A stretch of DNA of 64,000 bases from Leucobacter sp. 7(1). GTDB taxonomy: Bacteria > Actinomycetota > Actinomycetes > Actinomycetales > Microbacteriaceae. The DNA lies in assembly GCF_900163635.1 (NCBI RefSeq), contig NZ_FUID01000026.1:62001-126000 (forward strand), read 5' to 3'. A program made the position numbers and the translations under genes. The notes under the pieces were generated by a model. The model saw only the letters and a list, made by a program, of their open reading frames with translations, made no database searches and was not told the origin of the DNA. Below, one piece after another: positions 1-64,000 of this stretch (position 1 is the stretch's first letter; each line of letters starts with the position of its first letter).

Positions 1-440
1 TAGTCCCCGGCCTGCGCGCAGATCCGTACCACGAACTCTTTGGTGGTCCCGTAGAACACCTCGGAAGCGGGCGAAGGGCACAGGCCGTTGACCTCGGGTG
101 CCACGACCGGAGCTTGGGTTGTTGGTCGCGGGGCCGCTGTGGTGGGCTTGGGCGCGGGGGCCTGAGGCGTCGCGGGAGCCTCCTGGGCGACCGGCGCGGG
201 ATCGGCCGCGGCGGGTGCCTCGGGGGCGACCGGTGCGGCAACCTCAGCTGGCTGAGTGGCTGCGGAGTTGTTCCCGTTCATGATCGCGTAGGTGATGCCG
301 GCGCCGGCGCCGATCGCCAGGAGTCCGCCGAGCACCAGTATCGTGATTCTCTCCGCGGGCCGGGCGAAGAGTCCGGGCTGTGCGGGAGCGGGGCTCGCCG
401 GGGGCGCGGTCGGGGTCGGGTCAGGGAGTTCCGTGCTCAT
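1..440 (-). CDS. Membrane-anchored Pro/Ala-rich protein, 3' end outside window
   Basis: An open frame starts at an ATG at 440 and runs leftward off the window edge, giving 146 residues so far. The product begins with a short Pro/Thr-rich cytoplasmic stretch (about residues 1-30), has one hydrophobic segment (about 32-53, TILVLGGLLAIGAGAGITYA), then a long Pro/Ala/Thr linker (about 60-115) and the start of a folded region with two cysteines (NGLCPSP and RICAQAG). This layout suggests a single-pass protein with a small extracytoplasmic domain held away from the membrane by a flexible linker. It is divergent from the LuxR-family gene at 809. I do not recognise the family and the missing C-terminus could change the picture. 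Confidence 0.7.
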   Translation of the reverse strand, partial: MSTELPDPTPTAPPASPAPAQPGLFARPAERITILVLGGLLAIGAGAGITYAIMNGNNSAATQPAEVAAPVAPEAPAAADPAPVAQEAPATPQAPAPKPTTAAPRPTTQAPVVAPEVNGLCPSPASEVFYGTTKEFVVRICAQAGD

Positions 441-808
441 GGCGTCCTTTCGAGGCTCACGCGGGCCGGGGAGATCGGGGGAGGCGTGTGGGTTGCGAGT
501 CGTGAATGACGGCTGCCACGGCGACACACCTCTAAGTATGTGCGTTTTCTATCTGTTATCCATTCTAACTCAGTGCACTATCGCTGTGAGGAGAGCCGGG
601 TATGAGGAAACAAATGCGCTCTGCGCTGAGGCCGAGGGGTCGCTCCAAGTGCGGGAGCCTGGGAGGACCGTGAGTGTGAGGCGGTTCTTTCCCACTGGAA
701 GACACCCAACCCGTACTCAGGCAGGCCCGGTTACACTGGGGGACGCAGTTCGGGTTCGCTCCGATCGCTGCGTCCACGGGGCTCGGGGGACCGAACCTGG
801 AGGTTCTC
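441..808. other. Divergent intergenic region with inverted repeat
   Basis: This 368-base gap separates the leftward membrane protein from the rightward LuxR-family gene, so it must hold promoters for both. It is less GC-rich than its surroundings in the middle (around 520-640). Apart from the inverted repeat at 741-775, I see no gene that I can support: the frames that cross it have no convincing ribosome-binding site or family resemblance. Confidence 0.5.
741..775. repeat. 8-bp inverted repeat in leader of LuxR-family gene
   Basis: GGACGCAG at 741-748 and CTGCGTCC at 768-775 are perfect reverse complements separated by 19 bases. The repeat lies 33 bases before the TTG start of the regulator at 809, so it could be an operator for autoregulation or a leader hairpin. 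The symmetry is seen directly; the function is inference. Confidence 0.4.
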
Positions 809-3379
809 TTGCGCAAGGTTTCCTATCAGTCGCGCCCGCACTTAGTGCAGGTCCTGCGCCGGTATTTGCTGGCTGGGTACGACGTCGAATTGTTGTCGCC
901 GAGAGGGAACGGCGGATCCCGGTTTCTCCGTGAGTTCCTCGCCGAGATCAGAGAGCACGGTCAGGCGGCCGTATTGCTTCCCGACGTGGGCGACGAACGC
1001 CCGGTGCCGAGCGTTTTGCTCGCTGCGCTGGCTGACCAGGGGCGTACGATTCCGAACACCACGGTGAGTTCGCCAACCGAACTCGCCGCGCACATGGAAC
1101 GAGCCTTCGGGAGTCGTCCCCTGACGCTCGTTGTCGACGGTCCGCAAGCGCTCACTCCGCTGCTGCAAGCGGCAATCGCGCTGTATCGGGCCTCGGCGCA
1201 ATTGCAGATCGTGCTGCTGTGCGATCGCGAAAATACGGCCCCGGAGCGAGCCCCGCAGGCGGTCACCGTGCCGCTGCCGACGCTCACCTTGGAAGAGCTC
1301 GGCGCTGTGCTCAATGGCGTGTGCGGCGCACCACTCGACGCGGGCACTTTGAGTCGGGTGTACGCGAAATCCGCGGGGCTTGTGAAGCTCGCGGTCGCCA
1401 TCGCCGAAGTGGGAGTGATCGAGGGGAATCTGAAGCTTGTGGACGGGCTGTGGGTGGCAGCACGGGATCTCTGGAGTCCCCGTCTGCTCCCGATGGTGCG
1501 GAGTTACGCCCAGGGAGCGGGGCCGGAGGACGCGGATGCGCTTGAGGCGATTGCCGTCGCGGGGCTCGTGTCCGCCGCGGACGCGGTGTCTCTGATCGGG
1601 GCGGACCGTGTGGAACGCCTAGAGCGCCAACAGCTCATCGCCGTTGAGGCCACCGGGACCCGCCACTGGGTGACCGTGAACCCGCCGATCCTCGGCGAGA
1701 TGTTTCGACACGGTCGGTCCCCCATGCGGCTGGCGCGGGTCGGCGCCCAGATCGAAGAGGTGACCGCGAAACCGGTTGAGGCGCTGACTCCCATTGACAC
1801 GAGGGTTCGGATCGGGCGGATCGATCCGATGATGATCCGGCGAGTCTCTGAACAGAGGGCCGTCACGCTCAGGACCGCGCACCGCGCGTGGGAGGAGCAC
1901 GGGAGCGCGGACGCGGGCCTCCGCTATATAGATGCGCTCGTGGCCAGCAGCGCACCGGCCGCGGAGGCACTTGCCGTCGTCGCACTGGTGTCGGGACTGC
2001 CACTCAGCTCGGAACAGCTTGCCCGTCTCCGAGTCTGGGAAGCGCGGGTGCTTGGATATCAGAAGGGAGACGTCCGGGCGGCGCTCGCGCTCCTCGACGA
2101 TGCGGGGGACCGGGGGCGTGCGCTCGGCGAGTACCGCGGTCTTGTTGTCGCGGCGCGAATGCGGCTCGCCGCGGACCTCGACGTGATCCCGGTGGATGCG
2201 GAGACGCAACTCGCAGACGCGGTCGACTTGCCGCTGCTTGTGCGGCAGGAACTTCGCACCGAGTTGGTCGCGGTCCACTACGCTCGAGGCCATCTCGCGG
2301 CAGCAAGCGCTGGGATCGCAGAGCTGCGCCAGTGGAGCCAAGACCGGGTCGGGCACCGCGCACGCGTGTACGACGCGCTGGTGGATCTGGGGGCGGGCCG
2401 CGCGGAGGCCGCCACCCGCACCGTGAGTCAGGGTTTCGAAGACGCGAAGGATGAGCTCGACGGGACCATGATGCGGGCCTACACTTACGTGTTGTTCCTG
2501 CTTGTCTTGTCACGCGGGCAGAGCCTTGGCATTGCGCGGGTGAACGAGCTGTTTACGGCGCTCGGTACCGTGCCGGTCTTTCCTCAGAATGCTCACCTGG
2601 GCGTGCGGGTCTGTGGCCTCGTCAGCGTCAACGGATCAGTTGAAGAGATTCAGGGTCTCGTGCGCGAGTTGGGTTCGGTTCCGCTCTCAGCTGGCACGCT
2701 ACCGGGAACCAGTCGTGCCTGGGCGGAAGCGAAGCTCGCCGCAACCACGGGGGAGGTCTCAGTCGCTGCCAAACTGTGCTGGGAGGACGCCCTCGACCTG
2801 CGCAGGCGCGGAGGTGCACTTGCGGCTGCACACAGCGCCGTGCGGTCACTGGAGTACCGCTATGACGAGACTCGGGCAGAGCAACTCTCGGGGTGGCTGG
2901 AGGGCATCGATAGTGAGCCGTTCAGGGCAATCTTGGACTACCTCCGTGCCCGGTCGCGCGGGCATGCGGCGGGGGTGCGCGAGGTGATCCAGCTGCTCGC
3001 AGCGGTGGGGCAGATCGGACACGCAATGCAGGCCTATCGTGATCTCAGCCGGCTGCAGGACGTCCGGAACGATCACCAGCTTGCTGCTGACATCTCAGCG
3101 GAGCGTGACGCGTTTAGCAGTGCGCTTGAAAGCAGCGGAATGGATCTTCTGCAGATGGTGGCCACAGAAGCGAAATTGACTCGAAGGGAAGAGGAGGTTG
3201 CGCGACTCATTGCGGCCGGACTGACGAACCGACAGATCCAGGAAGAGCTCGTGCTCAGTATTCGCACAGTCGAGAATCACGTGCACAGGCTCATGCGGAA
3301 GCTTCGGGTGTCCTCTCGGCAGGAAGTGGTTGATGCCGTGCGGGGCTGGGTAGGGGAAGCTGCAGGAGAGCCTGCGTAG
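809..3379 (+). CDS. Very large LuxR-family transcriptional regulator
   Basis: This 856-residue protein starts at a TTG (809) with a good GGAGG box at about 799-803. The last 68 residues (789-856) form a LuxR/GerE DNA-binding domain, with TNRQIQEEL as the first helix region and SIRTVENHVHRLMRKL as the recognition helix region. Upstream it has the layout of the large STAND-ATPase LuxR regulators, but the P-loop position near residues 31-41 reads SPRGNGGSRFL and lacks the usual GxGK(S/T) lysine, so nucleotide binding is doubtful. LVVDGPQAL (about residue 110) resembles a Walker B strand. The middle is helical and repeat-like. Neighbouring genes suggest it may control the wall-anchored adhesin at 4712, by analogy with the similar regulator next to the pilus genes at 40354. 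That link is inference. Confidence 0.85.
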   Translation: MRKVSYQSRPHLVQVLRRYLLAGYDVELLSPRGNGGSRFLREFLAEIREHGQAAVLLPDVGDERPVPSVLLAALADQGRTIPNTTVSSPTELAAHMERAFGSRPLTLVVDGPQALTPLLQAAIALYRASAQLQIVLLCDRENTAPERAPQAVTVPLPTLTLEELGAVLNGVCGAPLDAGTLSRVYAKSAGLVKLAVAIAEVGVIEGNLKLVDGLWVAARDLWSPRLLPMVRSYAQGAGPEDADALEAIAVAGLVSAADAVSLIGADRVERLERQQLIAVEATGTRHWVTVNPPILGEMFRHGRSPMRLARVGAQIEEVTAKPVEALTPIDTRVRIGRIDPMMIRRVSEQRAVTLRTAHRAWEEHGSADAGLRYIDALVASSAPAAEALAVVALVSGLPLSSEQLARLRVWEARVLGYQKGDVRAALALLDDAGDRGRALGEYRGLVVAARMRLAADLDVIPVDAETQLADAVDLPLLVRQELRTELVAVHYARGHLAAASAGIAELRQWSQDRVGHRARVYDALVDLGAGRAEAATRTVSQGFEDAKDELDGTMMRAYTYVLFLLVLSRGQSLGIARVNELFTALGTVPVFPQNAHLGVRVCGLVSVNGSVEEIQGLVRELGSVPLSAGTLPGTSRAWAEAKLAATTGEVSVAAKLCWEDALDLRRRGGALAAAHSAVRSLEYRYDETRAEQLSGWLEGIDSEPFRAILDYLRARSRGHAAGVREVIQLLAAVGQIGHAMQAYRDLSRLQDVRNDHQLAADISAERDAFSSALESSGMDLLQMVATEAKLTRREEEVARLIAAGLTNRQIQEELVLSIRTVENHVHRLMRKLRVSSRQEVVDAVRGWVGEAAGEPA

Positions 3380-3413
3380 GTGGCCGGACTGAGTACTCAG
3401 AACACCCACCTAC
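3376..3413. terminator. Stem-loop at 3' end of LuxR-family gene
   Basis: GTAGGTGG (3376-3383) pairs with CCACCTAC (3406-3413). Between them, symmetrically placed, is the perfect 12-base palindrome CTGAGTACTCAG (3389-3400). The outer arm overlaps the stop codon of the regulator (3377-3379). No U-tract follows. It is probably a transcription terminator, although the inner palindrome could also be a protein-binding site. Confidence 0.45.
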
Positions 3414-3974
3414 CTCACTCGACTCGGGCTCTGGGGTACTCAGGTGCCGAGTAAACGCGGAAATCCAACCTATTGTCGTTTCTGAGAGGTACACAACGCA
3501 CCACATACGCCCGGTTTCCGGGTGGCGGAGCGGAAAGGGAGGGGCAAGGCTTTGGTCATGTCTCTGTGTATGTCTCACCGCTGGTGGATTCTTCGCAACG
3601 ACGGAGTTGATGAAGCTAGCACTTCGCTGTGGTCGACCGATACCCCCATCCCCCATCCCCTCGGTCGGCCACAGCGCCAGTCTTCTCGGCTTGACGGCCG
3701 AGCCCGTGTCGCCTCACGCGGAACTCGTGGGAAGCCGCTTTCGCGTCTCTGGCACTCGGAGCAGTTGCCACAGCCCGGTGCACAGACCTGCATTTCCTTG
3801 ACAGAACCCAAGTTCAGACGTACTTTGCAGAGTGCAGGGCCTTGTCTCGGAAGCGCGCCATAATCCCCATCCAACCCCCGGCGCGATCCGGTCCCGGGCA
3901 GGGTCGGGTCTCCACGGAAGTCCACGCCGACTCCGGGAGGCCCTTGCACGTGTACCCGCCCCGCAAGGGGTGTA
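3414..3974. other. Gene-poor stretch, nothing recognised
   Basis: About 560 bases with no reading frame I can support on either strand. Codon structure is irregular, frames lack ribosome-binding sites, and a GC-poorer patch lies near 3450-3490. A small CCCC-GCAA-GGGG hairpin at 3959-3970 sits just past the stop of the leftward small gene and could help end its transcript. Confidence 0.4.
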
Positions 3975-4265
3975 TTACGCGCGAAGCCCGGCCCAGGGGG
4001 CACCGTGTGCTGGGGTCCGAGGCGGGGACCGAAACGCGCGTAGCTCGCGCTGAAAGTGACCGCAGAGCGCTGAGGCCTCAAACTCTGAGTCCGCGGTGCA
4101 GCGAATCATGTCGAGGACTTCAATGATCTGATCGCAACTGAGGCACCACGGTGGCGAAACTGTCTCGAGTGGGTGTTCGCAGAGTCCCCGGTACGCGCGG
4201 ATCAGGGCACCGGCGACAGTGTTCAATCGCGCTCGCGGCTCCTCGTCCGCAGTCGCCTCGCTCAC
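3975..4265 (-). CDS. Small cysteine-containing hypothetical protein
   Basis: A 96-residue frame starts at a GTG (4265) preceded by a strong GAGGAGGG ribosome-binding site, which is the main reason for calling it. It is cytoplasmic in character, with no signal peptide or membrane segment. It contains a CxxC (WCLSCDQ, residues about 42-48), a further cysteine (IRCTADSEF) and a CxH (ALCGHFQ, about residues 67-73), spaced so that a small metal-binding fold is possible. The last 20 residues look disordered. It is divergent from the small gene at 4481, and the shared upstream region carries repeated GTCAAG elements. I do not recognise the family. Confidence 0.45.
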   Translation of the reverse strand: MSEATADEEPRARLNTVAGALIRAYRGLCEHPLETVSPPWCLSCDQIIEVLDMIRCTADSEFEASALCGHFQRELRAFRSPPRTPAHGAPWAGLRA

Positions 4266-4310
4266 ACGCCCTCCTCGATGAGGTCACAGCCCGTCCAGAT
4301 GCTCACCACA

Positions 4311-4394
4311 GTCAAGTTGCCGGGGTCGCCCGTGTCAAGTGCTCGACGAAAACACTTGACGGATCCCGCGATTCGAACGAGAGTTGCTGTCAAG
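4311..4394. promoter_or_regulatory. Cluster of four GTCAAG half-sites in divergent promoter region
   Basis: GTCAAG occurs at 4311-4316, 4334-4339 and 4389-4394, and in reverse (CTTGAC) at 4355-4360. The second and third make a perfect 8-bp inverted repeat, GTCAAGTG (4334-4341) and CACTTGAC (4353-4360), with 11 bases between. The cluster lies between the leftward gene starting at 4265 and the rightward gene starting at 4481. It looks like a multi-site operator for an unidentified regulator. Confidence 0.4.
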
Positions 4395-4480
4395 AGACGC
4401 GATTCTCGAATTCGTGGTGTTCACCGACGAACCCCACGGGCAGGTTTCCAGCCGGACTGTGTGGTGAAGGAGGCGTAAGC

Positions 4481-4654
4481 ATGGGGCGATTCACTGACTC
4501 GGTGAAGTCACTGTTTGCGCGGCGAGAAAATCGGGTCTTCACGCCCGAGGACGCCGCCGAAATCGACGACTGGGTGGACGAGGGCGGAGCCGCGCACCCG
4601 TACGGACCGCCTCGCGTGAAGGACGATCCGGACGAAACGCCACCGGGGCGGTAG
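4481..4654 (+). CDS. Small acidic hypothetical protein
   Basis: A 57-residue frame begins at an ATG (4481) preceded by GAAGGAGG at about 4466-4473, a near-ideal ribosome-binding site. The N-terminal 20 residues are basic and possibly amphipathic (MGRFTDSVKSLFARRENRVF); the remainder is acidic and then Pro-rich, ending DPDETPPGR. There is no signal peptide or membrane span. It ends 57 bases before the adhesin gene at 4712 and may share its transcript. I do not recognise the family. Longer upstream extensions of the same frame (from 4151) lack a ribosome-binding site. Confidence 0.5.
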   Translation: MGRFTDSVKSLFARRENRVFTPEDAAEIDDWVDEGGAAHPYGPPRVKDDPDETPPGR

Positions 4655-4711
4655 CCGGAATACCGAAACGGGCTCGGGGGAGTCCGGTGCGCAAGCACGA
4701 GGGGAACAGAC

Positions 4712-7369
4712 ATGGGTAACCGAACACGCAGTGCCTGGTGCGCCACGGGAGTCAGCGCGGTGCTGCTCGCCGCGATGCTGGGCCCGGTCTCGCCGGCGCT
4801 CGCCGCAGAGACCACCGTCGCAAATGTCGCGGAACTCCAATCCGCGGTGGAGGCGCTTCCAGCTGGAGCCGCGACTGTCACTCTGGCGAGTGGCTTTGCC
4901 CCGGTCGGTGCGCCGCCGGTCATTGTGCTTCCGGCGGGCGTGCAGCTCACCCTTGCGGGTGACGGCACCACGGTCACGAAGGTCGAGGGCACAACCGGGC
5001 GGCACCTTGATTTCCGTGGGGACGGAAGCCAGACTGTCACCGTAACGGGGATCGACTTCACGGGGTTCAACGACCCGGACCCCACGGGACAGGCGGGCGG
5101 TGTTCCCGGAGGCGGACTTGGCATCCAGAATGTCCCGGAGGTCGCGGTTACGCAGTCCACTTTTGCGGGCATCGATGGCTCCGCTGGTCTCGCTCTGGGT
5201 GGCGTGAAGACTCTGAACGTCTCCGACTCGAGCTTCCTCGGCAACCGGGCGGCTGCCGGTGCCGCGGTGGAGCTTCCGGTAGGCATCAACGCGACGTTCA
5301 CGCGCGCCACCATGCACAAGAACTGGGGCACGCAGTCCGGCTACTCCGGGGGAGCGCTGCGCGCCGTTGGGAAAAGCACCCTGACGATTGAGAACTCGGT
5401 GTTCACCGGCAACGTCTCCTTGACCCGTGGCGGCGCGATCTCCTTCCACCAGATGGATGGTGCACTGACGGTGCGCGACAGCGTGTTCACGGGGAACAAG
5501 GTCCCGCTCGCTGCGAACAACACCACAGTGAACGACGGCGGTGCGATCGCGGTCAACGAGCGGCCGATCGCGGAGCCACAGACCGGCAAGACCCTCATCA
5601 CCGGCAGCACATTCAGTGAGAACGTCGCAGCAGACGAGGGCGGTGCGCTGCTCATCCAGTCCGGGAACGGCTCCTCCGCGGTGATCCAGAACAGCACCTT
5701 CTATGCGAACCGTGCCGAGGGGAAACAAACTCCGCTTGACGATACGAGCGGCGGGGGCGCGATCGAGGCGTTCGGGACGCCACTGACGCTCGAACACAAC
5801 ACCTTCGTGAATAACCTCGTAATGCGTGGGACATCCTTCGCTTTTCAGCGGGGCGGGGCAGTTTCGGCCACGGGCGACAACGCGTATCTGAAAGCGCAGC
5901 CGCTGAAGCTCTCCCACAACCTGTTTGTCGGCAACGACTCGGTCAATAACGACGGGGCTTCTGCCGGGACGAGCAGCTACCGGCAAGTCTCGGCGCGGGG
6001 CGGAATCGAAGCGGTTGTGGGGGTCCCGGACACCGAAGCGGCAATCGACGAATCACCTGACGCCCCCAAGCTCGACCGTGACGGACTCGAGCTGAAGTAC
6101 CCGGATTTGACTGAGGAAGAATCCAAGGCTGAGGGCGAGCCGCTCGCTCTTGACCTTGGGGGCACGACAAACATCGGGGTCGACAACGGGACGGCGATTG
6201 ATCTCGCGGAGATCAACCGCATCGCCGTGCTCGGTGACGACGCTGCGGCGCCCGCGCCCAATGGCAGCACGATTGTCGCGGGTGATGCCCGGACGTCGAG
6301 CACGCAGACGCCCGGAACGATCCGGTTTCATCCCGGAGACGGGGATCTCCTGAAAGGAGTGGCCGACGGTGTTGGCCCCGCAGCTGCGGGCATCGTGACC
6401 GACCAGCGCGGGTTCCCCGTAGATGAGCCTGCGGACGCGGGCGCGCTGCAGCAGGCCTTCATCCGTTACGATCCGAACGGTGGCGATTGGGAAGCGTTGA
6501 CGGAGCACGCGTTCGACGGGGCCCGGATCGTGCAACGCGATGGCACCGCGCTCGTGTGGTCAGTGGGGCCGGTAGGGTCCGAAGTGACAACGGAGCAAGC
6601 GCCCACGACGGCACCCACGGAGAAGACGTTCGCGGGGTGGAACACGGCAGCTGATGGATCGGGCGAGGCCTACCCGGCGGGGTCCATCACCATTCCTCCG
6701 GGGAACCTGCGACTCTACGCCCAGTGGCAGGAGGAGGAACCGCCCGTTGAGGACGGCACGGTCACCGTCGAGTACGTCGATGCCGACGGCGCTCCGCTCC
6801 GCGACCCGATCGTGCTCACCGGAAAAGTGGGAGATCCGTACACAACGGAGAAAGTTGTGTTTGAGGGCTACGATTTGCTTCGGATCGAGGGTGTGCCCAA
6901 CGGCACCTTCGGGGCCGAAGCGGTGACCGTGCGCTACCACTACCGTGCGCAGGACATTACTCCGCCCACCGGGACGGGAACGGTCGTGTCTGCCTACGTC
7001 GACGATGCCGGTAAAGCGTTGCGCAGCCCCATTACGCAGACCGGGAAGGTCGGGGAGAAGTATCAGACCAAGCGGCTGAGTTTCTCGGGATACACCTTTG
7101 TACGCGTCGACGGCAAAGCGACAGGCAACTACGCGCAGACTCCGATTGCGGTGACCTACGTCTATCAGAAGGACGGTTCAGTGACGCCGCCGCCGGTTGT
7201 GGATCCGCCGGAGGGGAAGACGCCCCCCGCAGCCACAACCGGGCCCCTCGCGACCACAGGTCTGAACCTCGGGTGGCCGCTTGTTGCCGCAACGGGCGTC
7301 GCCATTCTCATCGCGGCTGGCGTGTTCCTCCTGGGCCGGCGCCGGCTCGGGGACGGCAACGCGCAGTAG
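4712..7369 (+). CDS. Wall-anchored beta-helix adhesin with InlB-type and MucBP repeats
   Basis: An 885-residue secreted surface protein. A Sec signal peptide covers about residues 1-32 (cleavage near ALA-AE). Residues about 35-480 show regularly spaced turns such as VFTGN, TFSEN and TFYANRAEG, typical of a right-handed parallel beta-helix. Residues about 584-677 match the Listeria/Bacteroides InlB B-repeat pattern (YDPNGG ... FAGWNTAADGSG ... LYAQW). Two MucBP-like domains follow (about 682-746 and 750-818). The sorting signal is LATTG at 846-850, then a hydrophobic helix and GRRRLG. LAxTG is the motif class favoured by actinobacterial class E sortases rather than the canonical LPxTG enzyme. 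No sortase gene is adjacent; the only one in the window is class C at 39348. Start supported by a GAGGGGAA box. Confidence 0.85.
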   Translation: MGNRTRSAWCATGVSAVLLAAMLGPVSPALAAETTVANVAELQSAVEALPAGAATVTLASGFAPVGAPPVIVLPAGVQLTLAGDGTTVTKVEGTTGRHLDFRGDGSQTVTVTGIDFTGFNDPDPTGQAGGVPGGGLGIQNVPEVAVTQSTFAGIDGSAGLALGGVKTLNVSDSSFLGNRAAAGAAVELPVGINATFTRATMHKNWGTQSGYSGGALRAVGKSTLTIENSVFTGNVSLTRGGAISFHQMDGALTVRDSVFTGNKVPLAANNTTVNDGGAIAVNERPIAEPQTGKTLITGSTFSENVAADEGGALLIQSGNGSSAVIQNSTFYANRAEGKQTPLDDTSGGGAIEAFGTPLTLEHNTFVNNLVMRGTSFAFQRGGAVSATGDNAYLKAQPLKLSHNLFVGNDSVNNDGASAGTSSYRQVSARGGIEAVVGVPDTEAAIDESPDAPKLDRDGLELKYPDLTEEESKAEGEPLALDLGGTTNIGVDNGTAIDLAEINRIAVLGDDAAAPAPNGSTIVAGDARTSSTQTPGTIRFHPGDGDLLKGVADGVGPAAAGIVTDQRGFPVDEPADAGALQQAFIRYDPNGGDWEALTEHAFDGARIVQRDGTALVWSVGPVGSEVTTEQAPTTAPTEKTFAGWNTAADGSGEAYPAGSITIPPGNLRLYAQWQEEEPPVEDGTVTVEYVDADGAPLRDPIVLTGKVGDPYTTEKVVFEGYDLLRIEGVPNGTFGAEAVTVRYHYRAQDITPPTGTGTVVSAYVDDAGKALRSPITQTGKVGEKYQTKRLSFSGYTFVRVDGKATGNYAQTPIAVTYVYQKDGSVTPPPVVDPPEGKTPPAATTGPLATTGLNLGWPLVAATGVAILIAAGVFLLGRRRLGDGNAQ

Positions 7370-7378
7370 GCGCGGATC

Positions 7379-7415
7379 CGGTGTCGGCCGCAGTACCGCT
7401 ACGCGGCCGACACCG
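7379..7415. terminator. Bidirectional terminator between convergent genes
   Basis: CGGTGTCGGCCGC (7379-7391) and GCGGCCGACACCG (7403-7415) form a perfect 13-bp stem with an 11-base loop. It sits between the adhesin end (7369) and the oxidoreductase; the latter's stop codon (7399-7401) lies in the loop. Confidence 0.75.
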
Positions 7416-8385
7416 TGAAGCGTACTGACGCGAGCTGCTCTTCGCGGGTTGGCGCAGCGTGCACCGTGACGAGCTCGTCGACGTCGGCAAACTTTGCGAA
7501 CGCTGCGAGCTCAGCCCGCACCCGCTCAGGACCGCCGATCGCGGTGTGCGTCAGCATGTTCCGGATCTCGATGCCCGCGGGTGTATCCAGCAGCGGTGCC
7601 GCCTCGTCTGCAGTGAGTTCCTGATCGCGACCACGGGAGAGGAACCGCCGCACCCGGTCCAACTCGGCACGGGCGAAGAGCCGCTCTGCCGCCTCATCGG
7701 TTTCCGCTGCCACCACATTGACGCCCGCGCTCACGTAGGGCGTCGGGTGCGCCGCGCTCGGCACGTAGTTTGCGCGGTAGTGCTGTACTGCTGTGGTGAG
7801 GAGCTGCGGGGCAAAGTGTGACGCGAAAGAATAGGGCAGCCCAAGCTGGGCGGCGAGCTGCGCGCCAAACAGCGAAGATCCGAGGATCGTGAGCGGGACA
7901 CGGGTGCCCCGGCCGGGGTACGCGTTCACTGCAGCCCGCGGCAGGTCCTCCGAGAGATACTGCTGGAGTTCGAGCACATCGGAGGGGAAGCGCTCGGCAG
8001 CCTCGTGGGTGCGCCGGAGTGCGCGGAACGTGGCCCCGTCAGTGCCGGGTGCGCGTCCCAGGCCGAGGTGAATGCGTCCGGGATGCAACTCGGCGAGCGT
8101 GCCGAACTGCTCGGCAACGAGGAGCGGTGCGTGGTTCGGGAGCATCACGCCGCCCGCGCCGAGCCCAATGCGCTGTGTCTGCGACGCGATGTGGGCGATC
8201 AGCACTGCCGTCGCGCTTGAAGCGATCGACGGCATATTGTGATGCTCGGCGTACCAGATCCGCGTGTAGCAGTGCTGCTCCGCTGTCTGGGCAAGCGCAA
8301 CAGAGTGCGCCAGGGCGTCTGCGATCGTGCCATCCGCCTCCACCGTCGCGAGATCCAGGACAGAGAGGGGCGGCAGCACAGTCAT
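7399..8385 (-). CDS. LLM-class flavin-dependent monooxygenase (MsnO8/YhbW-like)
   Basis: A 328-residue bacterial-luciferase-like TIM-barrel oxidoreductase. Family hallmarks are [15 protein letters not shown] near residue 45, the Gly-rich [15 protein letters not shown] and the phosphate-binding type segment [16 protein letters not shown], and SYAFASHFAP-like sequence (YSFASHFAP) in the C-terminal half. Such enzymes use reduced FMN supplied by a separate reductase to oxygenate small molecules; the substrate cannot be told from sequence. Length is normal for the family. It follows the MHS transporter on the same strand, but a hairpin at 8439-8470 separates them, so co-transcription is uncertain. 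Confidence 0.85.
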
Positions 8386-8438
8386 ATGGAGTGTAACGCG
8401 CGAGCCGGGCCGACTATTCCGGGGCGCTGGAGATGCAC

Positions 8439-8470
8439 ATGGCGGCCGCCCCCAAGGGAACGGCCGCCAT
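8439..8470. terminator. Terminator between transporter and monooxygenase genes
   Basis: ATGGCGGCCG (8439-8448) and CGGCCGCCAT (8461-8470) form a perfect 10-bp stem around a 12-base loop, 16 bases past the transporter stop on the reverse strand. No clear U-tract. Confidence 0.55.
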
Positions 8471-8485
8471 TCACGTCACGACGAG

Positions 8486-9853
8486 CTACTTGCCCGCGGG
8501 CGTCCAGTTCTGCCACTGGCCGCTGCGTTCGAAGTCGAGATCGAGTGGGATGTTGCTGCGATCCCGCAGCAGGATCGTCGCGAGCATACCGAGGGCGGTC
8601 ATGAAGAGGAGGTACACGACGATTGCCCAGGTACTGCCGAAGGACTGCAGCAGGATCTGCGCGATTGTCGGGGCGAACGCGCCGCCGATCACGCCACCGA
8701 GGGCGTAACTGATCGAGATGCCCGAGTACCGCACGGAGGCGGGGAAGCTCTCCGCAAACCAGACTGCCGCGGGGCCATAGGTCAGGCCCAGGCCGATGGC
8801 GAGCAGGCAGGTGCCCAGGAGTACGCCCAGTACGCCGCCGTTGAACACAAACTGGAACAGCGGGATCACGCCAGCGGCCTGGACCACCCAGCCGATCGCC
8901 ATGATTGGCTTGCGGCCGTAGCGGTCGGAGAGCGGGCCGGACAGGTACGTGAAGATCGCCCAGACGATTGCTGCGGTGAGGACCGCAAGCTGGACCTGCA
9001 CAGGATCGTAGCCGAGACCGCCGTCAGCCTCAGGACGCGAGGCGAGGCCCTGAACGTAGCCTCCGGTCAGCATGTAGCCGACCGCGTTGTTCCCGGCGAA
9101 CAGGAGAGCGCTCAGGATCACGAGGGGGAGGTGCTGCTTGAAGATCTGCACGATGGGCGCGGATTCCTGCTGCTTTGCCTCCGCGATCTCGCTGAACACA
9201 GGGGACTCGTTGACGGTGCGGCGGATCACGAAACCGACGATGATGAGCACCACGGAGAACAGGAACGGCACGCGCCAGCCCCACTCCTCGAAGGCGTCGC
9301 CGGGCGCGACAACGCGCATGAGTGCGAGCATGGCGGACGCGAGCAGCATGCCGAAGGGCACACCCAGCTGCGGGAAGATGCCAAACAGGCCGCGCTTCCC
9401 CTTGGGGGCGTGCTCGACCGACATGAGGACGGCACCGCCCCATTCGCCGCCGGCCGAGAGGCCCTGCAGGATGCGGAGTGCGATCAATAGGATCGGGGCG
9501 ATGATCCCGATCGACTGGTATGTCGGGAGAATGCCGATGCCCACGGTGGCGACGCCCATGAGGAGCAGCGTGATGACAAGCATGGGCTGACGGCCGAGCT
9601 TGTCGCCGAAGTGCCCGGCGAGGAACGCGCCCAGCGGGCGGAAGAGGAAGGAGAGTCCGATCGTGACGAGCGAGAGGATCTGCATCATGCCCGGACCCGC
9701 GGGCTCGAAGAAGAGCTTCGCGAGTACGAGGTTCGCGGCGAACGCGTAGATGAAGAAGTCGTACCACTCGATGGTGGTGCCGATGATGGAGGCCGCGACA
9801 ACTTTGCGGCGCTCCTGTGGCGTGCTCGCCACGGCAGGTGTGGTCTGTGTCAT
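8486..9853 (-). CDS. MFS transporter, metabolite:H+ symporter (MHS) type
   Basis: A 455-residue protein with about 12 membrane helices. The N-terminus IGTTIEWYDFFIYA and the loop motif GDKLGRQP between helices 2 and 3 are hallmarks of the MHS branch of the major facilitator superfamily (the group that includes shikimate, alpha-ketoglutarate and proline/betaine carriers). LSAGGEWGGA in helix 5 is also typical. It is predicted to import an organic acid or zwitterion with protons; the substrate cannot be assigned. The N- and C-termini are cytoplasmic. It is divergent from the acetyltransferase at 9995. The start ATG at 9853 lacks a strong ribosome-binding site but matches the family N-terminus. 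Confidence 0.85.
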   Translation of the reverse strand: MTQTTPAVASTPQERRKVVAASIIGTTIEWYDFFIYAFAANLVLAKLFFEPAGPGMMQILSLVTIGLSFLFRPLGAFLAGHFGDKLGRQPMLVITLLLMGVATVGIGILPTYQSIGIIAPILLIALRILQGLSAGGEWGGAVLMSVEHAPKGKRGLFGIFPQLGVPFGMLLASAMLALMRVVAPGDAFEEWGWRVPFLFSVVLIIVGFVIRRTVNESPVFSEIAEAKQQESAPIVQIFKQHLPLVILSALLFAGNNAVGYMLTGGYVQGLASRPEADGGLGYDPVQVQLAVLTAAIVWAIFTYLSGPLSDRYGRKPIMAIGWVVQAAGVIPLFQFVFNGGVLGVLLGTCLLAIGLGLTYGPAAVWFAESFPASVRYSGISISYALGGVIGGAFAPTIAQILLQSFGSTWAIVVYLLFMTALGMLATILLRDRSNIPLDLDFERSGQWQNWTPAGK

Positions 9854-9994
9854 TATTTGACGCCCTTGTCCAACTATTGAAAACTTCGATGTCCGAGAGA
9901 TATTTTACGCGTCAGCCCAAGCCGCGTCGAATCCGGTCGGAAATCTGGCTGGATTGTCCATCCCTGTGTGGGAATTCTCCGCAATACTGGGGGA

Positions 9995-11260
9995 ATGCTT
10001 CCCGACGGCACGACTCTTGTCCCCCTCGACTCACCGGACCGACTCGAGGAGGTGCTGCGCTTCGACGCCTGGGCCTTCCCGGCGGAGGTCCCGCTGGCTG
10101 ATCTGCTGCAGCTCCACAGTCCGATCCCGTGGGGACGCACCTGGGGAGTCGAAGATACCGACGGCGCGCTCGCCGCAATGTATGGCGCATATGCGCTCCC
10201 GAGCTTTCCGGTGCCCGGGGCGCAGGTCTCCGGTGCCTGGCTCACCTGGGTGGGGGTACACCCCGGGTTCCGCCGACGCGGGATCCTGCGCCACCTCATC
10301 ACCCACCATTTTGCGGACGCACTCGCGCGCGGCGAGGCAATCTCGGGGCTCAACGCAGCGGAGGCGGCAATCTACGGGCGCTTCGGGTACGGTCTGGCCG
10401 CACCACAGGTGTCCTTGACGATTCCACGCGGCGCCCCACTGCGGCCGGTCCCCGGTGCGGACGAGCTGCGAATCGAGCTGCGTGAGTGGGATGCGGAACG
10501 TCACGGGCCTGAGATCGCGCGCCTGCATGCCGACTATGCGGCGCAGCCCGAAGGCGTCGGTCGGCCCGGCTGGGTGACTTGGGAGACCCCAGAGCTCCGC
10601 GCTGCCGCTGACGAAGACGCCCCGGCGTTGCGGCACGGACTCGAGGCGTTGCGTCTCCTGCTCGTCCGCGATGCGCAGGGGGCGGCGCTTGGTTACGCGC
10701 GTTTCCGGCGCAAACCCGGCTGGAACCGCAACATCGCGGACGGTACTGTGCAGGTGCGCGACATCGTGGCGCACACCGCTGCCGCGGCCCACCGTCTCTG
10801 GAGCGTGCTGCTCGATCTCGATCTCATGGCGCGCGTGGAAGTGGGGCCGTTGCCCGTCGACGACCCGATCCTCACGCTACTCGAGAGCGCGCGCTCCGCG
10901 ATGCCCGTCACGGACGACCTGCAGTGGGTGCGCATCCTTGACCTGCCGCGTGCGCTCGCAGAGCGACGCTACGCCGCGCCCGTGGACGTCGTGATCGAGG
11001 TGACTGACGCGCTACTCCCCGCGAACGCCGGGCGGTGGCGGGTGGCTGCCGAGGCTTTCGGGCATGCGACGGTAACGCACAGCGAGGCGACGCCGGATCT
11101 GCGTCTCGATATCCGGGAACTCGGTGCCGCGCACCTGGGCACAACCTCGCTCTCCGCACTCGCGCAGGCGGGGCTCGTGCGGGGCGACGCCAGTACCGTT
11201 GCCCGCGCGGCGACCGCCTGGTCGTGGCCGGTCGCCGCGGGAGCGAGCTGGGTGTTCTAG
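9995..11260 (+). CDS. Eis-like GNAT N-acetyltransferase
   Basis: About 421 residues from the ATG at 9995; an in-frame GTG at 9968 is the alternative, and neither start has an ideal ribosome-binding site. The N-terminal GNAT domain has the acetyl-CoA loop VGVHPGFRRRGILRHLI, followed by a second GNAT-like domain and a C-terminal SCP2-like domain, the three-part layout of mycobacterial Eis (enhanced intracellular survival) proteins, which acetylate amines including aminoglycosides. The tyrosine of AAIYGRFGYG lines up with the Eis general acid. The chain ends in phenylalanine (SWVF), as in Eis, where the C-terminal carboxylate acts as base. It converges on the carboxylase alpha gene with only 9 bases between. 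Confidence 0.85.
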   Translation: MLPDGTTLVPLDSPDRLEEVLRFDAWAFPAEVPLADLLQLHSPIPWGRTWGVEDTDGALAAMYGAYALPSFPVPGAQVSGAWLTWVGVHPGFRRRGILRHLITHHFADALARGEAISGLNAAEAAIYGRFGYGLAAPQVSLTIPRGAPLRPVPGADELRIELREWDAERHGPEIARLHADYAAQPEGVGRPGWVTWETPELRAAADEDAPALRHGLEALRLLLVRDAQGAALGYARFRRKPGWNRNIADGTVQVRDIVAHTAAAAHRLWSVLLDLDLMARVEVGPLPVDDPILTLLESARSAMPVTDDLQWVRILDLPRALAERRYAAPVDVVIEVTDALLPANAGRWRVAAEAFGHATVTHSEATPDLRLDIRELGAAHLGTTSLSALAQAGLVRGDASTVARAATAWSWPVAAGASWVF

Positions 11261-11269
11261 CGGATCAGG

Positions 11270-13036
11270 CTACTCAGCGTCGGTGATCGACAGCAGCAGG
11301 TGTCCGCTCGGGACTGTCTGCCCGACCGGCGCGTCAATGCCGGTGACGACACCGGCGCGGTGCGCGTAGATCGACTGTTCCATCTTCATCGCCTCGAGGA
11401 CCACCACCAGATCGCCCTCGGCGACGGTCTCGCCCTCGGCCGTGGCAAGCTTCACCACGGTGGCCTGCATCGGAGCGGTGATTCCGTTGCCGGCGGCCCC
11501 GGTGACGCCTGCGCCCTTCGCGCGGCGCGGCGCGGGACCACGGGTGACGTCCTGATCAACGAGCGGTACGAGTGTGGCTGGCATGGACACCTCGACGCGA
11601 CGGCCATCGACCTCCACAACAACGGCGCGGCGCTTGGGATCCAGCGCCAGAGCCGGGACCTCGCCCTCCCACGGCTCGATGTCGTTGTTGAACTCCGTCT
11701 CGATCCACAGCGTGTAGATCCCGAAGGTGCCGTTCTCCGCGGTGAACGCGGGATCCCGCACGATCTTCCGGTGGAACGGGAGCACTGTCGGCAGGCCCTG
11801 CACCTCGAACTCGTCGAGAGCGCGGCGCGCGCGCTGCAGCGCTTCCTCGCGGGTTGCGCCAGTCACAATGAGCTTTCCGAGCATCGAATCGAACGCGCCG
11901 GAAACGACGTCTCCCGATGCGACGCCCGTGTCGACTCGCACGCCGGGTCCCGAGGCCGCCTTGAACAGTGTGACGGGGCCTGGGGCGGGGAGGAAGCCAT
12001 TGCCCGGGTCTTCACCGTTCAGGCGGAATTCGAAGGAGTGTCCGTGCGGGACAGGGTCGGCGTAGTCGATGACGCCGCCCTCGGCGATCCGGAACTGCTC
12101 GCGAACGAGGTCGATGCCCGTGACCTCCTCGGTGACGGGGTGCTCGACCTGCAGGCGCGTGTTGACCTCGAGGAAGGACACGGTGCCGTCTTTTGCGACG
12201 AGGAACTCGCAGGTGCCGGCACCCACGTAGCCGACCTCTTTCAGGATCGCCTTCGAGGACGATACGAGCTGGGCGTTCTGCGCGTCCGTAAGGAACGGTG
12301 CGGGTGCCTCTTCAACAAGCTTCTGATGACGACGCTGCAACGAGCAGTCACGGGTCGACACAACCACCACGTTGCCGTGGCTATCGGCGAGGCACTGCGT
12401 TTCTACGTGACGGGGCTTTTCAAGGTACTTCTCCACGAAGCACTCGCCGCGGCCGAACGCGGCGACAGCCTCGCGGGTTGCCGAGTCGAAGAGCTCCGGG
12501 ATTTCGTCGCGCTCGTACGCGACCTTGAGGCCGCGGCCACCGCCGCCGAAAGCTGCCTTGATGGCGATCGGGAGACCCACCTCGTCGGCGAAAGCGACGA
12601 CCTCGGATGCGTCGGCGACCGGGTCGCTTGTGCCCGCGGCGAGGGGCGCGCCGACCTTCTCGGCGACGTGGCGGGCCGAGACCTTGTCTCCGAGGCGCTC
12701 GATCGCGTCAGGGCCCGGGCCGATCCATGTCAGTCCCGCGGCGATAACGGCGCGCGCGAAATCAGCGTTCTCCGCGAGGAAGCCGTACCCGGGGTGCACC
12801 GCGTCCGCACCGGATCGCCGGGCGATGCCCAAGATCTTGTCGATGACCAAGTAGGTGTCCGCGCTCGTGGTGCCGTTCAGCGCGTACGCCTCGTCCGCCA
12901 GCTGAGCGTGCAGGGCATCGCGATCCTGGTCGGCGAAGACGGCGACGGAGGCAATGCCGCTGTCTGCGGCGGCACGGATGATGCGGACGGCGATCTCACC
13001 GCGGTTGGCGATGAGGACTTTACGAATGCGCGACAT
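11270..13036 (-). CDS. Acyl-CoA carboxylase alpha chain (biotin carboxylase + BCCP)
   Basis: 588 residues from the ATG at 13036; an upstream frame to 13360 has no family match and is left out. The biotin carboxylase domain fills about residues 1-450: N-terminal [16 protein letters not shown], the ATP-grasp Gly-rich loop [25 protein letters not shown], and [19 protein letters not shown]. The C-terminus is a biotinyl domain with EAMKM at 548-552, so Lys551 should be biotinylated by the BirA encoded at 53964. This is the AccA3-type fused alpha chain that actinobacteria combine with beta chains (for example at 52066) and an epsilon chain (51719) to carboxylate acetyl- or propionyl-CoA for fatty acid synthesis. 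The substrate is decided by the beta chain. Confidence 0.93.
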
Positions 13037-13272
13037 GCGTCCCAGCCTATTGGAGGGGACCCGCCCAGCCTTGGATATACACAACAAACCTTTTCGGGAA
13101 TCGTTGCGGAAATAGACAGGACGCGGCGTGTCTCGGAGTGGGGCCGGATCCTGGCGGAGCGACGGCGGTTGGCGTACACAGGTATTTCGCACAGAAGACG
13201 CAGCGAGTACGCTGAGACTGGGCGGCCGCGGGCCGATCCTCACCCCTCCCGACCGCACAGATGGAGCACACC

Positions 13273-13902
13273 ATGGCACAGAACACTGATCTTGATTCCC
13301 TGCTGCAGAACATCCCTCTCGGAGAGCTTGCCGCGAAGTTTGGCGTCGACGAAGACACAATCGGTGCGGCCGTGCAGCAGGCGCTGCCGGGCCTGATCGG
13401 CGGCATGGCCGTCAACGCGAGCGACGCCGACGGTGCCTCGAAGCTCGAAAGCGCCGTGCAGAAGCACCAGCCCGCCAGCGGTGCCGTTTCGCTTGACAAC
13501 ATCGACACCGCCGACGGCGAGAAGATCGTGAAGCATGTTCTCGGCGACAAGAAGGACCAGGTTGCACAGGCGCTCGGCGAGCAGGCTGGCAACAACGCCA
13601 TCGCGACGCTCGTACCGCAGCTGCTCCCGATGCTGGCGCCGCTTGTCATGCAGTTCCTCGCGGGCAAGATGGGTGGTGGCCAGGGCACCGTCGCCGCGTC
13701 GAACGATCAGGGTGGCCTCGGCGGCGTGCTCGGAAACCTGCTCGGCGGCCTCGTCGGCGGCGGCAAGCAGACGCAGCAGGCGTCAGCAGGCGGCGGTCTG
13801 GGCGATCTGCTGGGCGGCCTGCTCGGCGGTGGCGGCCAGCAGCAGTCCGCGGGTGGGGGCCTGGGCGATCTGCTCGGCGGCCTGCTCGGTGGCAAGAAGT
13901 AG
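13273..13902 (+). CDS. DUF937 family protein with Gly-rich tail repeats
   Basis: 209 residues from the ATG at 13273 (GGAG box at 13263-13266; an ATG at 13261 overlaps that box and is less likely). The N-terminal half matches the DUF937/YidB-like helical family ([31 protein letters not shown]). The C-terminal third consists of repeats of the type [14 protein letters not shown] separated by Gln-rich linkers (about residues 150-209), low-complexity sequence likely to be flexible or self-associating. Function of the family is unknown. It is followed by the MaoC pair, with a hairpin in between. Confidence 0.75.
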
Positions 13903-13917
13903 CACCGCTTCCGGATC

Positions 13918-13962
13918 CCACCCCGCCGGGCCGCACAGTGACTCTGTACACTGGCGGGGTGG
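13918..13962. promoter_or_regulatory. Hairpin overlapping start of first MaoC gene
   Basis: CCACCCCGCC (13918-13927) and GGCGGGGTGG (13953-13962) are a perfect 10-bp inverted repeat 25 bases apart. The first arm is 16 bases past the DUF937 stop; the second includes the GGCGGGG ribosome-binding stretch and the GTG-GTG start codons of the next gene. It could end the upstream transcript or mask translation initiation downstream. Confidence 0.45.
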
Positions 13963-14429
13963 TGAATCCTGAAATCCAAGGCCGGGTCTACCCGCCGACC
14001 GCCCCCTATTTGGTGGGCCGTGAAAAGATCCGCGAGTTCGCTCGCGCCGTGCTGGCCGAGTCTGCGCTCCATATCGATTCGGAGGCCGCGCGCCAGGCCG
14101 GCTACGCCGATGTCGTTGCGCCGCCCACCTTCGCCGTTGTGGTGCAGGAGGCGACTCTCGCCCAGCTGCTCGCCGATCCCGAAGCCGGGGTCGACTTCTC
14201 CCGCGTGGTCCACGGCGACCAACGCTTCAGCTACACCCGCCCCATCGTGGCCGGTGATGAGCTGACGGCAACGCTGACGATTGCCGCCGTGAAGCAGCTC
14301 GGCGGACACTCAATGGTGACCGCCTCGAGCAGCATGACCGACGCGGCCGGGGAGCACGTCGTGACCGCGATCTCCACACTTGTGGTGCGCGCCCCTGAAC
14401 CCGAGCAGGAAGAGGGGGTCACCGCATGA
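13962..14429 (+). CDS. MaoC/FAS1-like dehydratase, HadA/HadC type
   Basis: About 155 residues from the GTG at 13962 (a GTG at 13959 and an upstream ATG-like start at 13938 are possible). The sequence PYLVGREKIREFARAV and the region APPTFAVVVQ match the N-terminal FAS1-type hotdog domain of mycobacterial HadA/HadC. These subunits lack the catalytic Asp-His pair and pair with a HadB-type catalytic subunit, which is encoded next with a 4-base overlap. Together they would dehydrate 3-hydroxyacyl thioesters. The two-gene arrangement directly upstream of murB is a familiar actinobacterial context. Confidence 0.85.
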   Translation: MNPEIQGRVYPPTAPYLVGREKIREFARAVLAESALHIDSEAARQAGYADVVAPPTFAVVVQEATLAQLLADPEAGVDFSRVVHGDQRFSYTRPIVAGDELTATLTIAAVKQLGGHSMVTASSSMTDAAGEHVVTAISTLVVRAPEPEQEEGVTA

Positions 14430-14854
14430 GCGCCGCACCCGTATTCGCCGATCTCGCTGTGGGCGACACGGTCGCTGAGCGCGAACTGACGCTCACTCGC
14501 GATCGGCTCGTTCGGTACGCCGGGGCGTCGGGCGACTTCAACCCGATCCACTACCGCGACGACATCGCACAGTCAGTGGGTCTCCCGGGGGTACTCGCAC
14601 ACGGCATGCTCACGATGGGGGCTGCGGGCGCGGTCGGTGCGGACTGGCTTGGCGTCTCCGGCTGGGTGCGCGACTTCCAGTCTCGCTTCACCCGCCCGGT
14701 ACCCGTGGATGCGGCAGCGGGTGCTGTCGTCACGGTGACCGCGGTGATCGGTGCGATCGACGCCGAAGCCCGTACCGTTCGGCTTGATCTGAAGGTCGTG
14801 TTCGACGGCTCGACTGTGCTCGGCAAGGCCCAACTGCTGGCGGCATTCGCGTGA
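14426..14854 (+). CDS. MaoC family dehydratase, HadB type (catalytic)
   Basis: 142 residues starting at an ATG that overlaps the stop of the upstream dehydratase gene by 4 bases. It has the hydratase-2 motif YAGASGDFNPIHY (about residues 31-43), with the catalytic Asp and His, and the GVLAHGMLTMG helix that lines the substrate tunnel. It is a single hotdog fold, so it should function as a heterodimer with the preceding non-catalytic subunit, acting on 3-hydroxyacyl-ACP or -CoA. Its stop overlaps the start of murB, so translation of all three genes is probably coupled. Confidence 0.9.
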   Translation: MSAAPVFADLAVGDTVAERELTLTRDRLVRYAGASGDFNPIHYRDDIAQSVGLPGVLAHGMLTMGAAGAVGADWLGVSGWVRDFQSRFTRPVPVDAAAGAVVTVTAVIGAIDAEARTVRLDLKVVFDGSTVLGKAQLLAAFA

Positions 14855-16077
14855 CCCAGGCCGGCACCGCCGGGGAATTCCCGATCACGGATGACACGCC
14901 GCTGTCGCAGCTCACCACCATGCGGGTGGGAGGCCCGGGCAGCTGCGTGCGCTCGGCCCAATCTCGTGAGGAGCTGATCGCGCTCGCGACAGAACTGTGG
15001 CGCGACGGGGAGCCCTGGCTGCTCCTCGGCGGCGGATCCAACACCGTGGTGCACGACGACGGATACCCGGGGCCGGTGCTGCTTGTGCGAACCTCGGGCA
15101 TCGACGAAATCGCAGACCCTGAGCTGCCGGCTGGGCAGGTGCGCGTGCGCGTCGCCGCAGGCGAGGACTGGGACGGGCTCGTCGCCACCGCGGTGTCGCG
15201 CGGCTGGGCCGGGATCGAAGCACTGTCGGGGATTCCCGGCCGTGTGGGAGCGGCGCCGGTGCAGAACATTGGAGCTTACGGGCAGGAACTCTCCGACGTG
15301 CTGCACTCGGTGGAATTCCTGGACGCCTACGCCGATTCTCCTCGCCGGCTGAGCGCCGCGGAGCTCGAGCTCGGGTACCGCGACTCCGTCATCAAGCAGG
15401 GGCGAGAAGGCGTTGTTCTCTCGGTTGATCTCGTGCTCGCAACCGCGACTGGTGCCGCTGTGCGTCGCGGACGACACGGGGCGAGCCCCGAGTCTGATGC
15501 GGATGCGCCCGTAGCTGCGCCGGTCGCCCCCGTACGCTATGGCCAACTCGCCACCGCGCTCGGGGTAGAGCCGGGCACCGAGATCCCCATCCAGGTCATG
15601 CGTGATGCCGTGCTACGGCTGCGCGCGGCCAAGGGAATGGTGCTCGATGCCGCTGACCACGACACTTGGAGCTGCGGTTCCTTCTTTACGAACCCGATCG
15701 TGACAGAGCGGTTCGCGAGCAGCCTCCCTGAAGACGCGCCCCGTTTCCCCGTGGCCAGCGTCGACCTCCCCGACACGGTTATCCCGCTCGACGAGCTTGC
15801 ATTCGGAGCCGAAATTGCGGCCCCCCGCCCCGCCCCCGAGCGTATGGTCAAGCTCTCCGCCGCATGGCTCATTGATCACGCCGGGATCAGCACGGGCTTC
15901 CGTCTGCCCGGATCAGGTGCCGCGGTGTCCTCGAAGCACACCCTCGCGATCACCAACCGCGGCGGTGCCACCGCGGCGCAGGTCGCTGAGCTCGCACGCC
16001 TCATTGTGCAGCGGGTGCAACAGGAGTTCGGCGTCATCCTCGTCCCAGAGCCCAATCTGTACGGGCTCGAGCTCTAA
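14851..16077 (+). CDS. murB: UDP-N-acetylmuramate dehydrogenase
   Basis: 408 residues from a GTG overlapping the previous stop (GTGA). MurB reduces UDP-GlcNAc-enolpyruvate to UDP-MurNAc with NADPH and FAD, in the cytoplasm, for peptidoglycan synthesis. Seen: the FAD-binding GGGSNTVVHDDGYPGPVL, the segment LSGIPGRVGAAPVQNIGAYG, the catalytic serine in SCGSFFTNP, and the late catalytic glutamate in LVPEPNLYG. An acidic, Ala/Pro-rich insert around residues 205-230 separates the substrate-binding parts; it makes the protein longer than many homologues, a feature seen in actinobacterial MurB. Confidence 0.95.
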   Translation: MTQAGTAGEFPITDDTPLSQLTTMRVGGPGSCVRSAQSREELIALATELWRDGEPWLLLGGGSNTVVHDDGYPGPVLLVRTSGIDEIADPELPAGQVRVRVAAGEDWDGLVATAVSRGWAGIEALSGIPGRVGAAPVQNIGAYGQELSDVLHSVEFLDAYADSPRRLSAAELELGYRDSVIKQGREGVVLSVDLVLATATGAAVRRGRHGASPESDADAPVAAPVAPVRYGQLATALGVEPGTEIPIQVMRDAVLRLRAAKGMVLDAADHDTWSCGSFFTNPIVTERFASSLPEDAPRFPVASVDLPDTVIPLDELAFGAEIAAPRPAPERMVKLSAAWLIDHAGISTGFRLPGSGAAVSSKHTLAITNRGGATAAQVAELARLIVQRVQQEFGVILVPEPNLYGLEL

Positions 16078-16085
16078 CGCCCGCG

Positions 16086-16835
16086 ATGCGGATCCAGATT
16101 GTCGGCGGAGGCCGCATGGGGACGGCACTTCACGCGGCCCTGCGTGCCGCAGGATCCGACGTGCTGCCGCTCGCGGGGCGGGGCGCAGACGGCCGTGATC
16201 GCTCCGGATCCGCCGCCGATCTGGTACTCCTCGCCGTCCCCGACGCCGCGATCCCGGCAGCCGCGGCCGCGATCCTGCCGGGCCCGCTCGTCGGGCATCT
16301 CTCGGGCATGACCGGGCTCGGGGCGCTCGCGCCGCACGAAGCCTTCAGCATGCACCCGCTCCTGAGCGTGACCGGCGCGGGCACCCCTTTCGCCGGGGCG
16401 CACGCAGCCGTGGCCGGCAGCACCGACCGGGCGCACGCGGCAGCCGCGGAGCTCGCTACGCGCCTCGGGCTCACGACGTTCACCGTGGCCGATCCTGACC
16501 GTGCCGCCTACCACGCCGCCGCCAGTCTCGCCGCGAACGCGCTCGTGACCCTTGAAGATCTCGCGGAGCGCCTCGCCGCTACCGCCGGAGTGCCCCGCGC
16601 CGCGCTTGTCCCCCTCGCGCGCATGGCGCTCGAGAACTGGGCCGTGGACGGCCCCGCCGCTCTCACCGGGCCGATTGCTCGCGGTGACGAGGCGACAGTG
16701 ACCCGACAGCGCGAAGCCGTGGCTGATCGACTGCCGGGGGAGCTCGCCCTGTTCGACGCCCTCGCTGACGCGACTCGCGCCCTTGCCGCGCGACGCTCAG
16801 TCCCCACCCCCGACTCGACCGAGGAATCGTTGTGA
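16086..16835 (+). CDS. Rossmann-fold DUF2520 protein, candidate ketopantoate reductase
   Basis: 249 residues. The N-terminus MRIQIVGGGRMGTAL is a dinucleotide-binding Rossmann motif; LVLLAVPDAAIPA and HLSGMTGLGAL follow as in the family, and the helical C-terminal half (AAYHAAASLAANALVTLEDL) matches DUF2520, the arrangement of 6-phosphogluconate-dehydrogenase-like reductases. It begins 8 bases after murB and its stop overlaps the panC start. No canonical panE is present in the window, and a reductase is the step missing between panB and panC, so ketopantoate reductase activity is a reasonable inference, not shown. Confidence 0.85.
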   Translation: MRIQIVGGGRMGTALHAALRAAGSDVLPLAGRGADGRDRSGSAADLVLLAVPDAAIPAAAAAILPGPLVGHLSGMTGLGALAPHEAFSMHPLLSVTGAGTPFAGAHAAVAGSTDRAHAAAAELATRLGLTTFTVADPDRAAYHAAASLAANALVTLEDLAERLAATAGVPRAALVPLARMALENWAVDGPAALTGPIARGDEATVTRQREAVADRLPGELALFDALADATRALAARRSVPTPDSTEESL

Positions 16836-17704
16836 AGATTATCCGCACAATCGCCGAGCTGCATGCGGCGCGCTCAGAGGCCCGCGCCGCGGGTGCCACC
16901 CGGGTCGGGTTTGTGCCGACGATGGGGGCGCTCCACGAGGGGCACCTCTCCCTGCTGCGGACGGCCCGCGCCGAGAACGATCTCGTGGTGCTGTCCATCT
17001 TCGTGAACCCGACGCAGTTCACGGAGCCGAGCGATCTCGACGCCTACCCGCGGACGGAGGAGGCCGATGCGGCGCTCGCTGCCACGGCCGGGGTCGATCT
17101 CATCTTCGCGCCCGACGCAGCAGAACTGTATCCGTCGGGCCACGCGACAACAGTGCACGTTGCCGGGCGCCTGACCGAGACCCTTGAGGGCGCGGGGCGG
17201 GGCGAGGCGCACTTCGATGGCATGGCCACGATCGTCACGAAGCTGCTGCTCGCCGTCCTGCCCAGCACGGCCTACTTTGGCCAGAAGGACGCGCAGCAGT
17301 TGCTTGTCGTGCAACGCATGGTTGCAGACCTGGGGATCCCGACCCGGATCGCCGCGTGCCCCACCGCCCGCGCCGCAGACGGGCTCGCTCTGTCGAGCCG
17401 CAACGTTCGGCTGAACGCCGCCGAGCGATCCCGCGCGATTGCGATCCCGCGCGCCCTGGCCGCCGCCGACGCGCTCGTGACTGAGGGCGTGCGGGATGTC
17501 GGCGCACTGCGTGCTGCAGCGAGCGAGATCCTCGCCGCCGCAGACATCACCCCGGAGTACCTCGCGTTTGTGATCCCCGAGTCGCTTGCCCCAATCGACT
17601 CTGTGGACGGCCCAGTCCTCTGCGCCATCGCCGCGCGAGTGGGCGAGGTGCGGCTCATCGATAATGTGGTGTTGACCCCGACCCCCGAATCCACACAGGA
17701 GTGA
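16832..17704 (+). CDS. panC: Pantoate-beta-alanine ligase
   Basis: 290 residues from a GTG overlapping the DUF2520 stop. PanC joins pantoate and beta-alanine with ATP through a pantoyl-adenylate, the last step of pantothenate synthesis. Clear motifs: PTMGALHEGHLSLLR with the HxGH adenylate site (about residues 27-41), FVNPTQF, YFGQKDAQQL, and the KMSKS-like GLALSSRNVRL. Length is normal. It is followed by panB with an overlap or 5-base gap depending on the panB start. Confidence 0.96.
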   Translation: MKIIRTIAELHAARSEARAAGATRVGFVPTMGALHEGHLSLLRTARAENDLVVLSIFVNPTQFTEPSDLDAYPRTEEADAALAATAGVDLIFAPDAAELYPSGHATTVHVAGRLTETLEGAGRGEAHFDGMATIVTKLLLAVLPSTAYFGQKDAQQLLVVQRMVADLGIPTRIAACPTARAADGLALSSRNVRLNAAERSRAIAIPRALAAADALVTEGVRDVGALRAAASEILAAADITPEYLAFVIPESLAPIDSVDGPVLCAIAARVGEVRLIDNVVLTPTPESTQE

Positions 17705-17709
17705 CCGGC

Positions 17710-18558
17710 ATGGCACGAATCACGATTCCCCAGTTGCGCGACCGACGGACGGCGGGTGAGCCCATCGTGATGGTGACCGCCTACGACTACCCGGGGGCAC
17801 GCGCCGCTGAGCGTGCGGGCGTTGACATGGTGCTCGTGGGCGACTCCGGCGCGCAGGTTGTACTCGGGCACGACTCCACGGTGGCGATCACCACCGACGA
17901 GTTGCTCGTGCTGGCGCAGGCCGTGCGGCGCGGCACCGAGACCGCGTTTGTAGTGTGCGACGTTGCGTTTGGCACCACCGAAACATCCGACGCGCAGGCC
18001 GTGGACACCGCGGTGCGATTCGTGAAGGAGGCCGGGGCCGATGCGGTCAAGCTCGAGGGCGGGGGCGAGGCGCGACTGAGCCGCATCCGCGCAATCGTCG
18101 CGGCAGGGATCCCCGTGGTGGGCCACATCGGCCTGACGCCGCAGACCGCGACCGCGCTGGGCGGATTGCGCGCGCAAGGGCGCACCGTGGAAAGCGCGAC
18201 CCGGCTCGTCACGGAAGCGCTCGGCGTGCAGGCCGCCGGGGCGTTCTGCCTGGTCATCGAGGCCGTGCCGAGCGAGATCACCGAGGTGCTCCGTGACGTG
18301 CTCGACATCCCGATCATCGGAATCGGTGCCGGCCCGGCCGACGGGCAGGTGCTTGTACTGCACGATTTGCTCGGGATCACCGAGGGGCACACGGCGAAGT
18401 TCGTGAAGTCGTACGGCACGATTGGAGCGGACATGACCGCGGCGATCGCCGCCTACGCCGCCGAGGTGCGCACCGCGGCGTTCCCCGCTCCGGAGCACGG
18501 TTATGCGGCCACCCCGGAAGCGGTCGCCGCGGCCCGAGCTGCGCTCCCGAACGCCTAG
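17710..18558 (+). CDS. panB: 3-methyl-2-oxobutanoate hydroxymethyltransferase
   Basis: About 282 residues from the ATG at 17710, which has AGGAG 8 bases upstream; a GTG at 17701 overlaps that box and is less likely. PanB transfers a hydroxymethyl group from 5,10-methylene-tetrahydrofolate to ketoisovalerate, the committed step of pantothenate synthesis. The TIM-barrel motifs MVTAYDYPGARAAE, VLVGDSGAQVVLG (metal-binding Asp), VKLEGG and VVGHIGLTPQ are present, as is the late IGIGAGPADGQVLVLHD. It is last in the murB-DUF2520-panC-panB run. Confidence 0.96.
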   Translation: MARITIPQLRDRRTAGEPIVMVTAYDYPGARAAERAGVDMVLVGDSGAQVVLGHDSTVAITTDELLVLAQAVRRGTETAFVVCDVAFGTTETSDAQAVDTAVRFVKEAGADAVKLEGGGEARLSRIRAIVAAGIPVVGHIGLTPQTATALGGLRAQGRTVESATRLVTEALGVQAAGAFCLVIEAVPSEITEVLRDVLDIPIIGIGAGPADGQVLVLHDLLGITEGHTAKFVKSYGTIGADMTAAIAAYAAEVRTAAFPAPEHGYAATPEAVAAARAALPNA

Positions 18559-18726
18559 CCGCAGCGCGCGTGCCGCGTGCCTGACGCGCCGCCCCGCCGC
18601 CCGATCCCTCGCCCAAACATAGGCAATTTATCCAACACGATGAATACTTGCCCCAAAAAGCATCGGGCTAGCGAAAATGCCTGGGTGTGGATGCCGGCGC
18701 TGGCCTGATCCTGTCAGACCTGGGCG

Positions 18727-18835
18727 GGGCGGACTCGAGCTGCCCAGGGCGGACTCGAGCCGACTCCGTCCGAGCCGACTCCGTCAGAGCCGAGCCCGCC
18801 CGAGCCGACCCCGTCCGAGCCGACCCGGGTCAGAC
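18727..18835. repeat. Intergenic minisatellite downstream of metY and panB
   Basis: Two copies of a 20-base unit beginning GGGCGGACTCGAGC (18727 and 18747) are followed by about four and a half copies of a 15-base unit of the form CGACTCCGTCCGAGC, starting at 18761, 18776, 18791, 18806 and 18821. The array fills the space between the convergent ends of panB and the sulfhydrylase. It could be a slippage-prone tract; no gene is supported across it. Confidence 0.7.
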
Positions 18836-20236
18836 GCGGTCGAGCGCGGCGCGCAGGTCCCGGATCAGGTCCTCCGCCGACTCCAGGCCGACGGAGAGTC
18901 GCAGCAGGCCGGGCGTGATGCCGAGCCGCTCGGTGATCTCCGGGGCAAAGGTCGCGTGCGTTGAGCTGAGCGGGTGGATCACCATCGAGCGGGTGTCGCC
19001 GATCCCGGTCATCCGCGAGAATACGCGCAGCCCGTCGACGAATGCCCGGGCACCGTCGATGCCGCCGCGCACGGTCACACCGAATACCGAGCCTGTGCGC
19101 CCGGCGTAGTCGCGTTCCGCGATCTCGAACAGCGGGTTCGACGGTAGTCCGGCGTAATCCACCAATTCGACCTCGGGCTGTTCTTCGAGCCACGCCGCGA
19201 TCCGCTGCGACGACGCCACGTGACGGTCCATGCGCAGCGACAGCGTCTCCATCCCCTGGTGCAACAGGAAGCCCGTGAACGGGGAGAGCGCGGGGCCGAT
19301 GTCGTTCACCACAGCTTCGCGCACAGCCCGTGAGTAGGCGACCGCTCCGAAACGATCCAGCAGCGAGCCGAGCCCGGGACGCGGGGCCGCGGTGATGAGC
19401 GGGAAGGACCGGCCGGCGCGCTCTGCAGCCTCCCAATCAAAGGTGCCGCCGTCGACGATGGCCCCGCCCACGGCCGCGCCGTGCCCGGTGAGGAACTTCG
19501 TGGTCGAGTGCACCACGATGTTCGCGCCGTGCTCGAACGGGCGGATCAGCGCGGGTGTGCCGACTGTGTTGTCGACAACGAGCGGCAGGTTGTGGCGGGC
19601 GGCGACCGCCGCGATCCGGCGCAGATCGGTGACGTCGTTGCGGGGGTTCGGGATCGTCTCGGTGTAGATCGCTTTTGTCGTGGGACGGATCGCCCGATCC
19701 CACGCAGCATCGTCGTCTGCGTCCCAAACGTAGTCGACCTCGATCCCGAAGCGCTTGAAGCTGCGGCCAAACAAGATCCGAGTGCCGCCGTAGATGGAAG
19801 CCGTGGAGACGATGTGATCGCCCTGGCCCGCGAGGGCAAACAGGGCCGAGGAGATTGCGGCCTGCCCGCTGGAGACCGCAACCGCGGCGGTGCCGCCCTC
19901 AAGCGAGGCGAGCCGGTCCTCGGCCACCGCGTTGGTGGGGTTGCCCTGGCGTGAATAGATCGGGGCCGGCTCACCCGGCGCGAGCTCGTCGACAACTCCT
20001 GGGACCGCGTCATCGCCGCGGGTGAGACCCACGCCCCCGCGCCACAGAGCCCGACCTGCAAAGCGGGCGACCTGATCGTCGAAGCTGTCGAACACATAGC
20101 CCGCGGAGAGCGCGATGGGGGGGATGCGCAGGCCCGCATTGCGGTCAACGTATTCTCCCGCGTGAACCTGACGGGTGTCGAAGTCGTAGCCGTCCCAGTC
20201 GGAGACGGGGGTCGCGGGACTCGGGGTGGCGGTCAT
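18830..20236 (-). CDS. metY: O-acetylhomoserine sulfhydrylase (aminocarboxypropyltransferase)
   Basis: 468 residues, a PLP enzyme of the Cys/Met metabolism family. The N-terminus FDTRQVHAGEYVDRNAG and PPIALSAGYVF, the substrate-phosphate region SSGQAAISSALFALAGQGD, and the Schiff-base lysine in HSTTKFLTGHGAAVGG are typical of O-acetylhomoserine sulfhydrylases, which make homocysteine (or methionine) directly from sulfide or methanethiol. IYSRQGNPTN is also diagnostic. It starts with a 4-base overlap with the upstream C-S lyase gene, so the two are translationally coupled. A cystathionine gamma-synthase assignment is less likely given length and motifs. Confidence 0.88.
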   Translation of the reverse strand: MTATPSPATPVSDWDGYDFDTRQVHAGEYVDRNAGLRIPPIALSAGYVFDSFDDQVARFAGRALWRGGVGLTRGDDAVPGVVDELAPGEPAPIYSRQGNPTNAVAEDRLASLEGGTAAVAVSSGQAAISSALFALAGQGDHIVSTASIYGGTRILFGRSFKRFGIEVDYVWDADDDAAWDRAIRPTTKAIYTETIPNPRNDVTDLRRIAAVAARHNLPLVVDNTVGTPALIRPFEHGANIVVHSTTKFLTGHGAAVGGAIVDGGTFDWEAAERAGRSFPLITAAPRPGLGSLLDRFGAVAYSRAVREAVVNDIGPALSPFTGFLLHQGMETLSLRMDRHVASSQRIAAWLEEQPEVELVDYAGLPSNPLFEIAERDYAGRTGSVFGVTVRGGIDGARAFVDGLRVFSRMTGIGDTRSMVIHPLSSTHATFAPEITERLGITPGLLRLSVGLESAEDLIRDLRAALDRV

Positions 20237-21507
20237 CGGGAAACCTCCGCGGTTGTCGGGGAAGCGGTGGGAAGGATCGCGGCGATCCGCTCGACCGCCT
20301 CGTGGATTGTCTCGGGGGCGCAGGCGAGGTTGAGTCGCACGTGCCCGGCTCCGCCGAGCCCGAAATCGGCACCGTTGTTGAGCGCAACACGGGCTTCCGT
20401 GAGGATCCGGGCATGGGGGTCGGGGCCGAGTCCGGCACCACGGAAATCGAGCCAGGCCAGGTACCCGGACTGCGCGGGCGCGAGTCGCACGCCCGGCAGC
20501 CGCGTCGCCACAAGCTCAGTCAGGAGCGCAGTGTTCTTCTCGATCTGTGAGATTGCGCGGTCGAGCCAGTCGCGCCCATTGGTGAACGCGGCGACCCCGG
20601 CATGCAGGCCCAGGATGCTCGCTCGCGTGGTGGTCTCAGGTGGCAGCAACGCGAGTGCGGCGTTCGCGCGGGCATCGGCGGCGACGATGACGGAGCACTT
20701 CGCGCCGGCAATGTTCCACCCCTTGCTGGGGGATGTGGTGGTCACCGAGATCGCCCCCGCATCGGCGGCGAGGGGCGCGAAGGGTACGAATCGGGTCCCC
20801 GCGTGGGTGAGCGGCGCGTGGATCTCGTCCGCGACCACGAAGACATCGTGCTGGGCAGAGAGACGCGCCAGCTCTGTGAGTTCGTCCGCCGTGTGGACGG
20901 TGCCGTGCGGGTTGTGCGGACTGCAGAGCAGGAACGCCTCGGCACCGTGCTCGAATGCGCGGGCGATGGCGTCCAGATCGAGGCGAAACTCCTGCCCGGT
21001 GGGGGTTTCCCTCGTCGCCCGAAGCGGCACCTCCACGATGTCGTACGGGAGTTCCTCGAGCATTTCGAAGAAGCCGGGGTAGACCGGTGTGGGGAGGACA
21101 ATCCGCTGCGGCCTCGCGAGCTCGGGGCCGGCCTGACGACGCAGCTCCCAGGCGACACGGAGCGACTCGACCACGCCGGTGGCGACGTCAGTGGCGAGGT
21201 GGACATTGTCGTGTGGCACGTCCCATCCCCACGCGGCCGCGGCGTAGTCAGCGAACGCGGGGGCGAGCGGACCTGCCGCATCGAGGTAGCCGATGTCAGA
21301 GGCGGTGACCCGATCGAGAATCGCCTGCTGCACTTCGGCAGCCACGGCGAAGTCCATTTCTGCAACGAACAGCGGCAGCACGTCCGCGGGGTACCGTGTC
21401 CACTTTAGGCTCGTACGCTGCGTGCGCAGGAGTGCGGGATCCAGAGCGGAAAATGGCACTCCTGACGGATCCGCGTCAGGGGCATTGCGACAGTCGGGCT
21501 CGGTCAT
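20233..21507 (-). CDS. MalY/PatB-type PLP-dependent C-S lyase or aminotransferase
   Basis: 424 residues, fold-type I aminotransferase. LKWTRYPADVLPLFVAEMDF near residue 34 is the diagnostic MalY/PatB N-terminal pattern, and the PLP lysine is in TTSPSKGWNIAGAKC. SPHNPHGTV carries the Asn that contacts the cofactor. MalY/PatB enzymes cleave cystathionine and other beta-thioether amino acids to release thiols. Its 4-base overlap with metY suggests a shared role in homocysteine and methionine supply or thiol recycling. The first ~20 residues are non-conserved. Confidence 0.85.
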   Translation of the reverse strand: MTEPDCRNAPDADPSGVPFSALDPALLRTQRTSLKWTRYPADVLPLFVAEMDFAVAAEVQQAILDRVTASDIGYLDAAGPLAPAFADYAAAAWGWDVPHDNVHLATDVATGVVESLRVAWELRRQAGPELARPQRIVLPTPVYPGFFEMLEELPYDIVEVPLRATRETPTGQEFRLDLDAIARAFEHGAEAFLLCSPHNPHGTVHTADELTELARLSAQHDVFVVADEIHAPLTHAGTRFVPFAPLAADAGAISVTTTSPSKGWNIAGAKCSVIVAADARANAALALLPPETTTRASILGLHAGVAAFTNGRDWLDRAISQIEKNTALLTELVATRLPGVRLAPAQSGYLAWLDFRGAGLGPDPHARILTEARVALNNGADFGLGGAGHVRLNLACAPETIHEAVERIAAILPTASPTTAEVSR

Positions 21508-21520
21508 GCCTCCATGCTCG

Positions 21521-21546
21521 CGGCTCGCGCCGAATCGCGCGAGCCG
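21521..21546. terminator. Stem-loop between acyltransferase-like gene and malY-type gene
   Basis: CGGCTCGCGC (21521-21530) and GCGCGAGCCG (21537-21546) form a perfect 10-bp stem with a 6-base loop on the reverse-strand transcript, 45 bases past the upstream gene and just before the C-S lyase start. It likely separates the two operons, or acts in the lyase leader. Confidence 0.55.
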
Positions 21547-21591
21547 GGGAGTAAAACGGCGTCACACGGGAGAGCAGCGTGCGGCCGAGAG

Positions 21592-22845
21592 CTACGGTCG
21601 CACGGCGAGACGCACGACCCCAGAGACTGCGGCCTCGAGTGGTCCACGCTTCCCGGTCGCAGCGAGAATTGCCCCGATCACGAGCGCTCCGGCGAGCTGC
21701 AGCGCGTACGCTCCGACACCCGCCACCCACCAGGGGAATCCGGTGTCCCAGATCGCGGGATCCTGCAGCGCAGGCTCCAGGATGACTCCGGTCGCCACGA
21801 TGTGGAGCGCGTAGATCGTGAGCGGCGCGGCCCCCGCTGCACGGACTGTCGCGAGCACGGGACCCAGTGGGCGATCAGGTGTGTGACCAGGTCCGTCCCC
21901 GCGCGCCACGTCGCAGACGAGAACGAGCAGCCCGATCACGGCGACCGCGATCCCCGCGGTCCGGATGATGTCGATGGGTGAGCCAGAATGGGGTGTTGCG
22001 ATGAGCTGAGCCCACAGCTCCGGCGCAAGCGGTGCCCCCGACGCAGAGTGCGCAACGACCTCACGAATCGCTGCCGGATCGGTGCCGGGTGGCCACGGTC
22101 CGCCGAACGCGGCGAGGTTCGCGATCACCGCGGAGGAGAGGAACTGCGCGGCTGCGGCAGCGATCGCGCCGGCCCCGAAACACGCGAGCGACGCTCGGCC
22201 AAGCGTGCCCCGTGCGGTGGCCGCAACGAGTGCCCGGCCCACGAGGATGCCGAGCATGAGGTACACGGTCCAGGTCAGGGCCGGATACTCGCCAGTGATG
22301 AGGAGCGCCCGGAGTGCGCCTCCCCAGTCGATCCCGAAGTCCTCGAAGGTCACCGATGCTGTGGGGTCGCTGATCCCGAGATCCGACAGGGCCTCGCGCA
22401 ATGCAGCGTTCACGGTTCCACCGACAAGCCCAAGCGCGCCGGCCAGCACCCCGAGAATCCACCCGCGCACCGCGATGAGCGGGGCCACAAGGATCATGGC
22501 AGTGCCGTAATACGCCAGGACGATCGCGACAGGAGTCTCGATGAGACCGAGCAATAGGCCGATCAGGATCAGCAGGGTGCCGCGGATCAGGGTGCCCCCG
22601 ATCGCTGCACCCACGCGCCCTTCCCGGAGCGGCCGGCGAGTCGCGAATACCACGCTGACCCCGCCGAGCACCGCGAATAAGGGGGCGGCGATGCCTTCGG
22701 TCAGCATGTCGGTGAGCGCGCCGGCGGACTCCGCAAAAGACCCAGGTTCGGCGAGCAGCGCCCCGATGGTGACAAGGTGCGCCGCCATCATGCCGGCGAT
22801 GGCGAGAAACCGGGCGACGTCGATGCCGAGATAACGTGCGGTCAT
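21592..22845 (-). CDS. Polytopic membrane protein, HGSNAT/DUF1624-DUF418-like
   Basis: 417 residues with about 10 hydrophobic segments. The start YLGIDVARFLAIAGMMAAH resembles the heparan-alpha-glucosaminide N-acetyltransferase catalytic domain family (bacterial YeiB-like/DUF1624 proteins), where a membrane histidine is acetylated and passes the group across the membrane; the first-helix histidine is present here. TIYALHIVATG in the C-terminal half is the DUF418-like signature. Substrate unknown. Its ATG overlaps the stop of the SulP gene by 4 bases, indicating co-translation. Confidence 0.75.
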   Translation of the reverse strand: MTARYLGIDVARFLAIAGMMAAHLVTIGALLAEPGSFAESAGALTDMLTEGIAAPLFAVLGGVSVVFATRRPLREGRVGAAIGGTLIRGTLLILIGLLLGLIETPVAIVLAYYGTAMILVAPLIAVRGWILGVLAGALGLVGGTVNAALREALSDLGISDPTASVTFEDFGIDWGGALRALLITGEYPALTWTVYLMLGILVGRALVAATARGTLGRASLACFGAGAIAAAAAQFLSSAVIANLAAFGGPWPPGTDPAAIREVVAHSASGAPLAPELWAQLIATPHSGSPIDIIRTAGIAVAVIGLLVLVCDVARGDGPGHTPDRPLGPVLATVRAAGAAPLTIYALHIVATGVILEPALQDPAIWDTGFPWWVAGVGAYALQLAGALVIGAILAATGKRGPLEAAVSGVVRLAVRP

Positions 22846-24515
22846 GGGGTGGGTGCTCCAGGCGGAACCGCACGCTCGGCCTCGCCGCGGCGGATGTGGT
22901 CGCGGGCGTGCGCGAGTGCGGGTTCGAGCTCATCGAACAAGTGATGGGGGTGTCGAAGCGCGGTGATGACGCCGAGCTGTTCCAGGATGGGGCGGTGTTC
23001 GGGGCGGACACCTTTCAGCAGTACGGTGGCACCACGGCGTTCGAGTGCGGCGATCAGCTCGGAGAGGGCGTTGGCCCCGGTCGCATCGATGATCTGCACG
23101 TCGGAGAGACGCAGCACCACAACCTCGATGTCCGGGGTTTCCGAGATCTGATCGATGAGGCGGTCAGCTGCGCCAAAGAAGAGTGAGCCGCGCACCGTGA
23201 ACAGTGCGATCCGCTCATCACCCGGTGCCGGGTGGCCGGGCAACTCGGCCCGCTCAGCATCGCTCATGTTGCTCAGCGCGCGCAGTGCGAAGAATGCGGC
23301 GGCAGCGAGGCCGATGCCCACCGCGATCACCAGGTCGAACGCCACGGTGACAACGAGGGTGACCGCGAAGATGGCTGCGCTGGATCGGCCCGAGCGCAGT
23401 ACGCGCCCGATTGTCGCTGGCGCGACCATGCGCGCCGCCGTCATCATCAGGACCCCGGAAAGCGCTGCGAGTGGGATCGCGCCGACCACGGGTGCCGCGA
23501 CGAGCACGACCAACAGCAGCGCGAGCGCGTGGATGACCGCCGCGAGCCGGGTGCGGGCCCCGCTCCGAACATTCACCGCGGTCCGGGCGATCGCGCCGGT
23601 TGCGGGCATCCCGCCGAAGAAACCCGAGGCGATTGACGCGAGCCCCTGGCCGAACAGCTCACGGTCGGCGTTGACCGGGCCGGTGTCGACGATCGTGGCG
23701 GCGACCCGGGCGGAGAGCAGCGACTCGATCGCTGCGAGCGCGGCGACCGCAACTGCGGGCCCCGCGAGCGCCGTCAGCGTCGCCGGATCGAAGGCAGGCA
23801 GCGCTGGCGCGGGGAGCGTGCTGGGGAGCTCGCCGATGACGGGAAGCGGAGATCCCGCGAGCGCGGTAACGATGGATACGGCGAGGATCGCGACGAAGGA
23901 GCCGGGGATGGCAGGGGCGAAACGGCCGAGCAAGAGCATGATCGCTGCGACGGCGAGCACGGCAGCGAGTGGCAGGAGCGCCTGCGGCCAGCTCGCCTTG
24001 GTGATAACCTGCCAGGCTGCAACCACGGCGTTGGAGGAGTGGCCCCCCGCAGAAACCCCGAGCGCAGCGGGAACCTGCTGCAGGAAAATGATGATGCCGA
24101 TCCCCGCGGTGAAGCCCTCGATGACGGGCCAGGGGATGTAACTCACGGCGCGGCCGAGGCGCAGGACGCCCGCGGCAAGTACGAGAAGCCCCGCCATCAG
24201 GCTCACCACGGCGACCGCGCCGACGCCGTGCACGACAACGATGGGAGCGAGCACGACAACCATCGCGCCAGTTGGGCCCGACACCTGCACGTTTGAGCCG
24301 CCGAAGACCGCGGCGATAAGCCCCGCGACGATTGCGGTGACCAGGCCCGCTTCGGCTCCCACGCCGGAGCTCACCCCGAACGCAAGCGCGAGCGGTAGCG
24401 CCACGATACCCACGGTGAGCCCGGCGACGAGGTCCGCCCGCCAGCTTTCGCGCACACCGCGGTAGTCGTCTCGGGTGGGGAGCAACGCGCGGAGCCCCCG
24501 CAGGACTGCAGCCAT
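22842..24515 (-). CDS. SulP family anion transporter with STAS domain
   Basis: 557 residues from the ATG at 24515, which has a GGGAGG box; a longer frame from 24635 lacks one. The first ~430 residues contain the SulP membrane core with the signatures DLVAGLTVGIVALPLALAF and VFGGSNVQVSGPTGAMVVVL. The C-terminal ~110 residues form a cytoplasmic STAS domain (VVVLRLSDVQIIDATGANAL). SulP proteins carry sulfate, bicarbonate or dicarboxylates. Position next to sulfur-amino-acid genes hints at sulfate, but the intervening terminator weakens this. It is divergent from the Dcu-type carrier. Confidence 0.9.
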   Translation of the reverse strand: MAAVLRGLRALLPTRDDYRGVRESWRADLVAGLTVGIVALPLALAFGVSSGVGAEAGLVTAIVAGLIAAVFGGSNVQVSGPTGAMVVVLAPIVVVHGVGAVAVVSLMAGLLVLAAGVLRLGRAVSYIPWPVIEGFTAGIGIIIFLQQVPAALGVSAGGHSSNAVVAAWQVITKASWPQALLPLAAVLAVAAIMLLLGRFAPAIPGSFVAILAVSIVTALAGSPLPVIGELPSTLPAPALPAFDPATLTALAGPAVAVAALAAIESLLSARVAATIVDTGPVNADRELFGQGLASIASGFFGGMPATGAIARTAVNVRSGARTRLAAVIHALALLLVVLVAAPVVGAIPLAALSGVLMMTAARMVAPATIGRVLRSGRSSAAIFAVTLVVTVAFDLVIAVGIGLAAAAFFALRALSNMSDAERAELPGHPAPGDERIALFTVRGSLFFGAADRLIDQISETPDIEVVVLRLSDVQIIDATGANALSELIAALERRGATVLLKGVRPEHRPILEQLGVITALRHPHHLFDELEPALAHARDHIRRGEAERAVPPGAPTP

Positions 24516-24656
24516 GTTTTGCCTCCCTGGTTCCCACCCCATCTTGCCGTACTCTGACCGCACGGGAGAAGGAAGGCGACACGGCGTCCATATTGGTGCT
24601 GTGCGCGAGACGTTCCACGGGCTAATCTGTGACACAGAAGACTCAAGGGGGATCCT

Positions 24657-26000
24657 ATGGACGTGTTGCTCTTTATCACGCAGTTGTTGGTGGTGCTCGG
24701 CTGTATCGTCATGGGCACGCGCTCGAGCGGCGTCGGTCTCGGCCTCTGGGGCGGTGCGGGCGTCGCGATCCTCGTGTTCGTGTTCGGCCTTGTCCCGGGT
24801 TCACCGCCCGTCGATGCACTGCTTATTGTGCTTGCCGTGGTGCTCGCGTCCTCCATGATGCAGTCCGCGGGTGGCATCGACTGGATGGTCTCGATCGCGG
24901 CAAAGCTGATCGCCCGCAGCCCGAAGCAGATCACGCTCGTTGCCCCGCTTGTGTCGTTCCTGTTTGCCGTCGGTGCCGGCACGTCAAACATTCTCTACCC
25001 GCTGCTCCCCGTGATCCAGGATCTGTCATACCGCAACGGCGTGCGCCCCTCGCGCCCCCTGTCGCTCTCAGTGGTTGCGACCGGCGTGGCCCTTGCCTGT
25101 AGCCCGGTGTCAGCGGCAATGGCGGCGATGGTGACGCTCACGGACACCGCCCCTTGGGACTTCGAACTCGTCGATATTCTGAAGGTCACGATTCCCGCGG
25201 CTGTCGTGGGCATCATCATCTCGGGCATCATCGTGAACAAGCTCGGCAAGGAAATTGCTGACGACCCTGAGATTCAGGAGCGCATTGCCTCCGGCAAGAT
25301 CCCGGCCCCCTCCGCAAACGCCGCGGAGGTGCGCGCAGAGGTTTCCGTGACATCGGCCGGCCGCAACGCCGCCATCATCTTCCTGCTCGGCGTCGCCGCG
25401 ATCGTCGCGTTTGGTCTGTTCAAGGGCATGCGCCCGCTCGATGCTGCGGGCGACCCCGTTGCCATGACTCCGATCATTGAGATCGTGATGTTCGTGGTTG
25501 GCACCCTGATCCTCGTGGTGTCCCGTCCGAAGGTCGCGGAGATCCCGACGATGACCGTGTTTAAGGCCGGTATGGTCTCGGCCATCGCACTCTTCGGCCT
25601 CGCCTGGCTCACGGACACCTTCCTGGGTGCTCATACGACGCTGATCGCTGAGGGCGTGGGCGGGCTCGTGACGGCCGCTCCGTGGATTTTTGCGCTCGGT
25701 ATCTTCCTTGTCTGTGTGCTTACCACAAGCCAGTCGACGGCCACCCGAACGATCGTGCCAATCGGCCTTGCGGCGGGGATCCCGCTTGGGCTGCTCTCCG
25801 GCATGTGGGCGGGCGCATTTGCCGGCATCTACCTGCTGCCGACAAACGGCTCGCAGATCGCTGCGGCGAACTTCGATACCTCGGGCTCCACGAAGCTCGG
25901 CACGAAGCTCGTGGACCACTCCTTCTTCCTGCCGACGCTGATCCTCGCGGTCACCACGATCGCCGCCGGTGCCCTGTTCGGGGTGCTCTGGGGCGGCTAA
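24657..26000 (+). CDS. Dcu-type C4-dicarboxylate transporter
   Basis: 447 residues with about 10-12 membrane helices and an AGGGGGA box before the ATG. The sequence matches the DcuA/DcuB family: ASSMMQSAGGIDWMV near residue 65, GAGTSNILYPLLPVI, ACSPVSAAMAAMV, and TSQSTATRTIVPIG. Members exchange or take up fumarate, malate, succinate or aspartate, classically under anaerobic conditions in enterobacteria; in this probably aerobic actinobacterium the role is likely dicarboxylate uptake. A very strong hairpin follows. Confidence 0.88.
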   Translation: MDVLLFITQLLVVLGCIVMGTRSSGVGLGLWGGAGVAILVFVFGLVPGSPPVDALLIVLAVVLASSMMQSAGGIDWMVSIAAKLIARSPKQITLVAPLVSFLFAVGAGTSNILYPLLPVIQDLSYRNGVRPSRPLSLSVVATGVALACSPVSAAMAAMVTLTDTAPWDFELVDILKVTIPAAVVGIIISGIIVNKLGKEIADDPEIQERIASGKIPAPSANAAEVRAEVSVTSAGRNAAIIFLLGVAAIVAFGLFKGMRPLDAAGDPVAMTPIIEIVMFVVGTLILVVSRPKVAEIPTMTVFKAGMVSAIALFGLAWLTDTFLGAHTTLIAEGVGGLVTAAPWIFALGIFLVCVLTTSQSTATRTIVPIGLAAGIPLGLLSGMWAGAFAGIYLLPTNGSQIAAANFDTSGSTKLGTKLVDHSFFLPTLILAVTTIAAGALFGVLWGG

Positions 26001-26014
26001 GCGCACGCAGCACG

Positions 26015-26061
26015 ACGAACGACGCCCCCGACGAGCAGAGCTCGTTGGGGGCGTCGTTCGT
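26015..26061. terminator. Strong bidirectional terminator, 21-bp stem
   Basis: Bases 26015-26035 pair with 26041-26061 over 21 positions with a single G-U pair and a 5-base loop; the outer part is ACGAACGACGCCCCC against GGGGGCGTCGTTCGT. It lies between the convergent Dcu and GNAT genes and can end both transcripts. Confidence 0.85.
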
Positions 26062-26073
26062 GAGGTCGAAGAG

Positions 26074-26691
26074 TTAGCCGCCGGCTGGACGCAGATAGCT
26101 CTGCACGACCGGCGAGCCCGGGATGTGAATCTGCTGCGCTGGTCGGTAGCCGAGCCGCTCGTAGCGCGCATCGTTTGCCGGGTTCGAAGATTCCAAGTAC
26201 GTCTGGAGACCCGCAGCATCGGTACGCTCAAGCGCCGCTTGAACGAGCCGCATGCCGACCCCGAGGCCGCGCGCCTCGCGTGCCACCGCGAGCAGGGAGA
26301 GGTATGCGTGCGGCTCGCTCGGCCGCGCCGCCGCGAACAGCTCACCCTCCGCGAGAAGGGCCTCAGCCGCGGCGTCACCGATCGTGCCGCGCAGCATGGT
26401 CTCGTATGCGGGAACGTCGGACTCGTGGACCTCGTCCTGGCCGGGCGGGAACCAGGTGGAGACCGCTGCGACGGTGCCGTCCGGCAATTCCGCCACGAGA
26501 GGTTCGCCGTAGCGCACGGCCTGATCCGCCATGAACCGCCAGTGCGCGAGTGCGTGCGCCATGCGCTCCGGATGCGACGGGAACGCGGGCCCCCACACTG
26601 GATCGTGCCAGAACCCTTCCGCGAGCACGCGGGCGGTCACATCGAGGTCGGCAACGGTCAGTGGGCGGACGGTGAAATCGGTGGGGGTCAT
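26074..26691 (-). CDS. GNAT family N-acetyltransferase
   Basis: 205 residues from the ATG at 26691, chosen because GAGGAAC lies 6 bases upstream and the preceding in-frame sequence has no family character. FTVRPLTVADLDVTARVLAEGFWHDPVW is a typical N-terminus for this GNAT subgroup, and LLAVAREARGLGVGMRLVQAAL is the acetyl-CoA-binding loop. YLESSNPANDARYERLGY is the conserved late segment. Substrate unknown. It lies 68 bases downstream of the amidohydrolase on the same strand. Confidence 0.85.
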   Translation of the reverse strand: MTPTDFTVRPLTVADLDVTARVLAEGFWHDPVWGPAFPSHPERMAHALAHWRFMADQAVRYGEPLVAELPDGTVAAVSTWFPPGQDEVHESDVPAYETMLRGTIGDAAAEALLAEGELFAAARPSEPHAYLSLLAVAREARGLGVGMRLVQAALERTDAAGLQTYLESSNPANDARYERLGYRPAQQIHIPGSPVVQSYLRPAGG

Positions 26692-26759
26692 TGTGTTCCT
26701 CGGCGCGCTGGGCACCAATCGTCGTGTGGTGGATCGGGTGGAGCAGCGTGGCGGTGCCG

Positions 26760-27854
26760 CTACTGAGCGTCGCGGTACGCGTCCCAGGCGCGCTTGCACG
26801 CGTGCGCGATCGCGTCGATGTGCGCCGGATCCTCTGCCACCCAGTCGGTACCAGGTTCCTGCAGCTCGGCGGCTGCGTCCGGACCCAGGAGGTACTCGCG
26901 CAGGAATTCCGCCTGCACGGCCCCGAGTCGCAACCCCGCTGTGCCGGCCTCCGCTCGCATCGCCCCGAACCGGGCCCCCGCCGCGCGGATTTCTTCGCTT
27001 CCGAGGTACGGCTGGTTCAGGAGCACGGCCTCCGGGTGGGAGACCTCAAAGCCCTCGCGGTGCGCTTCGGCGAGTGCTCGGAGCGCAGCAGCGTCCATCG
27101 TGGGCCGGTCCGCCGGGTCGCGTTCTTCGCCCTGGTGGTCGCCACGGTTCGAGAGGGCGACAACATCGGGCAGCCTGTCGGCCTCGGCACGCGCCACGTT
27201 GACCGCGCCGTCGCGTGTGGTCGTGGTGTTCATTGTGTCGTGGAACGAGAGCCGCGTGAACGCGCCGCCGTGAGTGAGGCCGTGTTCGAGGAACATGTCG
27301 GTGAGTACCTCGCGGGTGCGCTCGTACACGCCGAGGCCCTGCTCCGCCGTGTCCGCGAACGCGTCGACGAGCCGCTGCAGTCCGGCTTCTGTTTCGGGGA
27401 TCTCAAGGATCGGGAAGAAGGAGAACGTGACGGGGCGGATCGCGTCGACACCGGTGAGGTCGACCTTCTGCCACGCGCCGGCAGCTCGAACGCGCTCGAT
27501 GGCAGCGGCGAGATCGGCGCGCACATCATCGGGCTTGCGGCGATTAGGATCGCGGATCAGGCGAGGGTGCGGGTTGATCACCGCGACGATGCGGGGATCG
27601 ATCTCCGCCCAGCGGCGCACGATTGACGCGGTGGCAACATCGCTGAAGTCGTACTGCAGTCGGCGGGTGAGCTCGGGGGAGAGGAACTCGGCGACTTCCT
27701 CGGGGATCGCGGCCCCCGAGTGCGGGGTCGCGACAAGCAGGTCGGCGTCGGCGATGGCCTGCTCCAGCGTGCGGGTGTCCGAGTCGGCGTAGTGCGTGAT
27801 CTGTTCGGGAGTGAACACGGTGCCGGTGGGAATGAGGTCGAGTGAGGTGCCCAT
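26760..27854 (-). CDS. N-formylglutamate amidohydrolase family protein
   Basis: 364 residues. LVATPHSGAAIPEEVAEFL near residue 40 and YDFSDVATASIVRRW are the N-terminal hallmarks of the N-formylglutamate amidohydrolase family (zinc-dependent deformylation at the end of one histidine-degradation route). VINPHPRLIRDPNRR and SFHDTMNTTT supply further likely metal or substrate contacts. No hut genes are nearby, so the physiological substrate may be another N-formyl or N-acyl amino acid. The ATG at 27854 lacks a clear ribosome-binding site. Confidence 0.75.
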   Translation of the reverse strand: MGTSLDLIPTGTVFTPEQITHYADSDTRTLEQAIADADLLVATPHSGAAIPEEVAEFLSPELTRRLQYDFSDVATASIVRRWAEIDPRIVAVINPHPRLIRDPNRRKPDDVRADLAAAIERVRAAGAWQKVDLTGVDAIRPVTFSFFPILEIPETEAGLQRLVDAFADTAEQGLGVYERTREVLTDMFLEHGLTHGGAFTRLSFHDTMNTTTTRDGAVNVARAEADRLPDVVALSNRGDHQGEERDPADRPTMDAAALRALAEAHREGFEVSHPEAVLLNQPYLGSEEIRAAGARFGAMRAEAGTAGLRLGAVQAEFLREYLLGPDAAAELQEPGTDWVAEDPAHIDAIAHACKRAWDAYRDAQ

Positions 27855-27896
27855 GTGATCAGACTAGCCATCCGGTGAGCGGCTGACCAGAGCCTG

Positions 27897-28394
27897 CTAT
27901 GACGTACTCGCCGGCCCGCTGCGACCGCGGTTGCGGCGGCGGATCGGCCGCGGAGGTTTCCCCCCGAGAAAGGACCCGGCCGCGTCGACAACGAAGCCCT
28001 GGCGCAGGGCCTCGCGCCCGATCAGCATGCGGAACAGCATCTCTTCGCGGTCCGTGAGGGTGAACTCTGCGGAGATCCGACGGCCCACCAAATCGACCTC
28101 AACAAGCACCACTGGGCGCTCCTGCGCGTGTCCAGAAGAGCTGCGCACCGTGCGTCGATCGTGCACCGGGAGCTCCACCTCTACGGCGTCCTCGTCGCTC
28201 AGCTGCCAAGGGTGCGCGGTGAACCGCACCCACGGCACGCCGTCGCGCTCAAACTCCGTGATCCCCGTCGCGTGCAGCGCTGAGGTCTGCGCTCCCGTGT
28301 CGATCTTGGCTTTGACCCACGGCAGTTCAATACTGGGGAGGGATACCCATTCGCGCCACCCGCAGAGAGTGCTTGAATAGTGGTGTCCGCTCAC
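27897..28394 (-). CDS. RimB-like retropepsin-fold protease (DUF785/Zn_protease family)
   Basis: About 165 residues from the GTG at 28394; upstream in-frame sequence overlaps the divergent rimK gene and has no homology character. GWREWVSLPSI and VKAKIDTGAQTSALHA (about residues 10-42) are the family signature; the DTGA motif is that of retroviral-type aspartyl proteases although the family is often named zinc protease. VGRRISAEFTLTDREEMLFRMLIGREAL matches the C-terminal part. In Pseudomonas the RimB protease modulates RimK, the ribosomal protein S6 glutamate ligase. Here it is head-to-head with rimK. The tail is basic (RPIRRRNRGR). Confidence 0.85.
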   Translation of the reverse strand: MSGHHYSSTLCGWREWVSLPSIELPWVKAKIDTGAQTSALHATGITEFERDGVPWVRFTAHPWQLSDEDAVEVELPVHDRRTVRSSSGHAQERPVVLVEVDLVGRRISAEFTLTDREEMLFRMLIGREALRQGFVVDAAGSFLGGKPPRPIRRRNRGRSGPASTS

Positions 28395-28418
28395 GGTTCT
28401 ATCTTGGCAGGAAATACG

Positions 28419-29615
28419 GTGAAACTCGCGATCCTTTCGCGCGCCCCCCAGGCGTACTCGACACAGCGCCTGATGGCGGCGAGCGAGCAGCGTGGGCACC
28501 AGGCGCGTGTCCTCAACACCCTGCGCTTCGGAATTGATCTCGCTGGCGAGCAACCTGATCTGCTGTATCGGGGCAAACAGCTCAGCGACTACGATGCGAT
28601 CCTGCCTCGGATCGGGAACTCAATCACCTACTTCGGCACCGCCGTGGTGCGCCAGTTCGAACAGATGGACGTGTACACGCCCAACACGGCAAACGGCATC
28701 TCAAACGCACGCGACAAGCTGCGCGCAATCCAGATCCTCTCGCGGCACAGCATCGATATGCCGGCGACCGCGTTTGTGCGCAATCGCGCGGATGTGCGCG
28801 CCGCGATCGAGAGCGTCGGCGGAGCGCCCGTCGTGATCAAGCTGCTCGAGGGAACCCAGGGGATCGGCGTGATCCTGGCCCCGCAGGTGAAGGTCGCCGA
28901 GGCGATCATCGAGACCCTGCACTCCACCCGGCAGAACGTGCTGATCCAACGCTTTATCGCGGAGAGCCGCGGCCGTGACATCCGCGCACTTGTGGTGGGT
29001 GACCGTGTGGTGGCGGCGATGCGGCGGATCGCGAGCGGAGACGAGTTCCGCTCGAACGTACACCGCGGCGGCACTGTCGAAGCCGTGGAGCTCGACGCCG
29101 CGTCCGAGCAGATTGCCGTGCGGGCCGCACAGATCATGGGCCTTCGCGTCGCCGGCGTCGACATGCTCGAGGGCGAGAATGGTCCGCTGGTGATGGAGGT
29201 GAACTCATCGCCGGGGTTGCAGGGGATCGAGGCCGCGACCGGGCTTGACGTCGCCGGCGCGATCATCGACTACATCGCCAACCAGGTGAACTTCCCCGAG
29301 ATCGACGTTCGGCAGCGACTCAGCGTATCCACGGGGTACGGCGTGGCCGAGATCTCGATGCACGCGGGCTCTGAGCACCTGGGCAAACAGTTGGGCGACC
29401 TGGGGTTGTGGGACCGTGACATCACCGTGCTGACGCTGCACAGGGGTGTCCAGGTGATCCCGAACCCGCGCAAGCACGTGGTGCTGGAGGCCGAGGACCG
29501 GCTGCTCTGCTTTGGCAAGCTCGAGGAGATGCGCTCGATGATTCCCGAACGCCGCCGGCGCCGTGCCCGGGTGCGCAAGCTCCCGCAGGAGGCAAAGGAC
29601 CTCGCCGAGGGATAG
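28419..29615 (+). CDS. rimK: RimK-type glutamate ligase with C-terminal RCK_C domain
   Basis: 398 residues from the GTG at 28419 (AGGA at 28409-28412). The ATP-grasp part covers about residues 1-290: VKLAILSRAPQAYSTQRL, VVIKLLEGTQGIGVIL, the catalytic RGRDIRALVVG, and the metal-binding VMEVNSSPGLQGIE. RimK adds glutamates to the C-terminus of ribosomal protein S6 or related substrates. Residues about 305-385 (VAEISMHAGSEHLGKQLGDL ... LHRGVQVIPNPRKHVVLEA) match the TrkA-C/RCK_C ligand-binding fold of potassium-channel regulators, an addition not present in E. coli RimK. The RimB-like protease starts 24 bases away on the other strand. Confidence 0.9.
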   Translation: MKLAILSRAPQAYSTQRLMAASEQRGHQARVLNTLRFGIDLAGEQPDLLYRGKQLSDYDAILPRIGNSITYFGTAVVRQFEQMDVYTPNTANGISNARDKLRAIQILSRHSIDMPATAFVRNRADVRAAIESVGGAPVVIKLLEGTQGIGVILAPQVKVAEAIIETLHSTRQNVLIQRFIAESRGRDIRALVVGDRVVAAMRRIASGDEFRSNVHRGGTVEAVELDAASEQIAVRAAQIMGLRVAGVDMLEGENGPLVMEVNSSPGLQGIEAATGLDVAGAIIDYIANQVNFPEIDVRQRLSVSTGYGVAEISMHAGSEHLGKQLGDLGLWDRDITVLTLHRGVQVIPNPRKHVVLEAEDRLLCFGKLEEMRSMIPERRRRRARVRKLPQEAKDLAEG

Positions 29616-29656
29616 CGCGGCTCCCGCCCCCGCGGGACTCGTGCGCCAAAACCGAC

Positions 29657-29714
29657 GCATTTTCTGCTGCCCGACCGTTTTTCCCGCGAAAACGACTACG
29701 ACAGGAGAAAATGC
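29657..29714. terminator. AT-rich nested inverted repeats between convergent rimK and yceI-type genes
   Basis: GCATTTTCT (29657-29665) matches AGAAAATGC (29706-29714) in reverse, and inside them CGTTTT (29676-29681) pairs with AAAACG (29689-29694). The tract stands out as AT-rich in a GC-rich region. Likely a two-sided terminator; an operator is possible. Confidence 0.5.
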
Positions 29715-29770
29715 CTCAGGTTGGGCGGGCACACCGGGTAGGCGGGTTCGGGGCGGGCCAGACTGGGCCC

Positions 29771-30490
29771 CTACGCCCCGTCGCGCTCCGCGACGAGCTG
29801 GAACTCGACGAGGCCCTCTGGCTCGACGGTGACGAAGCCGAGACTCGGGGCGGTGACCCCGTAATCGGCAAAGGTGACGGGGATCGAACCGACGATCTCG
29901 GCGCTGGATCCATCGCTGCGCAGCTGCACCTCAGCCGTCACGGTCTGGGGCACGCCAGCGAGCGTGAGTTCTCCAACGGCGCTTGTCCGCACGGTTTCTC
30001 CCGCGGCGGGAACGCTCTCGAGCGTGACAGGCTCGGAGAGCACAAACGTGGCCTCCGGATGCTCGGCGGTGCGAAGCGCCTGATCTCGGAAGTATGCGTC
30101 GCGCTGGTCACTGTCGGTACTGATCGAGGCAACATCAACGGTGAGGCTCGCCGCTTCGAGCGTGAGCCCGTCGGCGCTGATCTGGAACGTCCCCGCAACC
30201 TCGGGAGTACGTCCGGTGACGGTGACGTCGGTGCCGCTCAGCACCTCGTCGACCCGATACCCGGCCTCGGATTCCGCCGCCACCTCCCAGGTTCCCGCGA
30301 GTGCGGCGGGGTCGAGCGGTTCGTTCGAACCCTCGCCCATGATCTGCTCGCTTCCGCTGAGCGCGGGGGCCTCTGCAGCCGGCGGCGTCAGAAACTCGCG
30401 GTAGATAATAGGTCCCGCCACCGCGGCACCCGCGGCAAGCACCAGGACGCTCACCCCCGCACCCACCAGAACCTTCTGCGATTTCTTCAC
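29771..30490 (-). CDS. Membrane-anchored YceI family protein
   Basis: 239 residues from the GTG at 30490 (GGGAGG box); sequence upstream in frame is not protein-like. An N-terminal membrane anchor spans about residues 7-27 (VLVGAGVSVLVLAAGAAVAG). The remainder is a YceI lipocalin-like barrel (GTWEVAAESEAGYRVDEVL, DQRDAYFRDQALRTAEHPEATF, GELTLAGVPQTVTAEVQL), a family that binds isoprenoid or other amphipathic ligands in a central tunnel. It would face outside the cytoplasmic membrane. Ligand unknown. Confidence 0.9.
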   Translation of the reverse strand: MKKSQKVLVGAGVSVLVLAAGAAVAGPIIYREFLTPPAAEAPALSGSEQIMGEGSNEPLDPAALAGTWEVAAESEAGYRVDEVLSGTDVTVTGRTPEVAGTFQISADGLTLEAASLTVDVASISTDSDQRDAYFRDQALRTAEHPEATFVLSEPVTLESVPAAGETVRTSAVGELTLAGVPQTVTAEVQLRSDGSSAEIVGSIPVTFADYGVTAPSLGFVTVEPEGLVEFQLVAERDGA

Positions 30491-30596
30491 CGTACTGCCT
30501 CCCCGCCTGCTGCGTATGAGTTCCACTCTCGCAGTTGCGCCAATGAGGCGGCTCCACGGAACTCGGGAAAACCCTGTGCGCGCGGGAAAAAGATGA

Positions 30597-31166
30597 CTAC
30601 AGTGCCGCGAGCAGTCCCTTCCAGTGCGCGCGCCACGCTTCGATCTGCTCGCCATCCGCGAGCCCGTCCTGACTGACAGTCAGCACCGCGCGATCCGGAT
30701 CCTTCGACGTTGCGGCCACCTCCACCTTGCCGGCGCCCTCCAGCGAAAACCGCCAGAACGTGCGCTTCTCCGTGCGGGACGGGCGCGGGACCCCCGGTTC
30801 GTGGCCCAAGTGCTCGGGCCGATCGCCATGCGCGGTCACCCACGCCTCAATGGCGGCGTCCCGATCCAGCGGCAGGGTGCGACTCGCGCTGACACGGAAA
30901 TCTCCCGTGGACGACTGACCGGGCACACGCAGTCCCACGTGCTGCTCGAAGGCGATCGCGATGCCCTGCGCCCACCAGTCCGGGTTTTGGAGATCCTCGG
31001 GGACGTGTGTGCGCGCCACACGCGCGATCTCCGGGTGGCTCAGTGTGCGCGCCTGCGCCGCCTCGAAGATGCCGAGCCAGTCGTCCCAGCTCCGGCCGGT
31101 CGCACGTTCGATCGCGGGCACGCGCTCGCCGCGGGTCAGGTTTCCAGTCGGTGCTGCTTCGCTCAC
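30597..31166 (-). CDS. DUF4287-like cytosolic protein
   Basis: 189 residues from the GTG at 31166, preceded by GGAGG. The N-terminal half (ERATGRSWDDWLGIFEAAQA ... NPDWWAQGIAIAFEQHVGL) resembles DUF4287, and the C-terminal half (RTEKRTFWRFSLEGAGKVEV ... GLADGEQIEAWRAHWKGLLAAL) resembles an SRPBCC/AHSA1-like segment. The two are commonly found in one chain in actinobacteria. No signal peptide or membrane span. Function unknown. It is divergent from the dGTPase gene, 99 bases away. Confidence 0.75.
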   Translation of the reverse strand: MSEAAPTGNLTRGERVPAIERATGRSWDDWLGIFEAAQARTLSHPEIARVARTHVPEDLQNPDWWAQGIAIAFEQHVGLRVPGQSSTGDFRVSASRTLPLDRDAAIEAWVTAHGDRPEHLGHEPGVPRPSRTEKRTFWRFSLEGAGKVEVAATSKDPDRAVLTVSQDGLADGEQIEAWRAHWKGLLAAL

Positions 31167-31265
31167 AAGATCCTCCTGCACGGGTGTGCGCTTAGTGTAC
31201 CGAGGACGTGCGACATGCGCTGCCCGGAGGCGACCGAGCTGGGCGTGGGCTGCTTGAATGGGGGC

Positions 31266-32879
31266 ATGAACGCGAGCGCCCCGGGAACACTGAGCGAATC
31301 TCGTCTGCACAGGCGGCACGTCGAACATGAATCCTCGCAGCACCGATCCGCCGGCACCGACGACGCGGACGTGCCCGCAGCACACATCCCCGCCGCGCAG
31401 GAGTTCCGGATCGACCTGGAGCGCATTCGCTTCTCTTCATACTTCGCCCGGCTCTCCGACGTCACCCAGGTCGTCCCGCAGTCCGGGGTGGGGCCGGTGA
31501 TGCACAACCGCCTCACGCACTCGCTGAAGGTCAGCGCGGTCGCCCGCGTGATCGCGGCACAGCTTGCCGGGCAGGTGGCTGCACACAGCGCTTTCACTCG
31601 TGGGGAGAGCGACACCGATGACGCAGTGGGGGCGATCGTGACCCGGCTGGGCGGCTGCGACACCGTCGTCGCGCAATCCGCGGCGCACGCCCACGATCTC
31701 GGCCATCCGCCTTTCGGCCACCTGGGGGAGCGGGTGCTCGACCGGGTGGCGCGCGAGCAGCTCGGCCTCGCCGAGGGCTTCGAAGGGAACGCGCAGAGCT
31801 TCCGGATCCTGACCCAGCTCGACACACTCGGCCGTGACTTCCCGGGCCTGAATCTCACCGCCGCGACGCGCGCGGCCACCCTGAAGTATCCGTGGACGCG
31901 CGCCGCCTGGATCGGCGTCTCCACGGATGAGCAGCCCGTGGCCGAGCGGCCGCGCGGGGTGGGCGCAGACATGCGCGACGGTGCCGAGAAGTTTTCCGCC
32001 TACGCCCTCGACATCGCCGAGATGGAAACGGCGCTCGCCGCCTTCCCCGGTATCGCGCCGGGCGCGCAGACTGTGGAGTGCGCGGTGATGGACCTCGCCG
32101 ACGACATCGCGTATGCCGTACACGATCTCGACGACTTCGCCCGTGCGGGGGTCCTGCAGCAATCGGCGGTCGCCGGGGAACTGCGGGCCTGGCTCGCTGG
32201 GGCAGACACCTTCGCGGTGCTCGAGTGGCCGGTTCTCGAGGCCAGCTGGCGGGCCCCGGGGCACTCGCTTGAGCTGCTCTGGCGGCGGATCCAACTGAAA
32301 GACGCGTGGATCGCGGATCGCGCCGCGTTCCGCGCAGCGGTGGCGCGAGTCGCGGAGGAGGTTGCCGAGTCGCTCCTCGCCACGCCCTACGACGGCGGGA
32401 TCGATAGTGAGCGCGCAGTGTCGGGCTTTACCCGCCGCTGGATCGACCACCTCCGGACCTCGATCGTTGTCGAGGAGCGGCCGCACGTCCGCAGCGGACA
32501 CGTGCGGCTCGATCAGCGCGCCTGGCACGAGGTGATGGTCCTCAAGTTTGTGCACGCCCACTTCGTGCTTGAGCGACCTGAACTCGGCCAGACGCAACGC
32601 GGACAGGCGCGAATCGTGGCCGATCTCGCGCTCGGTTTTGAAGCCTGGCTTACCGACGACGTCGATGCGGGCCGCGCCCCGCGCCGACTGCTCGAGTGGG
32701 TCGATGAGGCCACCGCCGCCACCTTCGCGTTGCGCCGCGACCGGCCCGAACTCGTGATCGGTGCTGCCGACGATGCGGCGCTGCGACGCCAGGGTCGGGC
32801 GCGCGCGATCCTCGACTACGTGGCCGCGCTGAGCGACCAGCAGGCGATCACGACCCATCGGGATCTGATGGGGCGGTAG
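31266..32879 (+). CDS. Deoxyguanosinetriphosphate triphosphohydrolase-like protein
   Basis: 537 residues from the ATG at 31266; the frame is open further upstream but that region is the neighbour's promoter. It is an HD-domain dNTPase that removes tripolyphosphate from dNTPs. NRLTHSLKVSAVAR (His about 85), the HD motif in HAHDLGHPPFGH (His143-Asp144) and VMDLADDIAYAVHDLDDF supply the metal ligands. The N-terminal ~45 residues are variable; IRFSSYFARLSDVTQV begins the conserved fold. Length is in the range of the larger bacterial dGTPase-like group. Confidence 0.92.
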   Translation: MNASAPGTLSESRLHRRHVEHESSQHRSAGTDDADVPAAHIPAAQEFRIDLERIRFSSYFARLSDVTQVVPQSGVGPVMHNRLTHSLKVSAVARVIAAQLAGQVAAHSAFTRGESDTDDAVGAIVTRLGGCDTVVAQSAAHAHDLGHPPFGHLGERVLDRVAREQLGLAEGFEGNAQSFRILTQLDTLGRDFPGLNLTAATRAATLKYPWTRAAWIGVSTDEQPVAERPRGVGADMRDGAEKFSAYALDIAEMETALAAFPGIAPGAQTVECAVMDLADDIAYAVHDLDDFARAGVLQQSAVAGELRAWLAGADTFAVLEWPVLEASWRAPGHSLELLWRRIQLKDAWIADRAAFRAAVARVAEEVAESLLATPYDGGIDSERAVSGFTRRWIDHLRTSIVVEERPHVRSGHVRLDQRAWHEVMVLKFVHAHFVLERPELGQTQRGQARIVADLALGFEAWLTDDVDAGRAPRRLLEWVDEATAATFALRRDRPELVIGAADDAALRRQGRARAILDYVAALSDQQAITTHRDLMGR

Positions 32880-33298
32880 CATCCGCAGACTTGCCCCCGC
32901 ACGGGGCGCCTGAACAGCCGGGCGGCGGCGGGGTAGGGTTCCGCGGTCATCGGGGTAGGGTTTTCGCTTCCGCCCGCCGTGAGCGCACATCCGCTGTTAG
33001 CGTGTGAAGCAGGTGGAAACACCGGAGTTGCTGTGCTTGCGTGAGCGAGAACGGCACTCGTGACAGGGCGCGTCGCGCCGGATCCGTGGGGACGGATTCG
33101 GGGTTATCCGACGCACCTGCACTCGTGCGCGTCAGAACGAACTCGACTCGCAGCGAGCATTGACGCGCCCGTGGGGGTGCGTCTCTCAGACGTGCCCGCA
33201 CGCCCGATTTGGCGTGCGCGCACGGGTAGGAGTGTGGCCGGGGACGCCCCGGCGCGCAACACGGGGGAAGGCCGCGGGAAGCCGCGGTTGGGGGAAGC
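32880..33298. promoter_or_regulatory. Structured leader region of the pilus island
   Basis: 419 bases with no gene. Two direct repeats CGGGGTAGGGTT lie at 32929-32940 and 32951-32962, 22 bases apart, about two helical turns. Then come an 8-bp inverted repeat GCGCGTCA/TGACGCGC (33127-33134, 33161-33168), a 14-bp stem with one mismatch (33191-33204 with 33211-33224, loop CGATTT), a CCGGGG-ACG-CCCCGG hairpin (33238-33252), and CCGCGG-GAAG-CCGCGG (33272-33287) just before the GGGGGAAG ribosome-binding site. A weak GC hairpin at 32893-32907 may end the dGTPase transcript. The repeats suggest regulator binding and leader control of the adhesin operon. Confidence 0.55.
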
Positions 33299-36200
33299 AT
33301 GCAGAACCGTTCAACGCTGCGCCGCGCGCTGCGCACACCGCGCCGCCGTCTCGCGAGCATGTGTGTCGCTGCTGCGGTGCTCGCCGGTGCGATCATGCCG
33401 TTGACGGTGCTGACGCCCGCGTTTGCCGAGGACGTCGCCGCGGAAGTTGCGCCTGAGCCGGGTCCCGCGGTGCCCGAGGATCGCGCTGATGAAGCGATCG
33501 CCCCAGAGCATTCCGGTGACGCCGAAAGCGTTGTGCCGGCAGAAGAACCCGTCGACGCCGCGGACTCTGACGCCTTGCCAGCCGCCCCTACCAACCCTGA
33601 CGCTCCTGCAGCCGAGACACCGGCGGATCAGGCGGCAGCCGCTCCGCTCGCCGCGGCTCCGTTCGCTGCCGCGCCCGTGTGCGTGCCGAACAGCGGCGTC
33701 GGCACCGTGCACCCCGCGAACCCCAGCAAGCCCATGCCGGCTGACGGCAACGCCAGCGTGTATGTGGGCGGCAACTACACCCGCACCGCGGGTGCGGAGC
33801 TCGAGGGCCAGCTCGTGGTGCGCGGCAATGCAACGTTTGCGCCGGGGTCGAAGTACAACATCGGCTGGGTCGGTGCCGGATCAGGTCTGATCCCCGCCGA
33901 GGGCGGCACCGCGCTGCGCGTGGGCGGAAACGTCTCCATCGGTTCCGGTGCCGAGCTCATCACGGGCACTGTGGACGCGGCGACCGGTGCTCCGAAGCCT
34001 GTCCACGTGCGTGTCGGCGGCGCCGTCTCGGGCTCGGGCAGTATCGCTCTGCAGCACACCGGCAGCACCACGCAGACCGCGCTCGGCCGGGACGCCGCCC
34101 TCGGACGCCCCGCCTTCAGCAACTGGGCGGACGGCGGTCACGCCGCGCTGCGCCAGTCGGTCGAGCGTAACCAGAACACCGGTGTGCAGGGAACCGTCAC
34201 CACGGAGGCCGGCGGCTACCTGACGCTTACGGGCGCTCCGGGTGCCACGCGGCACCAGTTCGTGATCGATGCGAGCCTGCTGAGTCTGCAGGGCACACAG
34301 GGTTGGGCGCTGAACCTGGGCGCAAACATCGCGCCGAACCACCCCATCGTGATCACCGTCACTGGTGCCAGCCCCACGGTCAACATCTCGGGCGTCTGGG
34401 CGAACAAACAGCAGCTCAGTATGGGCGACGTCCGGTTCGGGCAGGCAGCCTCGCAGATCCTGTGGACGTTTCCGGCCGCCACAAAGGTCACCGTCGCTGG
34501 CGCGCAGTTCCCCGGCTCGGTGATCGTGCCGACACCCGGATCCGCCACCACCGTCACGGCAGCGGGCGCAAACGGTCGCTACTGGGTCGCGGGCGACCTC
34601 ACCCACAACGGTGCGGGATCCGAGTTCCACGCGTTCCCCTTCATCGGCGACCCGGAGACAGGCTGCGAGAATCCGGTCGACCCAGAGCCGCCCGTCGTGG
34701 TCGAGCCGGAGGCTCCCGCAACGTGCGATGCGAACACGTTCTACGCCCTCGATCAGGGCCAGGGAACGAACATCAAGCTGCACCGGTACACCGTCAACAA
34801 TGGCACCAATCGGATCACTCGGCATGACGCTGACGTATTGCTCGGACAGTCCAGCCTGTTGCAGGGCTGGAACACTAACGCCCTGGGAATGAGCTCGCCT
34901 GATGACTTCATGTTCACCGGGCAGAAATCCAAGGATTCAGAGGTACGGGTATTCCGTGCGACGCAAGTGCAGAACGGAAAACTGAACGTTAGTCGTGTCG
35001 GAACGAAGAAGCTGACGATTGACAGTGGAAAGACAGTAGTCGCCGGTGCAGTTGAACCAAAGTCCGGTGACTTCTACTTCGGCTACTACAGCGTTGCAAC
35101 GGGTCAGAAGCAGGCCACCCTGCACGTCTACCGCACTCCGGGATCGGGAACGACAGAAACCACCAAACTGCTGACGGCGACGATTGAGACTTCCGTTGCG
35201 ATGACCGACTATTGGGGGAACGGCGACTTCGCGTTTGATACGAACGGCAACCTGCACTTTGTGCTGAGCAGCAGCACAAAGGGCGCAAGTGGGTGGCAGC
35301 CCGCGGTCCCCGGTCAAGCGGTTGTGGGTAGCCTCACGGCGAAACAGCTGGAGACCGGCAAAAGCGTTCGAGTCTCGAGCAGCACCCCGCAGCGCAACCC
35401 CCTGAATGAAACGGGCGGGTTCAACGGCCTTGCGTACCTCGGCAGCGGCAAGATGGTCGCGGAACAAGGGAGCTCGCAGACCATTGCCGAGCCGGGCACG
35501 CTGAAGCCCATCGGAACACCTCAGCAAAACTCTGACTTCGCACTCGTCGACCTCGCCTCCTGCGCCTCCCCGCCCACGCTGACCCTGCAAAAGAACGTGA
35601 TCGACCGCGTCGAGAACGCCGATCAGTTCCAGCTCGAGTTACTCCGCGGCGGCACTGTGCTGAACGAGGCCCTAACAGCCGGGACGAAGGCCGGCATCCA
35701 GGCCGAGAAGATCGAGAACGTGCCCGTCGAGGCGGGCGCAAAGTACCGCATCCGCGAGTCCTTCCCGGCCGCGGACTCCGCCAAGATGTACCAGAGCGCG
35801 CTCGTGTGCGTGCAGGATCCTGCCGGCTCGAAAAAGCCGCTCACGGTCACACCGGCGCAGAACCACGAGTGGGACGTCACGATCCCGACGTCGGCCGGCG
35901 CGAGCGGTGCCGAGGTGCTGTGCACGATTACGAATGACCCGCTGCACCCCAACCTCGCGATCACCAAGACTGCGAACCCTGCATCCGGCACCGCGGTGCA
36001 GGCGGGGCAGCAGGTCACGTACACGGTGACGTTCGAGAACACCGGCCGCGGTGAGGCGCGCGTCAAGCACGTCGACCACCTCGCGGACGTGCTCGACGAC
36101 GCGACGCTGGATGTGAAGAGCCTGCGCTACGGCGACGGTGCCCGCGTCACCGGCCAAACCGCCCCGCTCAGCCCCGTGGGGATCACGGGGAAACTCACTC

Positions 36201-37735
36201 CGGAGAACAGCCAGCTCGCGATCACGGGTGCCGTGCCGCCCGGGGCGAAGCGCACGATCTCGTACACCGTGACGGTGCTCGCGGCTGATGCCAATACGAA
36301 GTCGCGTCAGGCGCAGGCGAACGACGGCGAGCCGCACGGCTACCTGCTGCGCAACTTCGTGACCCCCGCGGGCAAGACCCCGCCGGCCGAGTGCGCGCCG
36401 AAGCCCGGCGAGAACGTGCTGTGCACTGAACACCCGATCCCAGCCTGGGACATCGTGAAATCGGCGCAGCCACCGAACGATGCCTCGCTGCACACCGGCG
36501 GCAACGTGTACTACACCGTCGCGATCCGGAATTTCTCGGGTTCCCCACTTGCGGGCGTGCACCTCTCTGACGACATCACCGAGGTGATGCGCGTCGCCAC
36601 GTGGGCCCCCGAAGCACCGCGAGTGGTCCCCAAGGTGCAGGGCGTGCGGTTCCTGAACGCCGCCGGCGAACAAGTGGATCAAGACGGCAATGTCATGCCA
36701 CTTGCCGGTCGCCCGGGTTTCGCAGGCCAGGACGGCCCCGACTCGCTGCCGTACGAGGTGGTGACCACACCGGTGCACCAGAATCCAAGTGGCCGCGTTG
36801 CTACAGAGGATCCGCGACGCGGTTCGTGGACCCTTGACACCGAGGCGTTTGACATCCCGCAGGGCGTCGTGCGCGCCGAGGTCAGCTACGCCGTGCAGGT
36901 GGGCTACCCGGCCGATCCGGTCGATCCGACGCAGCCGTGGCAGCGTGACGGGGCAAAGGTCCCCGCTGCCCCGATGGCGCTGTTTGATAACTTCGTCGCG
37001 GGAACCTCGACTTCGCTGCCGCCGCTGAGCTGCGAGCTCGGCACGGACGTGACGCAAGACGAGCGGTGTCAGACCCGCCACCAGCTGGGCGATGGGTACT
37101 TCCACATCCAGAAGAACTCGACCGCGGCCGACCCGAACAAGCCCGGCTCGGTGCAGTGGAACCTGCAGGGTGTCGAATTCGAGATCCGGGACACCCCGAA
37201 CGGTGGCCCGACGCAGGCGATCTGCGATGTGGCTCAGAACGCAGAGTGCGCGGAGTTCTTCAAGCACACCGACGCTTCCGACGGGCAGGCTGCTGGGTCC
37301 TGGCACGCAAGCAACCTGCCCGAGGGTGACTACTACCTCGTGGAGACGAAAGCGGCGGAGGGGCACCAGCTGCTCGCCGAGCCGATCCGGTTCCACGTCG
37401 GGCCCGTCCCAGCGGGGCAGCCGCTCGGCCAAGGGCAGCTCGGGATCTATCAACCAGGCATCCCCGCAGACCGCTCGTTCAACGGTGCGGCGGGGGACCG
37501 GGTCGACGACTTCTTCCTGCCCCGTTGCGACGCGCCCACGAAGCTGCCGAGTGGCGGCGGGCCGGCGTGTGTCATGCCGACGGGCTGGCTTATGCAGGTG
37601 TACGACCCGAAGCTCCTGCCGCTCCCGATGGCCGGCGGGGTCCCCCCGCTGACGCTGCTCGCGGGTGGCGCGCTCCTGGCGCTCGGTGCGGGGCTCTGGA
37701 TCCGGCGCTCACTGCGCACCCGGGCCGCGGCCTAA
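33299..37735 (+). CDS. Large pilus tip-type surface adhesin with choice-of-anchor A domain
   Basis: 1478 residues with a GGGGGAAG box before the ATG. A signal peptide covers about 1-43 (ending near PAFAED), followed by an acidic Ala/Pro linker (44-125). Residues about 126-455 form a choice-of-anchor A domain (VYVGGNYTRTAGAELEGQLVV ... NGRYWVAGDL). Residues about 478-750 look like a repeated beta-blade domain with different base composition. Then come prealbumin-like and DUF11-like beta-sandwich domains (LAITKTANPASGTAVQAGQQ at about 880; WDIVKSAQPP at about 1050) and a SpaA-like domain (about 1262-1365) with an isopeptide-type lysine (HIQKNS) and E-box (YYLVETKAAEGHQLL). The sorting signal is LPMAG (1442-1446), with Ala instead of Thr, then a membrane helix and RRSLRTR tail. 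Likely the minor tip pilin of the sortase-assembled fibre. Confidence 0.87.
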   Translation: MQNRSTLRRALRTPRRRLASMCVAAAVLAGAIMPLTVLTPAFAEDVAAEVAPEPGPAVPEDRADEAIAPEHSGDAESVVPAEEPVDAADSDALPAAPTNPDAPAAETPADQAAAAPLAAAPFAAAPVCVPNSGVGTVHPANPSKPMPADGNASVYVGGNYTRTAGAELEGQLVVRGNATFAPGSKYNIGWVGAGSGLIPAEGGTALRVGGNVSIGSGAELITGTVDAATGAPKPVHVRVGGAVSGSGSIALQHTGSTTQTALGRDAALGRPAFSNWADGGHAALRQSVERNQNTGVQGTVTTEAGGYLTLTGAPGATRHQFVIDASLLSLQGTQGWALNLGANIAPNHPIVITVTGASPTVNISGVWANKQQLSMGDVRFGQAASQILWTFPAATKVTVAGAQFPGSVIVPTPGSATTVTAAGANGRYWVAGDLTHNGAGSEFHAFPFIGDPETGCENPVDPEPPVVVEPEAPATCDANTFYALDQGQGTNIKLHRYTVNNGTNRITRHDADVLLGQSSLLQGWNTNALGMSSPDDFMFTGQKSKDSEVRVFRATQVQNGKLNVSRVGTKKLTIDSGKTVVAGAVEPKSGDFYFGYYSVATGQKQATLHVYRTPGSGTTETTKLLTATIETSVAMTDYWGNGDFAFDTNGNLHFVLSSSTKGASGWQPAVPGQAVVGSLTAKQLETGKSVRVSSSTPQRNPLNETGGFNGLAYLGSGKMVAEQGSSQTIAEPGTLKPIGTPQQNSDFALVDLASCASPPTLTLQKNVIDRVENADQFQLELLRGGTVLNEALTAGTKAGIQAEKIENVPVEAGAKYRIRESFPAADSAKMYQSALVCVQDPAGSKKPLTVTPAQNHEWDVTIPTSAGASGAEVLCTITNDPLHPNLAITKTANPASGTAVQAGQQVTYTVTFENTGRGEARVKHVDHLADVLDDATLDVKSLRYGDGARVTGQTAPLSPVGITGKLTPENSQLAITGAVPPGAKRTISYTVTVLAADANTKSRQAQANDGEPHGYLLRNFVTPAGKTPPAECAPKPGENVLCTEHPIPAWDIVKSAQPPNDASLHTGGNVYYTVAIRNFSGSPLAGVHLSDDITEVMRVATWAPEAPRVVPKVQGVRFLNAAGEQVDQDGNVMPLAGRPGFAGQDGPDSLPYEVVTTPVHQNPSGRVATEDPRRGSWTLDTEAFDIPQGVVRAEVSYAVQVGYPADPVDPTQPWQRDGAKVPAAPMALFDNFVAGTSTSLPPLSCELGTDVTQDERCQTRHQLGDGYFHIQKNSTAADPNKPGSVQWNLQGVEFEIRDTPNGGPTQAICDVAQNAECAEFFKHTDASDGQAAGSWHASNLPEGDYYLVETKAAEGHQLLAEPIRFHVGPVPAGQPLGQGQLGIYQPGIPADRSFNGAAGDRVDDFFLPRCDAPTKLPSGGGPACVMPTGWLMQVYDPKLLPLPMAGGVPPLTLLAGGALLALGAGLWIRRSLRTRAAA

Positions 37736-37784
37736 CACCGCCTCACAGATTTTCGACGTTTCACCGTTCACGAAAGGAACACCC

Positions 37785-39326
37785 ATGAATCGACAGCGAG
37801 GCATTCTCGCCAGCATCGGTGCGGCTACGGCCGCCATCGTGCTCGCACTGGGCGGCGCATCCGCCGCTCAGGCAGCGCCCAACAGCCTTCCGGACGCCGG
37901 GGCCACGGGCAGCATCAACATCCACAAGTTTGAGCAGCCCGCGACCGCGGGTGACGAGTCCACCGGTGCGGCGCGAGACACGACCGGGCTTACGGCGATC
38001 AAGGATGTGACCTTCACGGTCACCCCGATCGCGGGCCTTGATCTCACGAAGAACACCGGCTGGCAGGCCGCGAGCCAGCTGGCGCTGGATCCGGCGACCG
38101 GACTCGTCTCCGGGAAGGACGCCGCGGGCAACCCCGTCGCGCTTGGCACGCCGCTCCCGCCGCAGACCACGAATGCAACGGGCGACGCGACGTTCGCGAA
38201 CCTGCCGCTCGGTATGTACCTCGTGCAGGAGACCCAGGCGCCCGCGGGCGTGACGAAGGCCGCGCCGTTCCTCGTGACGGTTCCGCTGACGGATCCGGAC
38301 ACGCGTGACGCGTGGATCTATGACGTGCACGTGTACCCGAAGAACTCGACAGTGAAGGCCCAGAAGTCGGTCCAGGACGAGGGTGCGACGAAGGTCGGCG
38401 ACGCGATCAGCTGGACCATCACCGGCGATCTGCCGCGCACGGCGAACGTCGACGGGAGCTTCGCGGCACCGACCGGGTACCGCGTGGTTGACGAGCTGGA
38501 TGCGCGCCTGGCGCTCACGAAGACCGAGGTCTCGCTCACCGCGGGCCCCGCGCTCGTCGAGGGCGAGGACTACTTTGTCGACACCGTCGGCAACACCGTC
38601 ACGATCGACTTCCAGGCCCCGGGCCTCGCGAAGCTCGGCACCGCCGCCGCGGATCCCCAGGCAAAGGTGCGCGTGGTCCTGACCACGACGGTCGTCTCGC
38701 TTGCGGACGGCACCATCGGCGACGGCAAGATCACGAATACCGCCGTCGTGTTCCCCAACAAGGACTCGTTCGACGTGAAGCCCGGCGAGCCGGGCGGCCC
38801 GGTCGTTACTCCCGAGGTTGAGAGCCGTTGGGGCGACGTGCTGATCAGCAAGGTCTCCACGAAGGACGCCGCCGCGAAGCTTGCCGGAGCAAAGTTCCAG
38901 GTGTTCACCTCCGAGGCCGACGCGAAGCAGGCCGGTACTGCTGCGGCGAAGCCGATTGTGATCAATGGCGAGAACACCTTCGAGACTGCTGCCGATGGCA
39001 CGGTTCGGATCTCCGGCCTGCACGTTAGCGACTTCGTGAACGGTGCGGAGATCGCCGAAAAGGACAACTACCGGTACTACTGGATCGTCGAGGTCGAGGC
39101 ACCGAAGGGCTACGAGCTGCTCGCCGAGCCGATCCGCACGACTGTCACCGCAGGTGGCACCGCTGTCGAGGCATTGACCGTCGAGAACGCCCCGAAGAAC
39201 GCCGGATTTGAGCTGCCGCTCACCGGTGCTGCTGGCACCTGGATGTTCACCATCGCCGGTCTGCTTGTCATCGGTGGTGGCATCGCGATGATGCTGCGTC
39301 GCCGGAAGGCGGATCGCGCCGCGTAA
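37785..39326 (+). CDS. SpaH/EbpB-type major backbone pilin
   Basis: 513 residues, ATG at 37785 with GAAAGGAA upstream. Signal peptide about 1-31 (ASAAQA-AP). First pilin domain about 40-190 with an E-box (YLVQETQAPAG, Glu149) and the pilin motif WIYDVHVYPKN (177-187), in which Lys186 would be the sortase nucleophile linking successive subunits. A middle SpaH-type domain (VVDELDARLAL) and a C-terminal CnaB-like domain with a second E-box (YWIVEVEAPKGYELL) follow. Sorting signal LPLTG at 477-481, a hydrophobic helix and RRRKADR tail. These are the standard parts of Gram-positive covalently polymerised pili. The gene lies between tip adhesin and class C sortase. Confidence 0.95.
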   Translation: MNRQRGILASIGAATAAIVLALGGASAAQAAPNSLPDAGATGSINIHKFEQPATAGDESTGAARDTTGLTAIKDVTFTVTPIAGLDLTKNTGWQAASQLALDPATGLVSGKDAAGNPVALGTPLPPQTTNATGDATFANLPLGMYLVQETQAPAGVTKAAPFLVTVPLTDPDTRDAWIYDVHVYPKNSTVKAQKSVQDEGATKVGDAISWTITGDLPRTANVDGSFAAPTGYRVVDELDARLALTKTEVSLTAGPALVEGEDYFVDTVGNTVTIDFQAPGLAKLGTAAADPQAKVRVVLTTTVVSLADGTIGDGKITNTAVVFPNKDSFDVKPGEPGGPVVTPEVESRWGDVLISKVSTKDAAAKLAGAKFQVFTSEADAKQAGTAAAKPIVINGENTFETAADGTVRISGLHVSDFVNGAEIAEKDNYRYYWIVEVEAPKGYELLAEPIRTTVTAGGTAVEALTVENAPKNAGFELPLTGAAGTWMFTIAGLLVIGGGIAMMLRRRKADRAA

Positions 39327-39347
39327 GCGCGATCCTCGGTTCCTTTC

Positions 39348-40310
39348 GTGACGACGTCGACCGCGCCCGCGCCTCCTGCCGCTCCAGTGAGCGGTCGGAA
39401 GCGTGGGCGCGGCGACGCCGTGATCGTGGTCCTGGTGATCACGATCGGTATCGCGATCCTGCTCTACCCGGTTGCCGCGGACTGGTTTTCGTCCCGCAAC
39501 CACAACTCGGAGATCACCGGCTACCGCCAGGATGTCACCGAGATCGACCCGGCCATCCGGGCAGAGGAACTCCAGTTGGCCGATGCGTATAACGCACACA
39601 TGCCCCAGGGTCTCCTCCGCGACCCGTACTCCAGCGCTCCGGTCGCGCCCGAGGAAGAAGACGAGGCGTATTCTGCCTACGAGCAGATTCTCCGAGTCAG
39701 CGACCGCGGTGTGATCGGTGCGGTCAGCTACCCGTCGCTTGGCATTACCCTGCCGCTCTCGCACGGGACGTCGGATGAGGTGATCTCAAAGGGTGCTGGC
39801 CATCTGTACGGGTCTTCGCTGCCCGTGGGCGGGCCCTCCACACACTCGGTGCTCACAGCGCACTCGGGGCTCGCCAACGCACGACTGTTCACCCCGCTGG
39901 TGGCTGGCGCGCGGGTGGGGGATAGCTTCTCCGTCGAAGTGCTCGGGGAGAAGCACTACTACGAGGTGCGTTCGGTGCGCAACGTGCTTCCCGACAACAC
40001 CGAGTCTCTCCGCATTGAAGCGGGGAAGGACGTCGTGACGCTGATCACTTGCTCGCCGATCGGTGTGAATAGCCACCGCCTCCTCGTTCGGGGTGAACGG
40101 GTTCCAGGGCCTGATGCTGACTCGGGTGCTCTGCACAGCGACGAACTGAGCGCCGGTTTCCCCTGGTGGATCCTGGTGCTGATTGGCGGTGCCGGGGCGA
40201 CCGCCGGGGCGCTCACGCTCCAGCACCGAGCTCGGCAGCGGCGCCGAATTGCGGCACGTGCGGTAACGCCTGTAGCCGATGCCGCTCAGCGAGGGTTCGT
40301 CTCCGAATAA
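39348..40310 (+). CDS. Class C (pilin-polymerising) sortase
   Basis: 320 residues from a GTG at 39348, with no obvious ribosome-binding site; 21 bases after the pilin gene. An N-terminal membrane helix spans about 23-42. The DPY of RDPYSS (92-94) matches the lid motif of class C sortases, which covers the active site. The catalytic triad is His172 (LTAHSGL), Cys235 (TLITCSP) and Arg244 (NSHRLLVRGER). A second membrane helix near 277-297 (WILVLIGGAGATAGALTL) with a basic tail is also class C typical. It should cleave LPLTG of the backbone and join it to the pilin-motif lysine of the next subunit. Confidence 0.95.
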   Translation: MTTSTAPAPPAAPVSGRKRGRGDAVIVVLVITIGIAILLYPVAADWFSSRNHNSEITGYRQDVTEIDPAIRAEELQLADAYNAHMPQGLLRDPYSSAPVAPEEEDEAYSAYEQILRVSDRGVIGAVSYPSLGITLPLSHGTSDEVISKGAGHLYGSSLPVGGPSTHSVLTAHSGLANARLFTPLVAGARVGDSFSVEVLGEKHYYEVRSVRNVLPDNTESLRIEAGKDVVTLITCSPIGVNSHRLLVRGERVPGPDADSGALHSDELSAGFPWWILVLIGGAGATAGALTLQHRARQRRRIAARAVTPVADAAQRGFVSE

Positions 40311-40353
40311 CGCTGTGGGTTATCCTGAAGGCCGAGACTTCGGGGGATGGTCT

Positions 40354-43020
40354 ATGGCAAGCGAACACACAGGGGAAACATTGCTACCGGCTGGGGCGGC
40401 GGCGATAAGTCTCGTGCCCCCGCAACCCGGCACCGCGATCCCGCAACAGCGTTTCACTGCGATTGAGCGTGAGCGATTGTTTCCTCACGGGATCGCCCCG
40501 ATCACGCTGTTTTCCGGGCCCGCGGGGATGGGGAAGACCGTGCTCGCGAGCCAGTGGGTCAGAAGCGCTGATCTTGCGCACATGCGCGTGTGCTGGGTGC
40601 GAGTGTCCGAAGCCGGCAGTGGGCCGGGGGATCTCTGGCGAGCAGTGCGCGAGGCGCTCACCGGCGAAGAAGTGTGCGAGGAGCGCGGCTCAGCGCTGGG
40701 TAGCGCGGCTCGGATCGTTGTCGCGCAAGAACGCACCGCGGCGCACCGCGCCGTGACGCGCCTCACCGGGCCAACGATGCTTGTCATCGACGATTATCAG
40801 CGCCTCACGCGGTCGGCGCTCGACCTGGAGCTTGCTGAGCTCCCGGAATTGAGCGCCCAGCTGCACCTCACCGTGCTTTCTCGCCGATTCGCCGCGCTTG
40901 ATGGCCCGCTGGTTGCCGCGCGCAGCATCGTTCAGGTGCTGCGCGGCGATCACTTCGCGTTCACCGCCGACGATTCGCGGGACCTCGGACGCCGGCTCGG
41001 GATTGCGAGTGCAGCGGTAGCGGATCGCATCCACGTGGGTGCGGGAGGGTGGCCCTATGCGGTGCGCCTCTTGCTAAAGGCGATTTCCGACGGCGCGACT
41101 GTGGACGATCTCGATGCGATCAGCGAACGATTCGTGACCGACTATACCGAGCGCTCGCTGTCTGCGCTCGGGCAGCGAGCGCTCTACGTCACTGCCGTGT
41201 GCGATCGCGCCAGTATCGAACTGCTGAGCGAAACGATCGGGCTGGCCTACGCCGAAACGGCGTCGATCGTGGACCGCATCTGCGAACTCGGACTGGGGAC
41301 ACTGCACTGGTATCCGGGCGGCGCTCGGCTCCGCTGCCACCCGGGCTTCGCCACCGCGCTGCGACGTCGTGCCCGGCGCGAGCTCGGCGCAACCGAGACC
41401 CGGCAGCTCCAGCACCAGCACGCGATTGAGCTCAGCCACGACGAGCCCGAGCAGGGCATCCGAGCGCTCCTCGCACTGCGGGAGTACACGGACGCGAGCC
41501 GGGCCCTGTCGACAGTCTTCCCGGAACGCATCGGGGCAACTGGGCAGGTCTTCGAGCCACTGCACGGTGTTCCGCTCGAAGACCTGGCGGAGCACCCATT
41601 TCTCCTCGGCGCATTCCTGCTCTCCGAAATCTGGAGCGCAAACTGCACAGTGGACGAGGCCGCAGAAATGCGTGCGGCGCTTCGCCTGGCCGTCGCCCAG
41701 TACGCGGACCCGGCGGAGCCGGAACGGTACTTCCCGATGCGCGCCATACTCGTGGCCGTGGAACGGCTCGATGATGACGTGTGCGCGCTCGAACTTGCCC
41801 GAGAACTCGAGCGTGAACTCGTTGCCGGCTACGCAGCGAACGCATCGGGGGTGAGCTTCACCCCGCTGCACCTTGCCACCCCGTTCATCTTCTCGACAAT
41901 TGCGGAGACCGGGCAGACTTCCGGAGACCTCCGGCTCGCGGCCCGATGCTTCCAACGCGCCGCCGAGTGGGCCGAGCTGCTCGATGCAGAGGCGAAGCAG
42001 TACCGGGCCTACACCGGGATCGCTGTGGTCGCAGCGATCAACGGCGAAATCACCCGAGCCCGCAGCGTGCTTGCCGCGGCGGACGAGCTCACGGAATTGC
42101 TGCCCGAGGGGCACAGCGCGCGAGGCAGTCTCAACGTCACGGTCGCCCAGTTACTCATCGCGGCGGAGGTCGGGGACCGCGTCGCACTGCCTGAGATCCT
42201 TGCCACCGTGACGCATCCGCACGCGACACTGATCGAGTGGCCGTACCTTGCGCTCGGCGAAGCGGAGGTCGCACGCGGCCGGGATGGCAACCTCGCCGCA
42301 ATTGCGGGGCTGGACGCCCGGATCCGGAGTGCTGAGCGCTTCTACCCGCATCGGAACGATCCGCAGCACGTCCTGGAAGCTTACGCCGCACAGGTACTGG
42401 CGACCCACGGAAACTACCGCGAATCCGAAAGCCGCCTGGCGGCACTCCCCGAGCGGCTTCCCGACGGTGTCCTTGGCCGCGCGCGGCTCGCATTGCTCCA
42501 CGGGGACACCGAGACGGCACTCACCCTCAGTTCAGCGCTGCTCAGTGGTCGGGTCAGCACGTGGCTGCGGATCGCGGCGCGGCTGGTGCGCGCGTCCGCT
42601 CACTGGGCGCTGGGGGATTCGCGGGCCGCCTTGACTGACTTCGAAGCGGCGGCCGAGGCGATGGCGAAACACGGCAGCTACAGCGGACTGGAACTTGTTC
42701 CGTTCGACAGTCTGCGCGAGCTCGCCATACATTCCCAGCACCCGCAGGCCGCCGCACTTCTCACCGTGGTCGAGGCGTTGCCCCTATCGAACAGATGCAC
42801 CCCCTATCCCGCCCTCACCGATGCCGAACTCCGGATCCTCGAGGCTGTCGCGGAGTCCTCAGCCTCGCTCCCCGCGATTGCGGAAACGCTGTTCGTCACC
42901 CCTCACACAGTGAAGTTCCACCTCCGAAGCGTGTACCGCAAACTGCGCGTGCAGGGGCGTGAAGCGGCAGCGACGCGTGCCCGCGAGATCGGGCTCGTCG
43001 ATCCGGCGCCCGTGTCCTGA
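40354..43020 (+). CDS. Large MalT-like LuxR-family ATPase regulator beside pilus genes
   Basis: 888 residues from the ATG at 40354 with a GGGGGA box; 43 bases after the sortase gene. It has an intact P-loop, GPAGMGKT (55-62), and a Walker B-like strand MLVIDDYQRL, followed by an ATPase-linked winged-helix region and a long helical TPR-like part. The C-terminal LuxR DNA-binding domain is at about 818-888 (LTDAELRILEAVAES ... TPHTVKFHLRSVYRKL). Such STAND-ATPase regulators respond to a small-molecule inducer through the helical repeats. Its place at the end of the pilus island suggests it controls pilus expression. Unlike the regulator at 809, the nucleotide-binding residues are preserved. Confidence 0.88.
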   Translation: MASEHTGETLLPAGAAAISLVPPQPGTAIPQQRFTAIERERLFPHGIAPITLFSGPAGMGKTVLASQWVRSADLAHMRVCWVRVSEAGSGPGDLWRAVREALTGEEVCEERGSALGSAARIVVAQERTAAHRAVTRLTGPTMLVIDDYQRLTRSALDLELAELPELSAQLHLTVLSRRFAALDGPLVAARSIVQVLRGDHFAFTADDSRDLGRRLGIASAAVADRIHVGAGGWPYAVRLLLKAISDGATVDDLDAISERFVTDYTERSLSALGQRALYVTAVCDRASIELLSETIGLAYAETASIVDRICELGLGTLHWYPGGARLRCHPGFATALRRRARRELGATETRQLQHQHAIELSHDEPEQGIRALLALREYTDASRALSTVFPERIGATGQVFEPLHGVPLEDLAEHPFLLGAFLLSEIWSANCTVDEAAEMRAALRLAVAQYADPAEPERYFPMRAILVAVERLDDDVCALELARELERELVAGYAANASGVSFTPLHLATPFIFSTIAETGQTSGDLRLAARCFQRAAEWAELLDAEAKQYRAYTGIAVVAAINGEITRARSVLAAADELTELLPEGHSARGSLNVTVAQLLIAAEVGDRVALPEILATVTHPHATLIEWPYLALGEAEVARGRDGNLAAIAGLDARIRSAERFYPHRNDPQHVLEAYAAQVLATHGNYRESESRLAALPERLPDGVLGRARLALLHGDTETALTLSSALLSGRVSTWLRIAARLVRASAHWALGDSRAALTDFEAAAEAMAKHGSYSGLELVPFDSLRELAIHSQHPQAAALLTVVEALPLSNRCTPYPALTDAELRILEAVAESSASLPAIAETLFVTPHTVKFHLRSVYRKLRVQGREAAATRAREIGLVDPAPVS

Positions 43021-43067
43021 ACTCCGCGGGTTTCGGGTTTCGGGTCGCGGGCCTGCGACGCGAGCGG

Positions 43068-43754
43068 TTACGGGATGACCGGAAATTCGCGATTCGCGTT
43101 CCACGGCTCGGCCCAGCCGAGTTCGTCAAAGATCGTGGCGAGCAGGATTCCCGTGAAGCCCCACACTGTGTGTGCGCCGAACTGAGGGCCGAGCTTGAAC
43201 GCGGCACCGCGGTGGCTGAAACCCGACCGTGTGAGCACTGACGTGCCGCGGGCCAGGGGGCTCAGGAGCTCGGCGACCGGAGTGCGGAACACCTCCACAG
43301 ATTCGGAATGATCCGCCGCTACGGCGCTCGGGAGCCGCCACCAACCGACAACCGGGGTCACCAGGTTGTTGCTCACCGGGATGTGGATTTCGGGCAATGA
43401 CCCGAGCACCTCGACACCCGCGGGGTCCAGTCCGGTCTCCTCGTGAGCCTCACGGAGTGCGGTCGCCGCGGCATCAGCGTCGCCGTCCTCGACACCGCCA
43501 CCGGGGAACGCGATCTGGCCGGCATGGTGCCGCATCCGATCCGCGCGCCGTGTGAGCAGAACATCGAGCTCCGGTGGCACACTCGTGGCCCCGCCGACCG
43601 CGGGCATCCGATCCAGCGCTCCAAATAGGATGAGCACCGCGGATCGGCGCAGCGGGGTGTCTGCCAGCGCACCCTGAGGCGGGAACTGCAGTCGCAGGTC
43701 GCCCCCCATGAGCGCACGCAGCTCGCGCTGTGCCTCCGCGACTGACCGGTCCAT
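43068..43754 (-). CDS. NUDIX hydrolase, CoA pyrophosphatase-like
   Basis: 228 residues from the ATG at 43754. LLTRRADRMRHHAGQIAFPGG is close to the extra signature that marks NUDIX CoA pyrophosphatases (UPF0035), and the NUDIX box follows with TALREAHEETGL; the first box glutamate position is not conserved, as is usual in this subgroup. GFTGILLATIFDELG is the conserved late segment. The enzyme would split CoA or its oxidised or acylated forms into acyl-phosphopantetheine and 3',5'-ADP. It is divergent from the LysR gene. The upstream in-frame extension is not homologous. Confidence 0.88.
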   Translation of the reverse strand: MDRSVAEAQRELRALMGGDLRLQFPPQGALADTPLRRSAVLILFGALDRMPAVGGATSVPPELDVLLTRRADRMRHHAGQIAFPGGGVEDGDADAAATALREAHEETGLDPAGVEVLGSLPEIHIPVSNNLVTPVVGWWRLPSAVAADHSESVEVFRTPVAELLSPLARGTSVLTRSGFSHRGAAFKLGPQFGAHTVWGFTGILLATIFDELGWAEPWNANREFPVIP

Positions 43755-43832
43755 AGGCGCCAGCCTAGCGGGCGCCGGGTAGGTTAGCACCACACTGCAA
43801 GACAGGGCGACCGACGGCTCAAAGGAGAGTTC

Positions 43833-44756
43833 ATGTCTACGAAACCGCACGCGTTCACGCTTGTGCAGATTCAATATTTTCTCGCGGTCGCCAAAGTCGA
43901 GAGCATGACGCTCGCCGCCGAGATCCTGAGCGTCACGCAGCCCACCCTCTCATCAGCGATGAAGCAGTTGGAACGTGCGCTGGGTGCGAAACTCTTTGTT
44001 CGGACCGAACAGAACCGGCTGCGACTCACCGGTGTGGGCCGAGCCCTCATGGGCGACGCAGAACAGCTCACCCGTGCGGCAGAGCTGGTGGCGGAGAACG
44101 TTGAGAGTACGCAGCGAGATCTCACCGGAGAGCTTGTGGTGGGGGTCTTTTCTCCTATGGCCCCGTTTCGGATTCCCCGCATCCTGCAGGAGTTTGGACA
44201 GCTGCACCCCCGGGTAACCCTCAGCTTCGTCGATGGGAACCAATCAACGCTCCAGCGGATGCTGTTGGACGGGCGGTGCGACGTGGTTATTATGTACAGG
44301 CTCGACCTGGACCGTCGGATACAGACCACGGTTCTCGACCGGATCAGTCCCTACGCGTTGCTGCCAGCCAACCATCGGCTCGCTGTTGAGCGGGGAGAGA
44401 TTCACATGCGGGAACTCCAGGATGAGCCATACGTCATGCTCGATCTGCCGCACACCCGCGAATACTACCTCGGGCTGTTCGAGTGGGCCGGCATTGCGCC
44501 GAACATCCGATACCGACTCGACAGCTTCGAGTCCGTTCGGTCCTTTGTCGGCGCTGAACACGGATACACGATCTTGCATCAGGGCTTTGGGCTGACGCAC
44601 ACCTACTCCGGGGGCACAGTAGAGGCGCGGAGAATTCAGGGTGGACCCCCGCGGCTTGAGATCGTTCTCGGGGCGATGGAAGGGACGCTACAGACTCGCC
44701 GGGCGCGGGCCTTTTCCCGTATCGCCCGCTCAGTCTTTGCTGCAAACCCCAATTGA
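43833..44756 (+). CDS. LysR-type transcriptional regulator
   Basis: 307 residues with a strong AAAGGAGAG box. The N-terminal winged helix-turn-helix (about 10-70) reads ALTLAAEILSVTQPTLSSAM-like sequence, ending ALGAKLFVRTEQNRLRLTGVG. The periplasmic-binding-protein-like effector domain follows (GELVVGVFSPMAPFRIPRIL, then HPRVTLSFVDGN). It precedes, in the same direction, the amidase-dehydrogenase-ABC cluster and is the probable activator of that cluster with one of its metabolites as effector. GC content is lower than in the genes to the left. Confidence 0.9.
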   Translation: MSTKPHAFTLVQIQYFLAVAKVESMTLAAEILSVTQPTLSSAMKQLERALGAKLFVRTEQNRLRLTGVGRALMGDAEQLTRAAELVAENVESTQRDLTGELVVGVFSPMAPFRIPRILQEFGQLHPRVTLSFVDGNQSTLQRMLLDGRCDVVIMYRLDLDRRIQTTVLDRISPYALLPANHRLAVERGEIHMRELQDEPYVMLDLPHTREYYLGLFEWAGIAPNIRYRLDSFESVRSFVGAEHGYTILHQGFGLTHTYSGGTVEARRIQGGPPRLEIVLGAMEGTLQTRRARAFSRIARSVFAANPN

Positions 44757-44801
44757 TCAACTGTTATCGAGGCGCTCTATAGGGGTGAGTTGAAACCGTA
44801 A

Positions 44802-44831
44802 TTGGAAGAGTCCGAACCGTCCGAGCACTAT
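44802..44831 (+). promoter_or_regulatory. Possible sigma-70-like promoter for amidase cluster
   Basis: TTGGAA (44802-44807) and CACTAT (44826-44831) are 18 bases apart. Two copies of CTATAGG (44777-44783 and 44828-44834) in the same gap could be part of a LysR-type binding region. If this promoter is used, the amidase must start at 44877 or 44898, not at the TTG at 44802. Weak evidence. Confidence 0.3.
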
Positions 44832-44876
44832 AGGTCCCACACCGGAACACAGGAGTTCTCGAAGGCGGGTACACGG

Positions 44877-46346
44877 TTGGACAATGACGTTTGCTTCATG
44901 AGTGCAACAGCGCTCATCCCAGAGTTTCGCGCAGGCACTCTGTCGCCAGTTGAGGTGCTTGAATCCCAGATTGCTCGGGACTTGGCACATGGCGCGGTGA
45001 TCAACGCATTCACCGAACGACTGCACGATGAAGCACGAGAACATGCCCGTGCGGCAGAGCTCCGGTACCGCCGTGCGGAACCGGGCGAACCGCTTCCTCA
45101 GTTGCTCGGAGTTACCGTTGCGACCAAAGAGAAACACCAGATTGCGGGGCACCGAATCGAGCTGGGTCTCCTCGGGCATTCACGGGTCATCGCGGAGCAT
45201 AATCACCCGGTCGTGGATCGGCTCCGAAACGCTGGTGCGATCATACATGCACGCACCACAACGCCGGAGTACAGTTGCGCGACCGTCACCCACAGCCTGC
45301 TTTGGGGGACAACCCGGAATCCTTGGAACTTGGAGTTTTCCCCCGGGGGGTCTTCGGGCGGGGCCGGAGCTGCACTGGCGGCGGGGTTCACTACACTCGC
45401 TACAGCATCCGATATCGCGGGGTCGACGAGACTGCCTGCGGCTTTCACCGGGACGGTGGGGTACAAAGCGCCAGCTGGCCGGATCCCAGGAGATGGCCCG
45501 CTGGCGGCAGACTGGTATCGAGGAGACGGTCCCATGGGGCGGACGGTGGCCGATGTCGCTCTACTGACGAACGTATTGAGTGGCCTCCACGCAGGTGATG
45601 CGGCTTCGATCCCGGGCGGTCCGCACATCCGAACAGACTCCGAGGCGACGCCCAGACTTCGTGTGGCACTTAGCGTGGATCTTGGCGGGTACGCTGTGGA
45701 CGCGGACGTTGCTCGGCATACCCGTCGCATTGCGGAGCTACTGGCCGCGGCGGGGCACACCGTTGAAGAAGTCAACCTGCAGATTCGGCACGATGACGTC
45801 CACCGAACAGCGTTTACTCACTTCGGAAACATCCTCGGCCCTGCCATGCAGGAGCCGGTATCGAGAGCCGGAGATGTGTCCGCCTATACACGGCGATTCC
45901 TCGAAGATGCAGCGACGCAGGCGCGGCGGAATACGTTGTATGACTCGATAGAGGGGGAGCACCGTATCCAGCAGCTGCTGGCAGACGTCTTTACCCGTTT
46001 CGACCTTCTGATCTGCCCAACATCCGCGGTGGCCGCTCTCGATGCCGCGGGCGATTACCTAGATGGCGTCTCCGTCGATGGCACGCATCTCGAACACTAT
46101 TGGCAGGCGCATATGACCCTGCCCTTCAATATCGCGAATCGGCTTCCCGTCCTTGCGGTACCCAGTGGCATATCGCGTTTCGGTATCCCCACGGGGGTGC
46201 AACTCATCGGGTCACCGTTCGCTGAACAGCTCGTCTTCTCTGTCGGGTTGGAGATCGAGCGTGCCGAGCGATGGGACCTCAAACACCCCGGCACTGAACT
46301 CGGCAACACCTCACAACCGGAATCGTCAGAAGGAGTTACAAAATGA
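44877..46346 (+). CDS. Amidase signature family hydrolase
   Basis: About 489 residues from the TTG at 44877 (AAGGCGGG upstream); ATG 44898 is an alternative. The Ser-cisSer-Lys triad is visible: Lys in VATKEKHQIAG and the two serines in FSPGGSSGGAGAALAAGF, followed by DIAGSTRLPAAFTGTVGYK, the nucleophile-bearing segment. These enzymes hydrolyse carboxamides to acid and ammonia. The second half (FNIANRLPVLAVPSG ... GVQLIGSPFAEQLVF) is standard. The motif TRL rather than IRxP near the nucleophile is slightly unusual. It is the first enzyme gene after the LysR regulator and overlaps the dehydrogenase start by 4 bases. Confidence 0.88.
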   Translation: MDNDVCFMSATALIPEFRAGTLSPVEVLESQIARDLAHGAVINAFTERLHDEAREHARAAELRYRRAEPGEPLPQLLGVTVATKEKHQIAGHRIELGLLGHSRVIAEHNHPVVDRLRNAGAIIHARTTTPEYSCATVTHSLLWGTTRNPWNLEFSPGGSSGGAGAALAAGFTTLATASDIAGSTRLPAAFTGTVGYKAPAGRIPGDGPLAADWYRGDGPMGRTVADVALLTNVLSGLHAGDAASIPGGPHIRTDSEATPRLRVALSVDLGGYAVDADVARHTRRIAELLAAAGHTVEEVNLQIRHDDVHRTAFTHFGNILGPAMQEPVSRAGDVSAYTRRFLEDAATQARRNTLYDSIEGEHRIQQLLADVFTRFDLLICPTSAVAALDAAGDYLDGVSVDGTHLEHYWQAHMTLPFNIANRLPVLAVPSGISRFGIPTGVQLIGSPFAEQLVFSVGLEIERAERWDLKHPGTELGNTSQPESSEGVTK

Positions 46347-47449
46347 AGCAGTTCAAAGCGCTCATGTTCGAAGGTGGCACCAGCGAACCATACATCGGAG
46401 ACGCAGTGGTTCGAGAGCCCAAGGGCACCGAGGTTCTGGTGCGTCTTCTGGCAGCTGGGATCTGCCATTCTGACTTGCACGTGTTGCATGGCGACAATCC
46501 GGCAACCGAGAGGATCGTCCTTGGGCATGAGGGGGCTGGGATCGTTGAAGCGATCGGCCCTGACGTCACAGCAGTGGGTCTCGGCGACCAAGTTGTCATG
46601 TCGTGGTGGGCCCCGTGTGGGATCTGCGCCAACTGCAAGAATGCGCGGGAATGGTTGTGCCAGGACACGAAGGCGCTGCAGAACACGCTTCCCGACGGGA
46701 CTTCTCCTCTGGTTGGGGCTGATGGTGAGTCCCTCAAGCCCTTCCTGGGCGTAGGAGCGTACGCGGAATACACGCTTGTGCCCCAGGCTGCAGTTGTGAA
46801 AGTGCCGCACAGCGTACCCTCCAGCGTTGCAGCACTGATCGGATGCTCAGTGACCACCGGGATCGGTGCGGTGCTCAACACGGCTGAATTCCGCGCGGGC
46901 CAGACTGCAGTGGTAGTTGGCTGCGGTGGCGTGGGGCAGTCGGTGATTATGGGCCTCAAACTCGCGGGAGCCGCGGAGATCATTGCGGTCGATCTATCCG
47001 AAGATCGCCTGGACCAAGCTCGCTTAGTGGGTGCTACGCACGTGGTGAATCCAGGGGCAGTCGACTCAGTAGAGGCGGTGCTTGCCCGAGTTCCCAATGG
47101 TGTCGATTTCGCATTTGACGCGATCGGTCGGCCCCAGACGATTCCGACACTTCTTCCGATGGTCAGATCTGGTGGTGCAGGAGTTGTTGTAGGACTGCCT
47201 CCGCGGGAGGAAGAGATCGGGATCAAAGTGTGGGAAATGGTGGTCACCGGGAAACGGCTGCTCGGGTGCTACTACGGGAGCTCACGACCCCAAGTCGATT
47301 TCCCGAAGATGATCGACCTCTACCTCGCGGGAATGCTTGATATTGAGTCGCTGATTGGCGAGGAAGTCCCGCTTGAGCAGGCGGCTGCGGGCGTGAAAGG
47401 CCTCGAACGCGCCATTGGGAAGCGGAAAATCGTCCGCTTTGGAATCTAG
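46343..47449 (+). CDS. Zinc-dependent alcohol dehydrogenase
   Basis: 368 residues, ATG overlapping the amidase stop, AAGGAG box upstream. Medium-chain dehydrogenase: catalytic zinc ligands in GICHSDLHVLHGD (Cys, then His and Glu in LGHEGAGIVE), structural-zinc cysteines in PCGICANCKNAREWLC, and the NAD-binding VVVGCGGVGQSVIMGLKLAG with Asp (VDLS) for NAD rather than NADP. GCYYGSSRPQVDFPKMIDLY matches the class III/aryl-alcohol-type subgroup. It would oxidise an alcohol to an aldehyde, which the next enzyme could oxidise further. Confidence 0.92.
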   Translation: MKQFKALMFEGGTSEPYIGDAVVREPKGTEVLVRLLAAGICHSDLHVLHGDNPATERIVLGHEGAGIVEAIGPDVTAVGLGDQVVMSWWAPCGICANCKNAREWLCQDTKALQNTLPDGTSPLVGADGESLKPFLGVGAYAEYTLVPQAAVVKVPHSVPSSVAALIGCSVTTGIGAVLNTAEFRAGQTAVVVGCGGVGQSVIMGLKLAGAAEIIAVDLSEDRLDQARLVGATHVVNPGAVDSVEAVLARVPNGVDFAFDAIGRPQTIPTLLPMVRSGGAGVVVGLPPREEEIGIKVWEMVVTGKRLLGCYYGSSRPQVDFPKMIDLYLAGMLDIESLIGEEVPLEQAAAGVKGLERAIGKRKIVRFGI

Positions 47450-47461
47450 GAGGACCCGGAA

Positions 47462-48853
47462 ATGACACGATACGTATCTCTGAATCCTGCGACCGGCCAA
47501 GAGCGGGCCCGGTTCCCTGAAGCAACCCAGGCTCAGATCGATGAGACGCTTGTCCGGTCCGCAGCCTCACGCACCGCTCTCTTGGACATGGGAGTCGCCG
47601 GACGCGCGGCAGCACTTATGCGGGTGGCGGCTATGTACCGCGACCGTAGCCAGGAACTTGGCGAACTCATCGCTTTGGAGATGGGGAAACCTATTGGCCA
47701 AGCAGTCTGGGAGGCGGAGCATTGCGCTGATATCTACAGCTACTACGCATCCGAGGGGCCATCGTACATCGCCGATGAACCGATGCAGCGACCATACGGA
47801 GGAGGGAGTGGTGTCATTCGCACCGAGGCGATCGGCCCGCTGCTGGGGATCATGCCGTGGAATTTCCCGTACTACCAGGTCGCTCGGTTTGCTGGCCCCA
47901 ATCTGCTCATCGGAAACCCGATCTTGCTGAAGCACTCGCTCATCTGCGGAGGCTCGGCGGCGGTGATGGAAGAGATTTTTCAGGCTGCAGGATTTCCCGA
48001 GTTTGCGTATCAAAATCTGTACGCAACACATGACCAAGTAGGACAGATGATTCACGATGAGCGCGTACGAGGAATCTCGCTCACAGGGTCGGAGCGTGCT
48101 GGTGCTCGCGTCGCGGCGCAGGCGGGGCAGGCCCTCAAGAAGGTAGTGCTTGAACTGGGTGGCTCGGACGCATTTGTCGTGCTGGAAGACGCGGATGTCA
48201 CCGCCGCGGCAGCTGCCGCGGCTCGTGGAAGGTTTGGGAACGCCGGCCAATCGTGTACCTCGTCAAAGCGCATCATCGTTGTCGACGAGATTTACGATGC
48301 ATTTGTCGCTGCACTCGAGGGCGAGATTCGGGAGCTCCAAGTTGGAGACCCACTGGATCCGGCCAACGGGGTGGGGCCGCTTTCCTCGGCAAGCGCTCGC
48401 GCTGAAATCGCAGAACAGGTTTCTGACGCTCGGGAGCGCGGGGCTCACGTGCGTATCGGGGGAGAAGAGCTGCCGGGCGGAGGATTCTTCTACGCACCGA
48501 CACTGATTACGGATGTCCCGGAAGACGCCCGCATCTTTCGTGAAGAAGTCTTCGGTCCGGTTGCCGTTGTGTACCGAGCTCAGTCCGAGGCGGACGCCAT
48601 CCGCCGTGCAAATGACAGTGACTTTGGGCTCGGCGGATCCGTGTTTTCCACCGACGCTGTGCGTGCGCATCGGGTCGCCGAGCAGCTCGAAACCGGAATG
48701 GTATGGATCAACTCCGAACCCGCGTCGGCAATCGATGGCCCGTTCGGCGGGGTGAAGCGGTCCGGGACTGGCCGCGAGCTTGGCCGCTTCGGCCTAGCGG
48801 AGTTTTCTGTCAAGAAGCTCATCCGGAACCTCTCCGATTTCTCGCCAGCCTGA
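47462..48853 (+). CDS. Aldehyde dehydrogenase, succinate-semialdehyde dehydrogenase-like
   Basis: 463 residues, 12 bases after the alcohol dehydrogenase gene (GGAGGA box). NAD(P)-dependent ALDH fold: MPWNFPYYQVARFAGPNL, the general base Glu in VLELGGSDAFVVLED, the catalytic Cys in GNAGQSCTSSKRI, and EEVFGPVAVVYR. The shortened N-terminus and GGVKRSGTGRELGRFGLAEF end are typical of the Sad/YneI-type succinate-semialdehyde dehydrogenase group, so a short-chain semialdehyde is a plausible substrate. Confidence 0.9.
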   Translation: MTRYVSLNPATGQERARFPEATQAQIDETLVRSAASRTALLDMGVAGRAAALMRVAAMYRDRSQELGELIALEMGKPIGQAVWEAEHCADIYSYYASEGPSYIADEPMQRPYGGGSGVIRTEAIGPLLGIMPWNFPYYQVARFAGPNLLIGNPILLKHSLICGGSAAVMEEIFQAAGFPEFAYQNLYATHDQVGQMIHDERVRGISLTGSERAGARVAAQAGQALKKVVLELGGSDAFVVLEDADVTAAAAAAARGRFGNAGQSCTSSKRIIVVDEIYDAFVAALEGEIRELQVGDPLDPANGVGPLSSASARAEIAEQVSDARERGAHVRIGGEELPGGGFFYAPTLITDVPEDARIFREEVFGPVAVVYRAQSEADAIRRANDSDFGLGGSVFSTDAVRAHRVAEQLETGMVWINSEPASAIDGPFGGVKRSGTGRELGRFGLAEFSVKKLIRNLSDFSPA

Positions 48854-48889
48854 ATTGGCTCTCAGACAGAATCCATCGATAGGAAAACT

Positions 48890-49681
48890 ATGACCGGGCA
48901 ACATCCGATCCTTGAGATCAAGCACATGCACAAAGCGTTTCTCGTTCACGGGGAACCGAGTGTGGTGCTGCGTGACGTCACGCTGAACGTTCATGAGGGC
49001 GAGTTTGTGTCGCTGATCGGCCCAAGCGGGTGCGGGAAGACCACGGTCCTCCGAACAGTCGCCGGGTTTGCACCTGAGAGCAGCGGAGAAGTTCGTTTGA
49101 ATGGCGAACCGATTCACAAGAATCGCGGGAACGTGGGAGTCGTATTCCAAGCTCCCAACCTACTCCCGTGGCTCACCGCCTCACAGAACGTGGAGCTGGC
49201 GCTGAGGCAATTTGGCATCAGGAGCAAGGCCGAACGCCGCGAGCGTGCAGCAAGCGCGCTCGCGGAAGTGGGGCTGGGCCAAGCGCTCGGAAAGTACCCA
49301 GCTGAGTTGTCTGGAGGAATGCAACAGCGCGTGGGGATCGCCCGCGCCCTCGCGCATGATCCAGAGGTGCTCCTGATGGATGAGCCATTTGGGGCACTCG
49401 ATGCCATCACCCGAGAACAATTGGACTTTCAGCTCCTGGACTTCTGGGAAGCGCAACGCAGGACCGTGTTGTTCGTGACCCACTCGATTGAAGAAGCAGT
49501 CCTGCTTTCCGACAGGGTGATCTGCATGAAGCCGAATCCGGGCGAGATTGTCGCGGATCACCGGGTTTCGTTTTCCCGACCGCGCACCCTGGCGCAGTTG
49601 GGCGATCCCGCTTTCATCGATGAGGTTCGTGAGGTTCGCAGTCACATCGAGCAGTACTACGAGCAAAGGAACGAGAAGTGA
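48890..49681 (+). CDS. ABC transporter ATP-binding protein, NitT/TauT type
   Basis: 263 residues. Walker A GPSGCGKTT (about 45-53), Q-loop in VVFQAPNLLPWLTA, signature LSGGMQQRVGIARAL, Walker B VLLMDEPFGALD and the H-loop in FVTHSIEEA are intact. LLPWLTASQNVELAL is the pattern of nitrate/sulfonate/taurine importers (SsuB/TauB). It pairs with the permease overlapping its stop and with the lipoprotein at 50558. Confidence 0.94.
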   Translation: MTGQHPILEIKHMHKAFLVHGEPSVVLRDVTLNVHEGEFVSLIGPSGCGKTTVLRTVAGFAPESSGEVRLNGEPIHKNRGNVGVVFQAPNLLPWLTASQNVELALRQFGIRSKAERRERAASALAEVGLGQALGKYPAELSGGMQQRVGIARALAHDPEVLLMDEPFGALDAITREQLDFQLLDFWEAQRRTVLFVTHSIEEAVLLSDRVICMKPNPGEIVADHRVSFSRPRTLAQLGDPAFIDEVREVRSHIEQYYEQRNEK

Positions 49682-50514
49682 ACGCGCAACAGCTCACCGC
49701 CGAGCGGGAGACCCGCTATGAGGAAGCGATCGCAAGCGTCCAAGCTGAGTCGCGGAAAACGAGAGCCTCTCGACGTCGAGGGACACTCCTTGCCGCGATC
49801 ATCTTCGTGGGCGTCGTCGGGCTCATTGAGGTTGTCTTGGCCGTCGCACGGGTCCCCGAATGGACAATCCCTCGACCCACGAGAATCGCGGAAGCTTGGT
49901 GGCAGAATCTCGGGAACGTCATCTTGCCGAACGCCGGAATTACTCTGCTCGAGGTCTTGATCGGGTTTGTCTGCGGTGCCGTGATCGGCGTGGTCCTCGG
50001 GGGAGTAATCGGTGAGTACCAGATCCTCGATAAGATCCTTTCGCCGTTCATCTTGATCCTCATCACGACTCCGGTTGTCGCGCTGGTGCCATTGCTCATG
50101 CTTTGGTTCGGGTACGGGCTTGAGACAAAGATCATTGCCGCGGCTATCGCGTCATTTCCTCCCATCATGATGAACACGGTGGCGGGGCTGACGAAGACGC
50201 CAGCTATGCACCTAGACCTGATGAAGTACCTGGGGGCGAGCCGCTGGGAAGTGTTCACTCGAGTGAAATTCCTGAACGCGCTGCCGTCAATTTTTACCGG
50301 CCTCACGATCGGCTCGATCTTCGCACTGATCACAACGGTCGCGGCAGAATTTGTGGGTGGCTCGACAGGGCTGGGAAATCGCCTTATCTACTACGCGAGC
50401 ACGGTTCAAACTCCGCTCATGTTCGCGATCATTCTCTCGCTGGCGGTCATCGGGATCATTATCTACGTCTCGGTCGCGGCCCTGGCGCGCCGAGTCGTCA
50501 CTTGGCAGAACTAG
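49678..50514 (+). CDS. ABC transporter permease, SsuC/TauC type
   Basis: 278 residues from a GTG overlapping the ATPase stop by 4 bases. The first ~38 residues are charged and cytoplasmic, followed by about six membrane helices. The ATPase-contact loop reads KYLGASRWEVFTRVKFLNALPSIF, the EAA-type motif of this permease class, and PRPTRIAEAWW is the usual early periplasmic segment. It forms the translocation path of the importer. Confidence 0.92.
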   Translation: MNAQQLTAERETRYEEAIASVQAESRKTRASRRRGTLLAAIIFVGVVGLIEVVLAVARVPEWTIPRPTRIAEAWWQNLGNVILPNAGITLLEVLIGFVCGAVIGVVLGGVIGEYQILDKILSPFILILITTPVVALVPLLMLWFGYGLETKIIAAAIASFPPIMMNTVAGLTKTPAMHLDLMKYLGASRWEVFTRVKFLNALPSIFTGLTIGSIFALITTVAAEFVGGSTGLGNRLIYYASTVQTPLMFAIILSLAVIGIIIYVSVAALARRVVTWQN

Positions 50515-50557
50515 TTCACCCGGGACTTTGCTGCATCAGTTGTGAAACGGAAAGGAA

Positions 50558-51658
50558 ATGACAATGAGGTCAATCAGAATGAAACGAACTCTCTTCGGTC
50601 TGGGGAGCGTTGTTGCCGCTGGAGCACTGTTGCTCGGGTGCGCCGCAGCTCCAAGTGGAGGCACGTCACCTGGCGGAGAGGACGCCGCATCGGATGGTGT
50701 GCGCGATGTCAGAGTCGTGCTCGCGGTGAACAAAGAACTCGCTGGTGAGAACGCCAATCTTCATGTGGCAAATGAACTTGGCTACGCAGAAGAGAACGGG
50801 ATCCGATTTGTCTTGGAAAGCGCGCTCGGAAGCACCGACGGAACGAAACTTGTCTCAACTGGGCAGGCAGAAGTGGCATACCCCTCACCGTTTGTCGCAT
50901 TGACCGCCCGGGCCTCCGGAGTCCCAATCGTTTCGGTATTCGATAATCTCCAGACCAACATCTTCGGATTCGCGGTGAAACCGAACAGCCCGATTGCTTC
51001 CATCGCCGATCTGAAAGGAAAGAAGGTGGCATTGGGAGACGGAGGATGGACAGTGATTGCGGCACCACTGCTCGCGAGTGCCGGCCTCACTATTGACGAC
51101 GTGGAGTGGGTGGTGGCCGGAGAACGTCGGCAGCTCGCAGTGGAGCAGGGCGACGTCGACGCGGTCCTCACCTGGGAAATGGAGTACCAGAATTGGGCGG
51201 ACCAAGGACTTGAGTTCCGGGTGTTTGGCCAGGACTCGGTCCCCTATCAGTCCAATACGCTCGTGATGAGCGAGGAGCTGGTGAAATCGGATCCGGATCT
51301 TGTCAAGGCGATCGCCCGGGCGTCGGCCATGGGTGCGGAGTTTATCCAGCACAACCCCGAAGCAGGGGCGCAGATTGCTACGCAAACCTATGAGGGGACA
51401 ACTCCGCAGTCGCTGGAAGGTATGACAGCGGTGGTCACCAAGCTGGCCGAGTTGATGGCCGGAGGCGAAGGCGGAACTGATCGGTACGGTGCGCATCGGG
51501 CCGACGACTGGCAAGGTCTTGCGGACTCGCTCTTTGCAGATGGCGTCATCGGCGCCGAGGTAGACGTTTCCACGATGCTCTCCGACGATTTCATCGACTA
51601 TGCGAATGATTTTGATCGAGATCGTGTTCGTCAGGACGCTGAGGGCTACAAGCCGTAG
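50558..51658 (+). CDS. ABC substrate-binding lipoprotein (NMT1/SsuA-like)
   Basis: 366 residues with an AAAGGAA box. The lipobox LLGC places the lipidated cysteine at residue 28. The mature protein has the two-lobe NMT1/THI5-like fold of nitrate-, sulfonate- and pyrimidine-type binding proteins: NANLHVANELGYAEENGI, GTDGTKLVS-like STDGTKLVSTGQAEVAYP, KGKKVALGDGGWTVIAAPLL, and QGDVDAVLTWEMEY. Ligand unknown; the neighbouring amidase and dehydrogenases suggest an amide or related hydroxylated compound. Confidence 0.92.
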   Translation: MTMRSIRMKRTLFGLGSVVAAGALLLGCAAAPSGGTSPGGEDAASDGVRDVRVVLAVNKELAGENANLHVANELGYAEENGIRFVLESALGSTDGTKLVSTGQAEVAYPSPFVALTARASGVPIVSVFDNLQTNIFGFAVKPNSPIASIADLKGKKVALGDGGWTVIAAPLLASAGLTIDDVEWVVAGERRQLAVEQGDVDAVLTWEMEYQNWADQGLEFRVFGQDSVPYQSNTLVMSEELVKSDPDLVKAIARASAMGAEFIQHNPEAGAQIATQTYEGTTPQSLEGMTAVVTKLAELMAGGEGGTDRYGAHRADDWQGLADSLFADGVIGAEVDVSTMLSDDFIDYANDFDRDRVRQDAEGYKP

Positions 51659-51669
51659 CGCAGGGAACG

Positions 51670-51708
51670 CGCGAGGGCTGGCTGACTCTGTGCAGACCAG
51701 CCCTCGCG
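51670..51708. terminator. Bidirectional terminator after ABC importer genes
   Basis: CGCGAGGGCTGG (51670-51681) and CCAGCCCTCGCG (51697-51708) make a perfect 12-bp stem with a 15-base loop between the convergent lipoprotein and carboxylase epsilon genes. Confidence 0.75.
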
Positions 51709-51718
51709 TACGTGGAGA

Positions 51719-52069
51719 TTACCCCTCTGCGAGCAGGTCCGAGATGCCCTCGGGCACGCGCTGCGACCGGGCCCAGGGCTCACGGTCGCGGCGCGCCACA
51801 CGTTTCATCTGCTGAGATTCTTCGGAGCGTACCTGCGTCAGCACGGCAATCACGGCGGCGCGCTCCTCCGCGCTCACCTGACGCGTCACGAAGTGAATGT
51901 CCTCGCCGTGGATCGCGTCATCCTGCGGGCCCAGCTCTTCGCGCTTGGCCGCGTCGCGGGCGGCCGCGTCGGGCGGCAGTTGGCCGTCGGTGAGGTCGTC
52001 ACTGTTGGGATCGCCGCGGAGCTCGGCGGCGATCCCCTCAGCGCTTGTTGGGGTCTGCACGGCGCTCAC
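51719..52069 (-). CDS. Acyl-CoA carboxylase epsilon chain
   Basis: 116 residues from a GTG that overlaps the beta-chain stop by 4 bases. The last half, [21 protein letters not shown] followed by a Trp-containing segment (REPWARSQR), matches the AccE/PccE small subunit found only in actinobacteria, which binds and stabilises the alpha-beta complex. The N-terminal half is acidic and low-complexity; epsilon chains often have such variable ends. Position directly after the beta chain supports the call. Confidence 0.85.
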
Positions 52070-53667
52070 AGGGGGATGTTGCCGTGCTTCTTGGCGGGCT
52101 GCTCGGTGCGCTTGCCGCGCAGGCCGCGCAGCGACTTGATTACGGCGAGGCGCGTGCCCGCTGGCTCGAGCACGTTGTCGAGCTCGCCGCGCTCGGCAGC
52201 GAGGAATGGGCTCGTCACATCGGCCGTGTACTTCGCGGTCAGCTCGGCGCGCAGCGCCTCAACGTCCTCGCCGCGCTCGGCGGCGGCCGCGAGCTCCTTG
52301 CGGTACAGGATGTTGACGGCACCGGAACCACCCATGACGGCGATTTCGGCCGTGGGCCAGGCGATGTTGAAATCGGCACCCATCTGCTTCGAGCCCATGA
52401 CGATGTACGCCCCACCGTAGGCCTTGCGCGTGATGATCGTGACGAGCGGCACAGTTGCCTCAGCGTAGGCGTAGAGCAGCTTCGCGCCGCGGCGGATCAC
52501 GCCCTGCAGCTCCTGGTCGGTGCCGGGCAGGTACCCGGGCACATCGACGAGGGTAAGGATCGGGATCGAGAACGCGTCACAGAACCGCACGAAGCGTGCA
52601 GCCTTCTCGCTCGCGTCGATGTTCAGGGTGCCCGCCATCTGGTTCGGCTGGTTCGCAACGATACCGACCGTGCGGCCTTCGACGCGGCCGAAGCCGATGA
52701 GCATGTTGGGGGCGAACAGCGGCTGCACCTCGAGGAAGTCGCCGGAGTCGAGGATTCCCTCGATGACAACCTTCATGTCGTAGGGCTGGTTCGGGCTGTC
52801 CGGGATCAGGGTGTTGAGGCGGCGATCCGCATCCGTGATTTCGAGCGCAGTGTCACTGTCGTAGACGGGAGCCTCTGCCAGATTGTTGTCTGGAAGGTAG
52901 CTGATCAGGGCGCGCGCGTAGTCAAGCGCATCGTGCTCGTCGCTCGCGAGGTAGTGGGAGACGCCGCTCGTCTTGTTGTGCGTGAGTGCGCCGCCGAGCT
53001 CCTCGAAGCCGACCTCCTCGCCCGTGACAGTCTTGATGACGTCGGGGCCGGTAACGAACATGTGGCTTGTCTTGTCGACCATGATGACGAAGTCAGTGAG
53101 GGCGGGGGAGTACACCGCGCCGCCGGCCGAGGGGCCCATCACGATGGAGATCTGCGGGATGACACCCGAGCACATCGTGTTCAGGCGGAAGATGTTGGCA
53201 TATTTGGAGAGCGAAACGACACCCTCCTGGATGCGCGCTCCGCCCGAGTCCAGGATTCCGAAGACGGGAGCGCCGGTCTTCAGCGCGAACTCCATCGCCT
53301 TCACGATCTTCTCGCCGGCGACTTCGCCGAGCGAGCCACCGAAGGTTGTGAAGTCCTGCGAGTACACCACGACCTGTCGGCCGTGGATCGTGCCCGCACC
53401 GGTGACCACCGAGTCGCCGAACGGGTGGCTCTTTTCCATGCCGAAGCCCACGCTGCGGTGCTTCACGTACTTGTCGAACTCAACAAACGAGCCCGGGTCT
53501 AGCAGCGCGGTGATGCGCTCGCGCGCAGTCATCTTGCCGCGCGGGTGCTGCTTGGCCGCGGCCGCAGCATCGCGATCGCCCACGGCTTCCTGGTACTTGC
53601 GGCGATGGTCGGCGATGCGCCCCGCGGTGGTGGCCGGGGTCGCTGGAGTGGCGTTTTCTGCAGTCAC
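52066..53667 (-). CDS. Acyl-CoA carboxylase beta chain (carboxyltransferase)
   Basis: 533 residues from the GTG at 53667; longer extension to 53718 is unlikely. Two crotonase-like halves form the carboxyltransferase: the first with [35 protein letters not shown] and [17 protein letters not shown], the second with [20 protein letters not shown] and [21 protein letters not shown]. These are propionyl/acetyl-CoA carboxylase beta (AccD5/PccB) signatures. It transfers the carboxyl group from biotin on the alpha chain (11270-13036) to acyl-CoA. It is divergent from birA. Confidence 0.94.
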
Positions 53668-53963
53668 GGATGCCAGCCTAGCGCGGAGCCCATGCCTGTA
53701 CCCTCCGAACCTCTCCAATGGAATCCCGGATCCTTCGTCACTTCTCTACCAAAAGTGGCCCTCACGCGTCTGCCGCGCCCACCTCCCGCTCGCTCATCGG
53801 CACGGAGATTCTGCGGTACTGCGGAGATTTTTCGTGGATATCGGTACCTCGCCCGAGAATCTCCGACCCGCTCGTTTGTCGTGACTGGACCCGTGCTTCA
53901 CGACGAGCGTGTGCGTGGCCTGAGGAACGGCAGATTGAGCGCCTTCCGGTATACCGTGGAGGC
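53668..53963. promoter_or_regulatory. Divergent accD-birA intergenic region with repeated CGGAGATT element
   Basis: 296 bases without a gene. CGGAGATT occurs at 53803-53810 and GGAGATTT at 53823-53830 in one direction, and AATCTCCG at 53858-53865 in the other; the outer pair extends to a perfect 10-bp inverted repeat (CGGAGATTCT 53803-53812, AGAATCTCCG 53856-53865). A shared operator for the carboxylase and biotin ligase genes is possible. It does not resemble the known BioQ site. Confidence 0.4.
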
Positions 53964-54800
53964 ATGGAACTGACGCGCACCGCCGAACTTCTGCCCAGAG
54001 TGATCTGGCGGGAGAGCTCGCCTTCCACGAACGCGGAGCTGCGGGACCTCGCGCAACGCGCGGAAACCCCGCTGGCTGACGGCACGATGCTGCTGACCTC
54101 GGACCAAACTGCCGGTCGTGGTCGCTTGGATCGCGGTTGGGTCACGCCGCCCGGGCAGTCGCTCGCGGTGTCGGTACTTGTGCGACACCCTGGTACGAGC
54201 ACGGGCTTGGGCCTGAGCTGGGTGCCCCTGCTTGTCGGCTCTGCGATGACCACCGCACTGCAGCGACGGTTTGGTGAGGGGAAGCGCGTCGGCGTGAAGT
54301 GGCCAAACGATGTACACGTGCGCGATGAAGAAGACGCGATCGCTGGGCGACCGGGGCAGAAGCTCTGCGGGATCCTGTGCGAGCTGCTGCCGGATGGTGG
54401 CGTAGTTGTGGGGACAGGGCTGAACCTCTTGATTCCCGAGGAGGAGCTGCCCACAGACCGAGCTTCCTCGCTTCTCGCGGCAGGTGCTGACGTGAACTGT
54501 GCGATGAATCTGTTCGAGCCCGCCGGCATCGAGCTCGCCGATCGCATTCTGGTCGACTACGTTACCGCGCTGCGGGAATTGCTCACGCTTGCGACAGCGC
54601 GGCCGGATGCTGCGCGTGCACGGGTCGCACGTCACTCACTCACGCTCGGCACTGAGGTGCGGGTACACCTTCCCGGCGATGAGATCGTCGACGGACGTGC
54701 GCGAGCCCTCGCTGAGGACGGGGCGCTCATCGTGGACTTGCCGACCGGTGGGGTCCTCACGGTCTCCGCCGGCGATGTTGAACACCTGCGTGTGCCCTAA
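53964..54800 (+). CDS. birA: Biotin-[acetyl-CoA-carboxylase] ligase, non-DNA-binding type
   Basis: 278 residues from the ATG at 53964 with a GTGGAGGC box. It makes biotinyl-AMP and transfers biotin to the carrier-domain lysine of carboxylases. Seen: SSPSTNAELRDLA, the biotin/ATP loop TSDQTAGRGRLDRGW (GRGR variant), VGVKWPNDVHV, and KLCGILCE. The chain begins directly with the catalytic domain, so it lacks the DNA-binding helix-turn-helix of E. coli BirA and cannot itself be the repressor. The C-terminal SH3-like cap is present (LPTGGVLTVSAGDVEHLRV). Its stop overlaps that of the convergent coiled-coil gene. Confidence 0.94.
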   Translation: MELTRTAELLPRVIWRESSPSTNAELRDLAQRAETPLADGTMLLTSDQTAGRGRLDRGWVTPPGQSLAVSVLVRHPGTSTGLGLSWVPLLVGSAMTTALQRRFGEGKRVGVKWPNDVHVRDEEDAIAGRPGQKLCGILCELLPDGGVVVGTGLNLLIPEEELPTDRASSLLAAGADVNCAMNLFEPAGIELADRILVDYVTALRELLTLATARPDAARARVARHSLTLGTEVRVHLPGDEIVDGRARALAEDGALIVDLPTGGVLTVSAGDVEHLRVP

Positions 54801-55618
54801 CCCGGCACAGCGCGCCCGGCCGGGGCGGGCGGCTCCTGGGGCAGTCCGCGGCCTCCACGTGAATCTCCAAGGTGGGTTGCGATCGCGTACAAGCGATCGT
54901 CGAAGCGAGAGAAGTCCGACCTGAGTTCGACTCGGAGGGCCTGGGACTCCGTGGAGATTCGGGAGCCGAGGCTGTCGATTCGCGTCGTGAGTTTGGCATC
55001 GACTCCATCCATCCGGGAGGTGAGATTGGCGTCGATGCTGTCGATCCGGGCGGTGAGGTTGTCGATTCGCGTCGTGAGTTTGGTATCGACGCTGTCGATT
55101 CTGGCGGTGAGGCTGGCGTCAAGCTTGTCGATTTGTGAGGTGAGTCTCGTATCGAGTTCGCTGATTTGCGAGGTGAGTCTCATGTCGAGTTCGCTGATTT
55201 GCGACGTCTGTCGGGTGTCGAGTTCGCCGATTTGCGAGGTGAGCCGAGTATCGAGTTCGCCGATCTGCGAGGTGAGCCGAGTGTCGAGTTCGCCGATCTG
55301 CGAGGTGAGCCGAGTATCGAGTTCGCCGATCTGCGAGGTGAGCCGAGTGTCGAGTTCGCCGATTTGCGAGGTGAGCCGAGTATCGAGTTCGCCGATCTGC
55401 GAGGTGAGCCGTGTGTCGAGTTCGCCGATTTGCGAGGTGAGCCGAGTATCGAGTTCGCCGATCTGCGAGGTGAGCCGAGTGTCGAGTCCCTGAATCTGTT
55501 CCGTGTGTGCGTCCGCCCGCTGGTCGGCCTGCCTGGAGATTGTGCGGAGACCCACCAGGGTTGTTGCCATGACCGCGGCCACTGCTGAGATCAGCGGGAT
55601 GAGTGCTGGTGCGTCCAC
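54797..55618 (-). CDS. Coiled-coil protein with 11-residue tandem repeats
   Basis: 273 residues from the GTG at 55618 (GGAGGG box). One N-terminal hydrophobic helix (about 4-22, ALIPLISAVAAVMATTLVGL) probably anchors it in the membrane. Residues about 44-154 consist of ten copies of an 11-residue unit of the form GELDTRLTSQI, followed by related diverged units (DSVDTKLTTRIDN) to about residue 215; an 11-residue period is the signature of a right-handed or near-straight coiled coil. The C-terminal part (ELRSDFSRFDDRLYAIATHLG) resembles a short helical module seen at the ends of many bacterial coiled-coil proteins. Function unknown; possibly a membrane-tethered spacer or scaffold. Confidence 0.75.
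   Translation of the reverse strand: MDAPALIPLISAVAAVMATTLVGLRTISRQADQRADAHTEQIQGLDTRLTSQIGELDTRLTSQIGELDTRLTSQIGELDTRLTSQIGELDTRLTSQIGELDTRLTSQIGELDTRLTSQIGELDTRLTSQIGELDTRQTSQISELDMRLTSQISELDTRLTSQIDKLDASLTARIDSVDTKLTTRIDNLTARIDSIDANLTSRMDGVDAKLTTRIDSLGSRISTESQALRVELRSDFSRFDDRLYAIATHLGDSRGGRGLPQEPPAPAGRAVPG
55154..55483. repeat. Ten 33-bp coding tandem repeats with 66-bp higher-order pattern
   Basis: Ten contiguous 33-base units: two diverged ones (55154, 55187) and eight nearly identical ones starting at 55220, 55253, 55286, 55319, 55352, 55385, 55418 and 55451. In the eight, the base before the final TC alternates A,G,A,G,A,G,A,G without exception, so the array grew as 66-base pairs of units. 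The differences are synonymous on the coding (reverse) strand. Confidence 0.95.
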
Positions 55619-55756
55619 GGTGCCCTCCGATCGTTGCGTGGCTGCTCGAATGTGCCCCACGATACGTGCTCACCACGGATCGTGAAAGCACGAGGTTCTC
55701 GGAGGCCACGAACTGTGGATAGGTCGTTGAAACCGATGATTGTGAGCGACGCAAGA

Positions 55757-55788
55757 GTGGGCCCCGAAAAATGATTCTCGGGGCCCAC
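55757..55788 (-). terminator. Terminator of permease-amidohydrolase-permease operon
   Basis: GTGGGCCCCGA (55757-55767) and TCGGGGCCCAC (55778-55788) form a perfect 11-bp stem with a 10-base loop, 32 bases past the second permease's stop on the reverse strand. Confidence 0.75.
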
Positions 55789-55819
55789 CCGTGTGCGGCG
55801 GAACAGGGGAGTCAGCGGG

Positions 55820-57235
55820 CTAGCGCGTGCCCTCGAGTGGGTACTCCTCGCCCAGTGCGTCGATCTGCTGAGTCGTGGGGTCGCCCTCGGAGAAGTCCAT
55901 CATCGGGACCGGACGCTTGAAGCCACGGGTCACGAAGCCGATGATCACGACGCCGACGAGTAGCCAGATCCCACCCACAAGCCAGGTTTCGGGCTGCAGG
56001 GAGGTCCAAAGCCAGATCGTCAGTGCGAAGCCGATCAGCGGCGCAACGCCGTGCACCAGGATGGCCCGGGCCGTCATCGGCTCGCGTCGCCCGCCCTTCG
56101 GGAATAGGTAGGTCCGGATCACGGAGAGGTTCACCATCGCAAAGGCGGCGAGTGCCCCGAAGCTGATCATAAACGCCACGGTGTCGAGCGAGAGGAACAG
56201 GCTGGACAGCGCGAACACAGAGACGACCACAGCGGCGACGACGGGGGTGCCGAAGCGCTGGTGCAGACGGGAGAGCGGGCGCGGAAGCATGCCGTCGCGG
56301 CCCATCGCGTAGAGAATTCGGGAGACCGAGACCTGGCCGGTCATGCCGGATCCGAACGCGCCGACAACGTACACGGCTACGAAGAACGCGGTGAACCCTT
56401 CTCCGCCGATGTTATTCATGACGGTCACACCGGCTGCCTCGATCTCGGTGTCGCTCAGCGAGGCCCAGTCCGGGGCGTAGGCGACAGCGCCAGCCCACGA
56501 CACGAGGATGAAGAACAGGCCGCCGAGCAGCGTCGCGAACACAATCGCGCGGGGGATGTCCTTGCGCGGGCGCTTGGCCTCCTCGGAGAGCGTGGAGACC
56601 GCGTCGAAACCGAGGAACGATAGGGCGAGGATCGCGGCACCCGACGCGACCGCACCGATGCCGCCTTCACCAAAGGTGAATGGCTCGATCAGGCTGATCT
56701 CGGTGTTGCCGCCCAGGGCGTGCTTAAAAGCGAGCACCATGAAGATGACAACCAGCACCACGGAAAGCGCGATGATCGCCATGTTTACCTTGTTCACCAG
56801 GTTGATCCCGAGGATGTTGAACAGGAGTACAAGGAGGAGCGCGACGAGCGTGAACACCCACACCGGAATGGCGGGGAACTGGGTGTTGAGGTAGATCCCG
56901 ATCAGCATGAAGTTGATCATCGGAATAAAGAGGTAGTCGAGCAGCATCACCCAGCCGGTGAGGAAGCCCGCCGCGCCCCCGAAGGACTGCTGCGTATAGG
57001 TGTATGCGGATCCTGCGACCGGATAGCGGCGCACCATGGCACCGTAGCTGGCCGCGGTGAACAGCATCGTCACGACCGCGACGATGTACGCCGCCGGGAG
57101 GTGCCCGTCGGTGACCTGGTTCACGATCCCGTAGGTTGTGAACACGGTGATCACGGTCATGTAGGTCACCCCGAACAGGGTGAGCCCGACGAGGCCGAGT
57201 GACCGTTTCATCTGCGGTTGGGTGGATGTGCTCAC
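55820..57235 (-). CDS. APC family amino acid/amine permease (second copy)
   Basis: 471 residues from the GTG at 57235 (AGGGAGA box). About 12 membrane helices; VFTTYGIVNQVTDGHLP, PVAGSAYTYTQQSFGG and ALSFLGFDAVSTLSEEAKRP place it in the APC superfamily. The C-terminal tail KRPVPMMDFSEG is shared, with small changes, by the permease at 58988, so the two are paralogues. Substrate unknown; the intervening amidohydrolase suggests both move a substrate or product of that enzyme. Confidence 0.9.
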   Translation of the reverse strand: MSTSTQPQMKRSLGLVGLTLFGVTYMTVITVFTTYGIVNQVTDGHLPAAYIVAVVTMLFTAASYGAMVRRYPVAGSAYTYTQQSFGGAAGFLTGWVMLLDYLFIPMINFMLIGIYLNTQFPAIPVWVFTLVALLLVLLFNILGINLVNKVNMAIIALSVVLVVIFMVLAFKHALGGNTEISLIEPFTFGEGGIGAVASGAAILALSFLGFDAVSTLSEEAKRPRKDIPRAIVFATLLGGLFFILVSWAGAVAYAPDWASLSDTEIEAAGVTVMNNIGGEGFTAFFVAVYVVGAFGSGMTGQVSVSRILYAMGRDGMLPRPLSRLHQRFGTPVVAAVVVSVFALSSLFLSLDTVAFMISFGALAAFAMVNLSVIRTYLFPKGGRREPMTARAILVHGVAPLIGFALTIWLWTSLQPETWLVGGIWLLVGVVIIGFVTRGFKRPVPMMDFSEGDPTTQQIDALGEEYPLEGTR

Positions 57236-57273
57236 GATGTCTCCCTTGACTCTGTGCAGCAGTGTTACTGGAA

Positions 57274-58899
57274 TTATGCGGTAAAGGTGCGTTCTCCGGC
57301 CAACCAGGTGCCGCGTACGGCGAGTCCTGTGATGGCCTCGGGGGCGATGGCGAGCGGGTTGTCGGCGAGCCACACGGCGTCGGCATCCTGGCCGACAGCG
57401 AGGGTGCCACGACGATCAGCCGCGAGGGCCTGCCGTGCAATCCCCGTTGTGTAGGCCCCGTACGCGGTCGCAGCGTCCACACGCTCCTCGGGGAGCCATG
57501 CGGTGGCCGCGGGATCCGTCGGGTCGTGTCGGGTGATCGCGGTGGCTACCGCGGGGCGCCAGTCGATCGTGGTTACCGGCCAGTCGCTGCCAAACGAAAC
57601 CGTGGCCCCGCTGCGGTGCACCGAGCCGATGAGGTACTGCCACTCGTCGCGCGGCTGCCCCAGGTGCGGGATCGTGAGATCGCGCATCACGGCGTCGCAC
57701 TGCGCCCAGTAGGGCTCAAAGTTTGCGATGACGCCGAGCTTCGCGAAACGGTCGACGTCCGCGGGATCGAGGACGGCGACGTGTGCGATGACGTGGTGCC
57801 GTTCGTGTTCAGGGCCGGTCAGAGTGGCGGCCTCGAGCGCGTTCAGGGCGCTCCGGTTCGCGGCGTCCCCGATCGCGTGGAGGTGGAGCTGGAAGCCGAG
57901 CGCGTCAAACGCGGCGGTCGCCGCATTCAGCTCCACAGTCTCCCAGTTCGGGAGCCCGGAGTCTTCGGGGCGATCCGCGTAGGGGACCAGAAGTGCGGCC
58001 GTGTGGCTCTCCACCACGCCATCCAGGAAGAACTTGACGGTTTCGCCGGAGAGCCGATCAGCGCCGAGACCTCGCACACTCGCGCGTGCTGCTTCAAACT
58101 CGGCGAGCTGCTCACGCCACCGCACGGGGTCCGCGCGGAATGCGAGATTGATGCGGGTGTGCAGACGGTCTGTCTGCGCCGCGGTGCGGTACACCTCGAT
58201 GTCGCCGGGCTCCACCCAGGCGTCCTGCACCCAGGTCATGCCGAGCTCGGCATAGTTTCGCGTGGCGCGCTCGATCGCGTCGAGACGCTGGGCGAGTGGG
58301 AACGCCGGCACGACATCCGCGAGGAAGTTATTCGCGGCTGACTCCTGCAGCGTGCCGAGCGGGCTGCCGTCCTCGCGGCGTACGATCCGGCCGAGGTGGG
58401 GATCCGGGGTGTCTGCAGTGATCCCGCCCGCGGCGAGGGCCGCGGAGTTGACCCACGCGGTGTGGTAGTCCCAGGCACGCAGGATCGTGGGGGTGTCGCC
58501 GGTGACCTCGTCGAGCCACCGCGCGTCGAAGAGCCCGCCCTCGGCGAAGGTGGCGTCGTAGCTTGCGCCGATGATCCACTCGGCCTCGGGGTGCTCCGCC
58601 TTCCACGCGGCGACCGCATCGAGGATCCCCTGCAGATCGGTTGCCTGGCGCACGGCCGGGCCGAGCGCTTCGACACCGCCGAGCATCGGATGGGCGTGGC
58701 CGTCGCCCGGTGCTGGGGCGAGGGTACCACCCGCGAGATCAACGACGTCGGTGCCGGGCTCGCCCGCGAGCGCGGCGGCCGCGTCGCCAAGCGCGGCCAC
58801 ACGGCCGTCGCGGAACGCGATCGCGTCGCTGGTGCGAGCCGCGTCTGCGGCGGTCGGGTCGACGAGGATGGTGCCGCCGGTGAATACGGTGATGCTCAT
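57274..58899 (-). CDS. YtcJ-like amidohydrolase (amidohydrolase_3 family)
   Basis: 541 residues. It begins with the beta-sandwich part (FTGGTILVDPTAADAA ... IAFRDGRVAALG), then the metal-binding HxH in APGDGHAHPMLGG (about residue 70), followed by LHLHAIGDAANRSAL and HHVIAHVAVLDPADVDRF with further histidine ligands, and VSFGSDWPV with the catalytic aspartate. This is the YtcJ/N-substituted formamide deformylase (NfdA)-type branch, whose members hydrolyse N-formyl or other amide bonds. It lies between two permease genes with gaps of 88 and 38 bases, so all three probably share one transcript. Confidence 0.88.
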   Translation of the reverse strand: MSITVFTGGTILVDPTAADAARTSDAIAFRDGRVAALGDAAAALAGEPGTDVVDLAGGTLAPAPGDGHAHPMLGGVEALGPAVRQATDLQGILDAVAAWKAEHPEAEWIIGASYDATFAEGGLFDARWLDEVTGDTPTILRAWDYHTAWVNSAALAAGGITADTPDPHLGRIVRREDGSPLGTLQESAANNFLADVVPAFPLAQRLDAIERATRNYAELGMTWVQDAWVEPGDIEVYRTAAQTDRLHTRINLAFRADPVRWREQLAEFEAARASVRGLGADRLSGETVKFFLDGVVESHTAALLVPYADRPEDSGLPNWETVELNAATAAFDALGFQLHLHAIGDAANRSALNALEAATLTGPEHERHHVIAHVAVLDPADVDRFAKLGVIANFEPYWAQCDAVMRDLTIPHLGQPRDEWQYLIGSVHRSGATVSFGSDWPVTTIDWRPAVATAITRHDPTDPAATAWLPEERVDAATAYGAYTTGIARQALAADRRGTLAVGQDADAVWLADNPLAIAPEAITGLAVRGTWLAGERTFTA

Positions 58900-58987
58900 A
58901 TGTCTGCGTCCTTCGCTACTCGGTGGTTGTGCCGCGCTAGGGCGGCCAACAGTGAATCGGGCGGGGCCGCGAGCGGCTCCCGTCAGG

Positions 58988-60397
58988 TTACTTGAAGGGG
59001 GTCGCCTCGCCCATGGCGTCGACCACCGAGGTTTCTGGCCCCTCGGAGAAGTCCATCCGGGGGACGGGCTTGCGGAAGAAGTTTGTCTTCACAACGAGGA
59101 TGATCAGTCCGATCGCGAACCAGATCCCGCCCACGATCCAGGTCATCGCCTCGAGTGAGGTCCAGAGCCAGATCGTGAGTGCAAAGCCGATGAGCGGGAA
59201 GAGGCCGCGCAGGATCAGCTCCTTCGGTGAGCGTTGCGCAGCTTCCCCGCGCCGCGGGAACAGGTACACGCGAATCACGGCAAGGTTCACCATTGCGAAC
59301 GCGGCGAGCGCGCCGAAGCTAATCATGAATGCGGCCTGTTCCAGCGTGAGGAAGAGGCTGGCGAGCGCAAAGACAGACACCGTTGCCGCGGCGACGACGG
59401 GGGTACCGAAGCGCTTCCAGAGGATCCCGAGCGGCTTCGGGAGCGTGCCGTCTCGGCCCATCGAGTACAGGATGCGTGAGACCGACACTTGGCCGGCGAG
59501 GCCGGATCCGAAGCAGCCCGCAACTGTGAAGACCACAAAGAGGATGCCGAGCCACTCGCCGGCAACGTGGTGGGCGAGGACCACGCCCGCTGCGTCGAGC
59601 AGCTCGCGCGGGGCCTGGCTCCAATCGTCCAGGTGGTACGCGCGGGCACCGACCCAGGATACGAAGATGAAGAGCGCCCCGCCGATCAGGGCGGTCAGGA
59701 TGATGGCGCGCGGGATGTCGCGGCGGGGGTGCTTCGCTTCTTCGGAGAGCGTGGAGACCGCGTCGAAGCCGAGGAACGAGAGCGCGAGAATCCCGGCACC
59801 GGTGAAGATCGGGCTAAAGCCTTCGCTCCCGGGGATGAAGGGATCGATCAGGCCGGGGGCGCTCGGGTCCGCTACCGCCGTCTTGACTGCGAACACCGCG
59901 AAGAGGATCACGGCCGCACCTGAGATGCTGACGATGACGATGTTGAGTTTGTTCACGAGGGTGATGCCGAGCACGTTGAAGACGAACACCGCGATGAGCG
60001 TGATGAGCGAGACGATCCATGCGGGCACGCTGGGGAATTGGGTGCTGACGTAGAGCCCCAGAATCATGAAGTTGATCATGGGGATAAAGAGGTAGTCGAG
60101 TAGAAGCACCCAGCCGGTGAGGAAGCCCGCGCCGCCGCCGAACGCCTGTTGCGTGTACGTGTAGGCCGACCCCGCGACCGGATACTTCCGGACCATTGCG
60201 GCGTAGCTGTTCGCGGTGAAGAGCATCGTGAGCAGCGCGACGACATAGGCGAGGGGAAGCTTGCCCTCGGTGATCTGGTTCACGATGCCGTAGGTCGTGA
60301 ACACGGTGGCCACCGCCATGTACGCGAGGCCAAAGAGGATCAGGCCTCCGAGGCCCAATTCTCGTTTGAGGCCGTTTCGTGTGGCTGCTTGACTCAC
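58988..60397 (-). CDS. APC family amino acid/amine permease (first copy)
   Basis: 469 residues with about 12 membrane helices, ATG at 60397 with an AAGGAGA box. It aligns along its whole length with the permease at 55820: LGGLILFGLAYMAVATVFTTY, PVAGSAYTYTQQAFGG, LSFLGFDAVSTLSEEAKHP and tail RKPVPRMDFSEG. It is first in the operon, next to the TetR gene and the palindrome at 60428-60450. It probably imports an amino acid or amine-like compound. Confidence 0.9.
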   Translation of the reverse strand: MSQAATRNGLKRELGLGGLILFGLAYMAVATVFTTYGIVNQITEGKLPLAYVVALLTMLFTANSYAAMVRKYPVAGSAYTYTQQAFGGGAGFLTGWVLLLDYLFIPMINFMILGLYVSTQFPSVPAWIVSLITLIAVFVFNVLGITLVNKLNIVIVSISGAAVILFAVFAVKTAVADPSAPGLIDPFIPGSEGFSPIFTGAGILALSFLGFDAVSTLSEEAKHPRRDIPRAIILTALIGGALFIFVSWVGARAYHLDDWSQAPRELLDAAGVVLAHHVAGEWLGILFVVFTVAGCFGSGLAGQVSVSRILYSMGRDGTLPKPLGILWKRFGTPVVAAATVSVFALASLFLTLEQAAFMISFGALAAFAMVNLAVIRVYLFPRRGEAAQRSPKELILRGLFPLIGFALTIWLWTSLEAMTWIVGGIWFAIGLIILVVKTNFFRKPVPRMDFSEGPETSVVDAMGEATPFK

Positions 60398-60427
60398 TGG
60401 ATCTCCTTTGATGCGGATCTACCGGCT

Positions 60428-60450
60428 GTAAATGAACAGGGTTCTTTTAC
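60428..60450. promoter_or_regulatory. 23-bp palindrome, likely TetR operator
   Basis: The sequence reads GTAAA-N-GAAC-N3-GTTC-N-TTTAC; 9 of 11 position pairs are complementary. It lies between the divergent permease (start 60397) and TetR (start 60543) genes, 30 bases before the permease start, as expected of a TetR-family operator controlling the permease operon and perhaps the regulator itself. A smaller inverted repeat CGAGTT/AACTCG (60454-60459, 60473-60478) is adjacent. Confidence 0.65.
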
Positions 60451-60542
60451 GACCGAGTTGAGAATAGTACGAAACTCGCCCGAGCGCGACTTCGAAACCC
60501 ACGCGCCGTCAGAATCGTGCCAAGCTGGGCGCGGAGGAACAC

Positions 60543-61319
60543 ATGTCGACACCGGCGAAGACGCCCAGACCCCAGAGCTCGCGAGGCGGCGAGACCGGGG
60601 CGGAGACACCGAAACGCCGCGTCGGGCGACCCCGCACGAGCGTGCTGTCGCGCCAACTCATCCTCGAAACTGGCCTGCGGCTAATCGTGGAGCACGGAGC
60701 CCATAGCGTCGGGATGCGCGCGATCGCGAGCGAACTCGGCGTGCGGCCCTCCGCGCTCTACAACCATGTCGCGGGGCAGGCAGAGCTGATCGCCGGCGTC
60801 CGCGAACTCATCAGCGACCGGATCGCCACCGACATGTTTGTGGACGAGCCGTGGGACGTCGCCCTCGCTGGCTGGGCGCGGCACTACCGAGACACCTTCG
60901 CCGCCCACCCGCCGACGATTGCTCTACTCGCAGTGCTGCCGCTCACGCCCGACTCGGTGACCTCGCTTATGTACGAGACCGTGATCTCCGCCCTCGTGCG
61001 TGCCGGTTGGCCGGGGGACCGGGCGCTGACGCTCATGGTGTCACTCGAATCGTTCATTTTGGGGTCGGCGCTGGATCTTGCGGCGACCGACGAGATGCTG
61101 GACCCTGGACCACGCTCTGACGTTCCCGCGTTCTCGGCTGCCTACCTACGACGCGAAGCCGCGCTCGCCGCAACTGGGACGAGCACAGCGGATGCGGCGT
61201 TCGAGTTCGGTCTGCGGGCGATTCTCGCGGGGTACCGGGCCGAGTATGCGGCCCTGGGCCTGACTCAGCGACCCGCTCCGGTAACTCCCGAAACAGCTGC
61301 CGGGGCCGGGGCCGAGTAG
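60543..61319 (+). CDS. TetR/AcrR family transcriptional regulator
   Basis: 258 residues, ATG at 60543 with GGAGGAA upstream. About 38 disordered residues precede the helix-turn-helix (LILETGLRLIVEHGAHSVGM ... ASELGVRPSALYNHV, about 40-85). The C-terminal ligand domain (WARHYRDTFAAHPPTIALLAVLPL) is of the TetR_C type. Probable repressor of the divergent permease-amidohydrolase-permease operon through the palindrome at 60428-60450. The inducer could be the imported amine or amide. Confidence 0.9.
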   Translation: MSTPAKTPRPQSSRGGETGAETPKRRVGRPRTSVLSRQLILETGLRLIVEHGAHSVGMRAIASELGVRPSALYNHVAGQAELIAGVRELISDRIATDMFVDEPWDVALAGWARHYRDTFAAHPPTIALLAVLPLTPDSVTSLMYETVISALVRAGWPGDRALTLMVSLESFILGSALDLAATDEMLDPGPRSDVPAFSAAYLRREAALAATGTSTADAAFEFGLRAILAGYRAEYAALGLTQRPAPVTPETAAGAGAE

Positions 61320-61331
61320 CCCCCGGCCCCG
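61301..61331. terminator. GC-rich hairpin at end of tetR gene
   Basis: CGGGGCCGGGG (61301-61311) and CCCCGGCCCCG (61321-61331) form a perfect 11-bp stem with a 9-base loop that contains the tetR stop codon. It also faces the convergent ABC permease gene. Confidence 0.65.
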
Positions 61332-61343
61332 CGCGCACCTCAA

Positions 61344-62153
61344 CTATTTCGCGTCGCCCGCTGCGGACGCCTTCTGCGAGAAATACACGGGGATCAACGA
61401 CAGCAGGATCATGACTGTCGCGACAACGTTGACCTGGTTGACCTCGTTGGGGCGTGCCATCTGGTTCATGATCCAGAGCGGAAGGGTCTCGACCCCGGGT
61501 GGGGCCGTAAAGATCGTGACCACAATCTCATCGAAGGACAGTGCGAAAGCGAGCAGGCCACCGGCAATGAAGGCGCTGCGGAACTGCGGGAACGTGACGA
61601 GCCGGAACGTCTGCGCGATCCCGGCACCGAGATCCATCGATGCTTCTTCGAGGTTTGGATTCATGCGGCGGAGCCGGGCGATCACGTTATTGAACACCAT
61701 CACCACGCAAAAGGTTGCGTGAGCGATGATCATGCCCCAGTAGCCCACGTTGATCCCCATGGGTTTGAGTACCTGGTGGAAGGTGTTCGAGAGCGCGACA
61801 CCAGTGACGATGCCCGGGAGCGTGATCGGCAGCACGATTAGGAGATTCACGGTCTGCTGCCCGAAGAACCTAAAGCGCTGCAGCGCAAAGGCCGCCAGCG
61901 TGCCGAGTACGAGCGCGATCGCGGTTGCGATGAGGGCGACAACGACGGAGTTGAGCAGCGCGGCGTGCACCGCAGGATTCACGAGGGCCTTGTGCCACCA
62001 CTCGAGCGAGAATCCAGGAATGGGCCAACCGGGCACACGGCCCGCGTTGAACGAGTTCATGACGATCACGAACAGAGGGATGTACATGAACCCGAGGGCG
62101 ACCACAGTGATGAGGCCGAGCACGATCTTCGTGCCGCGAGTGAGGCGAAGCAT
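61344..62153 (-). CDS. Polyamine-type ABC permease (PotC-like)
   Basis: 269 residues with six membrane helices. The ATPase-contact motif is EEASMDLGAGIAQTFRLVTF, as in PotC-type subunits, and SFDEIVVTIFTAPPGVETLP is the characteristic late segment (in PotC-like permeases the DEIVV motif is strongly conserved). It would form a heterodimer with the permease encoded at 62180 and take up spermidine, putrescine or a related amine. No ATPase gene is present between here and the window end; it may lie beyond the edge at 64000. Confidence 0.92.
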   Translation of the reverse strand: MLRLTRGTKIVLGLITVVALGFMYIPLFVIVMNSFNAGRVPGWPIPGFSLEWWHKALVNPAVHAALLNSVVVALIATAIALVLGTLAAFALQRFRFFGQQTVNLLIVLPITLPGIVTGVALSNTFHQVLKPMGINVGYWGMIIAHATFCVVMVFNNVIARLRRMNPNLEEASMDLGAGIAQTFRLVTFPQFRSAFIAGGLLAFALSFDEIVVTIFTAPPGVETLPLWIMNQMARPNEVNQVNVVATVMILLSLIPVYFSQKASAAGDAK

Positions 62154-62179
62154 GGGGTCTCCTTTGCGAGCCGGCCGGG

Positions 62180-63064
62180 CTACAGGTTGTTGAGTGCGCC
62201 GGTGCGGCGCACAGCGGTGAGGTACAACACCACGAGCACGATGGGCACCACGGAGAACGCGGCCGCCAGCGGTGGGTTCAGGTTGATGTTCTGCGCGATG
62301 ATGCTGCCGATCATCTGCGTGGAGCCGCCGACGTACATTGCGGCGATGTAGTCACCGAGGCTCAGGGAAAACGTGAAGATTGATCCGGCAATCAGCGAGG
62401 GGAGGAGGAGTGGGGCCACGACCGTGCGGATCGTGCGGCCGCCGCGCGCTCCCAGATCCGACGACGCATCGAAGAGATTCGCTGGGATCTGTGACACCGC
62501 CGCGTACACAGGGATCGCCATATACGGGAACCACAGGTACACGAGGGTCAGGATCACCGTCAGAATGCCGAAGCCCGGCCCGTCGATCCCGAGGGGAGAG
62601 AGCGCCCAATTAAAGAACCCGGTTTCGGTCCAGACGAGCCGCATGGCGATGATCTTCACGAGGTAGCCAGCCCACAGCGGGAGCGTCACCAGGACGGCGA
62701 GCGCCGCGCGGAGCCTGGGGCCCGCGACCTTCGCCATAAACACGGCGAGCGGGATCGCCACGGCCGCGCAGATCGCGGTCACCGCGAGCGCGATTCCGAG
62801 GGTGCGCAACGCGGTACTGAGGTATGCAGGCACCGTGAAGATCTGCTGGAAATTCTCGAGTGTGAAGCCTGGCTTGACGCGTGAAGTGAACGGATCTGTT
62901 GTCCAGAACGCCGTGATCAGTAGGAGCGCGAGCGACAGGATATACACGCCCACGAGCCAGGTCATCGGCAAAGTCAACAATGATGCGAGCCGTGCCCGTG
63001 GGTGCCGGGCGAGCGCGGTGGAGAGGGGTTTGGGGCGGCGTTCGAGAACGGGCTGGTGACTCAC
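62180..63064 (-). CDS. Polyamine-type ABC permease (PotB-like)
   Basis: 294 residues, about six membrane helices after a basic cytoplasmic N-terminus (RRPKPLSTALARHPRAR). The EAA loop reads FDASSDLGARGGRTIRTVVA. FSLSLGDYIAAMYVGGSTQM is the PotB-like late segment. It ends 26 bases before the PotC-like gene and follows the binding-protein gene after a 159-base gap that contains a strong hairpin. Confidence 0.92.
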   Translation of the reverse strand: MSHQPVLERRPKPLSTALARHPRARLASLLTLPMTWLVGVYILSLALLLITAFWTTDPFTSRVKPGFTLENFQQIFTVPAYLSTALRTLGIALAVTAICAAVAIPLAVFMAKVAGPRLRAALAVLVTLPLWAGYLVKIIAMRLVWTETGFFNWALSPLGIDGPGFGILTVILTLVYLWFPYMAIPVYAAVSQIPANLFDASSDLGARGGRTIRTVVAPLLLPSLIAGSIFTFSLSLGDYIAAMYVGGSTQMIGSIIAQNINLNPPLAAAFSVVPIVLVVLYLTAVRRTGALNNL

Positions 63065-63163
63065 GGTGCTTCCTCGCTGCGAGAGTGGTGACGGGGCGGG
63101 AATATCGGGCGGCGTCGCGCGTTATCTTCCCGTGGGGATGGGCGCTGTGCGCCCGGATGGGAA

Positions 63164-63207
63164 ACGATGGGTGCCCGCGGCGCGACCGCGAAGCGGGCAC
63201 CCATCGT
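63164..63207 (-). terminator. Intra-operon hairpin between binding-protein and permease genes
   Basis: ACGATGGGTGCCCGC (63164-63178) and GCGGGCACCCATCGT (63193-63207) form a perfect 15-bp stem with a 14-base loop, 16 bases past the binding-protein stop on the reverse strand. It probably acts as a partial terminator or 3'-end protector, giving more binding protein than permease. Confidence 0.75.
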
Positions 63208-63223
63208 CATGTGTGGGCGAGGG

Positions 63224-64000
63224 TCAGCCCTTGACGGTGGCCCAGGCCTTGGTCCAGTCCTGGTAGTTCGTGCACTGCACGTCGGTGCGGCCGTCGAGGC
63301 ACTGATCAATCGGGGTAGTCCAGAACCACACCTGCTTGAAGTACTCCTCGTCGGTGGCATTGAAGTAGTCGCAGTGCGCCTTTGCCTCGTCGCTTGTCTC
63401 GCAGAAGGCGGCGTTCGCCGGGGCCATACCGAAGTTCATCGCGATCTGCCCGTTGACGTCCGGTGCGCTCGTGTAATCCATCCACGCATAGGCACAGTTC
63501 GGGTTTTTCGATTCGGAGGCAAGCATCCACGCGTCTGACCAGCCGGTCGACCCTTCCTCGGGCAGCACACTCTTGAACTTGTCGTCCTGGGTGGCCTTGC
63601 GCAGCACCTCCCAGGAGGTGCCGACAACCGAGTTGCCGCCGGTGAATGACGTGACGTTGGTCGCGGGCGACCAATACTCGGAAACCATGCCGTTTTGCTG
63701 CTTCATGAGGTCGGTCGCGGCCTGAAGCTGCGCCTCGTCCAGCGCATAGGGGTTCGTGATCCCGAGATCCGGCTCATGCTCCATCAGATAGATGGCGGCG
63801 TCCGCGAGGTAAATCGGGCTGTCGTACGCGGCGATCTTGCCCGCGTAGGGGCTGTCCTTCTCCCACACGATGTCCCAGCTCGTGGGCTCCTCGGTGACGA
63901 CCGTCGAGTCGTACTGCAGGATGTTCGCGCCGCGGCCGATCGGGATTCCGTAGACGTTCCCGTTCAGGGTGTCGTACATCTGCCCCTTCATGCCTGCAAC
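63224..64000 (-). CDS. Polyamine-type ABC substrate-binding protein, 5' end outside window
   Basis: The last 259 residues of a periplasmic-type (here probably lipid-anchored) binding protein; the start and signal peptide lie beyond 64000. YGIPIGRGANILQYDSTVV, TSWDIVWEKDSPYAGKIAAY and GWSDAWMLASESKNPNCAYAWMDY match the PotD/PotF group of extracellular solute-binding proteins. Several cysteines near the C-terminus (CETSDEAKAHC, QCLDGRTDVQC) could form disulfides in the exported protein. It is followed by the two permease genes. Confidence 0.88.
   Translation of the reverse strand, partial: VAGMKGQMYDTLNGNVYGIPIGRGANILQYDSTVVTEEPTSWDIVWEKDSPYAGKIAAYDSPIYLADAAIYLMEHEPDLGITNPYALDEAQLQAATDLMKQQNGMVSEYWSPATNVTSFTGGNSVVGTSWEVLRKATQDDKFKSVLPEEGSTGWSDAWMLASESKNPNCAYAWMDYTSAPDVNGQIAMNFGMAPANAAFCETSDEAKAHCDYFNATDEEYFKQVWFWTTPIDQCLDGRTDVQCTNYQDWTKAWATVKG

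Follow-up and report, generated by a model that had tools for sequence, protein, structure and literature searches.

A horizontally acquired seven-gene island in Leucobacter sp. 7(1) as a candidate unit for amide or carbamate catabolism

Enzymes of the amidase signature (AS) family free alcohols that alcohol dehydrogenases (ADHs) convert to aldehydes in an engineered biosensor (PMC12866861). Among characterized proteins, the amidase of the locus described here is comparable to the 6-aminohexanoate cyclic dimer hydrolase (3a2p), the aryl acylamidase 4yji and the urethanases UMG-SP2 and UMG-SP3, its aldehyde dehydrogenase (ALDH) to succinate-semialdehyde dehydrogenases (SSADHs) and Sad, and its transporter to the NitT/TauT-type importers TauABC, SsuABC and ThiXYZ. 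All the families involved are known, and within what was searched the novelty lies in their combination. Neither this gene cluster nor the actinomycete cassette to which its first two genes are related was found described in the literature, judged by titles and abstract openings.

The locus lies in a stretch of 64,000 nucleotides from Leucobacter sp. 7(1), here called the window, and comprises genes for a LysR regulator, an amidase, a zinc ADH, an ALDH, an ABC ATPase, a permease and a binding lipoprotein, in that order (Table 1). A sequence-only reading of the window had described seven genes in one direction forming a compact, catabolic-looking cluster, and both parts of that description hold. 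All seven open reading frames are on the + strand, and every one exceeds the gathering score of the Pfam domain expected of it. The two stop-start overlaps it had noted are real and both of 4 bp, ATGA (46343-46346) spanning the amidase-ADH join and GTGA (49678-49681) the ATPase-permease join, and the remaining gaps between the ADH and binding-protein genes are 12, 36 and 43 bp. Its terminator after the last gene stands in part: a perfect hairpin (-32.8 kcal/mol) is present, but it has no T run and is absent from the terminator scan.

Table 1. Features of the island, with positions in the window
Feature	Position	Strand	Details
Inserted island, ~7939 bp	43780-51718	n/a	Carries all seven genes; no other gene recognised inside
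LysR-family regulator	43833-44756	+	PF00126 63.7 bits, PF03466 113.7 bits
Candidate operator, GCwCTATAGG x2, 51 bp apart	44774-44834		In the LysR-amidase gap; may be a chance match
Amidase-signature hydrolase	44877-46346, start uncertain	+	PF01425 235.9 bits (gathering score 27)
Zinc-dependent alcohol dehydrogenase, class I/III-like	46343-47449	+	PF08240 90.1 bits, PF00107 92.7 bits
Aldehyde dehydrogenase, succinate-semialdehyde-dehydrogenase-like	47462-48853	+	PF00171 434.4 bits
ABC importer ATPase, TauB-like	48890-49681	+	PF00005 121.7 bits; TauB model 228.8 (cut-off 357)
ABC importer permease	49678-50514	+	PF00528 102.6 bits
Substrate-binding lipoprotein, NMT1/SsuA-like	50558-51658	+	PF09084 116 bits; lipobox LLGC by eye
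Strong hairpin past last gene	51670-51708		Arms 51670-51681 and 51697-51708, perfect 12 bp

Extent and origin of the island

In the flank alignment to a sister locus (L167), homology stops on the left at 43779 and restarts on the right at 51719, and in the sister genome G225 both flanks are just one base apart. The empty site, with the Nudix and PccB genes close together, is present in 26 of the 29 non-self genus loci returned and examined, and the Nudix gene itself in 52 of 54 genomes. Across the island, G+C is 0.598, against 0.648-0.697 outside it (402 overlapping segments of equal length). Together, the empty sites in relatives and the low G+C make horizontal acquisition well supported. The sequence-only reading had arrived at the same suggestion from two 60-base G+C counts, both exact (25 at 48001-48060 and 45 at 16201-16260), and the island-wide composition and the empty sites now bear it out.

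The route of insertion is explained neither by a mobility gene, nor by a tRNA, nor by target duplication. No mobility gene or recombinase is found among the seven island genes (open reading frame list and Pfam), no tRNA lies in 38000-58000, and the longest string common to both 200-bp junction regions is 8 nt, which is ordinary for random pairs; the island thus lacks the integrase, tRNA target and target duplication of an integrative mobile element. None of the 459 matching plasmid records contains 80% of the island DNA.

Relatives of the encoded proteins

Neighbour counts at 80 loci of amidase relatives were made with bit-score thresholds and are lower bounds, because several loci end at contig ends: 67 of the 80 amidases sit in a LysR-MFS symporter-M20 hydrolase-amidase cassette, and none sits with an ADH-ALDH-ABC unit, so that the conserved co-occurrence of five families to which the sequence-only reading had looked did not appear. 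The cassette occurs in genomes of Arthrobacter, Cryobacterium, Leucobacter, Brevibacterium and Mycolicibacterium. Cassette M20 genes adjoin the 18 top-scoring non-self LysR matches and the 20 top-scoring non-self amidase matches within the genus, and the best M20 relative in the host genome itself has 47% identity. Judged by sequence, the LysR and amidase of the window belong to the cassette lineages.

The amidase start was read by eye as TTG 44877, after AAGGCGGG, with TTG 44802 and ATG 44898 as alternatives. Numbered from 44892, the protein has the motifs KEKH at 79, PGGSSGG at 151 and DIAGSTR at 174, whose residues we take to be the catalytic Lys, cis-Ser and Ser. Its predicted structure (pLDDT 89.0; predicted from an alignment of the window amidase with 25 of the 80 loci) matches aryl acylamidase 4yji with a TMq of 0.86 and an E of 9.6e-35. 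Domain, Lys-Ser-Ser motifs and predicted fold all assign the enzyme to the AS family. When the amidase alignment was used as a profile against solved structures, no match reached E<=1e-60. The scores against UMG-SP2 (100.5 bits) and the 6-aminohexanoate cyclic dimer hydrolase (148.4 bits) give no specific grouping with the known urethanases. Five plasmids carry amidase relatives, every one below 60% identity.

All seven proteins score under every NCBIfam cut-off among the models examined (the best 25 at most per protein). The closest solved chains to the ADH are class I ADHs; the closest solved relative of the ALDH is 3vz0, followed by Sad, with other SSADHs also among the near ones. Relatives of the two genes are adjacent and on the same strand at one locus (L048; ADH 46% and ALDH 32% identity) and ~6 kb apart at another (L041; ADH 54%, ALDH 49%), where an M20 gene lies beside the ALDH. 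On plasmids, no ADH relative was found at E<=1e-80.

For the importer, scores of 83.8 against 342 (TauC), 93.1 against 163.5 (SsuA_fam) and 217.8 against 291.8 (ntrCD) place it below the curated NCBIfam cut-offs for true importers of taurine, sulfonates or nitrate. For the binding protein, neither 53 other genomes of the genus nor a sample of 395 other genomes of the order yielded a relative at E<=1e-40 (for most genomes of the order, phylum and class samples, scoring covered the top 5, 5 and 6 first-look candidates, respectively), and a scan of the genome contigs gave 40 pattern matches, 0 of them confirmed. Its single-sequence predicted structure is useless (pLDDT 36.5). Two plasmids encode relatives at 29-30% identity. 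On an Agrobacterium leguminum plasmid, the matched binding protein has an annotated amidase and another binding protein ~5-6 kb away. The plasmid regions of RHA1, Arthrobacter sp. 68b, Rhodococcus qingshengii and Agrobacterium leguminum gave no clue to the substrate.

Proposed function and competing explanations

The reading that we favour, at about an even chance of being right, is a LysR-controlled, horizontally acquired catabolic island whose products import an amide or carbamate, hydrolyse it and carry out a two-step oxidation of a primary alcohol. A small amide or carbamate would enter by way of the binding protein and ABC importer, and the AS enzyme would hydrolyse it through its Lys/cis-Ser/Ser residues. 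The primary alcohol might already be part of the substrate, or be released when a carbamate or an N-acyl amino alcohol is cleaved; the zinc ADH would convert it to an aldehyde and the ALDH would convert this to a carboxylate bound for central metabolism, while the nitrogen would leave as ammonia or an amine. LysR would sense the substrate or an intermediate. This catabolic island is favoured because of the gene order, the overlaps and short gaps, the clean insertion of the whole set, its low G+C and the shared relatives of LysR and amidase, and also because of the conserved columns, motifs and predicted AS fold of the amidase and the ADH-ALDH pairing at L048 and L041. If true, it would be a compact seven-gene unit for amide or carbamate use, the order hydrolase, ADH, ALDH would suit carbamate breakdown, and the unit would exemplify how a regulated catabolic core can have its partners replaced. 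Neither the genome contigs nor the 80 amidase loci yielded another genome that has the complete set, and the functional linkage is therefore without backing from conservation; the scores of all seven proteins below the NCBIfam cut-offs and the lack of an explanation for the insertion also weigh against the reading. By the criterion of the sequence-only reading, the lack of co-occurrence at those loci and of a binding-protein relative at E<=1e-40 speaks against a pathway that is conserved, though a private one is unaffected.

The substrate could be narrower, namely, as the sequence-only reading suggested, a hydroxyalkanamide (4-hydroxybutyramide-like). It would be imported and deamidated to the hydroxy acid, which would be oxidized to a dicarboxylate with succinate semialdehyde or another semialdehyde as intermediate. 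The ALDH speaks for it in that its best curated models are SSADHs (PRK09406, 441.5 bits; PRK13968, 409.2 bits) and its solved relatives include Sad and SSADHs, but these scores are well under the curated NCBIfam cut-offs (730 and 855), and neither curated models nor sequence and fold searches gave a sign of an amidase acting on aliphatic hydroxyamides. We regard this route as unlikely; the presence of amidase, ADH and ALDH would be accounted for just as well if the substrate were a carbamate or an N-acyl amino alcohol, and 4-hydroxybutyramide is one candidate among several. Detoxification or reductive use is far less probable still: the ADH would reduce aldehydes, or the two dehydrogenases would together clear a toxic aldehyde, with no assimilation pathway. 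In its favour, the best curated models of the ADH are the mycothiol-dependent formaldehyde dehydrogenase (273.6 bits) and the NDMA-dependent alcohol dehydrogenase (269.1 bits), but the ADH remains under their cut-offs (512.9 and 440), and the dedicated importer speaks instead for nutrient uptake.

It is also improbable, in our judgement, that the genes are neighbours by assembly and not by pathway, the LysR-amidase pair being a remnant of the cassette that scavenges nitrogen, while ADH, ALDH and the ABC importer serve unrelated substrates. Two overlaps of 4 bp, one joining amidase to ADH, and the clean insertion of all seven genes in one piece argue against such a patchwork, whereas the behaviour of the relatives argues for it: the closest amidase relatives accompany a symporter and M20 hydrolase, the ADH of genome G197 (54% identical) has no amidase or NMT1-type importer matches in 20 kb, and binding-protein relatives in three distant genomes (33-36%) have no ADH, ALDH or amidase matches in 5.6-20 kb.

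Comparison with known systems

The amidase shares its fold and sequence family with 3a2p, 4yji and UMG-SP2/SP3, but at only 25-28% identity in the fold search, and no specific relative stands out. The ALDH has SSADH/Sad-type enzymes as its best curated models and solved relatives, yet is under all curated cut-offs examined, and its best plasmid relatives are ~51% identical. As in NitT/TauT-type importers, the ATPase, permease and NMT1-type binding protein are encoded side by side, but all three proteins score below the curated cut-offs examined.

A further outcome of the analysis is the recognition of a widespread LysR-symporter-M20-amidase cassette in actinomycetes, whose M20 enzyme is of the allantoate amidohydrolase/carbamoylase family. 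Its LysR and amidase have 34-47% and 48-58% identity, respectively, to those of the window. The window amidase retains 137 of the 144 columns invariant in cassette amidases (stops written as X in the alignment), whereas its branch is long, 1.04 against a median of 0.091, in a tree of 83 of 89 loci, the others having been left out for an internal stop or an insufficient score. A tentative and somewhat doubtful further reading is that LysR and amidase form a portable core with swappable partner modules, which in the cassette would work with a symporter and an M20 hydrolase and here would have been rewired into a private pathway whose substrate is a hydroxylated amide or a carbamate ester. In the window cluster, the symporter and M20 gene of the cassette are missing, and an ABC importer, an ADH and an ALDH are found in their stead.

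An island acquired by insertion

The seven genes, all running in one direction from a LysR regulator to a binding lipoprotein, were acquired by insertion. The left flank of the window matches the locus L167 of the sister genome G225 up to 43779 and the right flank matches it from 51719, and since these two ends lie one base apart in L167 (positions 2210 and 2212), the window carries an insertion of about 7939 bp containing all seven genes, in which no further gene was recognised. The genes that meet at this junction, Nudix and PccB, are close together (gaps of 276–703 bases) in 26 of the 29 non-self genus loci examined among the best 30 Nudix matches, the Nudix gene itself being present in 52/54 genus genomes; in L168, L182 and L195, the 1.5 kb retrieved contains no PccB and the Nudix gene has other ORFs as neighbours. 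The horizontal acquisition at which the sequence-only reading had hinted is thus borne out by the empty site in G225, by the 26/29 loci lacking the insert and by a low G+C content (0.598, against 0.648–0.697 in 402 overlapping windows of the same length outside the island); both of its G+C counts were exact on recount.

The Nudix–PccB junction (43779/51719) may be a recurrent insertion site, used also in L168 and L195. ORFs named by eye at this junction are SDR-like and TetR-like in L168, and GNAT-like and nucleotidyltransferase-like in L195. The two junction regions of the island have no stretch longer than 8 bases in common, a length ordinary for random pairs, and no tRNA gene was found within 38000–58000. 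Near the site (40279–43020) lies a LuxR-family regulator with a weak likeness to MalT (73.6 bits against a cut-off of 537) and a 79% identical counterpart at the same place in G225.

Window ORFs and Pfam searches located the seven genes where they had been claimed, each protein carrying its own domain above the gathering score, and the reported stop–start overlaps (amidase/alcohol dehydrogenase, ATPase/permease) are exact. The amidase start is unclear, the candidate TTG at 44877, downstream of AAGGCGGG, having been picked by eye. Of the proposed terminator, a perfect 12-bp hairpin 3′ of the last gene stands; it lacks a T run and is absent from the list of a terminator scan whose yield (5 found) was at the level of shuffled sequence (mean 5.7).

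Genes of the island (window coordinates)
Gene	Position	Strand	Basis
LysR regulator	43833-44756	+	Pfam domain
Amidase	end 46346	+	Pfam domain
Zinc alcohol dehydrogenase (ADH)	46343-47449	+	Pfam domain
Aldehyde dehydrogenase (ALDH)	47462-48853	+	Pfam domain
ABC ATPase	48890-49681	+	Pfam domain
Permease	49678-50514	+	Pfam domain
Binding lipoprotein	50558-51658	+	Pfam domain

The amidase and its relatives elsewhere

A contig scan with an alignment of the window amidase and three relatives confirmed 126 relatives, the best 80 of which were kept; in 67 of these 80, a LysR gene, an MFS symporter and an M20 hydrolase precede the amidase in the same direction. Loci with this cassette are spread over several actinomycete genera, and literature searches aimed at it found no published description. 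In the representative L043, the symporter scores 369.0 bits with the metabolite:H+ symporter family (cut-off 443.45), while the M20 protein passes a hydantoinase/carbamoylase model (290.0, cut-off 204) and one allantoate amidohydrolase model (450.2, cut-off 424). Of the 54 genus genomes, 22 carry M20 relatives with 60% identity or more (in two fragments in G210), and such genes adjoin the best 18 non-self LysR matches and the best 20 non-self amidase matches in the genus. The G210 amidase has the same position as the amidase of Leucobacter coleopterorum HDW9A (L084), which makes Leucobacter very probably the genus concerned. The best M20 relative in the window's own genome is only 47% identical, so the cassette is absent there by this test. 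Of 144 columns with at least 95% invariance across the 67 cassettes, the window amidase retains 137; its branch is long (1.04, median 0.091), which leaves its tree position unsure. LysR and amidase may form a swappable core with exchangeable partners.

One pathway or a patchwork

That the seven genes form a catabolic pathway is plausible but unproven, their functional coupling being suggested by gene order, overlaps and a single insertion; the island may instead be a patchwork of unrelated modules. Conserved co-occurrence, the check named by the sequence-only reading, was not found: the ADH–ALDH–ABC unit occurs at 0 of the best 80 amidase loci, where bit-score matches number four for ALDH, three each for ADH and ATPase, and none for permease or binding protein. 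Only L132 holds two such kinds, an ATPase and an ALDH on the other strand about 6 kb apart. An ADH relative (46%) adjoins an ALDH (32%) on the same strand in L048, and another (54%) lies about 6 kb from an ALDH (49%) on the opposite strand in L041, where a hydrolase of the cassette's M20 family adjoins the ALDH; no ALDH match surrounds the ADH of L049 or L050 (48–49%). The ADH–ALDH pairing is therefore not unique, whereas the seven-gene set is, within the genomes searched, and the absence of a second genome with the whole set among them is the main weakness of the pathway reading.

Binding-protein relatives at E≤1e-40 were found in none of 53 other genus genomes and in none of 395 other genomes sampled from the order; 7/53 have relatives at E≤1e-20 (29–31% identity) and 3/395 other genomes of a phylum sample at E≤1e-35 (34–36%), and a contig scan with the binding protein as query found no relative. 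ADH relatives at E≤1e-80 occur in 26/198 other family genomes (42–54% identical), the nearest (54%) in 2/27 genomes of one other genus, and at E≤1e-105 in none of 315 other genomes sampled from the class.

Partial likenesses were also observed. The binding proteins of G930 and G859 (L046, L047; 33–35% identical) adjoin ATPase and permease genes, and ORFs close by were named by eye as M20-like and creatinase-like. The window's own genome contains a second importer cluster (L052, G000:C48), with similar genes in L055 (G200); its ATPase, permease, binding protein and ALDH are 46, 36, 29 and 41% identical to those of the window, and an M19 dipeptidase and a TPP enzyme accompany them. On the Arthrobacter sp. 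68b plasmid p2MP (L197), a 50% identical ALDH neighbours LLM flavin oxidoreductases, a flavin reductase and an amidohydrolase, possibly another catabolic pathway.

Proposed function and known enzymes

If the seven genes do form a pathway, the importer would take up the substrate, the amidase would hydrolyse an amide or carbamate, and a primary alcohol would be oxidised to an acid in two steps. The amidase model (pLDDT 89.0) supports an amidase signature (AS) fold, its matches being an aryl acylamidase, a cyclic dimer hydrolase, a hydrazidase and urethanases, all 25–28% identical; none of them singles out one substrate. The ALDH resembles succinate-semialdehyde dehydrogenases, yet scores under their cut-offs; the 4-hydroxybutyramide-like substrate suggested earlier is possible. 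Two published cases offer analogies and no evidence on the window amidase itself: an engineered system in which AS enzymes free alcohols that ADHs oxidise (PMC12866861), and ethyl carbamate degradation, for which the enzymes reported are said to be mostly amidases (PMC8997832).
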